NCBI RefSeq assembly: GCF_000238255.3 | Contig: NZ_CP011040.1 | Span: 620,001-684,000 of the forward strand | Length of the DNA stretch: 64,000 bases | Reading direction: 5' to 3' | Source: Pseudoalteromonas spongiae UST010723-006 | GTDB taxonomy: Bacteria > Pseudomonadota > Gammaproteobacteria > Enterobacterales > Alteromonadaceae | Part shown: positions 1-64,000 of the stretch, one piece after another | Position numbering within the stretch: the first letter of the stretch is position 1 | How the letters are laid out: each line of letters starts with the position of its first letter | Notes under the pieces: model-generated | Database searches by the model: none | Told to the model about the DNA's origin: nothing | Seen by the model: the letters and a program-made list of their open reading frames with translations, nothing else | Position numbers and translations under genes: made by a program

Positions 1-127
1 ACGCGAGTTGTATTTCCATTCAGGTGCTTACTTTGTCTTGTTACTCTTTGATTTTCTTATATCCTTGATTGTAAGGCAAGAAATTGTGCTAGGATATTTG
101 CTCTAATAACAATAAAAGAGTACAACC

Positions 128-1348
128 ATGGCGCAATCAATTGGACTGACTAAACGGCTGCTGTATCGTTGCTATCACATGGCGTTACGCCTTGCATTGT
201 TTGTTTATCCTATCCCACGACCTAAGTGCTTTAAAAGCACGCAAATCGATATCTGGCTTGCCGAGCTAAAGCAACAAAACATTGAGCGTTTACTGGTGGT
301 TACCGACAAAACCTTGCTTTCACTCGGCATAGCAGCTCCTGTAATTAATGCCCTTGAAAGTGCTGGCATTAGCACGTCTATTTATTCAGGTATTTTACCT
401 GATCCCGACATTAACGAAATTGAATCGGGTTTTATGCTTTATACACACGATAAGTGCCAAGGCATTGTTGCAATTGGCGGTGGCTCGGTGATTGATGGCG
501 CAAAACTAATAGGGGTGCGCGCTGCAAAACCACATAAAGCATTAACGCAATTACGCGGCTTGTTTAAGGTGATGCGCCGTTTACCGCCGCTAACGGCAGT
601 GCCAACTACCGCTGGTACAGGCTCAGAAACAACGGTTGCAGCGGTGGTTTCAAACCGCAAGCAGCAGGATAAATTCGCAATTGCAGATTACTGTTTAGCG
701 CCAAAATACGCGTTATTAATGCCAGAATTAAGCCAAGGCTTACCGCCATTTATTACCGCCACAACTGCTATGGATGCGTTAACGCACGCATTGGAAGCAT
801 TTATTGGTATTAACGGCACGCAATTTACTAATCAAAAAGCGTTAAGCGCATGCAAACTCATTTTTGATAATTTTCCATTAGTAATTCAAGAACCAAGTAA
901 CATTAAGGTACGAAAAAACCTGCTAAACGCATCCTTTTATGCGGGTGAAGCGTTTACTCGTACATCGGTAGGGTATGTGCATGCCATTGCCCATCAACTT
1001 GGTGCGAAATATCATGTCGCCCATGGCCTTGCTAATGCTGTATTGCTGGATGTGGTGTTAACGGAGTATGGCGAGACAATACATGATAAATTAGCACTTA
1101 TTGCTGATTATTGTGAGCTAGGTGATAACAAAATTGACGACCGATCACAAAAAGCGGCGCTGGTAATTGAAAAAATACGTGAATTAAAAGAATTGGCGAA
1201 TCTTTCAACCAAAGTAGATGAGCTTGATGCTAAGGATATCCCAGATATAACAACCGCAGCGATGAAAGAAGCACACCCTGATTACCCTGTGCCAGAGTTT
1301 TGGTCAAGCACTCGCTTTGATCACGTTTTACAGCAAGTTTTAACGTAA
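128..1348 (+). CDS. Iron-containing (group III) alcohol dehydrogenase
   Basis: Cytoplasmic NAD(P)-dependent oxidoreductase of the metal-dependent alcohol dehydrogenase family, 406 aa. Residues 117-126 (GGGSVIDGAK) form the glycine-rich nucleotide-binding turn and 159-167 (PTTAGTGSE) the second family signature. All four expected metal ligands are visible: Asp216, His220, His285 and His299, the last two with the family's 14-residue spacing. The N-terminus carries roughly 25 residues before the Rossmann-like part, a little longer than usual. The ATG is preceded by AAAAGAG at normal spacing. It stands alone upstream of the cassette array, so neighbours do not reveal its alcohol or aldehyde substrate. 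Family assignment is firm; the substrate is unknown. Confidence 0.93.
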   Translation: MAQSIGLTKRLLYRCYHMALRLALFVYPIPRPKCFKSTQIDIWLAELKQQNIERLLVVTDKTLLSLGIAAPVINALESAGISTSIYSGILPDPDINEIESGFMLYTHDKCQGIVAIGGGSVIDGAKLIGVRAAKPHKALTQLRGLFKVMRRLPPLTAVPTTAGTGSETTVAAVVSNRKQQDKFAIADYCLAPKYALLMPELSQGLPPFITATTAMDALTHALEAFIGINGTQFTNQKALSACKLIFDNFPLVIQEPSNIKVRKNLLNASFYAGEAFTRTSVGYVHAIAHQLGAKYHVAHGLANAVLLDVVLTEYGETIHDKLALIADYCELGDNKIDDRSQKAALVIEKIRELKELANLSTKVDELDAKDIPDITTAAMKEAHPDYPVPEFWSSTRFDHVLQQVLT

Positions 1349-1624
1349 AGCTCGGGATACTCTTATATTGCTATTGGTTTTAGGGGGTATGTGTTAGCTA
1401 GAGGGCTGTAGTGAGTAAATAGCGGCAAATCACAATTAATTTTCTATTTCGTCAAAGTATATTGCTTGCATAGTCAGGAAAACACCCCAATTGCACGTTT
1501 TTGTCCTGAGATAAAAGCCATCACAGCTGCATTTTGATTGCACTAGCAAATAGTTATGAAGTTTGTTACAAATGAGCCATTCAGAAAACGCGCGATTAGC
1601 TCGTTATAAACATGTTATGTGCCC

Positions 1625-1966
1625 ATGAAATATTTTTTACATTGTTTAGTGTTTTTATTTTCCGTCAGCTCTATTGGCTCTGAGTCGATAGAGATCAAGG
1701 GTGATGTTTCAATCCAAACGATTGAATTGATAAAGTCAAAATTTGATGATGGAGCTCCAATAATCGAATCGGGGCATATATCGAAAATATTGCCTAAAAA
1801 CCTAGGCGACGCCATATATAAAATTGCTAATGATAATGGCTATTTTGAAGTTCGGTTTAAGGAGCACAGGAATCAATCAGGGTATGATACAGTAAATGCG
1901 AAATTTATATGTGACTCGTTACCGTGCGAAGTTATTTTTTATAACCACATTAAGACGGTGTATTAG
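1625..1966 (+). CDS. Cassette gene 1: small exported protein of unknown function
   Basis: A 113-residue protein I do not recognise. It begins with a hydrophobic signal peptide (MKYFLHCLVFLFSVSS) and has a polar mature part with one Cys pair near the C-terminus (CDSLPC), so it is probably periplasmic. ATG 1625 is preferred over GTG 1619 because it directly precedes the signal peptide. The start lies only 11 bases after the GTTATGT recombination core and the stop TAG overlaps the start of the attC arm, which is the tight packing typical of a gene cassette. No ribosome-binding site is obvious. Function cannot be assigned. Confidence 0.7.
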   Translation: MKYFLHCLVFLFSVSSIGSESIEIKGDVSIQTIELIKSKFDDGAPIIESGHISKILPKNLGDAIYKIANDNGYFEVRFKEHRNQSGYDTVNAKFICDSLPCEVIFYNHIKTVY

Positions 1967-2065
1967 GGCACATAACAAGCGGTTTATGAAAGGGACTCGT
2001 TACGGCTTGCTCTGGTTCGTCCCTCACCATTTAGCAAGCCTAAACTCGCCCCATAACCAGGCTAC

Positions 2066-2525
2066 ATGGACTCCTCTCTGTCAAGCAATAGGCGTCTTCG
2101 ACAACAAGAAGATCTTACAGCAGCTCTATATTCGGCGTTTATTAGCTTTGCTACGCTATCGCCCTGATGATTTGCGCTTGAGCAATGACCTCATTCGTTA
2201 GACAGTATTTGCTACTTCCCGGCTAAACAGGTTTTATTGCTCTCGGTCTGACCGAGTTTAGTAAACGCTCTTGCCCAATAATGAGCACTTGAGCATGCTT
2301 CCATCCCAATTAAGCAAGGTGGCAATTTAGTAATTTCAGCTAAGAGGTTGTTTCGTTTAATAGTTTTACACAATTTGCACTTGCTATGCTCATCAACCCC
2401 ATGGATACTAAAAACATATTTGGCTAAATCGATGCCAACAACTTTAATTAAAGACATATGGACTCTCCTCGTTTTGGTTCAACTACCACTATGGCACATT
2501 GTGGCTAAGTGGTTGGGGAGTCCAT
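2066..2525 (-). mobile_element. Internally deleted IS110/IS1111-family element inserted in attC
   Basis: The ends carry inverted repeats, ATGGACTCC at 2066-2074 and GGAGTCCAT at 2517-2525. Reading the minus strand, a short left end of about 70 bases is followed by a transposase start, as in the IS1111 subgroup, and about 140 bases of noncoding right end lie at 2066-2210. The element is only 460 bp against the 1.3-1.5 kb usual for the family, so most of the transposase is deleted. A second copy of the end motif (ATATGGACTC, 2456-2465) forms a 10-bp inverted repeat with 2518-2527 around the left end. IS1111-attC elements are known to target attC sites, which fits the position. Confidence 0.72.
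2212..2457 (-). pseudogene. Truncated IS110-family transposase, N-terminal fragment
   Basis: Only 81 codons remain of a protein normally about 340 aa. The first 68 residues match the N-terminal RuvC-like DEDD domain of IS110 transposases: VGIDLAK with the first catalytic Asp, GVDEHSK, and IGMEACSSAHYWAR with the catalytic Glu. After KLGQ, near 2255, the family sequence breaks off into an unrelated tail and a stop, marking an internal deletion. The remaining two catalytic Asp residues and the C-terminal Tnp20 serine domain are missing, so it cannot be active. It starts 60 bases inside the element's left inverted repeat. Confidence 0.85.
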
Positions 2526-2554
2526 ATCATTCGTTATGTTTCTAGGGAATATCG

Positions 2555-2905
2555 GTGATAAAGTTTTATATTTCAGTACTGCTTTTGTTTTCTCTAAACG
2601 CTCATGCCAGTGAATCAGAACTGGATGTTGATTTCTTTTATCTTCAATACATCATAAAGAGTGTTCGAAACTATTCACCTGAACAAAGTAAATGCCAATA
2701 CACATCAGATGATGCACAATTATTAAATGAGTTTTTAAGCGCAAGCAATAAAGGTGTTAACACTGCTAAATACTCTAGCGCTGATAAAAATGAAATAAAT
2801 CTATTTGTGCCTATTCCAAAGAAAAATAGACCAGGACTGTATTTGACTATTCAGTTAAATGGTAACCAATGCGAAAGTTTTACACTTGGCGAGATCATGA
2901 ATTAA
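2555..2905 (+). CDS. Cassette gene 2: small exported protein of unknown function
   Basis: A 116-residue protein with a clear signal peptide ending in AHA (MIKFYISVLLLFSLNAHA) and a polar mature part with two Cys residues, one after EQSK and one in GNQCESF, that could form a disulfide. GTG 2555 is the start, with AGGGA about 7 bases upstream. The gene begins 15 bases after the GTTATGT core of the preceding site and ends 18 bases before its own attC, as expected for a cassette. I recognise no family. Export to the periplasm is the only supported property. Confidence 0.72.
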   Translation: MIKFYISVLLLFSLNAHASESELDVDFFYLQYIIKSVRNYSPEQSKCQYTSDDAQLLNEFLSASNKGVNTAKYSSADKNEINLFVPIPKKNRPGLYLTIQLNGNQCESFTLGEIMN

Positions 2906-2923
2906 AGCTTAGAGTCTAAATAA

Positions 2924-3023
2924 ACATAACAAACGCATCAAAAATGACGTCAAACGCTTGGTTGACGCTCATTCTTCGCTAATTTTAGCCAAGCATTATC
3001 CGCATTTTATGCGGGCGTTATAT
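2924..3023 (+). repeat. attC site of cassette 2
   Basis: A 100-base site running from the inverse core ACATAAC (2924-2930) to the core GTTATAT (3017-3023). The outer arms AACAAACGC and GCGGGCGTTAT pair in the way of Vibrio VCRs. An inner stem is formed by CGCTTGG and CCAAGC around GCTCATTCTTCGCT, a segment repeated almost unchanged in the next attC. Complementary outer and inner arms with an unpaired centre are the defining attC layout. This is the best preserved of the three sites. Confidence 0.85.
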
Positions 3024-3035
3024 GCCCTGTGAAAT

Positions 3036-3530
3036 ATGAGAATACTTTTAACATTTTTAATTTTCTTTAGCTTCAATGCTATTTCGGCTACCCCACCGAA
3101 CTGCTCTGTAAATGGAGCTTTTAATGGCAAATTGTTTGAATTAAGCGTTGTTACATCATTCAATGGAAATTATAACTTTAAATTTTGTTACGATAAAAAA
3201 AGCTATTTGATTTCTGAGTATTCAGAGGTTATTTCAGTAAAGCGACCTTTAAGAACGACTGTGAAACATGACTCTAAAGCAGAGCTGGACTCAAATACAG
3301 CTTTAATTATTAAAGATCTTTATAGAGCGGTCCAAGCTACCATAAAAACTGATGATTCTCGCGGTATGGATGGCTCAACTTGGTGCTTTAAGCCCAAGAA
3401 TGGAAGTACTTATTCTGAAACTTGCCTTTGGTCGCCTTATTCAAATACAGAACGCAGGAACTTAACTGATTTGGTAACACTTGGTAATAAGCTGTTTGAA
3501 ATATCTAATTTTGAGAGTGTTCAGCAATAG
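3036..3530 (+). CDS. Cassette gene 3: exported Cys-containing protein of unknown function
   Basis: A 164-residue protein that starts with a signal peptide ending in SAT (MRILLTFLIFFSFNAISA) and has several Cys residues (PPNCSVNG, FKFCYDKK, STWCFKPK, SETCLWSP), which suggests disulfides in the periplasm. ATG 3036 follows the attC core by 13 bases; no strong ribosome-binding site is seen. The stop codon abuts the next attC, again cassette-like. It shows no similarity that I can recognise to the other two cassette products beyond being exported. Function unknown. Confidence 0.75.
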   Translation: MRILLTFLIFFSFNAISATPPNCSVNGAFNGKLFELSVVTSFNGNYNFKFCYDKKSYLISEYSEVISVKRPLRTTVKHDSKAELDSNTALIIKDLYRAVQATIKTDDSRGMDGSTWCFKPKNGSTYSETCLWSPYSNTERRNLTDLVTLGNKLFEISNFESVQQ

Positions 3531-3532
3531 AC

Positions 3533-3634
3533 ATATAACAAGTTAATTAAACAATGGACGTAAAACAGCAGGCTTGCGCTCATTCTTCGCTTAGTTTAGT
3601 CTGCTATTTTGCGCCGGTTAGGCAAGCGTTACGA
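3533..3634 (+). repeat. attC site of cassette 3, end of the array
   Basis: The site runs from ATATAAC (3533-3539) to a right arm GGTTAGGCAAGCGTTACGA ending at 3634, which closely resembles the right end of VCRs. The inner stem GTAAAACAGCAG/CTGCTATTTTGC flanks GCGCTCATTCTTCGCT, the same central segment as the attC upstream. A canonical GTTAGGC is also present at 3617-3623. Ordinary chromosome resumes immediately afterwards, where a dispersed repeat begins. Confidence 0.82.
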
Positions 3635-3680
3635 ACGACCGAATTTGGCACGTATCTGCCTGTCAGGTTTTAATTATCCC
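3633..3680 (+). repeat. Dispersed intergenic repeat, copy A
   Basis: The stretch starting CGAACGACCGAATTTGGCAC and containing CTGTCAGGTTTTAATTA is similar to the segment at 35975-36023, which reads CCAACGGCCGAGCTTGGCAC and CCGTCAGGTTTGATTA. A gap of about five bases separates the two conserved blocks between copies. It begins exactly where the last attC core ends. Its role is unknown; it may be a terminator-like or REP-like genomic repeat. Confidence 0.5.
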
Positions 3681-3737
3681 TTTTAGGCAATTTTGGCGTT
3701 TCAAATCAAACTTAATTAGCGAATACTTAATATCAAA

Positions 3738-3771
3738 CGCGGCGCATAGTGTTTCATACGATTGCGCCGCG
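3738..3771 (-). terminator. Hairpin after the DUF4397 lipoprotein gene
   Basis: A perfect 9-bp stem, CGCGGCGCA at 3738-3746 and TGCGCCGCG at 3763-3771, with a 16-base loop. It lies 26 bases past the stop of the minus-strand lipoprotein gene. The T-run on the minus strand is weak, so termination is likely but not textbook. Confidence 0.5.
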
Positions 3772-3796
3772 ATTGATTAACGTTTATAAGCTGAGC

Positions 3797-5152
3797 TTAC
3801 TCGGCAAGGGTTTTTAGCTGAGTAATTTTATAGCCGCTTGTGGCGTTCGAATCTTCTTCCAAAATCAAAATGTAATTACCGGTTTGTGAAAAGTCGATAT
3901 CTGCCATTTGTAAAACGCTGATAGTTTGGTTGTTTACTTCATAAGTGACGGATACATCGTAACTTTGCGAATCTAACGCCAGCGATTTTGTCGCGAATGC
4001 GTCAATGTTTTTGATGTAGCTTGTGGTGTCGTCAATGGTTTCATTACCCTCAGTAAAATAGATATCGACTTTGGCGATATTTGTATCATATGGAGAGTGA
4101 TCAATCAGGTTAACAACTTGCACATTATGCGATACCGCGTTTGGCGTTAAATCCTCAGTAATTGATATCATTGCAGGATAATCGTCAGTATGTTGATAGA
4201 AAATACTGATAAGAGAGGTGTTTTTGTTAACTGCCTCAACAAAATTATTCACGATAGGGTTATTTGAGCTATCTAACATCGACAGGGTAAAGGTACCTGC
4301 GTTCGCTGGAAAATAATCGGTTACTGTGTCGGATGGGGTTGCTGGTGTTGTAATATCGTCTTTGGTGCTAAGCGCATTAAAGGTAACGGCTGCGTACTCA
4401 TCAATCGCGTTGTAAAAACGCATTTGCGACATAGCATCAACATGGGTCAGCGAGGTAACGCTTGAACCATCAGAAACTAAATCAACTGTAATGCCACCTG
4501 GTTGCGATGAAAAACTCGGGCGCAACATGGCAATATAGCTTTGTTCATCATCAAGCTCCACCATACTCGATTGAAAAATAACCTCATCGCTGCCAGCGAG
4601 GGTGATGTAAAAGGTGTAATGATCTTCGCTTTTTTCTTGTAGTTCAGGTAGCGCTAAATATTGGGTTGAAGTTAATAGCTCGGCATCCACAAAAGCGTAA
4701 TCGTCTTTAGCAAGGTAAATATCGTATTCTTGCTGATCTGAAATGGTATTAATGGCGCTGATTTGAATTTTGTCTTCGCCGTCAAATTCGCTAATTGCAA
4801 ATTCGTCAATGCGTGGCTCGCTGTAGTCGCCCGATAAGACTTTTAAAAGCTTTACATCGCTTTTAATGGCAAGTGTGTCGTCGTCACTCAGCAGCGGAAT
4901 ATAGTCATCGTTATCGTTTAAATAAACGTAGTTTAACGCATAGTCGTCATGGTTATAGTTATGGCGGGTGGTTACTTCACCAAACGTCGCACCGGTGCGT
5001 ACGGTATTGTCGATTTCGAGATAAACCGTTGGGCTATTGGCACTGGCATTATACATTTGTACGAAACCTGTGCCGGATGAATCGTCACTGCTACCGCAGG
5101 CTGCAAGCATAGAAATGGCGAGAAACAGCGTTGTATTTTTAACATTTATCAT
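3797..5152 (-). CDS. DUF4397-type lipoprotein
   Basis: A 451-residue exported lipoprotein. The signal peptide ends in a lipobox, Leu16-Ala-Ala-Cys19, followed by SSDDSSG, so it is probably anchored to the outer membrane. The mature protein contains repeated segments opening with patterns such as VQMYNASANSPTVYLEID, MRFYNAIDEY and VQVVNLIDHSPYD, the layout of DUF4397 beta-sandwich repeats. It lies 129 bases downstream of a TonB-dependent receptor on the same strand and may be co-transcribed, suggesting a surface accessory role in uptake. The biochemical function of DUF4397 is not established. Family call is moderately firm. Confidence 0.72.
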   Translation of the reverse strand: MINVKNTTLFLAISMLAACGSSDDSSGTGFVQMYNASANSPTVYLEIDNTVRTGATFGEVTTRHNYNHDDYALNYVYLNDNDDYIPLLSDDDTLAIKSDVKLLKVLSGDYSEPRIDEFAISEFDGEDKIQISAINTISDQQEYDIYLAKDDYAFVDAELLTSTQYLALPELQEKSEDHYTFYITLAGSDEVIFQSSMVELDDEQSYIAMLRPSFSSQPGGITVDLVSDGSSVTSLTHVDAMSQMRFYNAIDEYAAVTFNALSTKDDITTPATPSDTVTDYFPANAGTFTLSMLDSSNNPIVNNFVEAVNKNTSLISIFYQHTDDYPAMISITEDLTPNAVSHNVQVVNLIDHSPYDTNIAKVDIYFTEGNETIDDTTSYIKNIDAFATKSLALDSQSYDVSVTYEVNNQTISVLQMADIDFSQTGNYILILEEDSNATSGYKITQLKTLAE

Positions 5153-5281
5153 TATTGTTTTTCCATGAGTTGGGTTGTTATCTACCCTGATTATGTCATG
5201 GGAAAATCAATGCTATAACCATTTTTACCTACTATTACAATGGGTTACAATAAGTCACTTGAGTAACATATTCTCACAGTT

Positions 5282-7909
5282 TTAGTAAGTAAAACGTACC
5301 CCTACATAAAAGCGCCTGCCGTTACGATAAACCGCTTTTGGTGAGTAATGACTGCCTTCGTAGAGGTAGCTAATTTCGTCACCGAGGTTTAGCCCTTCAA
5401 GATTAAGCGATAAATTCGGATTAATATGATAGCTAAATGTGGCGTCAATTTGCGAAAAGTCGTCTTGCATTTCAAGGCCAACGCCGGTGGCGAATTCTGT
5501 GCGATAGTTGTGGGAAATACGGGCACTCAGCCATTCATTCTCAAAATAACCGGTTAAGTTAAAGGTATGCTCTGAGGTGCCCGGAATAAATGCTTGCTGC
5601 GTGGTGTTACCATCGCGTTTACCATCAACAAAGGTGTAGTTTGTTATAATGCCAAGGCCTTGTAAAAACTCATGTTGATAGCTCAATTCGATACCCCAAA
5701 CATTACCGCCTGCGCCGTTAATCGGTCGGTCAATGGTCATTAGTATGTCTTCGTGTACTTCTAATTGACGTTTAAACTCGATAAATGATTTAACGTCTTT
5801 GGCAAACGCTGCAACCGATAGCAAACCAATGTCTGAGAAATACCACTCGAGAGACATATCATATTGAGTCGCGCGATATGGGTCGAGGTCGGGGTTGCCG
5901 CCTTGTCCTTGCGCTTGTGTAACGTTGTAATTGGTTGATGGCATTAAATGATTGTATTCGGCGCGTGCCATAACTTTTGCAGCAGCAAAGCGAAATGCCA
6001 GGTCGCGTTTTAAGTCAAAATTTAAATTTAAGCTTGGCAGAATATCCGTGTAATGTTTGCTTTGCGCTTGCCACACAAAGTTAGTTTGCGCACTACTGGG
6101 CGATGCGATTTGCTGATAGGCGCCCGCATCTTGAATGGTATTAACAATGCGCACACCCACATTAGCGCGGAATAAATCAGTAAGTAAATTTAGCTTGGTG
6201 TATAAAGCACTGGTTTGTTCTTGAATATCAAAGCGACTGGCTTGCTCCACTTGCTGTTCAAACGGGTAATCGCGGTAGGCGTTTGCAAGAGATTGAGTAT
6301 CGGCAAATGCATAGTGCTTAAGTGTTTCGTCAGAACCAATGCCGTGTAAATAGTCTTTCGGAAAGGGCGCACTAAAATTTGCGAGCGTCCAATCGAGCGT
6401 ATCTTTAATATTGCTGTAACTGCCATTATTTGAACGTAAGCGTTCAAAATCACGTTGGTGATTGCGATATTTAATGCCAAAATCAACACTGTCTATAAGA
6501 TTATGAATAAGCGCCTTTGAAAAGTCAGCTTGTAAATACCACTCTTGATCAACGGAGTGCTGAGAGTCGTTTCTAACTTCGCTTATCCACCAGTTTTCAG
6601 CTTGATTTGGATTGAGTTCATAGTGGGTTTTAATGTCGCGTTTGTTTCGGGTATCGACGCTAAATCCCGAATTTGCTGACCACTGCGATGTATTGTCGTC
6701 GTACGTACCGCCGCTACCGCGGGTAAAACCGAGCTGGTATTCATTTTGCCATAAGTTAACAGATTGCATGGCTTTAACGTTAATACTGTTAGTCTTAATG
6801 GTTGATTGACGCCAAATTGCTTCCATTGAGGTACTAAAGGGCTCGGTATTTGCGGGGTCTACCTTCGAGTAATCGGCGTACGCTAGGGTATTATTGATGA
6901 TTTGATAGTCGTTAATTACGCCACCGCGCGAGAATACGTTTGACGGTTGCCACAAAAAATTTTGATTCGTGTTGTCTGCTTCTAACTGTGAATACAAGGC
7001 ATCAAATTCAAATTGCCACGTGGCACTTGGCTGATAATCAATCGCCATGGTTGCGCTGGTACGCAAGCGTTCTTGTTGAAACACCGCAGAGCCGCCACCA
7101 CTTGGGGTCCAAATGTTTTTTATGTCAGCGCTGTCATGGTCGCTGTATGTTAATTTGCCATCATCGCGTTTTTTAAAGTGTGCTTGATGCCAACCCCAAG
7201 ACTCCAAACCATCTCGGCGCAAGGTGCGCTGCTGGCGGTTTAACGTAAACAACATACCAAAATCTCGATTACTGTTTACATAGTTATAAAAGGCAGCAAG
7301 TTGCGGGTCGAGCTCGTTTGATAAGTCGCTATATTGGCTTTGCAGCGTGACAATAAATTGGGTGTCGGTCGTTAGTGGCCTATGGGTTTTTATATTAATC
7401 GCTCCGCCAAGAGAACCTTCATCTTGGTTCGCTTGTGGCGTTTTAAACACCTCTAATTTGCTAACAAGTTCAGCGGGTAACATGGTGTAGTTAAAGCCAC
7501 GATTTGGCTGCGATGAAATCCACCAATCCGCTGAAGCGATATTTTGACCGTTTAAAAACGTTCTATTTTGCCCTGGTGTCGTGCCGCGCACACCAATACG
7601 CTCGCCTTCGCCCATCACACGCGTAAGCGAAATACCGGTAACACGCTGAAGCGCTTCAGCAACGTTTTTGTCGGGAAATTTCCCGATTTCTTGGGCACTC
7701 AGAACATCGCTAATTGCCGAGTGTTGTTTTTTATCGGCAAGTGATTGCAATAAGCTCTTGTGAATGCCACGTATTTCAATGGTGTCGAGATCGATGTCGG
7801 GAGTATTTGCAAACGCGCCGTTAGAGAGAAACGCAGTTATCGACGCCAAAGACATTGCGCGTAATTTAAAGCGAAGGTGTTGTGCCTGTTTATTATTGTG
7901 TGTTTGCAT
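5282..7909 (-). CDS. TonB-dependent receptor (long TIGR01782-like type)
   Basis: An 875-residue outer-membrane transporter. A signal peptide of about 34 residues ends at AFA, followed by a TonB-box-like DTIEIRG and a plug domain with SVSD-type motifs: QEIGKFPDKNVAEALQRVTG and ERIGVRGTTPGQNRTFLNG. The C-terminal part is a 22-strand-type barrel ending in the typical aromatic strand, RRFYVGVRFTY. The ATG follows AAGGGGAG. It belongs to the long receptor subfamily often linked to carbohydrate or peptide uptake in Alteromonadales and Caulobacter. It is divergent from a CadC-like regulator 123 bases away and is a paralogue of the receptor at 11.8-14.3 kb. Substrate unknown. Confidence 0.93.
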   Translation of the reverse strand: MQTHNNKQAQHLRFKLRAMSLASITAFLSNGAFANTPDIDLDTIEIRGIHKSLLQSLADKKQHSAISDVLSAQEIGKFPDKNVAEALQRVTGISLTRVMGEGERIGVRGTTPGQNRTFLNGQNIASADWWISSQPNRGFNYTMLPAELVSKLEVFKTPQANQDEGSLGGAINIKTHRPLTTDTQFIVTLQSQYSDLSNELDPQLAAFYNYVNSNRDFGMLFTLNRQQRTLRRDGLESWGWHQAHFKKRDDGKLTYSDHDSADIKNIWTPSGGGSAVFQQERLRTSATMAIDYQPSATWQFEFDALYSQLEADNTNQNFLWQPSNVFSRGGVINDYQIINNTLAYADYSKVDPANTEPFSTSMEAIWRQSTIKTNSINVKAMQSVNLWQNEYQLGFTRGSGGTYDDNTSQWSANSGFSVDTRNKRDIKTHYELNPNQAENWWISEVRNDSQHSVDQEWYLQADFSKALIHNLIDSVDFGIKYRNHQRDFERLRSNNGSYSNIKDTLDWTLANFSAPFPKDYLHGIGSDETLKHYAFADTQSLANAYRDYPFEQQVEQASRFDIQEQTSALYTKLNLLTDLFRANVGVRIVNTIQDAGAYQQIASPSSAQTNFVWQAQSKHYTDILPSLNLNFDLKRDLAFRFAAAKVMARAEYNHLMPSTNYNVTQAQGQGGNPDLDPYRATQYDMSLEWYFSDIGLLSVAAFAKDVKSFIEFKRQLEVHEDILMTIDRPINGAGGNVWGIELSYQHEFLQGLGIITNYTFVDGKRDGNTTQQAFIPGTSEHTFNLTGYFENEWLSARISHNYRTEFATGVGLEMQDDFSQIDATFSYHINPNLSLNLEGLNLGDEISYLYEGSHYSPKAVYRNGRRFYVGVRFTY

Positions 7910-8032
7910 ATGCTCCCCTTTGCACTTTAAACGACTGAATTATATGAACTGCGTGTATTTACTGAGCGATTGTTAACGCTTAAAATGCAATCACCATAAT
8001 ACTGTTATACGTGCTATAAGGCTAGACTAATT

Positions 8033-10084
8033 TTGTCACTCACTTCGTTACCTAACTCATTAATTCAAATAGACAAAATTTTAGTTGATTTCAGCGCAAT
8101 GCGAATTAAACGAGCGGGTACATGGCATAAGGTTGAAAGCAAGCAGCTGATATTGTTGGCGCTACTGATTGAACAACAAGGGCAGGCAATATCGCGAGAT
8201 GACTTACTCGATAAAATTTGGCCAAATGTGATTGTTAGCGATAACTCGCTTAGTAAGTTGGTAACACAGTTGCGCAAAACGATCGGTGATGATCGTAACG
8301 AACAAGGTATTATTCGTACCGTACCGCGAGTAGGCTATCAGTTAATTGCTACTGCAACACAGGTTGAACAAAAAGCGTTATCGTTTAAGCAGCAAAATGT
8401 CGCGATTGTGGGGGCAATATGTTTAATGTTAGGTGGATTATTTAGCTTACTGCTTTCGCATCTGAGTAAGCCTTATGCGCTTGGCGATGATTATACCGAG
8501 CGACGCATTACTCAGCGAGGTGGTGTGGAGCAGGGCGCGTCTTTTTCAAATGATGGGCGATTTATGGTGTTTAACTATCGCGCAATTGGCAAAAGCAATA
8601 CCGACTTAGCGGTGATGGACCTACAGCAACACATTTCCCATGTTATTAAAAATGCCAATTACTCTGAGCAACGCGGTGTATTTTCCCCTGATCAAAAATG
8701 GTTGGCGTATATTCGCAACGACGCGTTGCAATGCAATATTCGGGTGATATCAACGGCTAGTGCGATAGAAACATGGCGTTTATCACTCGATAGTAAATTA
8801 GCAGATTGCCCGTCTGGTTTGCATAAGATGGCATTGAGTTGGCCGCAAGATAACCTACTGATAGCTCACTTTAATCACAGTGTGGTGCGTTATTCATTAA
8901 ACTTTGAACCGTTTCCTCGAGCGGTTGATAGTCCAAACGTGATTGTTGAGAATGTTGATGAATTAAGTGTGACTGATAATCAATTATTCACACTTAATAC
9001 GGCGACAAATACCGTGGAAAAACGCGATTTTCATGGCAAACTTTTGACAACGCTGTCTCATGAAGAGCGCGGTATTAAAAAGCTCGCGGCCGACAATAAC
9101 ACGCTGTGGCTTGTATCCAACAAGTTGGCTTTTTATAAACACAATAAGCGTATTGGCGCTATGAATATTGAGGGTGGCGATATTGATGAAATCAGCATTA
9201 ATAGAAAAAATGGTGATATTCTATTAAGTAAAAGCCAGTCAAATACGGGGCTATTTTCGATTTCATCCAATCGTGTTGAACAACTTGGTTCGTCAATGAA
9301 TGCGGTACGTGCGCCGGTTGTATCGTACACAGGTAACAAGTACGCATTTTTAACCTTAAATAAACGCTTAAATAAGGCTGACGTTTGGCTTAGCCATGTT
9401 AATAGTGACAGTGTGCAGTTTATTACGTCGCTTTCAAATTCTAACGTGCCAGAACTGATGTCGTTTTCACCAAACGGTAATTTTTTACTTTTAGGCTATT
9501 TAGATTCCCATCTTTCGCTGATTGATTTAACAACTAAAAATAGTATTACCATGGCACAAGGGCAGTTTGACAATGTGTATTGGCAAAAAGAAGGCGATGG
9601 TGTGTTCTATGCGAAAAATGATGGCAATAGCAGCAATAATTGGTATTTTGACTTGTCTACCGGATTAGCGCAGCCGAACGCGCAAACGTTAGCATTAGAT
9701 TTTATGCTTGCTAATAAAGAATACCGAACGCTTATGACAACGGGCTTTCGAAATTATGCTAATCATGTGGCTAAGTATTTAGCTGAACGTGTTTTTGACC
9801 CCTTGCTAATTGATAATATTTTACCTTCAAGCCAATTATTCACACCATCCGTCTATCGAGACGGTATTTATTTTATGGTTAAAAAAGGTGAAACCTTATT
9901 ATTGTTTGATTATCAATTTGAAAGCCAAGAATATCGTGAAGTTGCAGATTTAAGTCAATTTAGTAATGCGCCAGATCATACGCTGACTATTACCAGTTCT
10001 CACGATGGTGAGATAGTACTTGTGAATCTCGTTGATAATCTCCAATCAGATTTGGTTTTAATCAGTAAAACCACTGATAATTAA
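8033..10084 (+). CDS. CadC/ToxR-like membrane regulator with periplasmic beta-propeller
   Basis: A 683-residue membrane-bound transcription factor. Residues 10-108 are an OmpR/ToxR-type winged helix (VPRVGYQLIA wing), residues 123-144 a single transmembrane helix, and the rest a periplasmic sensor with PD40/TolB-like repeats (ASFSNDGRFMVFN, GVFSPDQKWLAY, MSFSPNGNFLLLG). The start is TTG 8033: no ATG or GTG lies between it and the upstream stop, and the next ATG would cut the first strand of the winged helix. It is transcribed divergently from the receptor gene at 7909, the usual placement for its target. The propeller may sense the ligand or a cell-wall signal; that is inference. Confidence 0.85.
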   Translation: MSLTSLPNSLIQIDKILVDFSAMRIKRAGTWHKVESKQLILLALLIEQQGQAISRDDLLDKIWPNVIVSDNSLSKLVTQLRKTIGDDRNEQGIIRTVPRVGYQLIATATQVEQKALSFKQQNVAIVGAICLMLGGLFSLLLSHLSKPYALGDDYTERRITQRGGVEQGASFSNDGRFMVFNYRAIGKSNTDLAVMDLQQHISHVIKNANYSEQRGVFSPDQKWLAYIRNDALQCNIRVISTASAIETWRLSLDSKLADCPSGLHKMALSWPQDNLLIAHFNHSVVRYSLNFEPFPRAVDSPNVIVENVDELSVTDNQLFTLNTATNTVEKRDFHGKLLTTLSHEERGIKKLAADNNTLWLVSNKLAFYKHNKRIGAMNIEGGDIDEISINRKNGDILLSKSQSNTGLFSISSNRVEQLGSSMNAVRAPVVSYTGNKYAFLTLNKRLNKADVWLSHVNSDSVQFITSLSNSNVPELMSFSPNGNFLLLGYLDSHLSLIDLTTKNSITMAQGQFDNVYWQKEGDGVFYAKNDGNSSNNWYFDLSTGLAQPNAQTLALDFMLANKEYRTLMTTGFRNYANHVAKYLAERVFDPLLIDNILPSSQLFTPSVYRDGIYFMVKKGETLLLFDYQFESQEYREVADLSQFSNAPDHTLTITSSHDGEIVLVNLVDNLQSDLVLISKTTDN

Positions 10085-10113
10085 GCGATGTGGTAGTAAG
10101 GTTAAATCTTAGC

Positions 10114-11511
10114 TTAAGGTTTAGCAGTAAGCTTTCGTTTCAGTGCTTTCATTTCACTGAGATCAATTTTTTGCGCATTGGCGTTATCAATTGCTCTGTC
10201 TAGCTGTTTTTTTGCACTTGAAATGTCATTTTGTTGATAAGAAAGTTTAGCCTTTAAGTACCAGGCTTCGGCGTTATTCGCGTTTTGTTGTAGCACAGAA
10301 TCGATTTGCTGATGCAGTGTTTTGTATTCGCTTACTGAAATATTAGCTTGGCTAAGAGCCAGTCGGGTGAGCGCGGCTTTTGCAAGCAGATGGCCTTTAT
10401 CACTTGCTTGGGTTAACCATAAGCGCGCTTTTTCCATATCGTAATGAACTGATTTTTTAACTAATAACTCGATGCCTAAACGGTACTGCGCCGATGCAAA
10501 ACCATTTTGAGCGCTCAGTAACAGCCAGTTAAGTCCTTTTTTACGGTCTTGGGCGGTTTTATCGCCGGCAAGTAACTGTGTTGCAATACGATATTGCGCG
10601 AAGGGATAACCATTTTTTGCAGCATTTAGCATAAGATTTTGCGCTTCGCTTTCTTTTGGCCAATGGTATTTAAGCAATTTAGAGGCGTTGTGTTTATCGG
10701 TAGTAAGCCATTGTGCAATGCGGTATTGCCACAAAGCATTGCCATTCTCCGCCTGTTCAATGACTTCAGCAATGTGTTTTTGATATTCACGTTGCTGGCG
10801 CGAAAACCCTTGCTGATAACGTTTACCTTTAAATGTGGTGAAGTGATAAAGCAAACTACGACGTTTGATGGGAAGTTGCTCGCTTTGCTTAAAGCGCCAG
10901 CGTTTTAACGCCATTAGCATGGCGTTATCAAATGTTTTTTGCGGGTAGCTATCAATGATTTGCGCGTTGACCACGGATCCTGCACCGTCAATATCGTATT
11001 CAACCCATACCCATCCTTCAATACCGCGGTCGACCGCGTGTTCTGGATACACAGGATCAACATTAAATGACTTTATTGGTTGAATTAAAGTGTTAAATGT
11101 TTCGTTAAATTGGGGTGCTAATGTGTTCACATAGCGTTGATAGCTAAGTTCAGAGTCGAGTTGTTGCTTTGCTTGGTGTAAAGCGTCACTGTTTTGTGTT
11201 TGCGTGGCGATGTACTCTGCGGTGTTTTTAGCATCGGTTATTCCGAATTCGCCGGCAAGTGAAAACCATGCATATGCTTTGTTAATATCTTTTTTTAAGC
11301 CACGGCCGTGTAAATGCATAACGGCAATATTAAACATTGCATCGCTATTACCAAGTTTTGCAAGCTGTGAAAATTCATCTAAGGCTTTTTGATATTCGCC
11401 GTTGGTATAGTTAACTGACGCGCTCAATAAGTCGGCTTTCAAGCCGAAATGCATAAGCGAAAAACACAGTAACAACAATGTCGTAATTAGATAACGCAAT
11501 GACAAAACCAA
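10114..11511 (-). CDS. TonB C-terminal domain protein with Sel1-like repeats
   Basis: A 465-residue exported protein with an unusual mixed layout. An N-terminal hydrophobic segment (about residues 5-25) is followed by one Sel1-like repeat (about 54-90, GNSDAMFNIAVMHLHGRG), a TonB C-terminal domain (about 153-225, PVYPEHAVDRGIEGWVWVEY), then several further Sel1/TPR repeats to residue 440. It lacks the Pro-rich spanner of classical TonB. It follows the receptor gene at 11.8-14.3 kb on the same strand, with a hairpin between, so it may energise or tether that receptor. Whether it couples to ExbB/ExbD cannot be judged from sequence. Confidence 0.8.
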   Translation of the reverse strand: MVLSLRYLITTLLLLCFSLMHFGLKADLLSASVNYTNGEYQKALDEFSQLAKLGNSDAMFNIAVMHLHGRGLKKDINKAYAWFSLAGEFGITDAKNTAEYIATQTQNSDALHQAKQQLDSELSYQRYVNTLAPQFNETFNTLIQPIKSFNVDPVYPEHAVDRGIEGWVWVEYDIDGAGSVVNAQIIDSYPQKTFDNAMLMALKRWRFKQSEQLPIKRRSLLYHFTTFKGKRYQQGFSRQQREYQKHIAEVIEQAENGNALWQYRIAQWLTTDKHNASKLLKYHWPKESEAQNLMLNAAKNGYPFAQYRIATQLLAGDKTAQDRKKGLNWLLLSAQNGFASAQYRLGIELLVKKSVHYDMEKARLWLTQASDKGHLLAKAALTRLALSQANISVSEYKTLHQQIDSVLQQNANNAEAWYLKAKLSYQQNDISSAKKQLDRAIDNANAQKIDLSEMKALKRKLTAKP

Positions 11512-11651
11512 ATATCGACTAAGGGGTTTAAACGTTTTGCAACGAAAAAACGAAAAAGTGGGTTAAGAATACGCAAACTTACTGCGGAATTGAATTGATA
11601 TTTCGACTTTTTTAAGAAATTTTAATGGCTTGTAGCGCAATAATTGAAAGC

Positions 11652-11684
11652 AAAAAAAACAGCGAACATTACATTCGCTGTTTT
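11652..11684 (-). terminator. Rho-independent terminator after the second TonB-dependent receptor
   Basis: A hairpin with stem CAGCGAA/TTCGCTG and 7-base loop is flanked by an A-run on the left and a T-run on the right. On the minus strand it ends in eight T residues, about 90 bases past the receptor stop at 11774. It could also act on the other strand. Confidence 0.8.
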
Positions 11685-11773
11685 GGGGGGTTCTGAAGTG
11701 TAAGAGTTTTCTAATAGGGGGCAGTCCTGTGTTAGCTCTGCGCAATTAAGCGCAGTGAAACTCTTTTTCAGAA

Positions 11774-14326
11774 TTAAAAATTAAATCGAACACCTGCAAC
11801 ATAGCGACGGCCATCGGCATAAACACCGGTTAGTGCTTGTTCTACGCCTTTTTCTTGGTAGCTAAAGGTATGCTCGTCGGTTAAGTTAATGGCTTCAAAT
11901 ACTAATGTAATGTTCTCGGTTACGTTGTAGTTAAGATTGGCATCAATTTGTCCGTAATCGTCTACATAACCCGGCCAACCAAGACCTGTATCATAGCCTG
12001 TGCGGTAGTTGTATGAAATACGACCGTTTAGGTACTCATTTTCATAGTATGCACTTAGGTTAATCGTGTGCTCAGAGTTACCAGGAATAGTGATATCTTC
12101 ACCATTTGGACCTTTCGCTTCACCATCAACATAGGTGTAGTTAGCCATTACACCTAGGCCTTGATAAATATCGTGCTGCACTGCAAGCTCTAAACCTTGA
12201 ATTGTACCGCTACGACCATTTACCGGGCGATTTACCAATATACCAACACCTTCGTGAGTTTCAAGCGTTAGCTGTGAGTCTAAGAAAGATTGAATATCTT
12301 TGTGGAATAGGGCCGCTGAGAACAAACTTGCTTCATCAAAGTACCATTCAATACTTACATCAAACTGATTTGCACGATACGGGTCGATATCTGGGTTACC
12401 ACCTGTACCGGTTTTAGTTTCTAGATTGTACGAAGTCGATGGTGTCATTGAGTTATAATCTGGGCGAGACATTACGCGTGCAGCTGCAAGTCGCATAATA
12501 AGGTCATCATCTAAGTCAATCGCTAAGTTAAGGCTTGGTAGTACATCAAAATAGTCTTTTGATTGCGTTTGCCAATTTTCACCAACGTAAGCGCCTGTAT
12601 CTTGGTTTGTTTGTACCAAACGCACGCCTAAGTTACCGCGCAAACTATCTGCATCAATATCTGCCTTAATGTAACCAGCCAGGATTTGCTCTTCTACTTC
12701 AAAGGTACTTGCTTTTAATAAGTTGTATTGCCAACCAAGGGCATCACCTTCACGACGTACTTTGTTTGAATCAGTAATGGCGTAGTTTTTAAGTGTACCA
12801 TTTGATCCTAAACCCGATAGATAATCCGACGGCATTTGGAGTGAATAATCGGCTAATGACCAGCCTAAATCGGTACGTGTTGCAGTTTGACGTTTCTCAT
12901 TATAGCGACTGTGGTCGCGATATTTAGCACCAAATTTAATACTACTAAATACTGCAACATCAACTGGGCGGTTAAAGTCTACTTGTACATAATGTTCGTC
13001 GTCTTTGGCGTTATTTTGATCGTAACGTAAGAAATCAAGTGACCATTTAGTGCCATCAGCGGGATCAGCGCTATAGCTAGTTTTCATATCTTCAACGCTT
13101 GACGCATCATATGAATGCACGTAGTTACCACCCCAACCAACACTGCGGTCAGCGTGTGAACCACCTGAGCCTTTGGTATAACCTAAGTGAACTGAGGTTT
13201 GCCAAATATCACCTTGATAATCTGCTTTTAAATCGTATGACTCAGTGCTAAGTTCTGAGTTACGTACTTTGGTCTCATCAAGAATATTATTGTCATCTGG
13301 CGATAAACCGAGTGTGCCTGCAATAAGCATTTTGCCAACTTTGTCATGATCAATAATAGTCACGTCTTGATATTTTGAACCGCCGTAGCCAGGTAACCAC
13401 AAGAAGTTTTGGTTTTCATTGTTAGCTTCTAATGTTGAATCAAGGGCATTAAAGGTAATGTCTAAGGCATCACTTGGACGGTATTGTATTGATGCATTGA
13501 AACCAGTGCGGACACGCTCTTGCGAAAACATGGCTGACCCACCGCCACCAGAACTATAAACATTCTTATGAACTGTACCATCTTCCATTTCAATATCGCG
13601 ATGCGTCCAGCTCCATGATTCAATACCATCTCGGCGTAAATTGCGTTGCTGACGTACCACTGAGATTAGTGCACCAAAGGTTTCGTCTTCATTTTTCCAT
13701 GAATATAAGCCACTTAGTTGTGGGTCAGTTTCACCTGACACTTCACTGTGTTGCGCCATTAAGCTACCAGCGATTTTATTGGCTTCTAATTCTAGTGGTT
13801 TACGGGTACGAACGATCACTGTACCACCAATAGAGCCCTCATCAATATCGGCTTCTGGTGACTTATACACTTCAAGTCCAGATACAATTTCTGAAGGAAG
13901 CATAGTGTAATTAAAACCACGACTAGCAGGGGAGTTTGTCCACCAATCGACTGAGCCTACAGCTTGGCCATTTAATAATGTTCTGTTTTGGCTTTCAGAC
14001 GTACCACGAATACTAACTCGCTCACCTTCACCAAAATTACGTGAAATCGATACGCCGGTAATACGTTGAAGCGATTCTGCTACGTTTTGGTCTGGAAATT
14101 TGCCAATGTCTTCAGCGGTTACGGCATCAACAACCGAACCAGAAAAACGTTTAGTATTAAGTGATTTCACTAAGCTGCCACGGATCCCGCGGACCTGAAT
14201 TACCTCAACGTCGCTTTGTTCAGCAGTGTTTTCTTCTGCAGCGTGTACATATGTTGTGCTTAAGCTCGCAGCCAATAATGCCTGACTAATAGCTAGGCTT
14301 AATTTATTCTTAGTAGATATAGCCAT
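11774..14326 (-). CDS. TonB-dependent receptor (long TIGR01782-like type)
   Basis: An 850-residue outer-membrane transporter, clearly paralogous to the one at 5.3-7.9 kb: the plug motifs AEDIGKFPDQNVAESLQRIT and ERVSIRGTSESQNRTLLNG match almost word for word, and the C-terminus ends in RRYVAGVRFNF. The start is ATG 14326, preceded by AAGGGGA; an upstream in-frame ATG at 14353 has no ribosome-binding site and would spoil the signal peptide (MAISTKNKLSLAISQALLAA). Nearly 1 kb of gene-free DNA lies upstream, with a direct repeat at 14454-14494 that could bind a regulator. Substrate unknown. Confidence 0.93.
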   Translation of the reverse strand: MAISTKNKLSLAISQALLAASLSTTYVHAAEENTAEQSDVEVIQVRGIRGSLVKSLNTKRFSGSVVDAVTAEDIGKFPDQNVAESLQRITGVSISRNFGEGERVSIRGTSESQNRTLLNGQAVGSVDWWTNSPASRGFNYTMLPSEIVSGLEVYKSPEADIDEGSIGGTVIVRTRKPLELEANKIAGSLMAQHSEVSGETDPQLSGLYSWKNEDETFGALISVVRQQRNLRRDGIESWSWTHRDIEMEDGTVHKNVYSSGGGGSAMFSQERVRTGFNASIQYRPSDALDITFNALDSTLEANNENQNFLWLPGYGGSKYQDVTIIDHDKVGKMLIAGTLGLSPDDNNILDETKVRNSELSTESYDLKADYQGDIWQTSVHLGYTKGSGGSHADRSVGWGGNYVHSYDASSVEDMKTSYSADPADGTKWSLDFLRYDQNNAKDDEHYVQVDFNRPVDVAVFSSIKFGAKYRDHSRYNEKRQTATRTDLGWSLADYSLQMPSDYLSGLGSNGTLKNYAITDSNKVRREGDALGWQYNLLKASTFEVEEQILAGYIKADIDADSLRGNLGVRLVQTNQDTGAYVGENWQTQSKDYFDVLPSLNLAIDLDDDLIMRLAAARVMSRPDYNSMTPSTSYNLETKTGTGGNPDIDPYRANQFDVSIEWYFDEASLFSAALFHKDIQSFLDSQLTLETHEGVGILVNRPVNGRSGTIQGLELAVQHDIYQGLGVMANYTYVDGEAKGPNGEDITIPGNSEHTINLSAYYENEYLNGRISYNYRTGYDTGLGWPGYVDDYGQIDANLNYNVTENITLVFEAINLTDEHTFSYQEKGVEQALTGVYADGRRYVAGVRFNF

Positions 14327-14353
14327 TGTTTCCCCTTGCGATGTAAAAACCAT

Positions 14354-15300
14354 CAGTTGTTATGTTTTAACGGTAACTGTTTGCTTAAATCACACACCGT
14401 TAACAATTGCCCAATGCGGAATGTGTTTTAAGCTGGGGTAATAGCTACATGATTAGTTATGAATCGTATTGATTGATTGTGAATAGTTATGAATTATAAA
14501 ATTAAATTTAAAATAGTTTTTAATAACAATGTGTTGTAGGTTAAGTTGTTTTTAATAAATTAAGTTTATTTAACGAAATTTGTAGAAGATTAATTGGTTC
14601 ATATACTTATTCGATATTGAAATCGGATGAAACAAGGTTTTATGTGTTATTTAATCGTTAAATTTTCAGTTGCGGCTATTAAAATCCTATTGTTTAGCAT
14701 GCCGCTTGGTTGGCCGTTTCAAAAAATAAACGTTGTAAGTAACAAGTTAGTTGTGTTGTTCATTAATCGCTTTTACTAAGTGGATGGTAATAAGCGCTTG
14801 ATATTTTACTACCGTAAAAATGTCCCATTTAGAGCAGTAAAAATTAATCATTCGAAAGCACTAGCACCATTTTTGTGTGTGTACGGAGCCAAAGGACTAT
14901 AAAATGACAAGGTATTGATTCTTGTGGTTAATTTTTGCCGCAGATGAAGGTATTTAAAAAAGGCTGAGACAGAGAGCATATATAGAATGCTGAGCGAGCG
15001 GTTGCGCGTTAGTTGTTTTACATAACCAAAGTGATAACACGATTCAAAAAACAAATAAACAGCATGGTACAACACGTTTTGATTTGAAAGAAGCTTATAT
15101 TTAAAAGAAGTGATACGGCTAAGAGCAAGGCTCTCTAATTAATTGGATTTTCTTATGGTGTTGGTATTTTTTGTCAAATGAAGTCGGAGTAAAAAGCGGG
15201 CTCAGATCGTTCGAGCAATGAGTCGTTTGATCACATGATATTGGATAACGCTATATAAAGCTTGAGTGATCCGTACCATGGTTAACCAATAATGCTGGTG
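14354..15300. other. Gene-free stretch upstream of the second receptor
   Basis: About 950 bases without a supportable gene. The only open frames (14848-15075 and 15251-15442, minus strand) lack ribosome-binding sites and domain features. The part near 14.36-14.6 kb is very AT-rich and presumably holds the receptor promoter, including a direct repeat. No tRNA, riboswitch fold or phage remnant was recognised in the rest. Confidence 0.6.
14454..14494. repeat. Direct repeat TAGTTATGAAT upstream of receptor gene
   Basis: TAGTTATGAAT occurs at 14454-14464 and again at 14484-14494, a centre spacing of 30 bases or about three helical turns. It lies about 130-170 bases before the receptor start at 14326. 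Such spacing suits binding of a dimer or two monomers on one DNA face, possibly the CadC-like regulator; this is inference. Confidence 0.45.
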
Positions 15301-15332
15301 GAAAAAGTGAGTCGCCTAAGGTTGGCGACTCA
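15301..15332 (-). terminator. Terminator after the ThrE-type exporter gene
   Basis: A 9-bp stem TGAGTCGCC/GGCGACTCA with a 7-base loop, followed on the minus strand by CTTTTTC. It sits just past the stop at 15339. Confidence 0.75.
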
Positions 15333-15338
15333 TATATA

Positions 15339-16565
15339 TTAAAGGCTTTTCTTTGGAGGCAATGCCACGTTTGCAAATATGAGTCCGGCAACAAGAGACA
15401 TAAAAATAAGAAACGTTTGTTGGCCAATACCTGTGCTTGCAATAAATTCTTGCCCCGAGATTAACGAGTTTAATCCAATGTAGGTTTTACTTCCGGGAAC
15501 CAATACGATCAAACCTTGCATTGCTACAATACATGCGGGTGCATTGGCAACACGTGTAAATAAGTTACTGTAAACACCAACCGCAAATGCACCAACAAAT
15601 GTGCCGAGTGCATAATCTAAATACAGAGCGCCCGCGATACTTGCACCGTACGCGACAAAGCCTGCCACAATTGACCACACTGCATGTTTCGCTTTGGTAC
15701 GAAAGATAACGATTAAGCTCATACATAAAATAGCGATGGCAAGCCAAGCAGTCCATTTTGGCATTTGTGGTGGTGCAACAAAGTCGGTTTGACCAAATAG
15801 CGAAAAGCCTACTGCAATACCTAAAAATGCGCCAAAATAGAGCTTAAAGAGCAGCATTAAGGCATCCATTACGCGCGCAGTACCAGAAACTAAGTGACGT
15901 GCAGATAACTCAGCCAGGCCAAGTGTTAATGCTAAGCCCGGTATAAATACAATGATGGCGGATAATATAACCATGCGTATATTGATGCCAGGGTCGATGT
16001 AAACACTTATCGCGCACGCTAAAATGGCGGCAACAATAGAAACCACAGCTTCAAGCATATGGGCAACACGTTTCGAACGTTCTGAGCACAGCACAAACAA
16101 ATAAATAACACCGCTAATTAACGTTGACCAAAGTACATCATTCCAACTTGTTCCCATGAGCATGGCAAATGCTCCGCCCGACATAACAAATGCAATACCC
16201 GTAACAAAGCGGTTGTATGGGTTAGGTAAATTCGCTATTTCATCAAGTGCGTGGTCGGCTTGTTCTAAGGTAATTGTGTAGTCAGTTAGTTTATCAACAA
16301 GTTCATCACTGCGTGCAAGCGCGCCTAGGTCTAATTCACCTGGGGCAACACGCGCCGCATGGGTATATTCGTCTTCATGGCCCTCTGTCCAGATAACAAA
16401 TGTTAATGCAGTTGGTGTAATTATAAACGACGCTTTTAAGCCTAAAAATGTTGCTAAATTTTCTAGATGAGCTTCTAGTCGGTAAGCAGGTGTACCGAAT
16501 TTGTGCAGCATTTTACCAAGCTTTACAATAAAGCGGCGTTTTTGCGTAAAACTAGCTGTGTTCAA
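15339..16565 (-). CDS. Threonine/serine exporter family protein (ThrE type)
   Basis: A 408-residue inner-membrane protein that joins the two ThrE modules in one chain: an N-terminal DUF1212 part (KMLHKFGTPAYRLEAHLENL, FIITPTALTFVIW, and about five helices) and a C-terminal DUF3815 part (about residues 270-405) containing VLVPGSKTYIGL. In Corynebacterium ThrE exports threonine and serine by proton antiport; in many proteobacteria the two halves are separate genes, so the fused form is worth noting. ATG 16565 is used. It is a single-gene unit with its own terminator. The exact amino acid exported is not shown. Confidence 0.87.
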   Translation of the reverse strand: MNTASFTQKRRFIVKLGKMLHKFGTPAYRLEAHLENLATFLGLKASFIITPTALTFVIWTEGHEDEYTHAARVAPGELDLGALARSDELVDKLTDYTITLEQADHALDEIANLPNPYNRFVTGIAFVMSGGAFAMLMGTSWNDVLWSTLISGVIYLFVLCSERSKRVAHMLEAVVSIVAAILACAISVYIDPGINIRMVILSAIIVFIPGLALTLGLAELSARHLVSGTARVMDALMLLFKLYFGAFLGIAVGFSLFGQTDFVAPPQMPKWTAWLAIAILCMSLIVIFRTKAKHAVWSIVAGFVAYGASIAGALYLDYALGTFVGAFAVGVYSNLFTRVANAPACIVAMQGLIVLVPGSKTYIGLNSLISGQEFIASTGIGQQTFLIFMSLVAGLIFANVALPPKKSL

Positions 16566-16913
16566 GGTTTTAAATCTACATATACAGTGATGACTCGCAA
16601 ATTTTATGTTTTATTTACGGTTTGTCTAGTTTTGTTTATGTTAAATATCAACAATTGTAATAAATCCGGGTCAAGATCAATAAAACATCCATCAATTTAT
16701 ACATATTGATAACAAAGGTAATTTATAAAATAAATTATTAATTTTATGTTAACGTTAAAGTAACATAGGTCAAAGCGCAAGGCTGATTGTTATAGAATGA
16801 CGTGCTGTAATGTGTGTAACTAATTGGTTAGGTATGGCCTATTAGTATTGTTTGCCGATGTATTAATATGCAAATGGTATGGTTTGGTATGAAAAGGATA
16901 TTGAGGTGTAAAC
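16566..16913. other. AT-rich intergenic region without a gene
   Basis: About 350 bases between divergent genes, holding the promoters of the ThrE-type exporter (minus) and the solute-binding protein (plus). The sequence is AT-rich (TAAATTATTAATTTTATGTTAAC near 16728) and shows no convincing operator. The open frame at 16503-16709 runs into the exporter gene and is a shadow. Confidence 0.55.
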
Positions 16914-17726
16914 GTGAACTGGATAGTCAAACTTGTCATTATAACGGTATGTTTTAGTAATCTAGTGCAGGCGTATGAGAATGTAACAGTCACTATTTAT
17001 ACGGAACACTTTCCGCCTTACAACTTTCGAGAGGGCGACAATATCAAAGGCATTAATCATGATATTGTTGCCCGTACATGCGAAGTCGCAGGTATAAAGT
17101 GCAAGTTTAAAATGTATCCTTGGCAGCGTGCTATGGCATTGTCATTATCAAAACGTTTTGCTGGGCTGGTTTCGACTTCCCGATTACCAGACCGCGAAGC
17201 ACATTTTCAATGGGTTGGGCCATTAGTTTCAAGTCCCGCATGTTTTTACAAGTTAGCTCATCGGAGCGACATTAGCATTGAGTCAAAACAACAACTTAAC
17301 CATTACACAGTGGGCTTAAACAAAGGCGATGTTTATGAACACGTGTTGCAAAATTGGGGCATGCAAGAAAACGTTAATTACGTTATTTACTCAGAAAAAT
17401 TTGGCGAAGTTGACGCGTTTAAAAAAGGCAAGTTAGATTTATTTATTGCATCCGCTAATACACTTCAATACCACATAGACAGCGATAGACTCGCATTGCA
17501 CGAAGTTGAACCTGTATTTGTAATAAGCGATGAGGCATTACTGGGCAACTATTTAGCGCTTAATTTGGCAATGCCGATTGAAATAGTCGAGAAACTACAA
17601 AATGCGCTGATTGAGTTAAATCAAAGTAACGAAATTCAGTTAATTAAAAAGCGTTATATTCCGACAGCCCAAAGTGTGATTTCAGAATCAGAATTATCGT
17701 TAGCTAAACGCTGTATTTATGGTTAG
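16914..17726 (+). CDS. Periplasmic solute-binding protein, amino-acid type (SBP_bac_3)
   Basis: A 270-residue exported protein with a signal peptide of about 20 residues (cleavage near VQA) and a mature domain typical of family 3 binding proteins: VTIYTEHFPPYNF at the start of lobe 1, KGINHDIVARTCEVAG and YPWQRAMALSLSKRFAGLVS. Start is GTG 16914 with TTGAGG upstream. No permease or ATPase gene adjoins it, so it may be an orphan binding protein, possibly a periplasmic sensor partner for a chemoreceptor rather than a transporter part. The ligand cannot be told from sequence. Confidence 0.82.
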   Translation: MNWIVKLVIITVCFSNLVQAYENVTVTIYTEHFPPYNFREGDNIKGINHDIVARTCEVAGIKCKFKMYPWQRAMALSLSKRFAGLVSTSRLPDREAHFQWVGPLVSSPACFYKLAHRSDISIESKQQLNHYTVGLNKGDVYEHVLQNWGMQENVNYVIYSEKFGEVDAFKKGKLDLFIASANTLQYHIDSDRLALHEVEPVFVISDEALLGNYLALNLAMPIEIVEKLQNALIELNQSNEIQLIKKRYIPTAQSVISESELSLAKRCIYG

Positions 17727-17866
17727 ATTTTTTAAGTAAGATTCTCAATTTAGTAATCGTGATTTTGCTAACGTTGTAAATCTTCTTCACCTTTGTAAAA
17801 TCACCTATCTAGTTTTGCACCAGAATCTGACGCAACACGTCATCGGTGTAACTTTAAGGGAATAAT

Positions 17867-18163
17867 ATGTTTAGAGTGGTATACGAATGGAAAGTGCCAG
17901 TAGCGCAGCAACAAGCATTTCAAACAATTTGGCGTACAACAACCGAAACGATTCATAGTACGGTAGAGGGCGCGCTGGGTAGTTTTATGCTGCGTTCAAG
18001 TGATGATCCTGAAAAAATACTCACAGTTGCTAAGTGGCATTCACGCCAACATTGGCAACAATTTTGGGGTAATTGTAACCCCCATCAAATGCAGAAGATG
18101 CGAGCTATAGCCGAGCGCATTTCGGTTGAAACATTTGATGAATTAGAAGATAGAAGCAAGTGA
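17867..18163 (+). CDS. ABM-like dimeric alpha/beta-barrel protein
   Basis: A 98-residue cytoplasmic protein resembling the antibiotic biosynthesis monooxygenase (ABM) fold: a first strand FRVVYEWKVP, a helix ending near ETIHSTVEG, strands ALGSFMLRSSDDPEKI and TVAKWHSRQHWQQFWG. The ABM fold covers mono-oxygenases and heme-degrading or detoxifying enzymes; here no catalytic residues can be named. AAGGGAATAAT precedes ATG 17867. It is convergent with the chemoreceptor at 18282. Function beyond fold is open. Confidence 0.62.
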   Translation: MFRVVYEWKVPVAQQQAFQTIWRTTTETIHSTVEGALGSFMLRSSDDPEKILTVAKWHSRQHWQQFWGNCNPHQMQKMRAIAERISVETFDELEDRSK

Positions 18164-18216
18164 TGAGTGTTACTTATCACTGATTCTAAGCCAATAAAAC
18201 CAAATTGTATTAGACA

Positions 18217-18265
18217 AAGTGCCCAGGTTCTTAAAAGCGGATCACTTTCAAAAACTTGGGCACTT
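18217..18265. terminator. Long inverted repeat between convergent genes
   Basis: AAGTGCCCAGGTT (18217-18229) pairs with AACTTGGGCACTT (18253-18265), 12 of 13 positions, around a 23-base loop. Its position between the convergent stops at 18163 and 18282 suggests a bidirectional terminator. Confidence 0.6.
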
Positions 18266-18281
18266 AAATTATTAATTCAGT

Positions 18282-20246
18282 TTAGCTAAGTTTAAATTTA
18301 GACCCGATCACATTTAATTCATCGGTGAGCGCTTTTAGCTGTAAACTGGCGTCAGCAATGAGTTCTGCGCCTGCGGCGTTTTCAAGTGCTGCATTGTTTA
18401 TTGCGGTAATGCTTTGGGTTATTTCTTCAGCAGCAATACTTTGTTGCGCAGCCGCCGTTGCAATTGCTTCGGTATTTTGCGTCATCATATCCATATCAGC
18501 TAAAACATCGTGCATGGTTGCTTCACTGTTTTTGGCTTTTTCAAATGTGGTATTAGCAAGCTCGGTACTTTGCTCTATCGCAGTAACCGCAAATTGTGTA
18601 TCTGATTGTAATTCGTGAATTATTTTCTCAATATTGGCCGTAGATTGCTGCGTTTTGAAGGCAAGTTGTCTAACTTCATCTGCCACCACGGCAAAGCCGC
18701 GGCCTTGTTCACCTGCGCGGGCTGCTTCAATCGCGGCGTTTAGCGCAAGTAAGTTGGTTTGCTCAGTAACGCTTTGAATCACTTCTAGCACCGAATTAAT
18801 ACCAATACTTTTTCGTTCGACTTGATTAATAACACTGTTAGCTTGGTTTAACGACGTTTCTAACTGTTCGATTGCACTGAGTGCCTCATGAATATCACGG
18901 TTCGCTTCTTTGCTTTTAAGGCTGGCCAGCTGTGTTTGTTCAGAGCAATCTTTTGCGTTATTTGCCACTTCTTCAATGGTAATGGTCATTTCGTGCATTG
19001 CAGCAGATACGCGTTCAATACTAACGTGTTGCTCCTCTAAGCTTGATTTGGCTTGGATGCTGGTTGAGCTTGTTTGCGACGCCATGCCCGTTAGTTGTTG
19101 GCTTGAAGAGATAATTGAACTAATAATGCTATGTAAACTTTGGTTCATTTTTTTCATTGAGTTGAGTAAACCAAAGGTGTACTGATTACCAAATTGGTGT
19201 GTTAAATCACCATCAGCGATTTTCATCGCCAATTTATGAATATCTTTTGGTTCGCCACCAATTGGTTTTAAAATTGAACGGGTAATAAGTAGCGCAGTAA
19301 CAACAATACACACTAAGCTAAACAGCGAAATTATTAAAATCGATGATTTCAATGTTGCGGTTGCTGCAAAGGCCTCGGCGGCGTCAATTTCTGATATAAG
19401 TACCCAGTTTATATCGCCAAAGTTGATTGGCATATATGCCGACAAGACAGCGTTGTCATTATAATCTTGAATAATTTCGGTATTGCTGACGCCGCTCAGT
19501 CCTTTGGTTACAGCAAGGGTGCTTACGCCATTATCGGTTATATTACCAGCGAAACTCGCTTTAACGCTGCGACCAGCCGGGTCTAAAAATGAGTCAGAGC
19601 GCATGCGATGATCTTGCCCAACAATATACGACTCCCCAGTTTCACCCATACCTTCGCGTTGCTGCATTAACGTGTTTATTTTGTTGATTGATAATTGTAA
19701 CGCAATCACACCTTTTATTTCGCCGTTTTGTCTAATTGGCTGTGCGATAAAAGCAGCGGGCTCATTGTTACTCGGTGCGTAGGCCGAAAAATCGATAATA
19801 TTAAAGCTCTGGTTTCGCGTTGTTTTGTTAAACAGGCTTGCTAAGCCAGATTGGGCGTAAGGGCCATCAAGCAAATTTGTTTGGTAGTCTGATTCTTTAG
19901 CAACGCTGTAAAAAATATCACCATTTAGATCAATCAAGAATAAATCGTAATACTGATTGGTTTCGATAAAGCGCTTAAAGTAGTCTTGCTTTTTCTCAGC
20001 TAATTCTGCGTTTGTTACATCATCCATGTTGGTCCATGACGATGCAATTAACGATAAATCGGCTTGGCTTTGGGCAAAGTAATTACGTATTTCCGTCGCT
20101 TTGATATTTTTGATTGACGTTAATTGATTAAATGCTTGTTGTTTAAGTGCATTATTAGAAATTGTAATTGCGATAAGAGTAATAATAAACACTGGCACTA
20201 AGGCCAGTGCTAAAAACGAAAATAAAAGTTTTTGCTTAAGATTCAT
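18282..20246 (-). CDS. Methyl-accepting chemotaxis protein with dCache sensor
   Basis: A 654-residue inner-membrane chemoreceptor. Transmembrane helix 1 (about residues 7-29) and helix 2 (about 300-323) bracket a periplasmic double-Cache sensor ([48 protein letters not shown]). A HAMP segment begins with the PIGGEPKDI motif common in Vibrio/Pseudoalteromonas receptors, and the signalling hairpin tip reads [20 protein letters not shown]. No C-terminal CheR-tethering pentapeptide is seen. dCache domains usually bind amino acids, amines or organic acids; the ligand here is unknown. Confidence 0.94.
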
Positions 20247-20386
20247 ACGGTTTGAAACGATTTAGAGTAAAGTAAGTACAATATGTTACATTGTAATATA
20301 ACTGTCATATAATGAGAATTGTTACTCTTTGTAAATGAGCAATAATGTTAAATTATTAATAATGCTCTTTTTATGTATATCGTTTT

Positions 20387-21619
20387 TTATTCGTCGTTAT
20401 GTCGCGATTTGTTTTTTTCAGTGATCCATTGCGACATATATTTTGTGCTCGCATGCATATGATGTTTAAGCATTTGTCCGGTAAAATTATTCAAACGATG
20501 TTGTTCTAAATCATTACGTAGCGAATTGATTTTTTCAATTAAGTCGCAAGCTAGCGGTGCTTTAGCAAATTTTTCAATCAGCTTGTTATGGCACAAAGAT
20601 GACTTTTGTTGCCACAGTGCACTATTCGAATATAAATTTACAGCATCAGTAACAATATTTTCAGCGTGCTCACTCACAAGGCCGGGCCAATTTTCACTGT
20701 CGAACATGCCTTCAATGCCAATTGGTGTTGTGATAGAAGGGGTTTGACACACCATGGCATCTAAAAACTTTCCTTTTATACCAGCACCAAAACGCAGTGG
20801 GCTTAACATCACTTTGGCATTTTTTACTACTTCATAGGCGTCATCGCACCAGCCTTTTACAATAAAACCGGTTTTTTCATTAGAAATAGCAGTGGCTTTT
20901 GGTGGTGGATACGAACCATAAATATGCAGTTCCGCGGTTGGAAGTTGTTTACGGATCTGTGGCCAAATCTGCTGCAAAAATAACACACTATCCCAGTTTG
21001 GTGCGTGGCGAAAATTACCTATGGTGACAAAATGCTGGCGCTCTTCAAAGCTTGGGTTTTCTGTTAACTTATCGGTATCAAACATAAAGGGCAAGTGATG
21101 CAATAAACTTGGCTCAAGCTTGTATTGTGCTTGCAACAAGTTCATTTCATAGTCTGAAATAATAAGTGATAAATCACAGCGTAAAATAGCTGCAATTTCA
21201 CGCTTTGCAAGATCAGATGACCAGTCTTGTGCTGTTAATGGGCGTCCCGCTTTATGTGCTAAATGGCGTGCGTTTCTAACGCTCTGTAAATCTTCCGTAT
21301 CAAGGATTTTCAATGCGTTAGGGCAGTATGTATCAACACGCCAGCCAAATTGTTCTTCCATCATAAAGCGGTCAAACATCACAATATCTGGGTCGAAAGC
21401 CGCAATATAGTCATTAAAACTGTCGCAATTTAGGGTAATTTCAGCGCTTGAAACGTGAATGTTATTAAGGTCAAACATATGCGGCGTTTTTTGCGCAGGC
21501 GAGGCAAATTCTACCTGCCAGCCTTGCCCCAAAAATGTTTGCATAATCGACAAAATATGGCTGCCTGCAGCAGATGATTTAGGCTCCGGCCACACATAAC
21601 CAATAACAAGAACTTTCAC
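20387..21619 (-). CDS. Glycosyltransferase (GT4-like, DUF-type N-terminus)
   Basis: A 410-residue cytoplasmic GT-B-fold glycosyltransferase. It opens with KVLVIGYVWPEPKSSAAGSH, the N-terminal Rossmann strand and loop, and contains in the C-terminal half the strand HFVTIGNFRHAPNWDSVLFL, LHIYGSYPP and KVMLSPLRFGAGIKGKFLDA, the donor-nucleotide site of glycosyltransferase family 1/4 proteins. The longest open frame would start at TTG 21634, but GTG 21619 has GAGA at a good distance and gives the expected start. It is monocistronic between a chemoreceptor and a peptidase, so its acceptor, perhaps LPS or exopolysaccharide, is not indicated. Confidence 0.82.
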   Translation of the reverse strand: MKVLVIGYVWPEPKSSAAGSHILSIMQTFLGQGWQVEFASPAQKTPHMFDLNNIHVSSAEITLNCDSFNDYIAAFDPDIVMFDRFMMEEQFGWRVDTYCPNALKILDTEDLQSVRNARHLAHKAGRPLTAQDWSSDLAKREIAAILRCDLSLIISDYEMNLLQAQYKLEPSLLHHLPFMFDTDKLTENPSFEERQHFVTIGNFRHAPNWDSVLFLQQIWPQIRKQLPTAELHIYGSYPPPKATAISNEKTGFIVKGWCDDAYEVVKNAKVMLSPLRFGAGIKGKFLDAMVCQTPSITTPIGIEGMFDSENWPGLVSEHAENIVTDAVNLYSNSALWQQKSSLCHNKLIEKFAKAPLACDLIEKINSLRNDLEQHRLNNFTGQMLKHHMHASTKYMSQWITEKNKSRHNDE

Positions 21620-21848
21620 GGTGTTTCTCAACAAAAATATAATCGGCGCATTTTATCGTAAATTTAACGCAATTGCTTGAGTAAGCTAATTATAATCAAT
21701 AGTCTTGAAGTCGTTTTACGATTCAAATGATTGAATGGTAATCAATTAAAATAAAAAGTAAGGAAGGGAAGGCTAACGTAGGCTGCAAAATTAAGCTTAT
21801 ATCACTTCTCGTTTGCTTGAATAATAAAATCACTACCAAGGAACAGTA

Positions 21849-24254
21849 ATGAAACTACTTAAATTATTGGTTGTTGCTGGTGTGTTTTGTGGTTCGTTTG
21901 CTCATGCTAATGAGCAAGATAGCTATCAAACACCAAGTATAGCATTAGCCGATTTAGTTGATGCGAAACTAGCGCCAACAACGCGATTATCGCCCGATAA
22001 TCAATGGATGGCGTTTTTGGAGCGTCAACGTATTGCAACATTGCAAGAGCTTGCTAAACCAGAACTTAAACTTGCAGGCATTAAGTTAAACCCTAAAAAT
22101 TTCTCGCGAGCGCGACCTCGTTCAAAGTATCTGTCTATTACGTTTAAACACTTAGAAAATGGTCAAAACTTTACGGTTAAAGGCTTGCCAGAGGGACGTA
22201 TTTTATCACCGTCATGGTCTCCCGACAGTCAACATCTTGCATTTTTTATTGAGCAAGCGCATACGGCACAGTTATACCTTTTTAATATTTCAGAGCGCCG
22301 TTTGATCTCTGTTGATAACGCACCGCTTAATTCGGTGATTACATCACGCCCCTATACCTGGTTACCTAATAGTGAAGGATTATTAATTAACCTTGCCGCG
22401 AATGCTAATAACCAAGCACCGTCAGCAGAAAATGCCTCGATTGTACCCGTTATATCGCAAACAAGTGGCGAAAAAGCACCAGTACGTACATATCAAAATT
22501 TACTGCAAACACCACACGATAAGGCCCTTTTCTCGTTTTATGGCTTAGGCCAGTTAGCTAAAGTGTCGCTTAGCGGTAATGTTACAAAGTTGGCAAAGCC
22601 GGGCATTATTCGCTCTTTTGTACCTTCGCCTAACAGTGACTACATTTTGCTTGGCCAAATAGAAGCACCGTTTTCTTATTTAGTGCCTTATTCACGTTTT
22701 GCAACCAACTGGCAAGTAATTGATTCAAAAGGAAAGCCCGTTGCAAGTGTTGAAAAACAAACGCTTGCTGAAAATATTCCGCAAGGTTTTGACAGTGTAA
22801 GAACAGATCGCCGTAGTTTTTCATGGCGTGCTGATAAACCTGCAACGCTAGTATGGGCACAAGCGCAAGATAATGGCTCAATGAAAACTGACGTGCCGTT
22901 TCATGACTTCGTTTATAGTTGGAAAGCACCGTTTAACAGTGAACCAAAGCTATTTGCAAAAGTTGAGCGCCGTTTTGCTGGCATTGAATGGGCGAATGAT
23001 AATGTTGCTATGTTGAGTGACTGGCGCTTTAGCGACAGAAAAATTCGCACGCAAATTATTAATCCAGAAAACCCTGACGGTCCGCGCGTACTGTTTAATG
23101 AACGCTCGTACAACGACGCGTATAACGACCCAGGCAACTTTGTTTACGAACAAACTGAGTTTGGTACGCGCGCGGTAAAAGTTGTTGGCGAGCGATACAT
23201 GATGCTAACTGGTACTGGCGCATCAGACAAAGGCAATATTCCGTTTTTAGATCAGTTTGATATTAAAACAGCATCGTCAAAGCGTGTTTGGCAAAGCGAA
23301 GCGCCATACTATGAACGTGTGCGTGCGGTGCTTGATGATGCAGGTGAAAAACTGATTACACTACGTGAATCTAAAACAGAACAACCGAATTTTTACATTC
23401 GTGACTTAAAACAAAATACGCTGACGCAATTTACCGAATTTGCTCACCCTTACCCAGACTTTAAAAACATTAAAAAAGAACAAATTAGCTATACCCGTGA
23501 TGATGGTGTGGCATTGAGTGGCACTTTGTATTTACCTGCAGATTACAAAGGCGGCAAAGTACCTGTGTTGATGTGGGCTTACCCGCTTGAATACAAAGAT
23601 AAAGCAGTTGCATCGCAAGTACGTGATTCACCATATGAATTCACCTATATTGGATATTGGGGACCGATGCCGTATTTAGCTAAAGGCATTGCGGTATTTG
23701 ATGATCCAAAAATGCCGATTGTCGGTGTTGATGGCAGTGAGCCTAATGATACTTTTAGAACGCAATTAGTGAGCAGTGCACAAGCTGCGGTTGATGCGCT
23801 GGTTGAAAAAGGCGTAGCTGATGAATCACGCATAGCCATTGCGGGTCACTCGTATGGTGCATTTATGGTAGCGAATTTGTTAGCGCACAGTGACCTATTT
23901 AAAACCGGTATTGCGCGAAGTGGCGCATATAATCGTACATTAACGCCGTTTGGTTTCCAGGGTGAAGAACGTGATTTTTGGCAGGGGCAAGCCGTGTATT
24001 CAGCAATGTCACCGTTTTTCCATGCGGAAAAAATTAATGAGCCGATGTTAATGATCCACGGTAAAGACGACCCAAATTCTGGTACTTATCCAATGCAGTC
24101 TGAGCGTATGTATAATGCGCTTAAAGGCTTAGGTAAAGAAGCAAGATTGGTAATGTTACCGTACGAAGGCCATGGCTACCGTGCAAGAGAGAGCATTTTG
24201 CATGTGCTTTGGGAGCAAGAGCAGTGGCTTGAGCAACATTTATTGAGTAAATAG
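21849..24254 (+). CDS. Exported S9-family serine peptidase (prolyl oligopeptidase type)
   Basis: An 801-residue periplasmic peptidase. A 20-residue signal peptide ends in AHA. The middle is a beta-propeller (RILSPSWSPDSQHLAFF and similar blades) and the C-terminal third an alpha/beta-hydrolase with catalytic Ser668 in GHSYGAF, an Asp in HGKDDPNSG (740 or 741) and His775 in EGHGYRARE. This layout matches the S9C/glutamyl-endopeptidase-like subgroup rather than classical DPP-IV. The ATG follows AAGGAACAGTA. A strong terminator follows directly. It probably trims peptides in the periplasm for uptake; substrate preference is inferred only by family. Confidence 0.9.
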   Translation: MKLLKLLVVAGVFCGSFAHANEQDSYQTPSIALADLVDAKLAPTTRLSPDNQWMAFLERQRIATLQELAKPELKLAGIKLNPKNFSRARPRSKYLSITFKHLENGQNFTVKGLPEGRILSPSWSPDSQHLAFFIEQAHTAQLYLFNISERRLISVDNAPLNSVITSRPYTWLPNSEGLLINLAANANNQAPSAENASIVPVISQTSGEKAPVRTYQNLLQTPHDKALFSFYGLGQLAKVSLSGNVTKLAKPGIIRSFVPSPNSDYILLGQIEAPFSYLVPYSRFATNWQVIDSKGKPVASVEKQTLAENIPQGFDSVRTDRRSFSWRADKPATLVWAQAQDNGSMKTDVPFHDFVYSWKAPFNSEPKLFAKVERRFAGIEWANDNVAMLSDWRFSDRKIRTQIINPENPDGPRVLFNERSYNDAYNDPGNFVYEQTEFGTRAVKVVGERYMMLTGTGASDKGNIPFLDQFDIKTASSKRVWQSEAPYYERVRAVLDDAGEKLITLRESKTEQPNFYIRDLKQNTLTQFTEFAHPYPDFKNIKKEQISYTRDDGVALSGTLYLPADYKGGKVPVLMWAYPLEYKDKAVASQVRDSPYEFTYIGYWGPMPYLAKGIAVFDDPKMPIVGVDGSEPNDTFRTQLVSSAQAAVDALVEKGVADESRIAIAGHSYGAFMVANLLAHSDLFKTGIARSGAYNRTLTPFGFQGEERDFWQGQAVYSAMSPFFHAEKINEPMLMIHGKDDPNSGTYPMQSERMYNALKGLGKEARLVMLPYEGHGYRARESILHVLWEQEQWLEQHLLSK

Positions 24255-24277
24255 ACTCAATAGCGCTTAGCAAATGT

Positions 24278-24310
24278 AAAAATCGCCAGCATTCGTGCTG
24301 GCGATTTTTT
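24278..24310 (+). terminator. Rho-independent terminator after S9 peptidase
   Basis: A 13-bp perfect stem AAAAATCGCCAGC/GCTGGCGATTTTT with a 6-base loop and T-run lies 24 bases beyond the peptidase stop. Confidence 0.92.
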
Positions 24311-24400
24311 GTTGTTATTTTAGCAATATTTCGTTTTAAAACATATAACATTGATAATTTTGGTCTATGCTTTTTATACCCAAAACCAAAATAACAATTC

Positions 24401-26341
24401 ATGAAGCTTTCAGATATCAGCATTCGCAATGCACTTATTGCCACCATCACACTTGCACTTGTTTTAAGTACACTTTTCTCAACGCTTTTTAGCAGTAATC
24501 AATTTAATTCTGTGTTCGATGAGTTTAACGAGCAAGAATATTTTCCGGCGTTACTTGGCAAAGTAGAAGCCAGTATTCGTGCTGAACTTAATACGCCCAT
24601 CGCGTTATCGAAAGCACTTGCGCAAAATGACTTTTTAATTGATTGGGCGTTAAAAGGCGAAAAAAATGATGAATGGCCCCGCATTCAACAATATTTTGCC
24701 AATGTTAAAAACACCAATGACGCAGCCGTTGTGTTTTGGGTATCGCAGCAAAGCTTAAATTACTATCAAAACGATGGCATTTTAAAAACGCTATCGGCAA
24801 GTAGTGATCGCGACAGTTGGTTTTTTCAGTTTATGCACTCGTCAAATACCCAACAAGTGGCTGTTGATGTAGACGAGCAGTCAAAACGCTTAACCGCCTT
24901 TATTAATGTAAAAGTGAACGCTAATGGGCAAGATTTAGGTCTCACTGGTTTAGGTTACGACATCAGTAAAATTATCGATATTGTAAACCAGAATAAAATT
25001 GGCAAAACAGGGTATGTATTTTTATTGCGCCCAGATGGCAAAATTGCTGCACACCCAAACCAAGCGTTTGTGGGTAAAGATTATCAAGCTATCAACAAAT
25101 ACTCACCATTATCAGCGCTACTGTCTCAATCAGCTTCACAGCAAACGCAATTAGAAAAAATTAAACTTGATAACGAAACCTATTTTGCAGCTACGCAAAA
25201 TTTAGAAGACATCGGTTGGCAGTTGGTTGCATTGATGCCAACCAGTGAAATGAGCAGCAAAATATCCAAAGCGATGATGTTAACAATTGCTGTTAACAGC
25301 GTAATCGCGGGTGTGTTTATTGTGCTTATGGTGTGGATTGCTAATCGCGTGTCGCGCAGTATTGCAAGTATTGGTAGCAAACTGCTTGAAATGGGTAATC
25401 AAGGCGGCGATTTGACGATGCGTTTGGATGATTCACGTCAAGATGAACTCGGTGATCTTGCGCGTGGGTTTAATGCGGTTATTGCTAACAATCAAAAAAT
25501 GGTGATTAAACTCAAAGACATCGAATTGCAAATGGCGCAAGACATTCAAGCCCTAGTCGATTCGTTCGACCAAGTAACGAGCCTTTCATCAAATCAAGAT
25601 GCACTGAGTGAGCAAGTGGCATCGGCTATTACTGAAATGGGTACTACGGTTTCTGAGGTGTCAAACCTTGCACTTGATACTGCTAACACCAGCGAAGATG
25701 CAGTAAGTGATACGAAACAAAGTATCGAACAAATGCAGTCAAGTACATTGGCGATGAACCAGTTAACGCAGGTTATGGGCGAAGCGTATCAAAATATTCA
25801 AGAACTTGCAGGGCAGGCAGAGTCGATTAATTCAATTGTTGATGTGATTAACGCTATTTCAGAACAAACTAATTTACTCGCACTTAATGCCGCGATTGAA
25901 GCCGCGCGAGCAGGCGAACAAGGACGTGGATTTGCAGTTGTTGCTGACGAAGTAAGAACGCTTGCAAGTAAAACGCAAAGCTCGACGCAAGAAATTCGCG
26001 GGCAAATTGATCAATTCCAACGTTCAACCGAAATTGTGCTCAATGCCATGGCACAAGGCAATGAAACCACCAGTAAAGTAAGTGAAACATCGGCTCAGTC
26101 GGCAGAAATTTTAACCACGATTGACCGCAGTATTACCGCGGTAAAAGATATGAACCAGCAAATCGCTACAGCGACTGAAGAGCAAAACGTGGTGGTGCAA
26201 CATATTAATGAGTCGGCAGTACAAATCGCTGATTTATCGAAGCAGTTCAACGATATAGCGGTTGCAGATCAACAACAGCTAAAACGCTTAAATCATTTAG
26301 CAAGTGAGCTGTCATCACTTATTTCAGAATTTACGGTATAA
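24401..26341 (+). CDS. Methyl-accepting chemotaxis protein, tandem copy 1
   Basis: A 646-residue chemoreceptor. Helix 1 (about residues 10-30) starts with [18 protein letters not shown], helix 2 is near 290-312, and between them is a periplasmic Cache sensor with [16 protein letters not shown] and [24 protein letters not shown] domain ([20 protein letters not shown]) and the signalling tip [20 protein letters not shown] follow. It is very close in sequence and layout to the next gene, so the pair arose by tandem duplication. The ligand is unknown; sensor halves differ more than the signalling halves. Confidence 0.94.
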
Positions 26342-26360
26342 AGCAAAAATAAATGGGCTG

Positions 26361-26395
26361 CCCTGAAATATCGTTTGTTCAGGGTAGTGATTTTT
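26361..26395 (+). terminator. Probable terminator after first tandem chemoreceptor
   Basis: CCCTGAA at 26361-26367 pairs with TTCAGGG at 26378-26384 and is followed by TAGTGATTTTT. It lies 20 bases past the stop codon. Confidence 0.6.
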
Positions 26396-26666
26396 GGCGC
26401 TTCATCTATACCAATTCATTCAATTATAAAAGGTGCATTGAGGCGATTATTGTATTAACCGCCGTTAACTTTGTTGATGTCGAATAACCCTAAAACTCTA
26501 ATAGTGCTTTGTTTGTACGTTACTTATTCGGCGTGATAAGTCATCACATTGTTGCGTAAATTAACATTAACCGCTCGAAATCTTGTACCAATTATAATAA
26601 ACTTCAAACCTATTTGCCTGGCAATTGATGCCAAGTGTTACTAATTATCAAACAGATAGCAGTAGT
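26396..26666. other. Intergenic region between tandem chemoreceptors
   Basis: About 270 bases without a gene, presumably holding the promoter of the second receptor. It carries two copies of the TACCAATT motif that recurs in intergenic DNA of this window (26407 and 26586). No operator or small RNA was recognised. Confidence 0.45.
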
Positions 26667-28613
26667 ATGATAAAACGTCTCAATATCAGTATTCGCAATG
26701 CGTTAATCCTTACCATTACGTTTGCATTAGTGTTAAGCACCTTGTTGTCCACGCTATTTAGCAGTGCACAATTTAACCGAGTTTTCGAACAATTTAACGA
26801 TCAAGCATATTTTCCTGCTTTGCTGGGTAAAGTTGAAGCAAGTATTCGTGCAGAACTAAACACCCCACTTGCACTAGCGAAAGGCATGGAACAAAACAGC
26901 TTTTTGATGAAATGGGTTGAAGAGGGTGAAAACGCTGAGCAATGGCCTGAAATTCAAGATTACTTCGAGCATATAAAAATTGAAAACAATGCGGCAGTCG
27001 TCTTTTTAGTATCAAGTGTGACAGGCAAGTACTACCAAAATGATGGCATTTTAAAAACCATCTCAACAACCGATCCGCGAGATGCATGGTTTTATGCCTT
27101 TATGCAAAAGCCAATTGAGCAACAACTTGCGGTAGCTGTTCACCAAGAAACGAAAAAGCTGATTGCGTATACGAACGTTAAAGTTAACTTAAACGGTAAA
27201 GACTATGGTTTAACGGGTCTTGGCTACGATATTAGCCGTATTACCGATATCATTAAAAACAATAAGATTGGTGAAGCTGGCTATGTATTTTTGATTAAGG
27301 ATGATAACACCTTCGCAGCACATCCCAATGAACAATTAGTTGGTTCTGATTTTAATAAAATTGAAAAATACCAACCACTTAAGCAGCTTATTAATCAGTC
27401 TAAACAGCTTGAAAGTGCGCAAATCGGCACCCTTGACCTAATGGGTGAACAGCATTACGTGGCAAGTCAGTCACTTGAAGGTACGGGTTTAACGTTAGTG
27501 GCGCTATTGCCTAGTGCAGAACTGAGTGACCAAATTACTAGCGCGCTATTTAAAACTGTGGCAGTAAGTTTGGTGATTGCGATTGGTTTTATCGTTGTGA
27601 TGGTGTTGTTGGCCAATCGTATTTCGAAAAATATCTCAGGTATTTCAGATAAACTACTCGCCATGGCACAGCAAGATGGTGATTTAACGGTACGACTTGA
27701 TGACAGTCGACATGATGAATTGGGTACTTTAGCTAAAGGATTTAATGCGGTAATTGAAAACAATCAACGTATGATCACACGCCTTAAAGATATTGAAACT
27801 CAGCTTGCAAACGATATTCAGGTACTGGTTAAATCGTTCGAGCGAGTTACCGATTTGGCGTTCCAACAAGACGGTTTAAGTGAGCAAGTAGCCTCTGCCA
27901 TTACTGAAATGGGCACAACAGTGGCAGAAGTATCGCACCTTGCCCTTGATACAGCGAAAAGCAGTGAGCACGCAGTAGATAACACTAAACAAAGCATTAG
28001 CCAAGTTGAATCAAATGCCAGTGCAATGAAAGCATTAACGAGCGTAATTGAAAAAGCGCATCAGGATATTCAACAATTGGCGAACCAAGCGGAATCGATT
28101 AACTCGATTGTTGATGTGATCAATGCTATTTCAGAGCAAACAAATTTGCTTGCGCTTAATGCCGCAATTGAAGCGGCGCGTGCTGGAGAGCAGGGGCGCG
28201 GCTTTGCGGTGGTCGCTGATGAAGTGCGAACACTAGCAAGCAAAACACAAGGTTCAACCCAGCAAATCCGCAGTCAAATTGAGCAGTTTCAACAATCAAC
28301 CGAAACCGTACTGTCAGCAATGGCACAGGGTTTTGAAACGACAAAAGCGGTGAGTGAAAGCTCGGTTGAATCAAGCCAAACGCTTAACTTAATTGATGCG
28401 CGTATCACAGAAGTAAAAGACATGAACCAGCAAATTGCCACCGCGACAGAAGAGCAAAATCATGTGGTTCAACATATTAATGAGTCGGCAGTAGAAATCG
28501 CCGATTTATCTCGCCAATTCCATGGCATCGCGATGAAAGATACCGAGCAATTAAAGCAATTGAATGCACTGTCACATGAGCTATCTGAATTGATATCACG
28601 CTTTAAAGTGTGA
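26667..28613 (+). CDS. Methyl-accepting chemotaxis protein, tandem copy 2
   Basis: A 648-residue chemoreceptor, paralogue of the preceding gene. The start is taken at ATG 26667 because it aligns with the other copy's N-terminus ([19 protein letters not shown]); a start at 26625 (TTG then ATG) would add 14 unmatched residues. The periplasmic Cache sensor contains [16 protein letters not shown] and [19 protein letters not shown], followed by helix 2, HAMP ([20 protein letters not shown]) and the standard signalling tip. Sensor residues at the pocket differ between copies, for example LLRPDGK versus LIKDDNT, so the two may sense different ligands. Confidence 0.93.
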
Positions 28614-28753
28614 TATCAATTTATGTAACCTGTAGACCTTTCTAACAAGCTTAATAATTTGCTAACAATACGTAAATTTTACTGTGTAGAACAACTACAT
28701 AAATAAAACGTTGCCTTGTTAGCATTTATTTAGCCTGTTAACACTGAGGTGCT

Positions 28754-29131
28754 TTGCAAATTCCAACCGTTAACATGCTTGAAATTCAATTAAACAGTTT
28801 TGTACGACGTATCGCGCAAGCGAATGAGTTAAAAGCGCTGATTAAGGCTTCTGGCGCAAAATTAACGCGAAAAGGGCGGTCTCGAAACTGGCGACTGCAA
28901 GGCGATTGGCCTCAGTTTGCGCTAATTATTGAATTGGCAGAAACGCAAAATGAGCCGAGTTGGTTATGGGTGATTACCCAACTAAAAAGTGTAAAGCCAA
29001 AAGCAAGCGCAAGTGAGCTAATTGAGATTGTAAGGCGAAACCCAACGATTACCCTTACGCAACTAATGGCAAAAACCGATTGCACCCTACTTGAAGGGCG
29101 ACAGGCACTCGACAGTTTAGCATTTGATTAA
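28754..29131 (+). CDS. Small protein resembling those annotated 'ribosome recycling factor family'
   Basis: A 125-residue cytoplasmic protein. The N-terminal half (NSFVRRIAQANELKALIKAS, KLTRKGRSRNW) is basic and the C-terminal part looks like a small helical winged-helix-like unit (LIEIVRRNPTITLTQLMAKT). From memory, short Vibrio and Pseudoalteromonas proteins with this pattern are annotated as ribosome recycling factor family, but it is not the true RRF, which is about 185 aa. TTG 28754 is preferred because TGAGGTG lies directly upstream, while ATG 28775 lacks any ribosome-binding site. Function unproven. Confidence 0.6.
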   Translation: MQIPTVNMLEIQLNSFVRRIAQANELKALIKASGAKLTRKGRSRNWRLQGDWPQFALIIELAETQNEPSWLWVITQLKSVKPKASASELIEIVRRNPTITLTQLMAKTDCTLLEGRQALDSLAFD

Positions 29132-29229
29132 ATGTAGTAGCGCATATTTGATCTTGCAGTTTCGATAAATAGGTTTGAACTTCACCTGACAGGCTGCCAT
29201 GAGCGAAAAGTAGGCGTAGAAGTAACTTT

Positions 29230-30183
29230 TCAATTCCCGTGAGAACTATTGAATAGTTTTCTCCATGACATTGGCGTTGTATCAAATCTTTTATTGAAAT
29301 GCTTACGAAACACTTGTTCAGAGCTAAAGCCAGTTCTCTCTGATATTTTGGTGACAGAAAAGTGGGTGGATTCTAATAATTCTAAGCTTTTGTTAAGCCT
29401 AAGATTAATCAACCAAGATGTAAAACTGATCCCATTGGATGATTTAAAATTTCGACTGAAACTACGAGTGCTCATCATGCAGAAGGTAGCTGCACTTTCT
29501 AAAGTATGATTGTATGTAATGTTTTGTATAACAAAACTTATCAACGTTGCAATTCGCTCATCTCTTGGCTTTTCTATGGTTGGATTCTCTATATATTGTT
29601 TTTGTCCGCCATTACGTTCTGGAGATGAAACCATTACTCTGGCAATTTTGTTCGCTGTTTTAACCCCGTAGTAGTGCCTTACAATATAAAGGCAGCAATC
29701 GATAGCTGCAGCACTTCCAGCAGACGTGATTATGTTATTTTCAGCTAAATATAGGGGGTTAATATCACAAGAGGTGTGAGGAAATTTTGTTTTAAAATCA
29801 TCTCCGTATTTCCAATGAGTTGTTGCTTTCTTGCCTTTCAGTAGTCCGCTATACGCTAGTGCATAAGCTCCTAGGCACAAACCAACGATTAACTTTTTAT
29901 TATTGTGTGCGTCGACGAGCAGTTCTATCAAATGTGGACTCGGATGCTTTTCAGGTTGCCAGCTTGGAATAATGATTATATCTGCTTCATGAATAATAGA
30001 GGGGTCGTTTTCAATATCTATGCCTAACCCATTTGAAGAGTTTATTTTTCCGTTTGTTTCTGAACAGACTCGAACATTAAACAATCTTTTTTCTTCGAGT
30101 ACAGCGTCTGCAAAAATAGCTATTGGCACTGAAAGGTGGAATAAGCTAATTCCTTCAAAAGCAACAATGACGACTTCTTTCAT
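29230..30183 (-). CDS. GlxA-like transcriptional regulator (DJ-1/PfpI plus AraC HTH)
   Basis: A 317-residue cytoplasmic regulator. Residues 1-170 form a DJ-1/PfpI-like domain (VVIVAFEGISLFHLSVPIAI, LIVGLCLGAYALAYSGLL, with the nucleophile-elbow Cys in GLCLGAYAL), residues about 215-310 an AraC-type double helix-turn-helix (FCMMSTRSFSRNFKSSNG, VTKISERTGFSSEQVFRKHF). GlxA-type regulators often respond to amines or amino-acid derivatives; the ligand here is unknown. It is divergent from the HD-domain gene 103 bases away, which is the most likely target. Composition is more AT-rich than in genes to the left. Confidence 0.88.
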   Translation of the reverse strand: MKEVVIVAFEGISLFHLSVPIAIFADAVLEEKRLFNVRVCSETNGKINSSNGLGIDIENDPSIIHEADIIIIPSWQPEKHPSPHLIELLVDAHNNKKLIVGLCLGAYALAYSGLLKGKKATTHWKYGDDFKTKFPHTSCDINPLYLAENNIITSAGSAAAIDCCLYIVRHYYGVKTANKIARVMVSSPERNGGQKQYIENPTIEKPRDERIATLISFVIQNITYNHTLESAATFCMMSTRSFSRNFKSSNGISFTSWLINLRLNKSLELLESTHFSVTKISERTGFSSEQVFRKHFNKRFDTTPMSWRKLFNSSHGN

Positions 30184-30286
30184 GTAATTTTGGCCAGATA
30201 GTAATATTTAATGCCATTATAGCCATATCGTATAATATTCATACCAATATAATGAATGCACTAATTTAATTATTGAAGGGTGAAAC

Positions 30287-30847
30287 ATGGCAATCGTTAC
30301 TAGTTTTAAACTTGTTGATGAAATTTTAGAGCAGTTTCGTGATGTAATTAACAAAGATTTTGACGGCTATAGAAATCACATAACCAGAATGCTTAATTAT
30401 TGTCATTTCTTATTGCCAAATATTTCAGAGGAAGAAAGTAAGAAAATTCAAATAGCCGCAGTTTTCCATGATATTGCACTGTGGACTCACGACAGAGTAG
30501 ATTACCTTGTTCCATCGTATCAAGACTGTCATCAGTGGTTAGAAAAGCAAGGTCTTGATGACTGGAAAGAAGAAATTCAAATTATCATTGATATGCACCA
30601 TTTGATTACTGAATATAAAGGCCCTTACAACGAATTTGCAGAAGTGTTTAGAAAAGCAGATCTGGTTGACTTCTCATTAGGCTTTATAAAAAACGGCGTA
30701 GATAAATCCTTTATTAAGGAAGTGAAACAGGCTATTCCTAATGCAAACTTTCACAAGACGTTAATTCGCTTTACTTTCATTCAGATAGGCCGAAACCCAT
30801 TGAATCCGTTGCCGATGATGCGAATTAAAAATATCTATAAAAATTAG
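30287..30847 (+). CDS. HD-domain phosphohydrolase-like protein
   Basis: A 186-residue cytoplasmic protein of the HD superfamily. The metal-binding HD pair is visible in AAVFHDIALWTHDR, with a preceding His in GYRNHITRMLNYCHFL and later IIIDMHHLITEY and FRKADLVDFS. ATG 30287 is preceded by GAAGGGTG. It is divergently paired with the GlxA-like regulator, which suggests joint control. HD proteins hydrolyse phosphate esters of nucleotides or other small molecules; the substrate cannot be read from sequence. Confidence 0.8.
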   Translation: MAIVTSFKLVDEILEQFRDVINKDFDGYRNHITRMLNYCHFLLPNISEEESKKIQIAAVFHDIALWTHDRVDYLVPSYQDCHQWLEKQGLDDWKEEIQIIIDMHHLITEYKGPYNEFAEVFRKADLVDFSLGFIKNGVDKSFIKEVKQAIPNANFHKTLIRFTFIQIGRNPLNPLPMMRIKNIYKN

Positions 30848-30949
30848 TATTGAAAGTCCGTAGTTGGCACTTTACTTATAGTACTGCAAATAGAGATTTT
30901 TGAGAGTTATCAAAAGCGGTCTTATTTCAGACCGCATAAAATGCAGAAT

Positions 30950-32182
30950 CTACTTTTCTATATCTAGCTCATATCTGCCATACCCGCTTAATGAGTAAAC
31001 AAGAAAATAATAAGACCCTTGATCAACATTAACATAAATTGTTTCGTTAGAACTGGTGTTTGTTGAACTTGAAGTCAGAGCCCAGCTACCGGTAAGGCTG
31101 TTCCATTTATACAAATACAAATTGAAGTTAGCTGAACTAGGGCCTTTTAGGGTAGCTCTTAAATTGCCGCCCTCAAATTCAAAGTAATTGCCATTTATTT
31201 GAATATCAGAATCACCGTTACCACTTAGTTGTCCCCTGTAGGTTTCAACATTTGTCGGTGGAATATAATTAGAATACAGTGTGTTAGCTGCGTTGATATC
31301 ATTTTCAGAAAGATAGTTACCAAATCCCATATAACTCGTATCAACACCTGAAACTAACGGTGTTATAGTGTTATATCCATTTTTAGTGAATGCATTAGCA
31401 GGATAATGCATAATAGAATAATAGTCATAATTACCCCTGCCAGTGCTGTCACTAATGCTTTTCTGCTGAAAATTATATTCCATTCCATTTATTATATTTT
31501 GATAGTTGATCTGAACATAACTATCTCGGTCAGGCCTTGTATGTTCATGAAAAAATCCAACAGCATGGCCAAGTTCATGGAGTGCAGCGTGCAGACCACA
31601 TAACTCACTAAGCGTTACTTTTTGTTTCCCGCCAACTCTACCAACCCATGAAGAGCAAGATCTACCGCCAGATACTGATATGTAATCATATTCATTTGTT
31701 CGGGGAACAAACTTCAAATTAGTCTTAGTATTCCATTGCTGAATTGCACTTATTACAGCCTGTTTCGCATAAGGGCCTAAGCTAGAATCAAAGACATAAG
31801 GAACAACGCCGTTCCTCCATAATTTACCCGTTGATGGATATACAGTATGTGCTTGCGTACCTATCCAGTCTCTTTTCAGGTCATTGTCATCTTCTTCTTT
31901 ATATATTTTAAGACCATAAGTTTGAAGGTCATCGACACTACCCAAGATCATATCACCCAGATATGCTAGGCCATCTACGTCAACAACTGTGATTTTATCC
32001 CCATCAGAAGTATATATATCTATAAGTTCACGATTCTCACTATTGAACCCCCAAATACTATCCTGATTTAAAATTTCAGGGGGAGTCTTTTTTAGATTTT
32101 GTTTATTCTTTAGTTCGAGTGCATGCATGAATGTTGATGTTGATAAAAAAACAGATGCTAACAGCATGAATTTAATTTTCAT
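30950..32182 (-). CDS. Exported astacin-family zinc metalloprotease with C-terminal PPC-like domain
   Basis: A 410-residue secreted protease. ATG 32182 is chosen over the upstream in-frame ATG because it follows AGGGAAA and starts the signal peptide (MKIKFMLLASVFLSTS, cleavage near MHA). A prodomain runs to about residue 112. The catalytic domain (about 115-305) has HELGHAVGFFHEHTRPDRD with zinc ligands His202, His206, His212 and Glu203, and the Met-turn SIMHYP with Met258 and Tyr260. Residues about 318-410 look like a bacterial pre-peptidase C-terminal domain, common on exported proteases. Astacins are much less common in bacteria than in animals. Probably degrades extracellular protein. Confidence 0.9.
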   Translation of the reverse strand: MKIKFMLLASVFLSTSTFMHALELKNKQNLKKTPPEILNQDSIWGFNSENRELIDIYTSDGDKITVVDVDGLAYLGDMILGSVDDLQTYGLKIYKEEDDNDLKRDWIGTQAHTVYPSTGKLWRNGVVPYVFDSSLGPYAKQAVISAIQQWNTKTNLKFVPRTNEYDYISVSGGRSCSSWVGRVGGKQKVTLSELCGLHAALHELGHAVGFFHEHTRPDRDSYVQINYQNIINGMEYNFQQKSISDSTGRGNYDYYSIMHYPANAFTKNGYNTITPLVSGVDTSYMGFGNYLSENDINAANTLYSNYIPPTNVETYRGQLSGNGDSDIQINGNYFEFEGGNLRATLKGPSSANFNLYLYKWNSLTGSWALTSSSTNTSSNETIYVNVDQGSYYFLVYSLSGYGRYELDIEK

Positions 32183-32258
32183 TTTTTTCCCTATCAGATT
32201 ATGTATATAAATTTTTAAAATAGTTGCGTGAGTCATTCAGATAAAAACTCCCCATGAT

Positions 32259-33626
32259 TTAACACATTATTGTTTTGACGTTTATAGCTAATCCTCCTTC
32301 TGACGTTTCCTTGTATTTAGAATTCATATCTGTTCCCGTTTCATACATCGTTTTAATAACATCGTCTAACGAGACCTTTGATTCATTGGGTGAGTACACA
32401 GCCATTCGTGCTGCGTTAAGAGCTTTGACGGCTCCCATCGCATTTCTTTCAATGCATGGTATTTGCACTAACCCTTGAACAGGGTCACAAGTCATTCCAA
32501 GATGGTGTTCCATGGCTATTTCTGCAGCATTTTCAATTGAAGCTATACTTCCACCTAAAATATGAGCTAACGCTCCTGCAGCCATAGAAGAGGCAACACC
32601 AACTTCACCTTGACACCCAACTTCAGCCCCAGAAATTGAAGCGTTTTTCTTGTAAATATTTGCGATGGTATTTGCGATTAGAAAAAACTCCGCAGCTACT
32701 TTTGGGGTTATAGGCTTGATGTAAAAATTTACATAACTGAGGATTGACGGTATGACACCTGCGGCGCCATTAGTTGGGGCTGTAATTATTTTGTTACCAG
32801 CTGCATTCTCCTCATTTACTGACATTGCACATAAATTCAGAAAATCTAATTCACTTAAAGATCTATCATTGGAGTCGAGAAGATGTTTGAGCTTCAAATA
32901 TAGTGATGGTGCTCTTCTTTTTACTTTTAGATTACCTGGCAAAATACTATCAGAGGACAGGAAACCTGCCTCAATACAGCTTTGCATTTCAGTCCAAAGT
33001 TGATAACACTCTTGGTCAATATTGTCTGTAAATTGCTCTTCAACTTTTCTAGCAAAAGTAGATAAATTCCAAGATTTTTCATTACAAAATTTTTTTATAT
33101 CGCTAAACGTTTTGATATTCTTAAATGGCCCTTCATGATGATGCAAAGAGTTAATTTCATTCTCACAAACAACAAAACCGCCGCCAATTGAGTAATAAAT
33201 TCGTGTCATCTCTTCGCTTTTATTTTCAAAACTTGCTGTTATTTTTATCCCATTAGGATGACCAGAAAGTTCAACTCTAGGGTTGTAATGAATATTGTCA
33301 TTCGGATAAAACCTTATAGATTTACTTCCGTTCAAAAGGAGTACACCAGAGGCATTAACTAAATCAGCCTTCACTTTAGCTAAAACGATATCGATCGTTT
33401 CCGGAATGAAGCCCATTAATCCATAAATAATTGCAGTCCCAGTGCCATGCCCTATACCAGTGCTCGCAAGCGAACCATATAAATCAATGTTTATTTCATT
33501 AACGGTGTCTAATAATGATTTTTCAATCAGTTCATTACAAAATGAATTAACCGCTCTAGTAGGTCCAACAGTATGAGAGCTCGAAGGTCCAAAACCTCTA
33601 GAAAAGATTTCAAATATGCTGTTCAT
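32259..33626 (-). CDS. sdaA: L-serine ammonia-lyase, iron-sulfur type, single chain
   Basis: A 455-residue cytoplasmic enzyme that converts L-serine to pyruvate and ammonia using a [4Fe-4S] cluster. The beta domain starts with SIFEIFSRGFGPSSSHTVGP and the alpha domain holds NKIITAPTNGAAGVIPSIL. The cluster Cys residues are in EVGCQGEVG, MTCDPVQG and QIPCIERN. It is a full-length, one-chain form like E. coli SdaA/SdaB rather than the split Bacillus form. It is divergent from the second CadC-like regulator, 212 bases away, whose likely target it is. The symbol follows the family; SdaA and SdaB cannot be separated here. Confidence 0.92.
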   Translation of the reverse strand: MNSIFEIFSRGFGPSSSHTVGPTRAVNSFCNELIEKSLLDTVNEINIDLYGSLASTGIGHGTGTAIIYGLMGFIPETIDIVLAKVKADLVNASGVLLLNGSKSIRFYPNDNIHYNPRVELSGHPNGIKITASFENKSEEMTRIYYSIGGGFVVCENEINSLHHHEGPFKNIKTFSDIKKFCNEKSWNLSTFARKVEEQFTDNIDQECYQLWTEMQSCIEAGFLSSDSILPGNLKVKRRAPSLYLKLKHLLDSNDRSLSELDFLNLCAMSVNEENAAGNKIITAPTNGAAGVIPSILSYVNFYIKPITPKVAAEFFLIANTIANIYKKNASISGAEVGCQGEVGVASSMAAGALAHILGGSIASIENAAEIAMEHHLGMTCDPVQGLVQIPCIERNAMGAVKALNAARMAVYSPNESKVSLDDVIKTMYETGTDMNSKYKETSEGGLAINVKTIMC

Positions 33627-33660
33627 TTAAATCGCTAGTTGTTTAATTAGGTACATTTTT

Positions 33661-33750
33661 ATATCAATCAAACACAGCTAAGGGCATAAAATTAGTCTCT
33701 ATAAATGTCTCTTGAATATCTTATGAATATCAATAGTTAAAAATATCAAT
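33661..33750. promoter_or_regulatory. Three ATATCAAT repeats between serine dehydratase and CadC-like genes
   Basis: ATATCAAT occurs at 33661-33668, 33727-33734 and 33743-33750, the last two 16 bases apart, plus a related GAATATC at 33714-33720. They lie in the only divergent promoter region of the serine dehydratase and regulator genes. They could be regulator binding sites; in AT-rich DNA some repetition is expected by chance. Confidence 0.4.
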
Positions 33751-33838
33751 CAGTTAAGATAAACTCGATTTCGTAGACAGGTTTCTTAAATTGAAGCATC
33801 ATTGGTCTATAAACTTATTAATTTAACAGAGGGTATTA

Positions 33839-35890
33839 ATGCCGAAGTATTTAATAGGCTCATTTCTGGTGGATAAAGATTTACAAAGCGTTCACTTCGA
33901 GAACACTGAGTTATGCCTGAGTCAAAATAAATGTTTTGAGGTATTGTGTATCCTTATTAAGAACTATCATCGATATGTTTCAAGAGAGGAGTTAATTGAA
34001 CAAGTTTGGCAAGGTAACTTTTATGTCGGTGAAAAAGGAGTCACTAATACAATATGGCTACTAAGGAAAGCATTTAGTGAATTTGATAATACAGAGTATA
34101 TTTCAACTAAGCGTGGTTTAGGGTACCGCCTAGTTGTAGAACCAAAAGTCATAAGCGAAAAAAACAAAAAAGTTACATTTTTCGCAATTACCATGCTAAC
34201 TCTTGTCTCCACTGTATCTTTGGCTTATTTTTCTCATAAAATCTTATTTGTTGATGGTTCTCAACCAAAGATAATTAACGTAATTGCGAAACTAAACGGA
34301 AAAGTTGGAGAGGTGGAATTTTCTCCAAACATAAATTGGCTTACTTTTGCATGGAAAAAGCCTGGAGAAAGAAATGAAATTTATGCTCTGGATTTAAAAT
34401 CAACAAATATACTACGAAAAGTTACGGATGGGCCTGGTGAAAAGCATAGTCCTGCTTGGATTGATAGTGGTAAAGGTATTGCTTATATAGACATTGAAAA
34501 TGAAAACTGTGTAATTAAAACTAAAGAGTTATCTGCAACCCAAACATCCTCAATTGATTACTGTTCGCCTGATATCAATACTTATGTGTCCTCGAATTCA
34601 ACAGGTAATAAGTTGATTTATAACAAAGTTGATGAAAAAAGCGGCAAAAGTAGAGTGTTTATTAAAGAATTAAATAGTGCAAAAGCGCCATTTATGATCA
34701 GATGTAATTCAGAAAATTGTAACTACGAAGATAAATTTGCAGTTTTTTCATTAAATGATGAGTTTGTCTTTTTAGAGAGAAGGTATAATTTAACATCAGA
34801 GCAAATTGTATCTGTTCACTTATCTAGTGGTAAAGAAGTGGTTTTGACACATTCAGAGAGTGATTTAAAGGGTATAACTTACCACATAGACGACAATATT
34901 TATTTTAGTTCAGAAAAATCAGGTAAGTATTTAGGCTACAAAGTAATTGCGAGTGGCGGAGAACCTGAAAGTTTGGGCATTGAAAATTTTTCTGCTCCAA
35001 GCTCTAGCAGAGTTGAAAATGAGATTTTCTTTACACACAAAAAAATTCATAAGTATGTTTCATTTATCAACTTAGAACATTCTAACCCTATCAAAGAAAC
35101 GTTACTTAACTCCGATGTATCACAATATGAGGGACACTACTCAAGTGCAACTAAAAAATTGGCTTTTATTTCGGGTAAAAGTGGTTATAACGAAATTTGG
35201 ATAAGTGAAATGGATGGAGGCAAAGAAGAGCAGTTAACGTTTTTAGAAAGTGATATAAGATCTTTAAGCTGGTCTCCAAATGGCGAGAAAATCGCATTTT
35301 TAGTTCAAGCACAGAACTCTAAAATAAACAAAATAATGATTTTTAACTTGAATACAGGCTTAATTAATGAGTTTAAAAATACAAATGTTTCGTATGGTAT
35401 TCCGAGTTGGTCAGAAGATGGACGCAATTTAATTGTAAGTTCAACCAGTCTAAAAAGAACTCAACTGGAAAGCCTCTCTCTAGTTGACAATAAGATAGAT
35501 ACTTTGAGTGAGCAACCAGTTGTTAAAGCACAATATCTAAATAACAACACAATTATTTTTTCATCATATGATGATCATCAGTTGTGGTTAGCAAAAATCA
35601 ACAATAATGGAAGTCTTGATAATTCGATACCTTTATTAAAAAGTGATGGACTTGCGAGTCACTTTAGCTGGTATGCTACAGAAGAAGGGATATATTATTT
35701 AATACTTGCTAAACACTCAATTGACGTTAAATATCACTCTTTCCATGCAGGTAAGTCTAGATATATTACTTCTTTGCCAAAGGGTTCTGTAGATTTGTTT
35801 AGTAATATTAGCTATTCACAAGAGTTTAACAGGCTCATCCTAACATCCATAAGAGAAGAGTTTACCGAAATTGGTAAAATAGCACTCTAA
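33839..35890 (+). CDS. Second CadC/ToxR-like membrane regulator with periplasmic beta-propeller
   Basis: A 683-residue protein with the same layout and length as the regulator at 8.0 kb: winged helix (about residues 1-100, ISTKRGLGYRLVVEP wing), one transmembrane helix (112-132), and a periplasmic PD40/TolB-like propeller (HSPAWIDSGKGIAYIDIE, RSLSWSPNGEKIAFLVQ, GIPSWSEDGRNLIVSS). AGAGGGT precedes ATG 33839. The two proteins are only distantly similar in sequence, so they are not a recent duplication. It probably controls the adjoining serine dehydratase in response to an envelope signal. Confidence 0.86.
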   Translation: MPKYLIGSFLVDKDLQSVHFENTELCLSQNKCFEVLCILIKNYHRYVSREELIEQVWQGNFYVGEKGVTNTIWLLRKAFSEFDNTEYISTKRGLGYRLVVEPKVISEKNKKVTFFAITMLTLVSTVSLAYFSHKILFVDGSQPKIINVIAKLNGKVGEVEFSPNINWLTFAWKKPGERNEIYALDLKSTNILRKVTDGPGEKHSPAWIDSGKGIAYIDIENENCVIKTKELSATQTSSIDYCSPDINTYVSSNSTGNKLIYNKVDEKSGKSRVFIKELNSAKAPFMIRCNSENCNYEDKFAVFSLNDEFVFLERRYNLTSEQIVSVHLSSGKEVVLTHSESDLKGITYHIDDNIYFSSEKSGKYLGYKVIASGGEPESLGIENFSAPSSSRVENEIFFTHKKIHKYVSFINLEHSNPIKETLLNSDVSQYEGHYSSATKKLAFISGKSGYNEIWISEMDGGKEEQLTFLESDIRSLSWSPNGEKIAFLVQAQNSKINKIMIFNLNTGLINEFKNTNVSYGIPSWSEDGRNLIVSSTSLKRTQLESLSLVDNKIDTLSEQPVVKAQYLNNNTIIFSSYDDHQLWLAKINNNGSLDNSIPLLKSDGLASHFSWYATEEGIYYLILAKHSIDVKYHSFHAGKSRYITSLPKGSVDLFSNISYSQEFNRLILTSIREEFTEIGKIAL

Positions 35891-35974
35891 AACACTTAAT
35901 TTCTTTGGTTCATTTTTATTTAAAGCTATTAAATGTGATCGTAAGAATATATTTGTGTTAGATGAAGAAAACTT

Positions 35975-36050
35975 CCAACGGCCGAGCTTGGCACAAATCA
36001 GCTATTCACCGTCAGGTTTGATTAAGGTCTATAAATCAAATCTGGCAGAT
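35975..36050 (+). repeat. Dispersed intergenic repeat, copy B
   Basis: Contains CCAACGGCCGAGCTTGGCAC and CCGTCAGGTTTGATTA, related to copy A at 3633-3680. In this copy GTCAGGTTTGATT also pairs with AATCAAATCTGGC (11 of 13) to form a hairpin. It sits between the convergent ends of the regulator and the histidine kinase and may serve as a terminator. Confidence 0.5.
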
Positions 36051-36070
36051 CGAGTTAAGACTTATTCAGA

Positions 36071-38899
36071 TTAAACGACTTTTTGACTCGACGACAAAGC
36101 GTATTCAATGCCTTCTAGTGCTTCGCTATACGCTTCTTTATCGTTGTACTTCAACGCTTTTTCAAAGTAATCTGCGGCTTCTTCAATCGAATGATATTTA
36201 AACATAGCCGCCGCACCACGCAGTTTATGTAACGCTTGTTGTAAATCTTCCCAGCTTTCGTTGCTGTAAAGCGATTTTATTGCGGCTTTTTCGCGTTCAA
36301 GCCCTGCTGCGAAATTAGCAGCAAGATCACCCGTGTCAACTGTATTTGAAATATTAATTGCTTTGTGACTGCGAGATTTGCTGTCATAGCTAACGTATTT
36401 TCTAAGTGTCGAGATAAAGTTTTCTTGTTCGAGCGGCTTTTTAATGTGATCAGCAAAGCCCTGCTCAAGATAGCTCAATACTTCGTGTTGCATGGTATTT
36501 GCCGTAATGGCGACAATTGGCTGGGTAAACCCTGAACCTTGAAGTTGCTTTAATGCGCCTATGCCATCTAATATCGGCATTTGAATATCTAGCAGTACTA
36601 AATCAAAGCGTCCGTGTTTGCATTCTTCAACTGCTTGCGCACCGTTTTCCACTGCAACCACTTCCAAACCCAAATGTCGCAACAAACGTACAATTAATTC
36701 GCGGTTATCATCATGATCTTCTGCAATCAATACGCGGCCTTCAAAAATGGCTTTGTCATCGCGTTGCGCAACGGTAATTGGTTTAGCTACTTTACTTTTC
36801 TCAACATTTAAATGAAGTGTAAATTCGCTGCCTTTGTGCACTTCACTGGTGACAGAGATTGAACCGCTCATTAAATTGGCGAGTTGTTCTGATAGGCATA
36901 AACCTAATCCTGAGCCACCAAATCTGCGGGTAATACTACTATCGCCTTGGGTAAAGCTATCGAATATTTCTTCAAGTTGTTGCTCTTCCATACCAATGCC
37001 GGTATCAATAACGTTAAACCGTATGCCTGTAAACGTTTCACGAATTGATAAGGTAACACTGCCTTTGTCGGTAAATTTAACAGCGTTAGAGCATAGGTTG
37101 AGTAATATTTGTTTTAACCTGAATTGATCGGCTTTAATTGCAAAGTCATCATCAAGGGCATTAATAATGTAAAAATCGATATTCTTTTTATTGGCCAATG
37201 TGGTAAACATAGTGCCAATTTCTTCAATCAAGCCACTTACATTAAATGTACTGATATCCAGCTCTAGTTTGTTTTCTTCGATGCGGCTGATATCGAGAAT
37301 ATCATTGATTAAATCAAGTAAGTGCTTGCCATTGTTATTTATGATCGCCAGATCTTTATTAAAGTTACGCAGATCATAATGGGCATTACTCATCGCCTCT
37401 GAATGACCAATAATTGCGGTGAGCGGGGTGCGTATTTCATGGCTCATATTGGCAAGAAATTTTGATTTAACTAAGCTTGCTTGACGTAAATCTTCACTGG
37501 TTTTTTGCAGTTCTTGCGTGCGTTGCGTCACGATAACTTCGAGCTGCTTCTTTGCTTTACGCTCGTGGGCACGGCGCTGGGCTGCAACTATCAACAAAAT
37601 GCTTAAAAGGCCTGCAACGATAAAAAATATGCGCTGTTGCTTTGATTTCTCTATTGCGAGTTTTTGAATTTGTTTTTCTTTTTCAAGTTCGGTGACACGT
37701 GTTTCGAGTTGATTACGCTCTTCGAATGCTTGTTCTTGAGCGAGGCGTTCTTTTAAGTTTTGCTGTTTGATTTCCGTGTTGACAAGTTGCTGCTGTTTGC
37801 GCACGCCATACGCTTGAGACACCATATTATTGGCGCCATAAATGATCAACGCTTGGGAATAAGCTTTTTGTAAAAGTTGTTTGTTACCCGTTTTTTTTGC
37901 GATATCGATAGCGTTATTGATTTGCTCAAGCGCCATTTCAGGCTCTTCTAACACAATAGCGACGCGAGAAAGGTGATATGCAACGCTAAAATTAACTGTC
38001 GGGTTATTTAACTTCTTGCCGATTTTTGCTGCATTAGCAATATGCACGCGGGCTTGATGGTAATCCGTTAACCAAATATAGCTATCCGCGAAGTTTAGTT
38101 CGACAGACGCTAAGTGATAGGCGTCATCTTTATTGACTAAAATCGCTTTAGCATCACTTAAATGTTTAATAGCACGGGTGTATTTACCAAGCGCGTTTAA
38201 CGACACGGCTACGTTACTGTGCGTTAAAAATTGGGTGTCTTCATCTAACTCGTGGTAATGATTGTTAAGTAGATCGTCGTATATTTCGACCGCTTTATAA
38301 TTGTGCCCGAGCTTAGCAAGCAAGCCTGCGCGATTTAGTTTTACATCCAGTACGTCTTGTTTTGTACCGTATTCAACGTAGCGAGGTTCGGCTTGTTGAT
38401 AATAATCGAGCGCGCGCGAGAATTGGTTGAGTTTTTCGTACGCAAGCGCGATATTATTTTCAAGGTGAGCGGCTTTAACTTGGGCATTATGTTCTAAATG
38501 AAATGCTAATGCTTTGGAATAGTAGGCAATCGCTTCTTCGGGTTGGTCGCTGTAGTAGTAAATTAATCCAAGCAGTCTGTTAATGTCTGAGCGTTTACGC
38601 GAGTTTTTTGTTAACAGTAGTGCGCGCTTAAGTGGCGCTATTGCGTTTTCTAGCTGACTGATTTTTGCGTAATTAGCCCCGATCAAATGTAAAATGCGTG
38701 CGGTTTGTTCATTACTGAGCTGATGCTGTGTTTGGATTGCGTGGTATGCGTCAATTTGTTGGCTAACATCATCAAGTTGTTTGATGTTGTCAATTTGTTG
38801 TGTCAGCGCCTCGTCATCTAGCGCAAAAATCAATTGAGAAAAGCAAAAGCCAGCAATAATTACGAAGCGTAAAATTCCTTTTTTTATAATGCTGTCCAT
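36071..38899 (-). CDS. Hybrid sensor histidine kinase with TPR sensor, receiver and HPt domain
   Basis: A 942-residue inner-membrane kinase. ATG 38899 is preferred because it opens the signal/anchor sequence; the longer frame adds 22 odd residues. Residues about 40-390 are periplasmic TPR repeats, followed by a coiled coil, one transmembrane helix (424-441), a HisKA domain with phospho-acceptor His487 (NMSHEIRTPLTAI), HATPase_c (DTGIGM, GGSGLGL), a receiver with Asp771 (LVLLDIQMP) and a C-terminal HPt with His891 (ALHKLRGAAAMF). All phosphorelay residues are intact. No dedicated response regulator lies next to it. The TPR sensor suggests recognition of a peptide or protein. Confidence 0.92.
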   Translation of the reverse strand: MDSIIKKGILRFVIIAGFCFSQLIFALDDEALTQQIDNIKQLDDVSQQIDAYHAIQTQHQLSNEQTARILHLIGANYAKISQLENAIAPLKRALLLTKNSRKRSDINRLLGLIYYYSDQPEEAIAYYSKALAFHLEHNAQVKAAHLENNIALAYEKLNQFSRALDYYQQAEPRYVEYGTKQDVLDVKLNRAGLLAKLGHNYKAVEIYDDLLNNHYHELDEDTQFLTHSNVAVSLNALGKYTRAIKHLSDAKAILVNKDDAYHLASVELNFADSYIWLTDYHQARVHIANAAKIGKKLNNPTVNFSVAYHLSRVAIVLEEPEMALEQINNAIDIAKKTGNKQLLQKAYSQALIIYGANNMVSQAYGVRKQQQLVNTEIKQQNLKERLAQEQAFEERNQLETRVTELEKEKQIQKLAIEKSKQQRIFFIVAGLLSILLIVAAQRRAHERKAKKQLEVIVTQRTQELQKTSEDLRQASLVKSKFLANMSHEIRTPLTAIIGHSEAMSNAHYDLRNFNKDLAIINNNGKHLLDLINDILDISRIEENKLELDISTFNVSGLIEEIGTMFTTLANKKNIDFYIINALDDDFAIKADQFRLKQILLNLCSNAVKFTDKGSVTLSIRETFTGIRFNVIDTGIGMEEQQLEEIFDSFTQGDSSITRRFGGSGLGLCLSEQLANLMSGSISVTSEVHKGSEFTLHLNVEKSKVAKPITVAQRDDKAIFEGRVLIAEDHDDNRELIVRLLRHLGLEVVAVENGAQAVEECKHGRFDLVLLDIQMPILDGIGALKQLQGSGFTQPIVAITANTMQHEVLSYLEQGFADHIKKPLEQENFISTLRKYVSYDSKSRSHKAINISNTVDTGDLAANFAAGLEREKAAIKSLYSNESWEDLQQALHKLRGAAAMFKYHSIEEAADYFEKALKYNDKEAYSEALEGIEYALSSSQKVV

Positions 38900-39110
38900 T
38901 TTAACGTCTTTTGCTTGATTTAATAGGCGTTTACTGTAAGCAAGTGCGCGCCAGAGTTCAAGCAAATTCGGTAAAATAGCGCTGCTTATCTAGCGCTAAA
39001 GTATGATTAAAAAGGTATATAAATGATGGGTTTACAAAGGCGGGTCATTGGCACTAGAATTGCTTAGATGGAAAATGTTAACAAATTATTAAAATAAGTA
39101 AGGATGCGTC

Positions 39111-41321
39111 GTGAAAAAATTGTCGTGGCTTAGTGCAATTTTTTTATTGCAGGTAAGTGTTTCACTGTTTGCAAAACAAAATTTTGAGCTTAAATATATT
39201 AACCAACCGATTGTTGTAGATGGCGTATTAGACGAGGCTCATTGGCAAAATGCGACGTTTGTAGACTTAGCTTGGGAAGTAGAGCCGGTAGAAGGAGTTC
39301 CCGCGTCGCTTGAAACGCATGTGTGGATGTACCAAGATGGTAACAACTTGTATGTTGCGTTTAAGGCAAGTGACCCAGAACCGGGTAAAATTCGCGCGTC
39401 CATTCGTGACCGCGATGACTTGTGGTTTGATGACAATGTCATTGTCATGCTCGATACCTTCAATGATGAGCGCACCGGTTACCAATTTTATGTAAACGCC
39501 CTTGGCGCACAAGCCGATGCACGTATGACCGATTATGGTTCATGGGAAGAAGACTCATCATGGGATGCGATTTGGGATGCGAAAACCCAAATTACGGATA
39601 CGGGTTATACCGTAGAAATGGTTATTCCATTTACGGCAATTCGTTTTCCGCTTGTCGATGGTAAGCAAACATGGGGTTTATCGCTATACCGTAACTATCC
39701 ACGTGGTGTGTTAAATCAATTCTCAAATATAAAATTTGATTACGACATTAAATGTAGTTTCTGTCAGTTTGATAAAATTACTGGTTTTGAACATGCAAAA
39801 CCAAGCCAAAACTTACAATTAACACCGACACTAACGGCAAGTCGTAGTGATGTACGTGACAACGACAGTTGGCAAAATGGTGATGCCGACATTGAGCCAG
39901 GCTTAGATATTCGCTACGGCATTTCATCGGATGCGGTACTTAACGCAACGATAAATCCCGACTTTTCGCAAGTTGAAGCTGATGCCAGCCAGCTTGATGT
40001 AAACAGTACATTTGCTTTGTTTTATGAAGAAAAGCGCCCGTTTTTCTTGGATGGAGCCGATACATTTGAAACGGAGTTATTTAACTTTGTTCATACCCGA
40101 AATATCGCTGACCCAGATGTGGGAGCAAAATTAACGGGTAAATCGGGTAATCACACCTATGGTGTTCTTTATGCTAATGACCAGCAAAGTGCGCTGATTT
40201 TACCTGGCACGCAAGGGTCTAACCTAGCCGTTGTTGATGAAAAAGCGCATGCAGGGATTGCCAGTTATCAACTTGATTACGGCTCACGCGATAATTTAGG
40301 TATGTTGGTTACTAGCCGCCAAAGTAGCAACTATCATAACAATTTAGCATCGGTTGATGGTGCAACGTATTTGTCTGAACAAGACCAAATTCGCTATCAA
40401 TTTGCCTATTCTGATACTAAAAACACCGAACAGTTAGTCACTGACTTTGACCTTGCTGAAAATCAACAAGGACATACCGCGTATGTTGAGTACCAACGAA
40501 ACACTAAAGCATATGATTTAAAAGCATCGTATCGACAAGTTGATGCCGATTTTCGTTCGGATTTAGGTTTTGTAACACGTGCCGGTTATGAAAAAGCCCT
40601 CGTTGGTGGCGGCTATCATTGGTATATGCCACAAGGCGAGTCGGTAACGGATTATTGGCTGAAAGGCGATTACGATATCAATTACGAACGACACGGCGAT
40701 AAATTAGCCAGCGAACTTGAAATATACGCGGGCCTTGAGGCTATCTACAATATTTACACAGAAGTAGGGTATATTGCAGGTGAAACGAAATATGGAAATC
40801 GTTATTACGACGAACAATATGGAGATTGGTGGTTTTCAGGTAAGCCAACGGGTGATGTAAAAATATCACTTTATGCGCGTGAAGGTAAACGCATCGATTA
40901 CCGTAATGCGGAGCTTGGTGATTCATTGTATTTAAACCCAAAAATAACATGGGATTTGAATCAGTATTTACAGTTTAAACTCGCGCATACTTACAGTGAA
41001 ATGAAGCTCGATGACGCTCTGTCGTTTCGCGTTAACCTAACCGACTTACGTGTAAACCTTAAATTTAATATGCAAAGCATGTTGAAGCTTGTTGTGCAGT
41101 ATGAAGTAGGCAAGTATGGTGATTCACCGCTTGAGATTACTAATCAGATCAATAAAGAGCGTGATTTTGCCACCCAGTTGATTTACTCATATAAGCTCAA
41201 CCCGCAAACATTGTTTTATTTAGGGTATTCAGACAACGGGTTTAGCGATGATGACGAACAACGTCTAAAAGCTAATGAGCGTACGTTCTTTACCAAATTT
41301 AGTTATGCATGGCAGCTTTAA
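39111..41321 (+). CDS. DUF5916 outer-membrane protein with CBM9-like N-terminus
   Basis: A 736-residue exported protein. After a 21-residue signal peptide, residues about 25-205 resemble a carbohydrate-binding module 9 sandwich (QPIVVDGVLDEAHWQNA, LYVAFKASDP, DNVIVMLDTFNDERTGYQF), and the rest is a DUF5916 beta-barrel-like region (NPDFSQVEADASQLDVN, FYEEKRPFFLDGADTF) ending in an aromatic strand (TKFSYAWQL). Start is GTG 39111 after AAGTAAGGA. Such proteins are frequent in marine polymer-degrading bacteria, but their transport or enzymatic role is not established. It shares a terminator with the convergent aminopeptidase gene. Confidence 0.85.
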   Translation: MKKLSWLSAIFLLQVSVSLFAKQNFELKYINQPIVVDGVLDEAHWQNATFVDLAWEVEPVEGVPASLETHVWMYQDGNNLYVAFKASDPEPGKIRASIRDRDDLWFDDNVIVMLDTFNDERTGYQFYVNALGAQADARMTDYGSWEEDSSWDAIWDAKTQITDTGYTVEMVIPFTAIRFPLVDGKQTWGLSLYRNYPRGVLNQFSNIKFDYDIKCSFCQFDKITGFEHAKPSQNLQLTPTLTASRSDVRDNDSWQNGDADIEPGLDIRYGISSDAVLNATINPDFSQVEADASQLDVNSTFALFYEEKRPFFLDGADTFETELFNFVHTRNIADPDVGAKLTGKSGNHTYGVLYANDQQSALILPGTQGSNLAVVDEKAHAGIASYQLDYGSRDNLGMLVTSRQSSNYHNNLASVDGATYLSEQDQIRYQFAYSDTKNTEQLVTDFDLAENQQGHTAYVEYQRNTKAYDLKASYRQVDADFRSDLGFVTRAGYEKALVGGGYHWYMPQGESVTDYWLKGDYDINYERHGDKLASELEIYAGLEAIYNIYTEVGYIAGETKYGNRYYDEQYGDWWFSGKPTGDVKISLYAREGKRIDYRNAELGDSLYLNPKITWDLNQYLQFKLAHTYSEMKLDDALSFRVNLTDLRVNLKFNMQSMLKLVVQYEVGKYGDSPLEITNQINKERDFATQLIYSYKLNPQTLFYLGYSDNGFSDDDEQRLKANERTFFTKFSYAWQL

Positions 41322-41367
41322 GCTTATGTATTAGAACGTGTTGATCTTTACGGATCACTTAAACACA

Positions 41368-41397
41368 AAAAAAGTGGGCAATGCCCACTTTTTTATT
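41368..41397. terminator. Bidirectional terminator between DUF5916 and aminopeptidase genes
   Basis: A 10-bp perfect stem AAAGTGGGCA/TGCCCACTTT flanked by an A-run on one side and a T-run on the other, between convergent stops at 41321 and 41432. Confidence 0.92.
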
Positions 41398-41431
41398 TTT
41401 AGCGCACTATCAAGTCGTACTGTCAAGTTAG

Positions 41432-42925
41432 TTATTTAACTTGATTCTCAACCCATTGTGTTAATAAACGTACGCTGTAACCTGTACCACCTTTTGGCAC
41501 TTCATTTTTAGCTGATGACGCAAGCGCATTACCGGCTATATCAATGTGCGCCCACTTAGTATCGCCCACAAACTGTTGTAGGAAAGTCGCCGCAGTTGTA
41601 GCGCCCGGGCCACCTGAACCGATATTAGCGAAATCTGCAATCGGGCTTTTAAGCATATCTTTGTAGCCTAGTGGTAAACGCCATAGGTTTTCATTTACTT
41701 GTTTACCAGCAACTGTCAGAGATTCAACTAGGCTGTCATCATCTGAAAATACTGCAGCATAGCGATTACCAACGGCACGTACTTTTGAACCAGTAAGCGT
41801 TGCAATATCGACCATAACTTGAGGTTTAAATTGCGTGCGTGCATACCAAAGCGCATCAGACAGTACTAAACGACCTTCAGCATCAGTATTTAGAATTTCT
41901 ACCGAGTGACCCGCTGCAGTGCGTACAACATCGCCAGGAGCAACAGAGCTTTCCGATACCATGTTGGCGGCCATGCCCATTACTGCAACTACGTTAACTT
42001 TCGCTTCGTTTAACGCAAGCGCTTTTACCGTACCAAGCGCTGCTGCCGCACCTGCCATATCAGATTTCATGCGCGCAATCGATGAACCTGTTTTAATGCT
42101 GTAGCCACCTGAATCAAAGGTTATACCTTTACCTACAAGTGCAATGGGTGCATCGTCGCTGCCCTTATAATGGGCAACAACTAAACGAGAACCTTCATTG
42201 CTGCCACGGCCAACCGCTTCAAGTGCACCCATGCCAAGTTCTTTGATTTCTTTTGGTGTTAATACAGATACTTCGACACCTATCTTTTTCAGTTTTTTCG
42301 CTTCATTTGCAAAATCAACTGGTGTCATTTCTGTAGCGACTTCAGAAATTAAGTCACGCGCTAGAAATACACCTTTTTCAATATTAGCTAAGTGAGCGTA
42401 TTCTTGTTTTGCAGTGTTTGCGTTTGTTGAAATAAAAGTAAACGCTTTTTCTTCACGCTTTTCTTTTTGGTATTTGTCAAAACGGTATGCACGTAAGTTA
42501 ATGCCGTGAGCAAGTTGCGCAAGATCAGAGCTTGCAAATGATGAGGCATCAACAGCAATATTCTTAATGTATTTTTGTTCTAACATGCCAGAAAGCTTAC
42601 CGCCTAATTTTGTCAGCTCTGATTGTGTCAAGCTGTTGTCATCGCCAAGACCGATAACCATTACGCGCTTATAAATGCTGTTTTGTGGCGCAACCACTTC
42701 TAACTTAGTGGCAAACTTACCGCTAAATTCATTTGCAGCGATTGCTTGATTAAGTTGGCGTGCAAAAGGGTAGTTTGAAAACACGTTTTCGTCTTGCTTT
42801 TCATGGGTGAATAAAACAAGTGTATCTGCGTCGGAGGTCGTAGCGTTTGAAAAGTTAAACTGCTCAGCTGCAACAGGCATCGCAGTACTCGCCGTTAGCG
42901 CAAGTGCTAATAAAGACTTTTTCAT
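41432..42925 (-). CDS. Exported leucyl aminopeptidase (M17)
   Basis: A 497-residue zinc/manganese aminopeptidase of the PepA family carrying a signal peptide (MKKSLLALALTASTAMPVAA), so it acts in the periplasm, unlike cytoplasmic E. coli PepA. ATG 42925 is chosen because AAGGATC lies directly upstream. The M17 signature NTDAEGRLVLSDAL and the metal-ligand strand GKGITFDSGGYSIKTG are intact, as is KSDMAGAAA. Together with the nearby S9 peptidase and M24 peptidase it points to peptide-based nutrition. Confidence 0.92.
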   Translation of the reverse strand: MKKSLLALALTASTAMPVAAEQFNFSNATTSDADTLVLFTHEKQDENVFSNYPFARQLNQAIAANEFSGKFATKLEVVAPQNSIYKRVMVIGLGDDNSLTQSELTKLGGKLSGMLEQKYIKNIAVDASSFASSDLAQLAHGINLRAYRFDKYQKEKREEKAFTFISTNANTAKQEYAHLANIEKGVFLARDLISEVATEMTPVDFANEAKKLKKIGVEVSVLTPKEIKELGMGALEAVGRGSNEGSRLVVAHYKGSDDAPIALVGKGITFDSGGYSIKTGSSIARMKSDMAGAAAALGTVKALALNEAKVNVVAVMGMAANMVSESSVAPGDVVRTAAGHSVEILNTDAEGRLVLSDALWYARTQFKPQVMVDIATLTGSKVRAVGNRYAAVFSDDDSLVESLTVAGKQVNENLWRLPLGYKDMLKSPIADFANIGSGGPGATTAATFLQQFVGDTKWAHIDIAGNALASSAKNEVPKGGTGYSVRLLTQWVENQVK

Positions 42926-43260
42926 GTGAGATCCTTCAAATATAAATTTGTGCATGTTTACATTAACGCCAGCAAAATGTTAATCGATAAACGATTAGTT
43001 GCCAGTTTAGCGAGGCGAATAACAAGAAAAAAGCCACTTAGGTAGTCGTTTGGTTACATTTTGTCAAATATACATTACAAAAATAACGCGATTTTGTTGA
43101 TTAAATACACAAAATCACCGTCGAAACATTGAGTTAAATCAAAAATTTCGATAAAGTTTGTACAACTTTATGGGGACATTTGTTACCTAGAGCCCGTTCT
43201 TCTCTATAAAAAATTAACAATTCATACGTGGAAGGCTCTAAATACAAGAAAGGTTGGGGC

Positions 43261-43860
43261 ATGGAATTATCACAAGAAGAGTTAGCTTTTTTCTCTAATA
43301 TGTTTGCAGACAAATCAACACCTGAGCAAACTGAGGAGTCAGGCCATGCGCTTAGCATTAAATCTGAAATTCCAAGCAATCTTTATCAAGTATTTGAGCA
43401 ATCTAAACTGACATTACTGGCTGAGATTAGTCATTATCAGTTGTGGTTTCCGCTCGAAATGACAATTGAGAACGGTGAGTTTAAACCAGTTCTTGGTACC
43501 CCTGAAATCGTCGATATTCAAAATGGTGAGCGCAGTTGGCGTGGCGGTGATTTTGTTAATGTGGAATTGCAAGACCAAAAAGGTAAAGCACACGACTTAT
43601 TGTCACTTTCAAGTACCGGCATTGCGTTTCGAGTGAGCGACCGTCGTAGCCTTAAGCGTATTTTAAACGAAAAGTCGTTATGTATTAGCTTACCTAACGA
43701 AGAACAAGTGGCACTAGAATTTGAAGCAGTGCGAGTGGAGCGCGATGTTGTAGCTGCGAAAATTGCCAAAGTTCAACGCGGACGTGACCGTTTAAGAAAG
43801 TTTTTGTTTAACTTACACCGTAATGAAAACCAACAACTTTATCAGGGATTGCAGTCATAA
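43261..43860 (+). CDS. Possible PilZ-like domain protein
   Basis: A 199-residue cytoplasmic protein. The segment HDLLSLSSTGIAFRVSD looks like the second half of a PilZ domain (D/N-x-S-x-x-G), but the usual RxxxR motif upstream is not clear, so c-di-GMP binding is doubtful. ATG 43261 follows AAAGGTTGGGG and is preferred over GTG 43228. The leader region contains two small inverted repeats (43154-43170 and the arms TAGAGCC/GGCTCTA at 43187-43238). It is monocistronic and convergent with the M24 peptidase gene. Function uncertain. Confidence 0.6.
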   Translation: MELSQEELAFFSNMFADKSTPEQTEESGHALSIKSEIPSNLYQVFEQSKLTLLAEISHYQLWFPLEMTIENGEFKPVLGTPEIVDIQNGERSWRGGDFVNVELQDQKGKAHDLLSLSSTGIAFRVSDRRSLKRILNEKSLCISLPNEEQVALEFEAVRVERDVVAAKIAKVQRGRDRLRKFLFNLHRNENQQLYQGLQS

Positions 43861-43891
43861 AGCGCAGCATACTCTAGTAAGCTGCGCTTTT
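43859..43891. terminator. Bidirectional terminator between convergent genes
   Basis: A 10-bp stem AAAGCGCAGC/GCTGCGCTTT with a 12-base loop between stops at 43860 and 43899, ending in a T-run on the plus strand. Confidence 0.88.
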
Positions 43892-43898
43892 GTGGCGT

Positions 43899-45110
43899 TT
43901 ATGCCAAACCAAATGGGTCGTCCACGCTATGCGCTGGCTGTGTAAACCACTTTGGACCTTCATCTGTCATGTAAAAATGATCTTCAAGTCTGACACCAAA
44001 TTTACCCGGTAATACCAACATCGGCTCGTTACTAAATACCATACCTTTAGCAAGTGGTGTGGTGTCGCCTTTTACTAAATAGGGTGATTCGTGAATATCC
44101 ATGCCACAACCATGACCTGTACGGTGTGGTAAACCTGGAAGTTCGTATTCTGGACCAAACCCAGCAGCATCAATTACCACGCGGGCAGCCGCATCGGTCA
44201 CTTCACAAGCTTGCCCAATTTTGGCGGCATTAAATGCAGCGATTTGCGCTTCTTTTTCTACTTGCCATACAGCACGCTGTTCGTCAGTTGCCTCACCATA
44301 CGCATAAGTACGCGTAATATCAGAATGATAGCCTTCAACAATACAGCCGGTATCAATCAGTACCCAATCATTTTCTTGTAGTACTTGAGGATCTTTTACA
44401 CCATGGGGGAAAGATGTTGCTAAACCGAACAGCACAATGCAAAACGATGAACCTGATGCTCCAACCTTTTTATGAGCTTGGTTGATAAACGCTTCAACTT
44501 CGCTTGTCGTAATACCAGGTTTTAAAATGCTTGCTGCGGCTTTATGCACTTCTAATGTCATATTTTTCGCGGTTTGCATCAGCGCAATTTCCGCATCAGA
44601 TTTACATTCACGGCAAGGCGCGGTAATAACATCAGCGTTAATCACTGTAAGTTGCGGGTTTGCTTTTATAATGCCGTCGACAAGAAAATAACCAGCGCTT
44701 GGGTCGACAGCAAGTTTGCCTTCGTTGATCCCCTGTTTTTGCAGTATTTCTGCAATTAACGCGTAAGGGCTTTGATGTTCATGCCAGCCAAAAAACTCGC
44801 CATTTAGCTTCATGTAATCGTTCAGTGAACCTTGTTCGAAATGTGGGGCGACGTAACATAGCTCTCCTTTTGCTGGCAAAATAGCACCAACTAAACGCTC
44901 GCTTTTGTACCATTTTAAACCGGTAAAATAGGTTAGGTTAGTACCCGCGTCAATATACATAGCTGCAATGCCTTGCTGTTGCATTAATGATTGCGCTTTT
45001 TGTAAACGGGCGTTGAGTTCGTCGTTTGAAATTGGCGCAACCTGTTGCGTCATATTATCTAATTTGGCTAAAGCTTGTTCTATTGTGCTGCCACCTACAC
45101 CTATCGTCAT
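43899..45110 (-). CDS. M24-family Xaa-Pro dipeptidase/aminopeptidase-like enzyme
   Basis: A 403-residue cytoplasmic metallopeptidase of the pita-bread fold. The N-terminal creatinase-like domain (RLQKAQSLMQQQGIAAMYID) is followed by the catalytic domain with all five metal ligands visible: two Asp in LIDTGCIVEGYHSDITRTY, His in RTGHGCGMDIHE, and two Glu in SNEPMLVLPG and GVRLEDHF. ATG 45110 is preferred over the upstream ATG 45143. Cleaves X-Pro dipeptides or N-terminal residues before proline; the precise specificity is not readable. Not part of an operon. Confidence 0.9.
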   Translation of the reverse strand: MTIGVGGSTIEQALAKLDNMTQQVAPISNDELNARLQKAQSLMQQQGIAAMYIDAGTNLTYFTGLKWYKSERLVGAILPAKGELCYVAPHFEQGSLNDYMKLNGEFFGWHEHQSPYALIAEILQKQGINEGKLAVDPSAGYFLVDGIIKANPQLTVINADVITAPCRECKSDAEIALMQTAKNMTLEVHKAAASILKPGITTSEVEAFINQAHKKVGASGSSFCIVLFGLATSFPHGVKDPQVLQENDWVLIDTGCIVEGYHSDITRTYAYGEATDEQRAVWQVEKEAQIAAFNAAKIGQACEVTDAAARVVIDAAGFGPEYELPGLPHRTGHGCGMDIHESPYLVKGDTTPLAKGMVFSNEPMLVLPGKFGVRLEDHFYMTDEGPKWFTQPAHSVDDPFGLA

Positions 45111-45251
45111 ATGAAAATACTCTTTATTGTATGCAATATGCAAAATCTATCATTTTATTTTAGGTTTTAGAAGCGCTAGGAGTGATTTTATGAAAACTAA
45201 CCGTTATAATTGAAACACTATAACATTTTAGTTTCTAACTTATCCCCATTC

Positions 45252-46139
45252 ATGACAGATATCACCACCCATAAAACTGCAAGGCGCCGTTTACTCATCG
45301 CCCTTTCTATTACAAGCACTTTTATGGTGATTCAATTTATTGTTTCGTTTTTTGCCAATTCAATGGCAGTACTGGCCGATGCTGGCCATTTATTTGTTCA
45401 TAACAGTTCGTTGGTAGTGGCGTTAATCGCCTCAAGCATTGCGATTCACCTAGCAAAAAACTATAACGCGGGTTATAAAAAAGCAGAGCTCATAGGTGGC
45501 TTAATTAACGGTATTTTGTATTTAGCCATCGCCGCGACGATTATTTTTGCCAGTACCAATAAGCTTGTAAATCACGCAGAACACTCTCATGAAGTAAATA
45601 CCTTTTTAATGACGGCAGTATCTGGTCTAGGTTTTTTATTTCATGCTGCATCGGCCTACGTGTTGTATCAAGGGCGCAAAGAAAGCGTTAACGTTTACGC
45701 GGTATTCTTACACAGCTTTTTAGACTTGTTATCGACGGTATTAACATTCAGCGCCGGCATAGTGATTTATTTTACCGGCTGGGTAGATATCGATATTTTC
45801 TCAAGTTTAATTATTGCCACTTTTGTCCTCATAACAGGTTTTCGAGTGATCAAAAAATGCATTGATGGTCTAGTTGAAACTGATAGCGCATTACCTGCAG
45901 CGACCGATATCGAATCACGATTAACCAACCTAGAACACATTAGTAGCGTTCACAATGTAACGGTTGATAAGCAAGGCAGTAAAACTATCGTCGGCGCACA
46001 CATTGTTTTAAAGCCGAGTTGCACCAAGGAACTTCATCACGATTTATGTCAATTAGCCGTCGAAAAGTGCTTGTTGCAAGAATTTTTGGTAAAGCACAGC
46101 GTACTGCAAATTGAAGCGCATCAGTGTAAACATTGTTGA
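45252..46139 (+). CDS. Cation diffusion facilitator (CDF) transporter with altered metal site
   Basis: A 295-residue inner-membrane metal/proton antiporter with six predicted helices. TM2 contains ADAGHLFVHNSSL: where ZitB/ZnT-type proteins have H-x3-D, here it is His46 and His50, so one site residue is His instead of Asp. TM5 keeps VFLHSFLD with the normal H-x3-D. A short cytoplasmic C-terminal domain follows and ends in a His/Cys pair (EAHQCKHC). ATG 45252 is chosen over TTG 45210 because it starts the usual cytoplasmic lead-in. Probably exports zinc or another divalent metal; the changed ligand makes the metal uncertain. Confidence 0.88.
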   Translation: MTDITTHKTARRRLLIALSITSTFMVIQFIVSFFANSMAVLADAGHLFVHNSSLVVALIASSIAIHLAKNYNAGYKKAELIGGLINGILYLAIAATIIFASTNKLVNHAEHSHEVNTFLMTAVSGLGFLFHAASAYVLYQGRKESVNVYAVFLHSFLDLLSTVLTFSAGIVIYFTGWVDIDIFSSLIIATFVLITGFRVIKKCIDGLVETDSALPAATDIESRLTNLEHISSVHNVTVDKQGSKTIVGAHIVLKPSCTKELHHDLCQLAVEKCLLQEFLVKHSVLQIEAHQCKHC

Positions 46140-46171
46140 TTTATTAATACGTTAATCGTAATCTGATGTGT

Positions 46172-46197
46172 AAAAGGGCCTAAAAGGCCCTTTTTTA
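46172..46197 (+). terminator. Rho-independent terminator after CDF gene
   Basis: Stem AAAAGGGCC/GGCCCTTTT with a TAAAA-type loop and TTTTTT tail, about 30 bases past the stop codon. Confidence 0.92.
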
Positions 46198-46247
46198 TTT
46201 TTTAAAGAAACTATACCAATGATTTAGAGCGCTTAACGAGGTGAATA

Positions 46248-46775
46248 ATGTATACTCTAGCGGTTGATAACACGTTAAAACTAGCGTTAGTTGATGCCAA
46301 GTTTGCAACGGCGTATTTTGATATCGTAACAAAGCAACGTGATTATTTAAGTCGTTGGTTGATTTGGCCAAGCCATGCCGACAGCATTGCGTTTTTCTCG
46401 AATTTTATTACTCACTCACTGATTGATTATGCTAATGGCAAGTCGCTGGTGTGTGCCATGATTTATCAAGGCGAATTAGTGGGAAATGTGAGTTTTAATT
46501 CCATTGATCATACGCTTAAAAAAGTTGAAATTGGTTACTGGCTTAGTTGTGATTTTCAGGGCAAGGGCATTGTTACGCGCGCCGTTACTAAATTGATTGA
46601 ACTGGCGTTTACGCAATACGAAATGGAAAAAGTTGAGATTGCAGTTGCCGTTAACAATACTGCAAGCCGAAATGTCTGTGAGCGTCTTGGGTTTTCGTTA
46701 GAAGGGGTAATTACACGTGCCGAGAATCTTAATGGCAACATAGTCGACCATGCTATTTATGGTTTACAACGCTAG
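46248..46775 (+). CDS. GNAT acetyltransferase, RimJ/RimL type
   Basis: A 175-residue cytoplasmic N-acetyltransferase. The RimL-like layout is visible: GELVGNVSFNSIDHTLKKVE (strands 2-4), IGYWLSCDFQGKGIVTRAV with the acetyl-CoA pyrophosphate loop QGKGIV, and VEIAVAVNNTASRNVCERLG before the C-terminal strands. Related enzymes acetylate ribosomal protein N-termini or small molecules. ATG 46248 is preceded by ACGAGGTG. It is a single-gene unit; its substrate is unknown. Confidence 0.88.
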   Translation: MYTLAVDNTLKLALVDAKFATAYFDIVTKQRDYLSRWLIWPSHADSIAFFSNFITHSLIDYANGKSLVCAMIYQGELVGNVSFNSIDHTLKKVEIGYWLSCDFQGKGIVTRAVTKLIELAFTQYEMEKVEIAVAVNNTASRNVCERLGFSLEGVITRAENLNGNIVDHAIYGLQR

Positions 46776-46851
46776 TTAATCTGAGCGTTCGGTCAGTGAT
46801 TATTAAAGGTTGGGATTGCGCTAATCTCGCGCACAATCCCGAATTGTGGGG

Positions 46852-47286
46852 TTAGCTTAATACCTTAATTTGTTCAAGTGACGACACCCGGATATGAGTT
46901 TGAAAATAGTATTTACCCGTTCTTTTTCCATTTGAAACAAAATCGATAATTTCGCGTTTTGCTTCACCCGTAACTTCAATCACTTTGCCTGTGAAAAACG
47001 CGTTAGGCGCTTTGCCATAATTTTTGGTAAATTCTGGTACCACTGAAGGCGATAATACAATGGCTACTGCACGTCGGTCGCGATAATCGTGTTCAGTGTT
47101 AAGGTAAACTTCACCATGGCGTGAACTTCCGGTAGCTTTAACTAAAAATTTAAATGTACCTTGTACACCATCAGGCGCATTGTCTTCGGCTTGCGCGATT
47201 AAGTTCATGGTGTCTGCAACGTCAATATTTGTTGTTGAGTTACATGCGGTTAAAAATAGACTAAGCGATAAAATTAGATACTTCAC
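46852..47286 (-). CDS. Small lipoprotein of unknown function
   Basis: A 144-residue lipoprotein with lipobox Leu12-Thr-Ala-Cys15. The mature part (GTFKFLVKATGSSRHGEVYL, FTGKVIEVTGEAKREIIDF) has the strand pattern of an OB-fold-like beta-barrel (similar to proteins with tRNA_anti-like nucleic-acid or oligosaccharide folds), but I recognise no named family. Start ATG 47286 follows AAGGAAAGT. It is the last gene before the TonB operon on the same strand, 147 bases beyond the operon's end, and probably separate from it. Confidence 0.72.
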   Translation of the reverse strand: MKYLILSLSLFLTACNSTTNIDVADTMNLIAQAEDNAPDGVQGTFKFLVKATGSSRHGEVYLNTEHDYRDRRAVAIVLSPSVVPEFTKNYGKAPNAFFTGKVIEVTGEAKREIIDFVSNGKRTGKYYFQTHIRVSSLEQIKVLS

Positions 47287-47432
47287 TAGTTACTTTCCTT
47301 GTATTTAATGTATAGAAAGTGCACGTAAAACTGATAAGAGAAAACATGCACGTGACCGATATTACATCAGATTCAAGTAATCAAAAAGCTTAATTAGAGC
47401 AAAAACTCAATCTTCATTGTAATTCTTATCTG

Positions 47433-48776
47433 TTATTGAACGCGTTTTAATCGCTCTAGTTGTTTAATATTGGCTAGTAAATCACGTCGTGTTGGGTTTT
47501 CACGGTACGCATTATTTAATAGTGTGATCGCACGCTCATATTGACCTTGGTCAATTGCGATTTGCGCGCTGAACAACCACGCTTGCTCTTTATAATTATC
47601 AAGGCTACTTGCCCGCACATAATAATTATTTGCCTGCGAGAGTTGTTTTTTATGTTGATAAAGTTGGCCAAGTTGAAGTAAGGCTTTGCCGTTACTGGCA
47701 TCGGTTTCAATTGCGCGAGTTAAGTATTGCTCGGCTGTTTTGGTCTTACCATTTCGCTCTGCTAACAGTGCTAGATAAGTTAACAGCATGCTTTGATGTT
47801 TAAAGTTAAGCTTAGTGCTGTGTTTTTCAAGCACTGACGCAAGTACTTGTGCTTGCGATACGTTATTTTGGTTTATCAAAACCGTTAATGCGTTAACGAT
47901 TTGTGTTAAATGAGCGGGGTCATCTTTGTTGATTATTTCTGTTAATAATTTGACAGCGGCGTCACTGCTACCGTGGTTTAAATGGAGTTGGGCAATAAGT
48001 AATAGATTGGTTGGGTTATTATTGCCAAGACGTCTTGCTACTTCAATACTTGCGAGGGCGTTCTTTTCTTTACCTTGCTGCAATTGAATTTGGCTAAGAT
48101 GCAACCAAAGATCAGCCTCGTTAGGTGTGTTTTCAATTAGTTGGTTAAGTAAAACCGTTGCTTCGTTTACATCGCCGGCTTGGGTTAACGCCCATAACAA
48201 TCCTTTTTTGTAATCAAGGCTATCTGGTTGTAAAAAAAGCGCTTGTCTAAACCCAGCAATGGCGGCGTAGGGTTGAGCTTGCTGCATATGCAAATAAGCT
48301 AATTGTGCAAACAAACTTGCATCTTGATCACCTAATGTTAATGCACTCGCGAGATATTTTGCTGCTTTTTGATTATCTTCCAACTTTAAATAAATTGCGG
48401 CAAGTGCGCGGTGGCTTGGCAGTAAATCGGGTCTTTTTGATAGTGCATGGCGAAAAGCACGCTCGGCGTGCGCTAGCTGTTTTACTTGTAGTGCTATTTG
48501 ACCAACCGCTTGCGCGAGCGCAGGGCTTAATGTGTTAATTTCTAAGTGCTTTACCGCTTGCCACGCGCCGTTATAGTCGGATTTGGCAAGTAGTGGCTTT
48601 ATTGTTGTTGCAATGGTTTGTTCGTTAGCCGTGAGCTTAGCAGCATCTTGTGATAATAAACCGTATTTAATTTCAAAATCCCAACTTGGTTTAGTTATCG
48701 CGATATCGACGTGTGCGCTGCTAGAAGCTGCACTAGTACAAATGAATAGCAGTGTTAAGAACAGAGTAATTTTCAT
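47433..48776 (-). CDS. TPR protein of the TonB2-type operon
   Basis: A 447-residue exported TPR protein: an 18-residue signal peptide, then about eight tetratricopeptide repeats (AERAFRHALSKRPDLLPSH, AIAGFRQALFLQPDSLDY, AEQYLTRAIETDASNGKAL, ERAITLLNNAYRENPTRRD). It is the last gene of the DUF3450-ExbB-ExbB-ExbD-TonB operon, overlapping the tonB gene by 4 bases, so translation is coupled. In Vibrio and Shewanella a similar TPR protein closes this operon and assists TonB2-type energy transduction. It is probably periplasmic. Confidence 0.82.
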   Translation of the reverse strand: MKITLFLTLLFICTSAASSSAHVDIAITKPSWDFEIKYGLLSQDAAKLTANEQTIATTIKPLLAKSDYNGAWQAVKHLEINTLSPALAQAVGQIALQVKQLAHAERAFRHALSKRPDLLPSHRALAAIYLKLEDNQKAAKYLASALTLGDQDASLFAQLAYLHMQQAQPYAAIAGFRQALFLQPDSLDYKKGLLWALTQAGDVNEATVLLNQLIENTPNEADLWLHLSQIQLQQGKEKNALASIEVARRLGNNNPTNLLLIAQLHLNHGSSDAAVKLLTEIINKDDPAHLTQIVNALTVLINQNNVSQAQVLASVLEKHSTKLNFKHQSMLLTYLALLAERNGKTKTAEQYLTRAIETDASNGKALLQLGQLYQHKKQLSQANNYYVRASSLDNYKEQAWLFSAQIAIDQGQYERAITLLNNAYRENPTRRDLLANIKQLERLKRVQ

Positions 48777-49411
48777 ATGGTTTCTACTTCAATAGGCCAG
48801 TTAAAGCGCGCTTTTACGTTCTCGCCATTTTTTTTAGGCGGGGTAAAGCGGGCAATTTTAACAATACGTTTTATTTCTTTTTTAAAGCTGGGAAATGGAT
48901 TCTCTTTAATATCAATTAGCGTCACTTTGCCTTGTTCGTTGATTAATATATCAAGCACAATGTCAAAACGCTTTACGCCGCTGCGTCGTATCTTTTTGGG
49001 TACGTTGAATTTGAGATTCGCAAGTGATCGTGGTAAGGAATCTAAGTCACTCAAACCAAATGCCTGCCAATCAACATCTAATGAGTCGCTCCAGTTGATG
49101 TCATCTACCTGAAAAGTGATATCAATTGGCTGTTGTGTATAGGTTACCTCTGGTTTTACTAAACTCATGGTGATTTGTGGGCCCTCACCACTTGCGCTAA
49201 TAGCAATTTGCGGAGTGTCTACGTGTGGCTGCGTCATTGGTGGCGGAGGAGGAGGGGGCGGCGGTAAACTCACGGTCTCAATATTGCGCACTGTTAGCGG
49301 TTTTTGCACACCTGTAGTCAAAAAACGCGAAAGCATCACAAGGGAAAGTGCTGATGCAAGAATTGCAAAAGCAATCAGTAAGGCAATTGAATGCGAAGTT
49401 ACTTTCTTCAT
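48773..49411 (-). CDS. TonB energy transducer (TonB2 type)
   Basis: A 212-residue inner-membrane protein. A single N-terminal transmembrane anchor (about residues 9-28) is followed by a short Pro-rich run (SLPPPPPPPPPMTQP) and a TonB C-terminal domain (LKFNVPKKIRRSGVKRFDIV and KIARFTPPKKNGENVKARF). The spanner is shorter than in E. coli TonB, as in TonB2-type systems of Vibrio. It overlaps exbD upstream by 4 bases (ATGA) and the TPR gene downstream by 4. It transmits proton-motive energy from ExbB/ExbD to outer-membrane receptors. Confidence 0.9.
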   Translation of the reverse strand: MKKVTSHSIALLIAFAILASALSLVMLSRFLTTGVQKPLTVRNIETVSLPPPPPPPPPMTQPHVDTPQIAISASGEGPQITMSLVKPEVTYTQQPIDITFQVDDINWSDSLDVDWQAFGLSDLDSLPRSLANLKFNVPKKIRRSGVKRFDIVLDILINEQGKVTLIDIKENPFPSFKKEIKRIVKIARFTPPKKNGENVKARFNWPIEVETI

Positions 49412-49809
49412 TGTGTGGCAATGCTCACATTGCTCGCGCCCGCGAGTTTACTTTCGTCAATTACTTGTACCAAAAGCTCGGTTGGTACCAGTTTATCAGC
49501 CTGAATAACCACCGCGCGTTGCTTGTCTTTTGTCAGTTGGCTAACAATCGAACGTACGCCGGCAACGCCAATATTGCTGCCATCGTAAACCACTTCTTTG
49601 GCGTTAGTAATGGCAATCATAATTAGATTGCGCTCTAGTTTTTGTTGTGATAATGCCTGAGGCTTATCAACCTCTACCCCCGTTTCTTTTACAAAAACCG
49701 TGGTAACAATAAAGAAAATAAGCAATATAAACACCACGTCGATTAATGGCGATAAATCGATGTGTTGCTGTTGCTCGTTTTGTAATCGTTGTTTTAGGTT
49801 AGCTTGCAT
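49408..49809 (-). CDS. exbD: ExbD-type biopolymer transport protein
   Basis: A 133-residue inner-membrane protein with one transmembrane helix, DLSPLIDVVFILLIFFIV, containing the essential proton-path Asp24, followed by a periplasmic alpha/beta domain ending in SNVSIATQ. Length is normal for ExbD. It overlaps the upstream short exbB by 11 bases. Part of the ExbB-ExbD motor of the TonB2-type operon. Confidence 0.93.
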   Translation of the reverse strand: MQANLKQRLQNEQQQHIDLSPLIDVVFILLIFFIVTTVFVKETGVEVDKPQALSQQKLERNLIMIAITNAKEVVYDGSNIGVAGVRSIVSQLTKDKQRAVVIQADKLVPTELLVQVIDESKLAGASNVSIATQ

Positions 49810-50179
49810 GGCGCTCTACTTCATTTAAGCTGCGATTAACTAGGCTGTAGAGGATCCAAGCAGGCACGGCCAATAACAAACCAAGTTGTGTTGTAAATAG
49901 GGCGTCTGATATGCCGGCGGTTAAACTGTTGCCCAAGGCCATTGTTTCGCCATAAGACATGGCAACAAAGGCATCTAATAATCCCATAATTGTGCCAAGC
50001 AAACCTAATAGCGGTAGCGCGCAAATACATAAATTGAGCGATTGTTGCCAAAAGCCAAGGCCACAGCAACACACCTGTTTGCGGGCAATAAAGGCATACA
50101 CCAAACGGTAATAAACAAACAGCGCGAGCGCTAAAATGGCGATTACAATAGGATGAGATAATTCGTTTAATGTGATCAT
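49799..50179 (-). CDS. exbB: Short ExbB-type motor protein
   Basis: A 126-residue MotA/TolQ/ExbB-family inner-membrane protein, much shorter than E. coli ExbB (244 aa) but typical of the second ExbB in TtpC-type operons. The signature LCICALPLLGLLGTIMGLLD, the conserved Glu region (NSLTAGISDALFTTQLGLLL) and the final helix AVPAWILYSLVNRSL are present. It follows the long ExbB with a 4-base overlap. It forms the proton channel with ExbD. Confidence 0.92.
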   Translation of the reverse strand: MITLNELSHPIVIAILALALFVYYRLVYAFIARKQVCCCGLGFWQQSLNLCICALPLLGLLGTIMGLLDAFVAMSYGETMALGNSLTAGISDALFTTQLGLLLAVPAWILYSLVNRSLNEVERHAS

Positions 50180-51456
50180 GCCGCGCCTTTGTGTAATTCT
50201 ATGTTTTGGTTAAAGTTAAATTGGCTAAGTGAAATGGCACACTGTTCAAGTTGATGATAGTAGCTTTTAACTTTTCGTGACAAAAATGCATGACAAAGTA
50301 ACGCCGGAATAGCCACAACAAGGCCGAGCTCGGTTGTTACGAGCGCCTCTGAGATGCCACCTGATACTGCAGCCGGGTCGCCTGCGCCAAACAAGGTCAT
50401 TAATTTAAAGGTTTCAATCATGCCGCTTACTGTTCCCAAAAGGCCAAGCAGTGGCGCAACTGCAGCTGTTACAGCAATTGCACCAAGTAAGTTATCGAGT
50501 TGCTTCTTTTGTTCGTTTAAGGCATTGAACAGTGAATCATCTCTTAATTGGCCAATTGGAGTGCGTTGACAAATTTCGACCAGTTCGGTTTGCCAGCTGC
50601 CCAGTTTCAATGTGCTGTGCTCACCATTAAGGTTAGATAAGCGCTCTGTTACTGCGGGCACGATTTTGTCGAGCCTTGCAAGCTGAACCAGTTTGTAAAT
50701 TGAAATAAGTAACGCGAAAAGTGCAAACAGTAATATCGGTGCGACCCAAACACCGCCTTTGCTGATGTGCGAAATAATGTTCTCTTGCTGTTTTAAGCTC
50801 ATGGTAGCGCGGCCGTTGCTTGGGTCGATTGGCAATAACGCACTGCCGGTGTCTTTTAGCTGCGTTAGTGCATCATGCGCATTTTCTAGTAATACAGCGA
50901 CTTCATTGTGCTGGCTAGATTTTTCAATTAAACCCGCAGCATTATCGCTTTTAAAATAAGTGAATGGGCCAATATCAATTAGCTCAGCTTGATGTGTATT
51001 TCCATCGCTAAATACAACCTCACTTTGATAAAACAGCCCCTGCCTTTGTTGTGTTTCGTCAAAGCTTTTTTTTGCAAGTGCTAATAACTCTGTTAAGTCG
51101 TCACTTTTTGGCGTGATTTCGCTTTCACTTAAATAACGAGTTAACAGGTGTGTTTGATATTGCGACTGTTGCTGCCATTGTTTTAAGCGATTTTCAACGT
51201 CTTCTATCGACAGTGCTGCTTCATCTTGTGCGCGTATTACGCCTTCAGTTTCTTTACGCAGTAACAGAACAGCGTTTTCAGCGTTAAGCAATTCGCGGCT
51301 GAGATTACTATTCTCACGTGCCAATTGTTTTTCGGTTTTGTTGAGTGCAGCTTGCGCACTGTTAATATCGTGTTGTAACGATTGAATTACGTCGCTTGCT
51401 TTAAGCGGGGCTACAACACAAAGCAACGCAGTGACTAACCATAAATATAGTTTCAT
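50176..51456 (-). CDS. Long ExbB/TtpC-like protein
   Basis: A 426-residue protein with an exported N-terminal coiled-coil part (about residues 20-220, QSLQHDINSAQAALNKTEKQ) followed by an ExbB core (WVAPILLFALFALLISIYK, APLLGLLGTVSGMIETFKLM, SEALVTTELGLVVAIPALL). This fused form is TtpC of Vibrio TonB2 systems, required there for TonB2-dependent uptake. The symbol ttpC is not used because function is only inferred. It overlaps DUF3450 upstream by 4 bases. Confidence 0.9.
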   Translation of the reverse strand: MKLYLWLVTALLCVVAPLKASDVIQSLQHDINSAQAALNKTEKQLARENSNLSRELLNAENAVLLLRKETEGVIRAQDEAALSIEDVENRLKQWQQQSQYQTHLLTRYLSESEITPKSDDLTELLALAKKSFDETQQRQGLFYQSEVVFSDGNTHQAELIDIGPFTYFKSDNAAGLIEKSSQHNEVAVLLENAHDALTQLKDTGSALLPIDPSNGRATMSLKQQENIISHISKGGVWVAPILLFALFALLISIYKLVQLARLDKIVPAVTERLSNLNGEHSTLKLGSWQTELVEICQRTPIGQLRDDSLFNALNEQKKQLDNLLGAIAVTAAVAPLLGLLGTVSGMIETFKLMTLFGAGDPAAVSGGISEALVTTELGLVVAIPALLCHAFLSRKVKSYYHQLEQCAISLSQFNFNQNIELHKGAA

Positions 51457-52241
51457 TGTGTTTGCTCCAAGGTTACCGGTAGAGCGATAAAATCGGCTTC
51501 TTGTCGTTGCTGTAACATGGCCTTTGCTTTTACAAAGTCGGCATAAGGCATTTCATTATTGAGTTGCCATTGCCACTGATTGTTTGCAACAAACCCAATG
51601 CCAGTCTGTGTACCATCTGGCGTACTCATATAGGCAAGCTTTTCACCGATGTAGATTTGTTCAAGTAACACGTGTTTACCTGTTGCTAGTGTGATTTTGG
51701 ACTTTTCAAAACTTATGCGCTGACTAAACGCTTGGCGTTTGCTTTGTAGTAGTAACAAAACTTCAAGGGTTTCACTGTCAGTCGATGCATCGGTAATTTG
51801 TAAAAGCGATTGCCGCCATGTGTTTGCTAAAGGAGGGGGCAGGCTTGTTATCTGGCTGTGAGCGTAACTAATTGATTGTTCGAGCCACAATGCAAGCTCG
51901 TGTTGCTCAGATTCAAGTTTAGATTGCGCGCGTAAAATCTGATTACGGCGCTCACTGACTTCATCATTGTGCTGCTTGCTTTGTGCGAGTTTTTCTTTTA
52001 ATCGCTGTTTTTCAATATTTAATAAACTTAATCGTTGCTCAAGCAAAGGTTTTTGGCTTTGCCAATCGGCTATCAGTTGATTACGTTGTTTATGTAAGTT
52101 AAGCCATTTATCGACCAGTAATTGATAGTCTTTTACGGTACTTGCGTGGCTTTCAAACAGACAGGCGGTAGCAATTAATAGCGCCAAGTTTATTTTTTTT
52201 GGAGTCTTCATAGTGACAAAAAAATTCGCCAGTAGTGACAT
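51453..52241 (-). CDS. DUF3450 family protein, first gene of TonB2-type operon
   Basis: A 262-residue exported protein with an N-terminal signal segment (KINLALLIATACLFESHA) and a long coiled coil (LEQRLSLLNIEKQRLKEKLA, RNQILRAQSKLESEQHELAL), then a globular part. DUF3450 proteins precede ExbB/TtpC in TonB2 operons of Vibrio and Shewanella but have no proven biochemical role. The start ATG 52241 lies 43 bases downstream of a perfect Fur-type palindrome. It heads a six-gene, end-overlapping operon. Confidence 0.85.
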   Translation of the reverse strand: MSLLANFFVTMKTPKKINLALLIATACLFESHASTVKDYQLLVDKWLNLHKQRNQLIADWQSQKPLLEQRLSLLNIEKQRLKEKLAQSKQHNDEVSERRNQILRAQSKLESEQHELALWLEQSISYAHSQITSLPPPLANTWRQSLLQITDASTDSETLEVLLLLQSKRQAFSQRISFEKSKITLATGKHVLLEQIYIGEKLAYMSTPDGTQTGIGFVANNQWQWQLNNEMPYADFVKAKAMLQQRQEADFIALPVTLEQTQ

Positions 52242-52283
52242 AGCGCCACACCAGCGTTAGTTATAAATTAAATATATTGCAAA

Positions 52284-52298
52284 TGATAACTGTTATCA
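52284..52298 (-). promoter_or_regulatory. Fur-type operator before the TonB2-type operon
   Basis: TGATAAC-T-GTTATCA is a perfect 7-1-7 palindrome at 52284-52298, matching the Fur consensus TGATAAT-n-ATTATCA except for one symmetric pair. It is 43 bases before the DUF3450 start, and about 145 bases from the divergent methyltransferase start, so it may control both. Iron control is inferred from the match, not shown. Confidence 0.85.
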
Positions 52299-52443
52299 TT
52301 ACTATCTACAACTAAAATAAACTCACTATTAAACTTAAATTCTTGAATCGTGCATTGTCTTTGCAACTAAATGAGCAATGCTGCGAAAACTACACACCTA
52401 ACAAGTGTTTCCTTAACTTGTTAAGAAAAAGGAGTTTCAACAG

Positions 52444-53073
52444 ATGATAGCGTTAAATAATCAATGGCAGCAGTTTGCGACTGATTTTGAAAATCGTAAC
52501 AATTATGTCGTGGGTAAATTGGAGATAGACCGTATTAAAACGCGTCTTTCAAAGTTTTATGGTACGGGTCATGTGCTAGAGCTCGGTTGTGGTAATGGCA
52601 CTTATACTAAAGTGATGGCTGACAATGCAGAGTCGGTTACTGCAACAGATGTAAGTAGGGAAATGTTAAATGTATGCCAAAAGCGCTTATGTGATTGCGA
52701 TAACGTAAAAACTCAGTTAGCAGATGGCTTTAATTTACCTTATCGCGATAACAGCTTTGATACTTTGTTTATGGCTAACCTATTACACGTTGTACCTGAA
52801 CAAAATAAGCTACTTAAAGAGTGTCATCGCGTATTAAAACCGTTTGGTCAGGTGATTGTAATGAGCGTTACCATGTATAAAATGTCACTGATTAATCGTG
52901 CAAAGTTATTGTATCGTTACCATAAAACCTATGGTAAAAAGCCGACGCACAGCACAGTACTCACCCCTGATTTGTGTCAAAGCTTGTTTAACGCTTCTGG
53001 TTTTGAACTTAAAAGCCAAGAGTTATTAGGTACTAATACTCATGCTTTGCTGTGTCAGGGCATTAAACGCTAA
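52444..53073 (+). CDS. Class I SAM-dependent methyltransferase
   Basis: A 209-residue cytoplasmic methyltransferase of the UbiE/Methyltransf_11 type. Motif I VLELGCGNGTYT, the acidic TATDVSREML (motif post-I), LADGFNLPYRDNSFDTLF and CHRVLKPFGQVIVMS are clear. AAGGAG lies 8 bases upstream of the ATG. It is divergent from the TonB2-type operon and shares the intergenic region with the Fur-type operator, which suggests a link with iron starvation. The acceptor is unknown. Confidence 0.85.
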   Translation: MIALNNQWQQFATDFENRNNYVVGKLEIDRIKTRLSKFYGTGHVLELGCGNGTYTKVMADNAESVTATDVSREMLNVCQKRLCDCDNVKTQLADGFNLPYRDNSFDTLFMANLLHVVPEQNKLLKECHRVLKPFGQVIVMSVTMYKMSLINRAKLLYRYHKTYGKKPTHSTVLTPDLCQSLFNASGFELKSQELLGTNTHALLCQGIKR

Positions 53074-53077
53074 TTCA

Positions 53078-53105
53078 AAGGGCGGTTTTATAGTAAATCG
53101 CCCTT
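53078..53105. terminator. Terminator between methyltransferase and flavoprotein reductase
   Basis: Stem AAGGGCG/CGCCCTT extended by A-U pairs, with AGTTTT following on the plus strand. It lies between the convergent stops at 53073 and 53151. Confidence 0.78.
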
Positions 53106-53150
53106 AGTTTTAAATGTAGTTAACGATAATAAATTGTCTTTATCAACTAG

Positions 53151-55082
53151 CTAGTAAAGATCCACTCTAATGCGTTTAGCTTCTATAAGTGATTGGTAGA
53201 CGTGCTCTTCTAAAATTGATTTAAGACAGCTGATAACTGATTCGCCAAACCCTTTTTGTTTTCCGCATAAATAAATCATTGCGTTATCGTCACGCATCCA
53301 CTTTTTAATACTGCTAGCATGTTGCTCTAGCTGTTCAGTAATATAACCACCACCGTCGCGTGACCAGGCTGGGGTAAAGTGAGTCAGTGATTTATCGCTA
53401 AGCATGGCATTAATTTCATCTTTAAAATAAAAATCCGTACTCTTTGATTGCTCACCGAAGAATAGCCAAGCGGGTACACGCTGCTCATTGACTGACATAC
53501 CTTTTAGTAAGCTGATTAGTGGCGCAATACCCGTGCCAGCACCGATTAAAATGGTGGGGCAGTGGCGTTTAGGTAGATGGAAATTTGCATGATGCCTAAT
53601 ACGAGCGCTTATCAGTTCATTTTCACTCAGATCACACAGGTAATTTGAGGCAAGTCCCGGTTTACCTAAGTCATCGAAGTGCCTACGCACAAAAATCTCT
53701 AATTGAGATTCGTGTGGTGCGCTTGCAATTGAATAAACCCGAGGTGGTAACGGCGTTAACACATCGACAAGTTGTTGAGCTGATGTAGCGCTTTCACCAA
53801 GCCAATTCGATTGCCTTACTGCTTCAAATAGTGGCATTTCAGTATTTTGAAAAATGACCTGTTGCTGACAATCAAAGCCTTTTTCACGTAGCATTTGTTG
53901 ACACTTAATCGCGTCGTATTTGGGTATTACTTCCAAAAGATCGCCAGCTTGATAAGTGAGACACTCGTTTTTAAAGGTTATTCTATGTGCAGCGCGCTTA
54001 GGCTTTTGTGAGTTCACTAAAATGTTACTGTGGGTACTAAGAAGGTGATAGTTATCAGTCAATGAAACGGTCGATTGCTCCTTGCCAATAAAGTGGCTAA
54101 TTTGTTGCCACCAATTGCTAATGGCATCTTTATCACCGCGGTCCACTTCAATAACATCGGTAATTTGCTGTGCACCTTTTGATGATAATAAGTGTGCAAG
54201 CTGATGGCCAAACGCACAAAAATGCTGATAGGTACGATCGCCAAGCGCCAAAATTGAGAAATTCACCTTGCTAGTTAGCGTTTGCGTTTGCTTCATTTTA
54301 TTAAGAAATGTCACCGCGGTTTCTGGCGGTGCACCTTCGCCATAGGTGCTAGCGATTAAAAGCACTTGGCGATACTGGCCTAAACAATCAGGTGTGAGAG
54401 AAGACAAACAACGCAGATCAAAGGTATTCGGTAGCTGTTTATGAAAGCGCTCTGCAATCGACATCGCAGTGCCTGATTGACTGGCGAATGCAAGCAAGGT
54501 ACTCGCGGTTTGACTACGGGCATTCAGTAAACTGTAACAGCAGGCATAAAACACAAAACAGATACTCAATATACCTATTGATGTATACAGTGATAAGCCG
54601 TTGTTTACGTCTAGGTTAAACAAGGTAAAGCAGCCACTAAATAGGACACATGCAACAAAACAAAGGGCAAATAGCGATAGTTTTTGCTGCCGTTTTTGCT
54701 TCCAAAGAACCAATGAAATTACCACAATTACAGCACAAAACAATAAGCCGATTTGTTCTAATAGGTGGGCGATGGCGAGTTGTCTGCTAGACAGATAATT
54801 GATTATCTCAAACTCTTGGTTAAGCACAATTAAGCGAGTTTCATCGAAAAACTCAAGTTGTTTAATGGTAAAACTATCGAATACTTTTTCGCCATTACTG
54901 TGTTGCGTAACCCCCTCAATTGAAAAGCGTGTTTGCGTATGGCTTGAATTTAACGAGAACATCCACGCCCATAAAACAAAGCCCAATAGAAAAAGCAATT
55001 TTATAAATAAATTCAATAAATACGATAAGTTAGTGTGCTGAGAATTAATAAGGTTTTTGCCATATTTGACTAGCTGAAACAT
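53151..55082 (-). CDS. Membrane-anchored flavodoxin/NADPH-reductase (diflavin) protein
   Basis: A 643-residue protein. Four membrane segments (about 24-44, 102-126, 135-154, 168-186) are followed by a flavodoxin domain (about 196-332: FASQSGTAMSI, ASTYGEGAPPETA, LALGDRTYQHFCAFG) and an FNR-like reductase (about 345-643: RVYSIASAP for FAD, LIGAGTGIAPLI for NADPH, C-terminal RVDLY). The soluble half is like sulfite-reductase flavoprotein CysJ. Related proteins often carry a PepSY_TM core; here a separate PepSY gene lies divergently at 55194, as if the two were split. ATG 55082 is preferred because the Fur-type box overlaps the alternative ATG 55118. Proposed role: passing NADPH electrons to envelope partners. 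Confidence 0.87.
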   Translation of the reverse strand: MFQLVKYGKNLINSQHTNLSYLLNLFIKLLFLLGFVLWAWMFSLNSSHTQTRFSIEGVTQHSNGEKVFDSFTIKQLEFFDETRLIVLNQEFEIINYLSSRQLAIAHLLEQIGLLFCAVIVVISLVLWKQKRQQKLSLFALCFVACVLFSGCFTLFNLDVNNGLSLYTSIGILSICFVFYACCYSLLNARSQTASTLLAFASQSGTAMSIAERFHKQLPNTFDLRCLSSLTPDCLGQYRQVLLIASTYGEGAPPETAVTFLNKMKQTQTLTSKVNFSILALGDRTYQHFCAFGHQLAHLLSSKGAQQITDVIEVDRGDKDAISNWWQQISHFIGKEQSTVSLTDNYHLLSTHSNILVNSQKPKRAAHRITFKNECLTYQAGDLLEVIPKYDAIKCQQMLREKGFDCQQQVIFQNTEMPLFEAVRQSNWLGESATSAQQLVDVLTPLPPRVYSIASAPHESQLEIFVRRHFDDLGKPGLASNYLCDLSENELISARIRHHANFHLPKRHCPTILIGAGTGIAPLISLLKGMSVNEQRVPAWLFFGEQSKSTDFYFKDEINAMLSDKSLTHFTPAWSRDGGGYITEQLEQHASSIKKWMRDDNAMIYLCGKQKGFGESVISCLKSILEEHVYQSLIEAKRIRVDLY

Positions 55083-55102
55083 GTTTAATTTATAAATCGA
55101 AA

Positions 55103-55117
55103 TGAAAATAATTATCA
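55103..55117. promoter_or_regulatory. Fur-type operator between diflavin reductase and PepSY operon
   Basis: On the minus strand the site reads TGATAAT-T-ATTTTCA, differing from the Fur consensus TGATAAT-n-ATTATCA at one position. It lies 20 bases before the reductase start at 55082 and 77 bases before the PepSY gene start at 55194, so one box could repress both divergent units. This would place the whole 53.1-63.7 kb block under iron control. Confidence 0.83.
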
Positions 55118-55193
55118 TATGCTATTGCAAAGTGTCAGCGAACGCTAGTAGAATTTGCCCGACAAATAAGTAGACCGAAGATTTTTTAGTGGT

Positions 55194-55823
55194 ATGGCAA
55201 GGTCAAATAGCCAAATGCAATTCGATGTTAGTTATGTATCTCGCATTATGCGCAAAATACACATTTTCAGTGCAATGCCGGTATTGGTGTTGATGGTGTT
55301 TTTTGCAATTACGGGCATTTACCTAAACCACCCCGATTGGAAAGGTGGTGACGTTGAAAAACAACAGCAAACCATTGCGCTGCCAAAAAGTCTTACCGAT
55401 TTACCCGACTGGCCAACTCATTATGCGAGCCACAGTTTAACCTTGCTGCATTGGCTTGATGTTGAACATGGCGTATCGGGTGTTGACTTCGAAATTGATT
55501 GGGATGAATTAGATAGTCTGGTCATTTTGAATTTATCTGGCCCAAATGGTAGCACGCTAATTGAGGCATTTATTGAAGAAGGGCAAGCACATGTTGATAC
55601 ACGACGCTTATCCCTTATCGATATGCTGAACAATGTTCATCGGGCAAAGCACGTATCGGGCTTATGGAGAGTGCTTTCAGATATTAGCGCGATTTGTATG
55701 GTGCTGTTTTCGATCAGCGGTTTTTGGCTGGTTTTGGTTAACCGCATGGAGCGCAAAAACGCCAACATCGCTTTGCTACTCGGTAGTAGCTTGTTTGTCT
55801 TTATCATTACTTTAATGCATTAG
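55194..55823 (+). CDS. PepSY-associated membrane protein
   Basis: A 209-residue inner-membrane protein resembling the PepSY_TM family. Helices lie at about 26-44 (FSAMPVLVLMVFFAITGIYL), about 160-182 and about 187-208; the long segment between is periplasmic and PepSY-like. Several His residues sit at membrane edges (IMRKIHIFS, IYLNHPDW, NNVHRAKHVSG), positions used for heme in related transmembrane electron carriers. It opens the ten-gene operon 11 bases before DUF2271. Proposed electron carrier across the membrane for the diflavin reductase; heme binding is inference. Confidence 0.78.
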   Translation: MARSNSQMQFDVSYVSRIMRKIHIFSAMPVLVLMVFFAITGIYLNHPDWKGGDVEKQQQTIALPKSLTDLPDWPTHYASHSLTLLHWLDVEHGVSGVDFEIDWDELDSLVILNLSGPNGSTLIEAFIEEGQAHVDTRRLSLIDMLNNVHRAKHVSGLWRVLSDISAICMVLFSISGFWLVLVNRMERKNANIALLLGSSLFVFIITLMH

Positions 55824-55834
55824 GAGACGTATCG

Positions 55835-56308
55835 ATGCTTAAGCAGTTAATTGCAGTGACTTCCCTTTTGTTTGCATCTGTCGCTGCGCATGCAAATACC
55901 TTAACAGTTGAATTTGAATTACCGAGTTTTACCACCGGCGACTACCACAAACCTTACGTTGCAATTTGGGCTGAAAGTAAAGCGCAAAATCAAACGTTGT
56001 TGCTTTGGCACTTAACTAAACGAAAAGAAGATAAATGGCTGGTGGATATTCGTCGTTGGTGGCGCAAACAAGGGCGTTATGGCGACATACCAGATGGTGT
56101 GACTGGCGCGACAAAAGGCCCTGGAAAATACAGCGAAACACTTGATGTTGGCGATTTAAGCCAATTCAAACTGTTTATCGAAGTGGTACGTGAAGACGGC
56201 GGTCGTTCACTGTTAAAAACGCCAATCGACTTCTCAGATAACCAAAAACGCTATCACTTAGACGCTGATAAAGAAATTGGCGCTGTAACAATTATCAAAG
56301 GAAAATAA
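55835..56308 (+). CDS. DUF2271 periplasmic protein
   Basis: A 157-residue exported protein: a 20-residue signal peptide ending in AHA, then the DUF2271 domain (YHKPYVAIWAES, RRWWRK at 73-78, DGVTGATKGPGKYSETLDVG at 87-106). GVTGATKGPG recalls the flavinylation motif of ApbE substrates, but its final Thr is missing. The same domain is fused to ApbE at the operon's far end, where the motif is further decayed. DUF2271 is often encoded beside PepSY and ApbE genes. ATG 55835 follows GGAG. Confidence 0.87.
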   Translation: MLKQLIAVTSLLFASVAAHANTLTVEFELPSFTTGDYHKPYVAIWAESKAQNQTLLLWHLTKRKEDKWLVDIRRWWRKQGRYGDIPDGVTGATKGPGKYSETLDVGDLSQFKLFIEVVREDGGRSLLKTPIDFSDNQKRYHLDADKEIGAVTIIKGK

Positions 56309-56310
56309 TA

Positions 56311-57132
56311 ATGAAATCCAAATTTGTAAACGTAACCGCAGGGCTAACACTTGCTTTGGCATCAGGTTTAGCAAGTGCCCATGATATTTATATTTGGCCA
56401 AGTTACTTTACGGTGAATAGCGAAAAGGCGGTTGACGTGCCAGTTCAAATCACCGCGTCACACACCACATACAGACCTGATTTTGCAATGCCAAGTGAAG
56501 GCGTTAAAGTATTCGCTACCGACGGCAAACAGGTTCGTCGTATTGGCAGCTTTTATCAAGGTGCGCGTTTTTCAACATTCGATTTAGGTGTTGAGGGCGA
56601 AGGCACATATGCACTTGAATATCATCGCGGTCCAAACTATCACTCGCGCTACAAAATTGGTAAGCGAGACACTGAAAAACATATCCGCGGCAATAAATCA
56701 CAGGCAAAGGCTAATGCACCAAAAGGCGCACGAGATTTAGAAACGGCATCATACACAACCATTGCAATGTCGTACGTGACGAATAAAGCACCCAGCAACG
56801 ATGTACTGAAAGCAAAAAATAAAGGTTTTGAAGTATTACCAATCACCCATCCGTCAGATTACGTGACCGGTGAAGATTTAACGGTTAGCTTGTTGTTTAA
56901 CGGCAAACCAGTGGCAAATCAAGATGTGCTGATTGAGCTGGAAGCCCCTCAATACAGCGAAAATCCAAAAGCCCTTGAACTGAAAAGTGATAAAGATGGC
57001 CTTGTGAGCTTCAATTTTGCAAAAGGCGGGCGCTACATGCTAAAGGTTAATCATAAAATCGATAGTACCGATGCTGAAGCGGATGTAGAAATTACCCGCG
57101 TGTACTACGCATTTGAAGTGATTTTTGAGTAA
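56311..57132 (+). CDS. DUF4198 periplasmic metal-associated protein with predicted N-terminal His
   Basis: A 273-residue exported protein of the DUF4198 family, whose relatives accompany nickel/cobalt and other metal importers. Predicted cleavage after Ala23 would leave His24 (HDIYIWP) as the mature N-terminus, as in copper-histidine-brace proteins and some CopC/NikK-type proteins. A further His-Thr-Thr pair (ASHTTYRP) could complete a site. The two beta-sandwich halves (YFTVNSEKAVDVPVQI, PSDYVTGEDLTVSLLFNG) are family-typical. It follows DUF2271 by 2 bases. A direct metal-binding role is inference. Confidence 0.85.
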   Translation: MKSKFVNVTAGLTLALASGLASAHDIYIWPSYFTVNSEKAVDVPVQITASHTTYRPDFAMPSEGVKVFATDGKQVRRIGSFYQGARFSTFDLGVEGEGTYALEYHRGPNYHSRYKIGKRDTEKHIRGNKSQAKANAPKGARDLETASYTTIAMSYVTNKAPSNDVLKAKNKGFEVLPITHPSDYVTGEDLTVSLLFNGKPVANQDVLIELEAPQYSENPKALELKSDKDGLVSFNFAKGGRYMLKVNHKIDSTDAEADVEITRVYYAFEVIFE

Positions 57133-57138
57133 ATCACG

Positions 57139-57459
57139 ATGAAAAAGCTGATTTCCCCTGTGATTGGCATGTTGTCTTTAGCGCTATGCGCTAAAGCACA
57201 TGCCCATTTTCCAACGCTAAACTGCCATGTCAGCAATACAGATGCAAAACTGCTTAGCTGCACCGCAGGTTATTCTGATGCCAGTCTAGCAGGTGAAGTA
57301 ATACTCAAAGTGTACTCATACGATGAAGCGTTACTGCGTGAAGTAAAAACCGAGAGTGATGGCAGCGTGTCGTTTAGCAAGCCAAACGGCGAGTTTTATA
57401 TTGTGTTTGACGCCGGTCATGAAAGCCCTGCCGAGTTTGATTATGCCGAACTTGAATAA
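57139..57459 (+). CDS. Small exported protein with predicted N-terminal His
   Basis: A 106-residue exported protein I cannot assign to a named family. The signal peptide (MKKLISPVIGMLSLALC) is followed by AKAHAHFPTLNC, so cleavage after either Ala20 or Ala22 leaves His as the new N-terminus. Two Cys (LNCHVSN and LLSCTAGY) could form a disulfide. The rest looks like a short beta-sandwich (GEVILKVYSYDEALL). It follows DUF4198 by 6 bases and overlaps the start of the DUF6162-like gene. A metal-binding role is suggested only by context and the N-terminal His. Confidence 0.72.
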   Translation: MKKLISPVIGMLSLALCAKAHAHFPTLNCHVSNTDAKLLSCTAGYSDASLAGEVILKVYSYDEALLREVKTESDGSVSFSKPNGEFYIVFDAGHESPAEFDYAELE

Positions 57460-57961
57460 ACGCGCGTTTTATCAAGCGGGCTTTGTGGAGATTGTGCCGC
57501 AGCAAGATGGGCGTAAAGAAAACGCCTATTTTGTCGTGGCTATTGTGTCAATACTTGCGCTTGCAGCATTACTTCTTGTGTTCACGGTAGGCGAGCGAAG
57601 TAAACGTGTTGCACTGCCGGCAAATATTGTAAGCCTTAGCACCCAATTACAAAATGCCGCAGAAGAAATCGCTATTTTATCCAGTGTAGGCGAATTGGCT
57701 ATGAGGCCTACATTAGACGAGCTGATCACCTACCAGATTGACCCTTTTTCCGAGCGTGAATTTGAATCACCGAAATCAGGGTGTTTTATACATCAACACG
57801 ATAACTACCAATTACGCCTTAACTTTCAGGATTCGGGCTGGCAAGTGATGTGGCGCGAACAAACTCATAGCGCGACAGCGCACGCACATCATGACGATAA
57901 CGCGCTTTGCAATAACAATAATAAATGGCAACACGTAAGTAGCCAGACTAACCAAAATTAG
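57443..57961 (+). CDS. DUF6162-like membrane protein with His-rich tail
   Basis: A 172-residue inner-membrane protein resembling the DUF6162 family often found beside ZnuA-type genes. One helix lies at about 28-48 (FVVAIVSILALAALLLVFTV); the periplasmic part ends in a His-rich tail (QTHSATAHAHHDDN). The longest frame begins at 57356 in a shadow, but ATG 57443 overlaps the stop of the previous gene by 17 bases and gives the expected start, so translational coupling is likely. Its role may be metal trapping for the importer; not proven. Confidence 0.7.
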   Translation: MPNLNKRAFYQAGFVEIVPQQDGRKENAYFVVAIVSILALAALLLVFTVGERSKRVALPANIVSLSTQLQNAAEEIAILSSVGELAMRPTLDELITYQIDPFSEREFESPKSGCFIHQHDNYQLRLNFQDSGWQVMWREQTHSATAHAHHDDNALCNNNNKWQHVSSQTNQN

Positions 57962-57969
57962 AGGTTCGC

Positions 57970-58866
57970 TTGTTTTATAAAATTATGTTTAGTGTGATGG
58001 CGTTTTGCATCACGTTATCGAACGCATATGCACAGCACGGTAAGCTGCATGTCGGTACGACCTTACACCCTTATTATGCCTATGTGGCAAATATTGTGGG
58101 TAACCAAGGTGAGGTAATTCCGCTAATTGAAACGGGATTTAATCCACACAATTACAGTTTAAGCCCTGCCGATATTGGCCGTTTAAAAAACATGGACGCA
58201 CTGGTCGTTAACGGTATTGGTCATGATGATTTTGCACTCGATGGTTTTAATCGCATAAAACCGCAAGGCGTTACACTGATAAAAGCCAACGACCAAGTGC
58301 CGCTGCTGCGCAAAAACCATAAGGTGAATCCACATACCTTTGTTTCTATCGATGCGGCAATTCGCCAAGTTTATGCCATTGCAAAATCTCTTGGTCAATT
58401 GGCGCCTGAGCACGCTAAGTATTTTAGTAAAAACGCTTTTTTATATGCCAAAAAATTGCGAGCTTTAAAAAAACCAGTGCAAGATATTTTAATCAATCAT
58501 GATTTATCGAATGTACGAATAGCGAGCACCCACAACGCGTATGGTTATTTATTGCAAGAGTTTGGCTTAACCGTTTCAGCGGTTGTTGAGCCCGCGCACG
58601 GGGTCTCACCAAGTGCGTCGCAGCTACAACAAACGATTAATGAAATTAAAAAAGCCGACATAGATGTGCTGTTTACAGAACTTAATATGGCAAACAGCTA
58701 TGTTGATGTAATTGAAAAAGCGACCGGCATTAAAGTGTATCACTTTTCGCATATGACCCATGGTCAGTACAGCCAAGACTTGGTTGAACGCGAAATGAAA
58801 CACAACCTAACTATGCTCGCCAAAGCGTTGACATTTGCTGCATCAAAATCAGGTAACACGCTATGA
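57970..58866 (+). CDS. ZnuA/TroA-like metal-binding protein with complete ligand set
   Basis: A 298-residue periplasmic cluster A-I binding protein of an ABC metal importer. The ligand positions are filled: His60 (NPHNYSLSPADI), His122 (NPHTFVSID), His188 (STHNAYGYL) and Glu237 (FTELN). His at the third position is the zinc-type pattern of ZnuA/AdcA; manganese- and iron-type proteins have Glu there. The His-rich loop of ZnuA is absent, but a His-rich tail is on the neighbouring DUF6162-like protein. Start is TTG 57970 after AGAGG. Overlaps the ATPase gene downstream by 4 bases. Confidence 0.9.
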   Translation: MFYKIMFSVMAFCITLSNAYAQHGKLHVGTTLHPYYAYVANIVGNQGEVIPLIETGFNPHNYSLSPADIGRLKNMDALVVNGIGHDDFALDGFNRIKPQGVTLIKANDQVPLLRKNHKVNPHTFVSIDAAIRQVYAIAKSLGQLAPEHAKYFSKNAFLYAKKLRALKKPVQDILINHDLSNVRIASTHNAYGYLLQEFGLTVSAVVEPAHGVSPSASQLQQTINEIKKADIDVLFTELNMANSYVDVIEKATGIKVYHFSHMTHGQYSQDLVEREMKHNLTMLAKALTFAASKSGNTL

Positions 58867-59576
58867 CAATTCATGCTCCTATCGTATGTGTTAGTGACTT
58901 AAGTGTCAGCATTAACAACAACCTGCTGTTAAATGACGTTAACTTGTCGGTACCTGCGGGAATTTGGCTAGGCGTGGTTGGGCCAAATGGCGGTGGTAAG
59001 TCAACATTGATTAAAGCCCTCATGGGGCAAGTGCCACACCGCGGACAAATCGCGTTAGATTGGCCGGAGCAAAGTGGCAGGCGAATTGGTTATTTACCAC
59101 AAATTGCGGTTATTGAGCCCTCTTTACCGATAACCGTAAGCGATTACCTCACTATGGTATGCGATACCCGCCCAGTTTGGTTTCGGCATAAGCAAAAGCA
59201 AGCAATACGAAATGCTATGACGCGTTTGCAAATTGAATCCTTTAATAACAAACGCCTTGGTACATTATCGGCTGGCGAAAGACAACGCGTTTTACTTTGC
59301 GCTGCGTTAATTAATCAACCGGATATTCTGGTGCTAGATGAACCACTTGCCGGTGTAGACAAAGAAGGCCATGCACTAATTCTCAATGTGTTATCAGAAT
59401 TTCACCAAGCGGGTGGCAGCGTGATTATGGTTGAACACCACTGGCAAGTAGTGGAGCTGTATTGTCAGTTTGTTGCGGTAATTGATGGGCAACTGGTTGA
59501 CTATGGTCCAATTGAACACGTATTTGGCCGCTTAAAGCCGAATGTCGCACCATTTGAGTTAGCAACATCAGCGTAG
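58863..59576 (+). CDS. Metal ABC transporter ATPase (ZnuC-like)
   Basis: A 237-residue cytoplasmic ATPase. Walker A GPNGGGKST is at 40-48, the signature is LSAGERQRV (LSAGE in place of the usual LSGGQ), Walker B ILVLDEPLAGVD and the H-loop VEHHW. It overlaps the binding-protein gene by 4 bases and precedes the permease by 7. It powers uptake of the metal held by the ZnuA-like protein. Confidence 0.93.
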   Translation: MTIHAPIVCVSDLSVSINNNLLLNDVNLSVPAGIWLGVVGPNGGGKSTLIKALMGQVPHRGQIALDWPEQSGRRIGYLPQIAVIEPSLPITVSDYLTMVCDTRPVWFRHKQKQAIRNAMTRLQIESFNNKRLGTLSAGERQRVLLCAALINQPDILVLDEPLAGVDKEGHALILNVLSEFHQAGGSVIMVEHHWQVVELYCQFVAVIDGQLVDYGPIEHVFGRLKPNVAPFELATSA

Positions 59577-59583
59577 GAACATT

Positions 59584-60474
59584 ATGTTGGACCTAGTACA
59601 TACATTCTTTTCAAATCTAGTGAATATTGGTCTGTTGCCAGAAATGTTCAGCTATGGTTTTTTGGTTAATGCCTTTTTAGCGTCTTTGCTAATTGGCCCT
59701 TTGTTGGGAGCATTAGGCACCTTAGTAGTGGTGAAACGCTTAGCCTTTTTATCAGAAGCAGTTGGTCACTCAGCACTCACAGGCGTATCCATCGGTATTC
59801 TACTTGGCGAGCCAATTACCGCACCTTGGATCAGCTTATTTGCGTTTTCATTATTGTTTGCCTTGTCGTTGCAGTGGGTGCGAGGGCGCACGACCGTGCC
59901 TTATGACGCATTAATTGGCGTCTTTCTGGCGTTTGCCTTGGCAATGGGGGCAGCGCTTTTAATGTTGGTTGCACAACAAGTAAACGCCCATTTAGTAGAG
60001 CAAGTGTTATTTGGTTCGGTACTCACCGCGAACGAACAAGACTTACTTATTTTAGTAGTGATGTTTGTCATTATTGCGGTGCTTGCATGGCGTTTTTCAA
60101 ATCAAGCATTCTTAACGGCAATAGCGCCTGAAATTGCAAAGAGCCAGCGCATTAACACTAAGTTGCATGATTATGGCTTTGTTGTGCTTATTGCCTTGAT
60201 GACAGTCGCTGCCGTGAAAATTATCGGTGCAATTTTAGTTGGTGCATTGTTGCTTATTCCTGCGGCAAGTGCGCGATTATTAGCCCATAACTTACGCAGC
60301 ATGTTGCTATGGTCAGTAATGATTGCAACAACCAGCGCATTAATTGGTGTGTTGCTGCCAATGTATATGCAATGGGCTGTTACAACTGGGCCCGCAATTA
60401 TTTTAACCGCCTGTTGTTGGTTTGTGTTTGCCATTAGCGTGCACAGCGTAAAAGGAGTAAGCACCCGTGCGTAA
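59584..60474 (+). CDS. Metal ABC transporter permease (ZnuB-like)
   Basis: A 296-residue inner-membrane permease with about eight helices. Family marks are LLIGPLLGALGTLVVVKRLA, FLSEAVGHSALTGVSIGILL (the conserved EAA-like coupling loop region) and GAILVGALLLIPAASARLLA. It begins 7 bases after the ATPase gene and its last codons overlap the next gene by 8 bases. It is the channel of the importer. Confidence 0.93.
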   Translation: MLDLVHTFFSNLVNIGLLPEMFSYGFLVNAFLASLLIGPLLGALGTLVVVKRLAFLSEAVGHSALTGVSIGILLGEPITAPWISLFAFSLLFALSLQWVRGRTTVPYDALIGVFLAFALAMGAALLMLVAQQVNAHLVEQVLFGSVLTANEQDLLILVVMFVIIAVLAWRFSNQAFLTAIAPEIAKSQRINTKLHDYGFVVLIALMTVAAVKIIGAILVGALLLIPAASARLLAHNLRSMLLWSVMIATTSALIGVLLPMYMQWAVTTGPAIILTACCWFVFAISVHSVKGVSTRA

Positions 60475-61267
60475 TCTTATATTAGCCATGTTGTTAACCT
60501 TAATGCCTTTGACTGTAGGTGCTTCAGCGGCAAGCGAAAGTAAGCTTTTGAAAATTGTCACTGTGAGTCCAATAAGCCATAGCTTAGTGACAGCAATGGT
60601 TGAAAATACGCCTATCCAAGTGACTTATTTACCGCCAAAGCGTTTACCTGTAAGTCGCATCCCAAGCTGGATTGAGAAAAACAAAACGCGCAAATTTGAC
60701 CAGTTTGATGCGTATGTATCAATGCGCTCAGTAAAGCCACAATTTGATTTATATGCCAGTGTGCGCCAAAGCAATATTCGTGTAGTTGAAATTGACATTG
60801 CTGAGGCCCTGTTGCCAAAGGGCGAGAAAGTCGTGTTAATAAACCAACAAGAGTATTTTTGGCTTAATAATAACAACTTACTACTTATGCTAGGCATTTT
60901 GAAGCGTGATTTAGTGAGCCTTTGGCCTCAATTCTCTGTGATGTTCAATGCAAATCAACAAGCGCTATCGTCGCAAATTCGCAGTATTAATCGCGCAAGT
61001 AATGAGCTGTTAATTAAGCATGACGTTGCATTTATGGTGGCAAATGCGAAACAGGCGCCGTTTGTTAATGGCTTTGCGACAGATTTAGCGACCCAGCAAG
61101 ACGCACAAGCCATAGGCCTAAATTACTTATTAGTCGACAAAGTTAAGAAAACGCCATCGCCCAACACCTGGCATATTGATGATTTTAGTCGATTTAACAA
61201 AGCGCCATTAATTGCGCGCTTAAAAAACAATCATAACGCATTATCCCAAACACTTTATCAATTATAA
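60467..61267 (+). CDS. Degenerate TroA-like binding-protein paralogue lacking metal ligands
   Basis: A 266-residue exported protein that keeps the TroA-like fold signs but not the site. LLKIVTVSPISHSLVTAMVE corresponds to strand 1; where the functional paralogue has NPHNY it has PKRLPVSRI, and where family members have DPHxWL it has EYFWLN. No His stands at the third or fourth positions. Start is GTG 60467, overlapping the permease gene by 8 bases. It may be a partner or regulator of the importer rather than a metal carrier. I know no named family for it. Confidence 0.78.
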   Translation: MRNLILAMLLTLMPLTVGASAASESKLLKIVTVSPISHSLVTAMVENTPIQVTYLPPKRLPVSRIPSWIEKNKTRKFDQFDAYVSMRSVKPQFDLYASVRQSNIRVVEIDIAEALLPKGEKVVLINQQEYFWLNNNNLLLMLGILKRDLVSLWPQFSVMFNANQQALSSQIRSINRASNELLIKHDVAFMVANAKQAPFVNGFATDLATQQDAQAIGLNYLLVDKVKKTPSPNTWHIDDFSRFNKAPLIARLKNNHNALSQTLYQL

Positions 61268-61279
61268 AAGAGGTTGAAA

Positions 61280-62215
61280 ATGAAAGGTCCAATTAAAACC
61301 TTATCGGCCATTGCTGTGGTTGCAGCAATTAATAGTTTTTCAGTTGTAGCAGCAGAAAAATCCCATTTTAGCTATAGCTGGATTGATACTTGGGATACAG
61401 ATAACAACCAACAAGTAACGATTGAAGAGTTTTTTAAAGCACGAAAAACACGCTTTGACCTTGCCGATGAAAATAAAGACGGTCTAGTGAACTTAGATGA
61501 ATACCGTAACGAATACGAAAATCGTCTCGACCAAAAAATTGCACAAGAGCGTAAGCAAAGCGTTAAGCAAACAAAAATGCGCTTTAACGCAATGGATAAA
61601 AACGACGACGACATAATGTCGAAAGACGAATACATGGATGTTGCAAAGCGCGGTTTTGATTTTTTTGATACGGATAAAAACGGCATGATCACCGATGAAG
61701 ATCCGAAACCTGAATATAAACCGCGTAAAAAAACTGAGCAAAAAAGCGAAGAAGAAATTAAAAAACAACAACGCGAGCGCAAAATAGCCAGTGCGAAACG
61801 TGTTGTAAAAATGCCAACAACTCATAATAAAAAGGGCATGGTTGCGATTTACGACGCTAACGGCAATGGCAGTGTGTCTTGGCAAGAATATATGGCAGTA
61901 CGTGAAGAAATGTTCGCAAGAACAGATGAAAACGGTGACGGCCAACTGGTGTTTGACGAATATTTAGCAGAGTTTGAAAACCGACTTGATACGCAAATTG
62001 CAAAAGCCCGTGAAAAACGCGTAGCACGTACCGATAAACGCTTTGCAATTCTTGATGTAGACAGCAATGGTATGACATTTGAGGAGTTTCAATTGTCAGG
62101 TGTGCGCAGTTTTGTACGTTATGACAAAAACAAAGACGGCAAAGTTGAGTTTGATGAAAAGGCTAACACGCAAGTAGCTAACCGCGATGCCAAAAAACAA
62201 GACAGTAAACTGTAA
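61280..62215 (+). CDS. Eight-EF-hand exported calcium-binding protein
   Basis: A 311-residue protein with a 25-residue signal peptide (cleavage near VVAA) and eight EF-hand loops. In this numbering they begin near residues 39, 63, 106, 130, 192, 216, 259 and 282; DENKDGLVNLDE and DENGDGQLVFDE are perfect 12-residue loops. Loop 7 (DVDSNGMTFEE) is one residue short and probably weak. The two halves of four are joined by a Lys/Glu-rich linker (about 148-172). ATG 61280 with AAGAGG upstream is preferred over TTG 61274. An EF-hand protein in a metal-uptake operon is unusual. Confidence 0.9.
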   Translation: MKGPIKTLSAIAVVAAINSFSVVAAEKSHFSYSWIDTWDTDNNQQVTIEEFFKARKTRFDLADENKDGLVNLDEYRNEYENRLDQKIAQERKQSVKQTKMRFNAMDKNDDDIMSKDEYMDVAKRGFDFFDTDKNGMITDEDPKPEYKPRKKTEQKSEEEIKKQQRERKIASAKRVVKMPTTHNKKGMVAIYDANGNGSVSWQEYMAVREEMFARTDENGDGQLVFDEYLAEFENRLDTQIAKAREKRVARTDKRFAILDVDSNGMTFEEFQLSGVRSFVRYDKNKDGKVEFDEKANTQVANRDAKKQDSKL

Positions 62216-62244
62216 CGGTTGCGGGTCAAAAATTTCAAACATTC

Positions 62245-62270
62245 AGGGGGAGTAATCCCCCTTTAAATTT
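62245..62270 (+). terminator. Terminator-like hairpin between EF-hand and ApbE genes
   Basis: Perfect 7-bp stem AGGGGGA/TCCCCCT with a GTAA loop (62245-62262), followed by TTAAATTT. It lies in the only long gap (66 bases) of the operon, so ApbE expression may be reduced relative to upstream genes. The T-run is weak. Confidence 0.55.
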
Positions 62271-62281
62271 AAAAAAGGTAA

Positions 62282-63667
62282 ATGATGCGTTTTGTGGTTT
62301 TAATCGCAGCACTTGTGTGCGGATTTAACGCAGTGGCAAAACAGTACGCCACAACGGCCTATTTAGGCACATCTGTTCAGTTTACTATAGAGAATGTATC
62401 AGCGACTGAGCAAGACCAAGCGTTTGAGCTAGTTAAACAAGAGTTAACACGCTTGAACACGATTTTATCGCGCTATAACAAAAGTAGTTCCCTTTCGATT
62501 TTAAATCGTGAGAAACAACTAAAAAATGCACCTGTTGAGCTTATCGACGTACTCAAGTTATGTCAGCAATGGCAAGTAAGTACTGCTAACCACTTTAGTT
62601 GTCGACTAGGCAGTATTTTACCAATTTGGCAACAGGCTGAACAAACGCAAACTATGCCATCGCGCATTGAGGTAAGACGCGAGGCCCGTTCGTTACGCGA
62701 TAAAACAATCTTAATTAATGGGTCGCACATCACCCTTGATGAGGAACTAACGCTTGATGTTAATGGTATCGCGAAAGGGTTTATCATAGATAAAGTGTAT
62801 GACTTACTTGTTGCCCGTTATAGTGAAAGCCGCTTTAAAATTGATATTGGCGGCGATGGTCGTCATTACGGCGCGTGGCCAATCGCATTTACAAACCCAA
62901 ATGTTAAGAACGCAACGCAGGTGATGTTAACTAATTTGGAAAATCACGCATATGCAGCAAGTGGCCTTGCGTTTCGTCATTTTCAAATTAAGCACAATAC
63001 GTTTAGCCATATTTTTGCCCCCCGCGATGGCTGGCCAATTACAAAGCCTATCGGTGCTGCGGTAATTGCAAAAACAACTGCAAATGCCGATGCCATTGCA
63101 ACCGCGTTAACCACAATGAATGGTGTAAATGCCATTGATTGGCTTAATAAGCATGACGTAGCAGGCGTATTATTTTTGCCTGACGGGCGCGTTGTTTATT
63201 CAAAAACATGGCAACAACGTGATGTATCAACACACAAGGCAAAGCTGACATTTGATTACACGATACCTGAATTTGATATTGCTGATTACCGTAAACCTTA
63301 TGTTGCGATATGGCTATCAGATACCAAAGGGAATCCAATAAAACAAATGGCTATTCTTGGTGATAGTGAAAGGTGGTGGCAGCAAAGCAGGCGTTGGTGG
63401 CGAAAAGTAGGGCGCAAGGAAAATAGTGTTTTTCCACATCTTGCCCATGCAACGCGAAAGCCGGGGCAACACAGTATTAGTTGGTTTGGCGAGGACGATT
63501 TAGGCCAAATTGTCACTGAAAATGAATTGATATTGCATATTGAAGTTAGCCGAGAGCATGGTGATACCAGTTATCAAAAGTTGCCATTTAATCTCACGAA
63601 ACAAGCCACAATAACTAAAGATGGCAAAGGGGAAATAGGGCAACTTAGCCTGACGATTACGCCGTAA
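62282..63667 (+). CDS. FAD:protein FMN transferase (ApbE) fused to DUF2271
   Basis: A 461-residue exported protein. After a signal peptide (about 1-18, AVA), residues about 20-310 are ApbE: DVNGIAKGF (159-167), KIDIGGDGRHYG (186-197), SHIFAPRDGWP (242-252) and the Mg-site ADAIATAL (269-276). ApbE attaches FMN to Thr/Ser in extracytoplasmic proteins. Residues about 320-458 are a second DUF2271 domain, with RRWWRK (370-375) and a decayed AHATRKPG where the free protein has TGATKGPG. No classical FMN_bind substrate is encoded nearby. AAGG precedes ATG 62282. Confidence 0.9.
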   Translation: MMRFVVLIAALVCGFNAVAKQYATTAYLGTSVQFTIENVSATEQDQAFELVKQELTRLNTILSRYNKSSSLSILNREKQLKNAPVELIDVLKLCQQWQVSTANHFSCRLGSILPIWQQAEQTQTMPSRIEVRREARSLRDKTILINGSHITLDEELTLDVNGIAKGFIIDKVYDLLVARYSESRFKIDIGGDGRHYGAWPIAFTNPNVKNATQVMLTNLENHAYAASGLAFRHFQIKHNTFSHIFAPRDGWPITKPIGAAVIAKTTANADAIATALTTMNGVNAIDWLNKHDVAGVLFLPDGRVVYSKTWQQRDVSTHKAKLTFDYTIPEFDIADYRKPYVAIWLSDTKGNPIKQMAILGDSERWWQQSRRWWRKVGRKENSVFPHLAHATRKPGQHSISWFGEDDLGQIVTENELILHIEVSREHGDTSYQKLPFNLTKQATITKDGKGEIGQLSLTITP

Positions 63668-64000
63668 AACTCAAGAATCGAAGAAATAGGCAATTCTGCT
63701 TAACACGCTCTAGCGTAAATTACATAAAAACGGCATACGGATTTGCCGCTTACTTTCTCAAAATACGCGCTTTACTTATATGCTGTTCTGCTCACGATAA
63801 TTAAATTCAATGTGCAAACTTGGTTTTGACGAAAAATCACCAATAAAATTTATATTATTTTTAATATATCAATCATTTATTTGTTTTCCTGTAGTGGATT
63901 TAGCGCAGTTAACTGTATTGCGAAAAAAAGTATAATTTACCTTGCATTAAAAACGCGAATCATTATCATTACGTCCCGAGTGCGATGACTATGAATTTTA
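63668..64000. other. Intergenic region at window end with possible Fur half-site
   Basis: About 330 bases without a gene. Near the end, 63954-63968 has one good Fur half (ATTATCA, 63962-63968) and a poor left half, followed by ATG codons at 63984 and 63990 that may open the next gene, cut by the window edge. Nothing else recognisable. Confidence 0.4.

Follow-up and report, generated by a model that had tools for sequence, protein, structure and literature searches.

The operon in the window (the whole 64-kb stretch of DNA that was analyzed) is, as judged by sequence comparison, an fpv-type importer joined to a different reductase module; both halves are known, and their union appears to be a new variant. 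Its likely task is periplasmic reduction of ferric iron by NADPH electrons, followed by import of the resulting ferrous iron. Among 80 named loci, taken from the top of an identity ranking of at least 520 relatives and hence biased towards the window's type, relatives carry either this same combination of importer and flavin module or a Pseudomonas-type reductase instead. The features are listed below, with J, K, C, D, E and F denoting the Fpv homologues.

53151..55082, minus strand: diflavin reductase gene (flavodoxin plus FAD/NADPH, membrane-anchored; Pfam PF00258, PF00175)
55103..55117, no strand: Fur-like box between the divergent units (sequence, consensus score)
55194..55823, plus strand: PepSY_TM_like_2 membrane protein (PF16357, 4.6e-31)
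55835..56308, plus strand: DUF2271 protein, predicted acceptor T93 in TGAT (PF10029, 8.5e-30)
56311..57132, plus strand: DUF4198 protein (PF10670, 1.5e-41)
57139..57459, plus strand: J, FpvJ homologue with Ig-like domain (9.5e-21 to Azospirillum J)
57443..57961, plus strand: K, FpvK homologue, DUF6162-related, with N-terminal hydrophobic segment (PF19659 weak, 0.0057)
57970..58866, plus strand: C, FpvC-like metal-binding protein (48% identity to P. aeruginosa FpvC, 6r3z, E 1e-77)
58863..59576, plus strand: D, FpvD-like ABC ATPase (PF00005; 1.4e-50 to Azospirillum D)
59584..60474, plus strand: E, FpvE-like ABC-3 permease (PF00950, 6.6e-52; 1.2e-79 to Azospirillum E)
60467..61267, plus strand: F, second binding protein, FpvF-like and lacking conserved His (5e-15 to Azospirillum F)
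61274..62215, plus strand: secreted EF-hand repeat protein, a local accessory (PF00036/PF13499)
62245..62262, plus strand: terminator-like hairpin ahead of apbE (sequence)
62282..63667, plus strand: ApbE flavin transferase with a C-terminal second DUF2271 (PF02424, PF10029)

Eleven plus-strand genes span 55194-63667, divergent from the minus-strand diflavin reductase gene, with neighbors either separated by 2-11 bases or overlapping by 4-17, except for the 66 bases ahead of apbE; the folding energy of the hairpin found there is not unusual (z -0.68). The Fur-type box, TGAAAATAATTATCA, agrees at 13 of 14 specified positions with TGATAATNATTATCA, which we take to be the Fur-box consensus, and at least 14 positions of the 19-mer Fur consensus are matched at only five places in the window. 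Upstream matches of at least 14/19 (best per locus) occur at 43 of 80 related loci versus 80 of 1600 random windows, and at 11 of the 80 loci the match never exceeds 12/19. The diflavin reductase reading frame reaches 55118, and that of the close relative L011 starts as at the second Met (55082), probably the start here as well; with that start, the box would lie upstream of both units. Genes, strands and gaps match what the sequence-only reading had described, namely, a Fur-type box between a minus-strand diflavin reductase and packed plus-strand genes, and Pfam agrees with the domain names given there. No receptor gene directly adjoins the operon within the window.

The importer half consists of homologues of J, K, C, D, E and F of P. 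aeruginosa fpvGHJKCDEF, in the same order; Pseudomonas-like genomes have the gene order G-H-J-K-C-D-E-F. The fpv-type operon of Azospirillum matches J, C, D, E and F of the window at 5e-15 to 8e-82, with K tied to its Pseudomonas-like and Azospirillum counterparts by iterated profiles only. Residues H60, H122, H188 and E237 of C are conserved in 100-101 of 101 sequences, and the metal ligands of FpvC and the binding-protein fold of FpvF are common to the window's C and F, respectively. Protein F, earlier called a "ligand-less" binding protein, does lack the conserved histidines, and its identity can be refined to an FpvC-like fold (model pLDDT 95.6; best Foldseek matches FpvC and YfeA, E 4.9e-9) in the position of FpvF; C and F profiles align with each other, and F is predicted to be a siderophore binder. 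The predicted mature N-terminus of J (model pLDDT 94) reads His-x-Pro, with H23 as the histidine here, in all 100 sequences inspected, which is reminiscent of DUF4198 proteins that bind metal. In P. aeruginosa, FpvG reduces iron, and FpvC, FpvF and FpvDE take it over (PMC6954188); for the window we infer the same periplasmic reduction ahead of import. The difference lies in the reductase: in place of FpvH and of FpvG, a PepSY_TM protein with four membrane segments, the window has PepSY_TM_like_2 (only a distant relative of FpvG), DUF2271 and DUF4198. The diflavin reductase, the EF-hand protein and ApbE are additions, and the operon has no known link to pyoverdine. Since neither FpvG (PF03929, about 380 aa) nor FpvH gave a profile match in L011, which has the same operon, the window operon is not classed as a full Fpv system. 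No NIS synthetase (IucA/IucC) was found in the genome.

Periplasmic iron reduction by the PepSY_TM_like_2/DUF2271/DUF4198 module has been proposed before. The predicted electron entry point is the diflavin reductase, homologous to CysJ/P450-reductase with an N-terminal membrane part that varies among relatives; wherever it was detected (18 loci), it adjoins the PepSY gene. It was found at 13 of the 80 named loci, and a single change on the tree of C accounts for it. The PepSY_TM_like_2 protein, predicted to be a heme electron conduit, has H23 and H149 invariant (79/79 sequences), and the DUF2271 protein is predicted to carry a covalent flavin on T93. Only 38 of 81 DUF2271 sequences, the window's TGAT among them, have the strict [S/T]GA[S/T] motif (TSAT 41, TAAT 2), and flavinylation is therefore uncertain outside the window's clade. 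According to the available text of PMC8238504, a DUF2271 protein of Amantichitinum ursilacus is flavinylated by its own ApbE. In the DUF4198 protein, H24 (the predicted mature N-terminus) and H51 are each conserved in 82 of 83 sequences and H180 in all 83, and the acceptor motif of the ApbE-fused DUF2271 has degenerated to AHAT.

With the PepSY-like flavinylation systems as presented in the available text of Meheust et al. 2021 (PMC8238504), the window shares PepSY_TM_like_2, DUF2271 with TGAT, DUF4198, ApbE and Fur-like control, and it falls into this class by having a PF16357 protein clustered with ApbE and its predicted substrate and a DUF2271 protein with [S/T]GA[S/T]. The partners given there are VIT1 and TonB receptors, whereas that of the window is an ABC importer; the term "ABC transporter" is absent from the main text of that paper. 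A close parallel is the predicted Caulobacter operon CCNA_03155-03159, which shares a flavin-dependent reductase, PepSY, DUF2271 and DUF4198 with the window, is a Fur target and loses fitness under EDTA when mutated, with an Fpv-type importer going unmentioned in the available part of the source (PMC12004947). The importer half united with a PepSY flavinylation module was not found in the literature searched. The earlier statement that the full set is not a described pathway is thus half right, as the importer half is known from fpv and the reductase half from PepSY-like flavinylation.

We considered whether the operon might be two independent Fur-controlled neighbors, a PepSY reductase for another substrate (e.g., copper) beside an iron ABC importer. 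Consistent with this, accounts of the reductase module in Caulobacter and Alteromonas mention no such importer in their available parts, a PepSY_TM protein supports heme-copper oxidases according to the part of PMC13038864 at hand, and FpvJ goes up 10-fold under copper stress. Against it, J-K-C-D-E-F is found at all 80 named loci, and PepSY, DUF2271, DUF4198 and J-K-C-D-E-F are consecutive on one strand at 69 of the 80 (at 67 with every gap below 150 bases), so that the grouping of these nine genes is not chance. Moreover, the PepSY/DUF2271/DUF4198 module occupies the place that FpvG-FpvH has in other versions: the flavin module is there at 72 of the 80 named loci, an FpvG-FpvH fusion substitutes for it at 5, and 3 have neither in full. 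Seven loci of our first table are without PepSY_TM_like_2 and DUF2271, and six of these have an FpvG-type gene, directly before J in five and after F on the other strand in L010; L045 has neither. The FpvG type requires at least two changes on the tree of C, also with the starred branches alone, this being a quick tree whose program warns of possibly false long-branch joins, the one placing the Pseudomonas-type clade among them. We therefore regard two independent modules as unlikely. The genes that the sequence-only reading expected to travel together do so as far as these nine are concerned; the EF-hand gene and apbE, each found at 3 of the 80 named loci (apbE inside the operon), are local additions.

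That reading had also proposed coupled metal reduction and import, which stands as the best reading, under iron control; its assignment as zinc-type probably does not, the metal being most likely iron by sequence comparison. Iron is preferred because of the homology between the importer half and fpvJKCDEF and because 58 of 60 genomes of the genus searched, the window's own included, are without a ZnuA-family protein. If the operon instead encoded a ZnuABC- or AztABC-like importer for zinc (or manganese or nickel), the redox genes would be bystanders; in common with such importers, it has a metal-binding protein, an ATPase and an ABC-3 permease clustered together. Pfam names C ZnuA and E ABC-3, public annotation has a zinc ABC transporter, and these ZnuA and ABC-3 proteins are the only ones found in the genome. 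FpvC crystals contain Ni and Mn besides Fe(II), and Ni is the metal bound best by a DUF4198 protein (Ni-DUF4198 structure), so homology does not by itself fix the metal. However, C lies far from the zinc clades (1e-77 to FpvC versus 2e-18 or weaker to Zn/Mn proteins) and below the NCBIfam cut-offs (61.5 of 268 bits for ZnuA, 102.5 of 350 for AztC), there are two binding proteins, and scoring against a Fur-like consensus alone places a Fur-like box between the units; we hold a zinc importer to be improbable. Nickel or cobalt uptake via DUF4198 and J, as NikL-like accessories to an ABC importer, would fit that same Ni-DUF4198 structure and the match of J to NikL (NF058648, 1.1e-6, below cut-off), and is very improbable: Ni and Co uptake needs no reduction, no other Nik/ECF family is a best match in the operon, and J is a homologue of FpvJ, which in Pseudomonas complexes with FpvC, FpvF and FpvG (PMC6954188).

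Taken together, the homologies, the gene order, the conserved residues, the Fur-like sites and the swap of reductases along the importer tree make it fairly probable that the J-K-C-D-E-F importer, with PepSY/DUF2271/DUF4198 in place of FpvG-FpvH and the divergent diflavin reductase, serves periplasmic Fe(III) reduction and Fe(II) import. Ferric chelates would enter via TonB-dependent receptors, and NADPH electrons would run from the diflavin reductase, via its FAD and FMN, to the heme of the PepSY protein (H23, H149), and from there to the flavin that ApbE is predicted to attach to T93 of DUF2271 and on to Fe(III). The N-terminal-His proteins DUF4198 and J would hand Fe(II) to C (H60, H122, H188, E237) for passage via D2E2, F would hold the emptied chelator, and Fur would repress both units at high iron. 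More tentatively, and with somewhat less than even confidence, we propose that one fixed Fe(II) importer, J-K-C-D-E-F, works with interchangeable reductases, that the window encodes the whole path from NADPH through diflavin, PepSY heme and covalent flavin to Fe(III), and that FpvJ and DUF4198 are N-terminal-His ferrous carriers to FpvC.

The pyoverdine paper leaves open what precisely FpvH, FpvJ and FpvK do, and its available text names no physiological electron donor of FpvG (PMC6954188). For FpvJ, our hypothesis is a metal site built on the mature N-terminal histidine, and a role as N-terminal-His ferrous carrier would, if true, supply its missing function. Marine bacterial flavinylation modules would likewise be tied to a defined ferrous-iron importer, and the natural swap of reductases on a fixed importer provides a test, as two modules found at one place should share one job.

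The operon is real and conserved; each of its halves is known, and their combination is new. In the literature search the importer half and the reductase half were each found described, but apart, and of the five papers listed, from seven with at least four of six search terms, none has DUF2271 together with an Fpv name; papers in subscription journals or poor in these terms would escape such a search. The view that the full set is not a described pathway, taken in the sequence-only reading, thus stands for the combination and falls for its halves. The main uncertainty lies with substrate, metal and electron path, all three of which we infer. Pfam recognizes the diflavin reductase, PepSY_TM_like_2, DUF2271, DUF4198, a ZnuA-family protein, an ABC ATPase, an ABC-3 permease, an EF-hand protein and ApbE, the last fused to a second DUF2271, which bears out the domain names assigned earlier. 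The genes calling for comment are:

57139-57459, plus strand: J, no clear family, weak matches to bMG3 and NikL
57443-57961, plus strand: K, no clear family, weak match to DUF6162
60467-61267, plus strand: F, no match in the family search
61274-62215, plus strand: secreted EF-hand protein, seven to eight EF-hand loops
62282-63667, plus strand: ApbE-DUF2271 fusion

Judged by homology, the importer half belongs to Fpv. The best match of window C is P. aeruginosa FpvC (6r3z, 6r44, 6r5s, 6ru4) at 1e-77, the next-best proteins following at 2e-18. In the part of the published account used here, P. aeruginosa fpvGHJKCDEF encodes a reducer (FpvG), an iron binder (FpvC), a pyoverdine binder (FpvF) and a predicted importer (FpvDE), with FpvJ and FpvK given no assigned function (PMC6954188). 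Using an annotated operon of fpv order on an Azospirillum plasmid as reference, matches were obtained for J (9.5e-21), C (8e-82), D (1.4e-50), E (1.2e-79) and F (5e-15), while K was linked to its counterpart (DUF6162, 2.4e-37) via profiles from both sides, with 100 sequences common to both. Azospirillum F scores as ZnuA-family at 6.9e-16; the predicted structure of window F (pLDDT 95.6) has FpvC and YfeA as top structural matches, and in no F column does His exceed 26 of 99 sequences. With this fold and no conserved His, F is predicted to be a binding protein lacking a metal site, in keeping with the "ligand-less" binding protein proposed before.

The ZnuA and ABC-3 proteins of the operon are the only ones found in the genome (two contigs, 4.75 Mb, the window sitting on the 1.6-Mb one), as would suit a zinc importer, but among 60 genomes searched within the genus a ZnuA-family protein of any kind occurs in just 2, own genome counted. 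Most of the genus is therefore without the operon and, with 58 of 60 lacking such a protein, manages without such an importer for zinc. The Fpv-type importer is sparse in wider samples too, C being found in 4/295 genomes of the family (E 1e-20) and 2/369 of the class (E 1e-30), own genome counted in each; the closest named relative among the matches listed is Pseudoalteromonas sp. P1-9 (97% at C).

Scanning a one-genome-per-species collection gave at least 520 relatives, and the 80 with the highest identity were retained. Each of these 80 loci has J, K, C, D, E and F; PepSY_TM_like_2, DUF2271 and DUF4198 occur in 72, and nine consecutive genes in 69, so that these nine do travel together. The EF-hand gene was detected in Pseudoalteromonas and Colwellia versions only. 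Five of the 80 carry instead of this module a single ORF of 575-683 residues, FpvG (PF03929) joined to FpvH, immediately before J; PepSY is missing from two Nitrincola loci, and one Marinobacterium locus has DUF4198 without the rest of the module. In Pseudomonas-like genomes, whose C shares 86-88% identity with FpvC of P. aeruginosa, G and H are separate. A quick tree of C was built from 94 rows, 75 of them flavin type, 13 FpvG type and 6 neither. In it the rows with fused FpvG-H group as a clade inside a well-supported set that includes the window. The FpvG type requires two changes, also with well-supported branches only, and the three labels together five; the importer has therefore swapped its reductase at least twice on this tree, some long-branch joins of which, that of the Pseudomonas-type clade included, may be false. 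The fusion type in Vibrio fluminensis and on Vibrio plasmid pTHAF190c_b (loci L048 and L136), adjoining a TonB-dependent receptor, stands against the flavin type of the other Vibrio loci kept and was thus likely acquired by horizontal transfer. Two loci (L024, L029) have a second fusion gene immediately after F, and three importer operons have no reductase detected alongside: L125 and L134, from two genomes of one order sample, the first Pseudomonas-like and also having an fpv operon, and L137, a Fusobacterium vincentii record with C in two copies.

The diflavin reductase is present in 13 of the 80 named loci, or 18 loci once unnamed and duplicate ones are counted, and adjoins PepSY in all 18, the tandem being placed after F in two loci; its presence requires one change on the C tree. 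Its N-terminal part is not conserved, with an apparent single hydrophobic segment in L013 and L014 and up to several elsewhere, and is therefore taken as a putative membrane anchor. The PepSY protein has two invariant His (79/79) and would provide a heme path for electrons, in agreement with the heme-binding PepSY protein described, in the part of the source consulted, for P. aeruginosa (PMC11334425). Window DUF2271 has TGAT at 90-93, and ApbE-dependent flavinylation at such a motif is reported for one DUF2271 protein by Meheust et al., whose account, as far as used here, also lists DUF2271 in 2833 and DUF4198 in 1500 of 3220 PepSY clusters (PMC8238504). The strict flavin motif occurs in 38 of 81 DUF2271 sequences and TSAT or TAAT, retaining the acceptor Thr, in 43; the Vibrionaceae proteins listed (L052-L090) have TSAT, not [S/T]GA[S/T]. 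Both DUF2271 domains of the genome lie inside the operon. The ApbE-fused one has no flavin motif (AHAT; AHAT or ARPS in three related loci), the transferase half still scores well, and the domain is perhaps a docking copy.

All 100 J sequences examined, covering both reductase types and rows without reductase, start His-x-Pro behind a predicted signal-peptide cleavage motif, and two Cys are invariant in 43 aligned sequences, though not in Fusobacterium. DUF4198 shares the predicted first His (82/83), with H51 in 82/83 and H180 in 83/83. In the structure of another DUF4198 protein the N-terminal His holds Ni, according to the part consulted of a paper whose main text never mentions iron, siderophore or Fpv (PMC12537917), and a P. 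aeruginosa proteome under copper stress has FpvJ up 10.3-fold, the remaining pyoverdine-system proteins being unchanged in the portion of the report used (PMC6444534). Together these features suggest a metal-carrier role, and we propose FpvJ as a putative metal carrier.

The operon is likely iron-controlled. The best upstream Fur-like match reaches at least 14/19 in 43 of 80 loci, compared with 80 of 1600 windows drawn at random from these loci, a test that overstates the enrichment as the loci are related. In the sections consulted, DUF4198/DUF2271 pairs are reported as enriched in Alteromonas under iron limitation (PMC7190382) and a Caulobacter module as showing fitness defects under EDTA (PMC12004947). 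No siderophore synthetase of the NIS type was found in the genome by a search for that type, so that use of foreign siderophores by the host is plausible. A single methyltransferase gene separates the operon from a second set of features:

47433-52241, minus strand: TonB2-type cluster (DUF3450, two ExbB including a long ExbB, ExbD, TonB, TPR)
52279-52303: Fur-like site of this cluster

DUF3450 and both ExbB were assigned by Pfam, and TonB, TPR and ExbD by homology among loci, ExbD being seen in L011, a related locus. A further Fur-like site (63949-63973) lies just past apbE at the window edge, the gene it serves being outside. In 45 of 100 loci the stretch retrieved includes ExbB- or TonB-like genes, and many Vibrio and Photobacterium loci have similar TonB2-type clusters near the operon.
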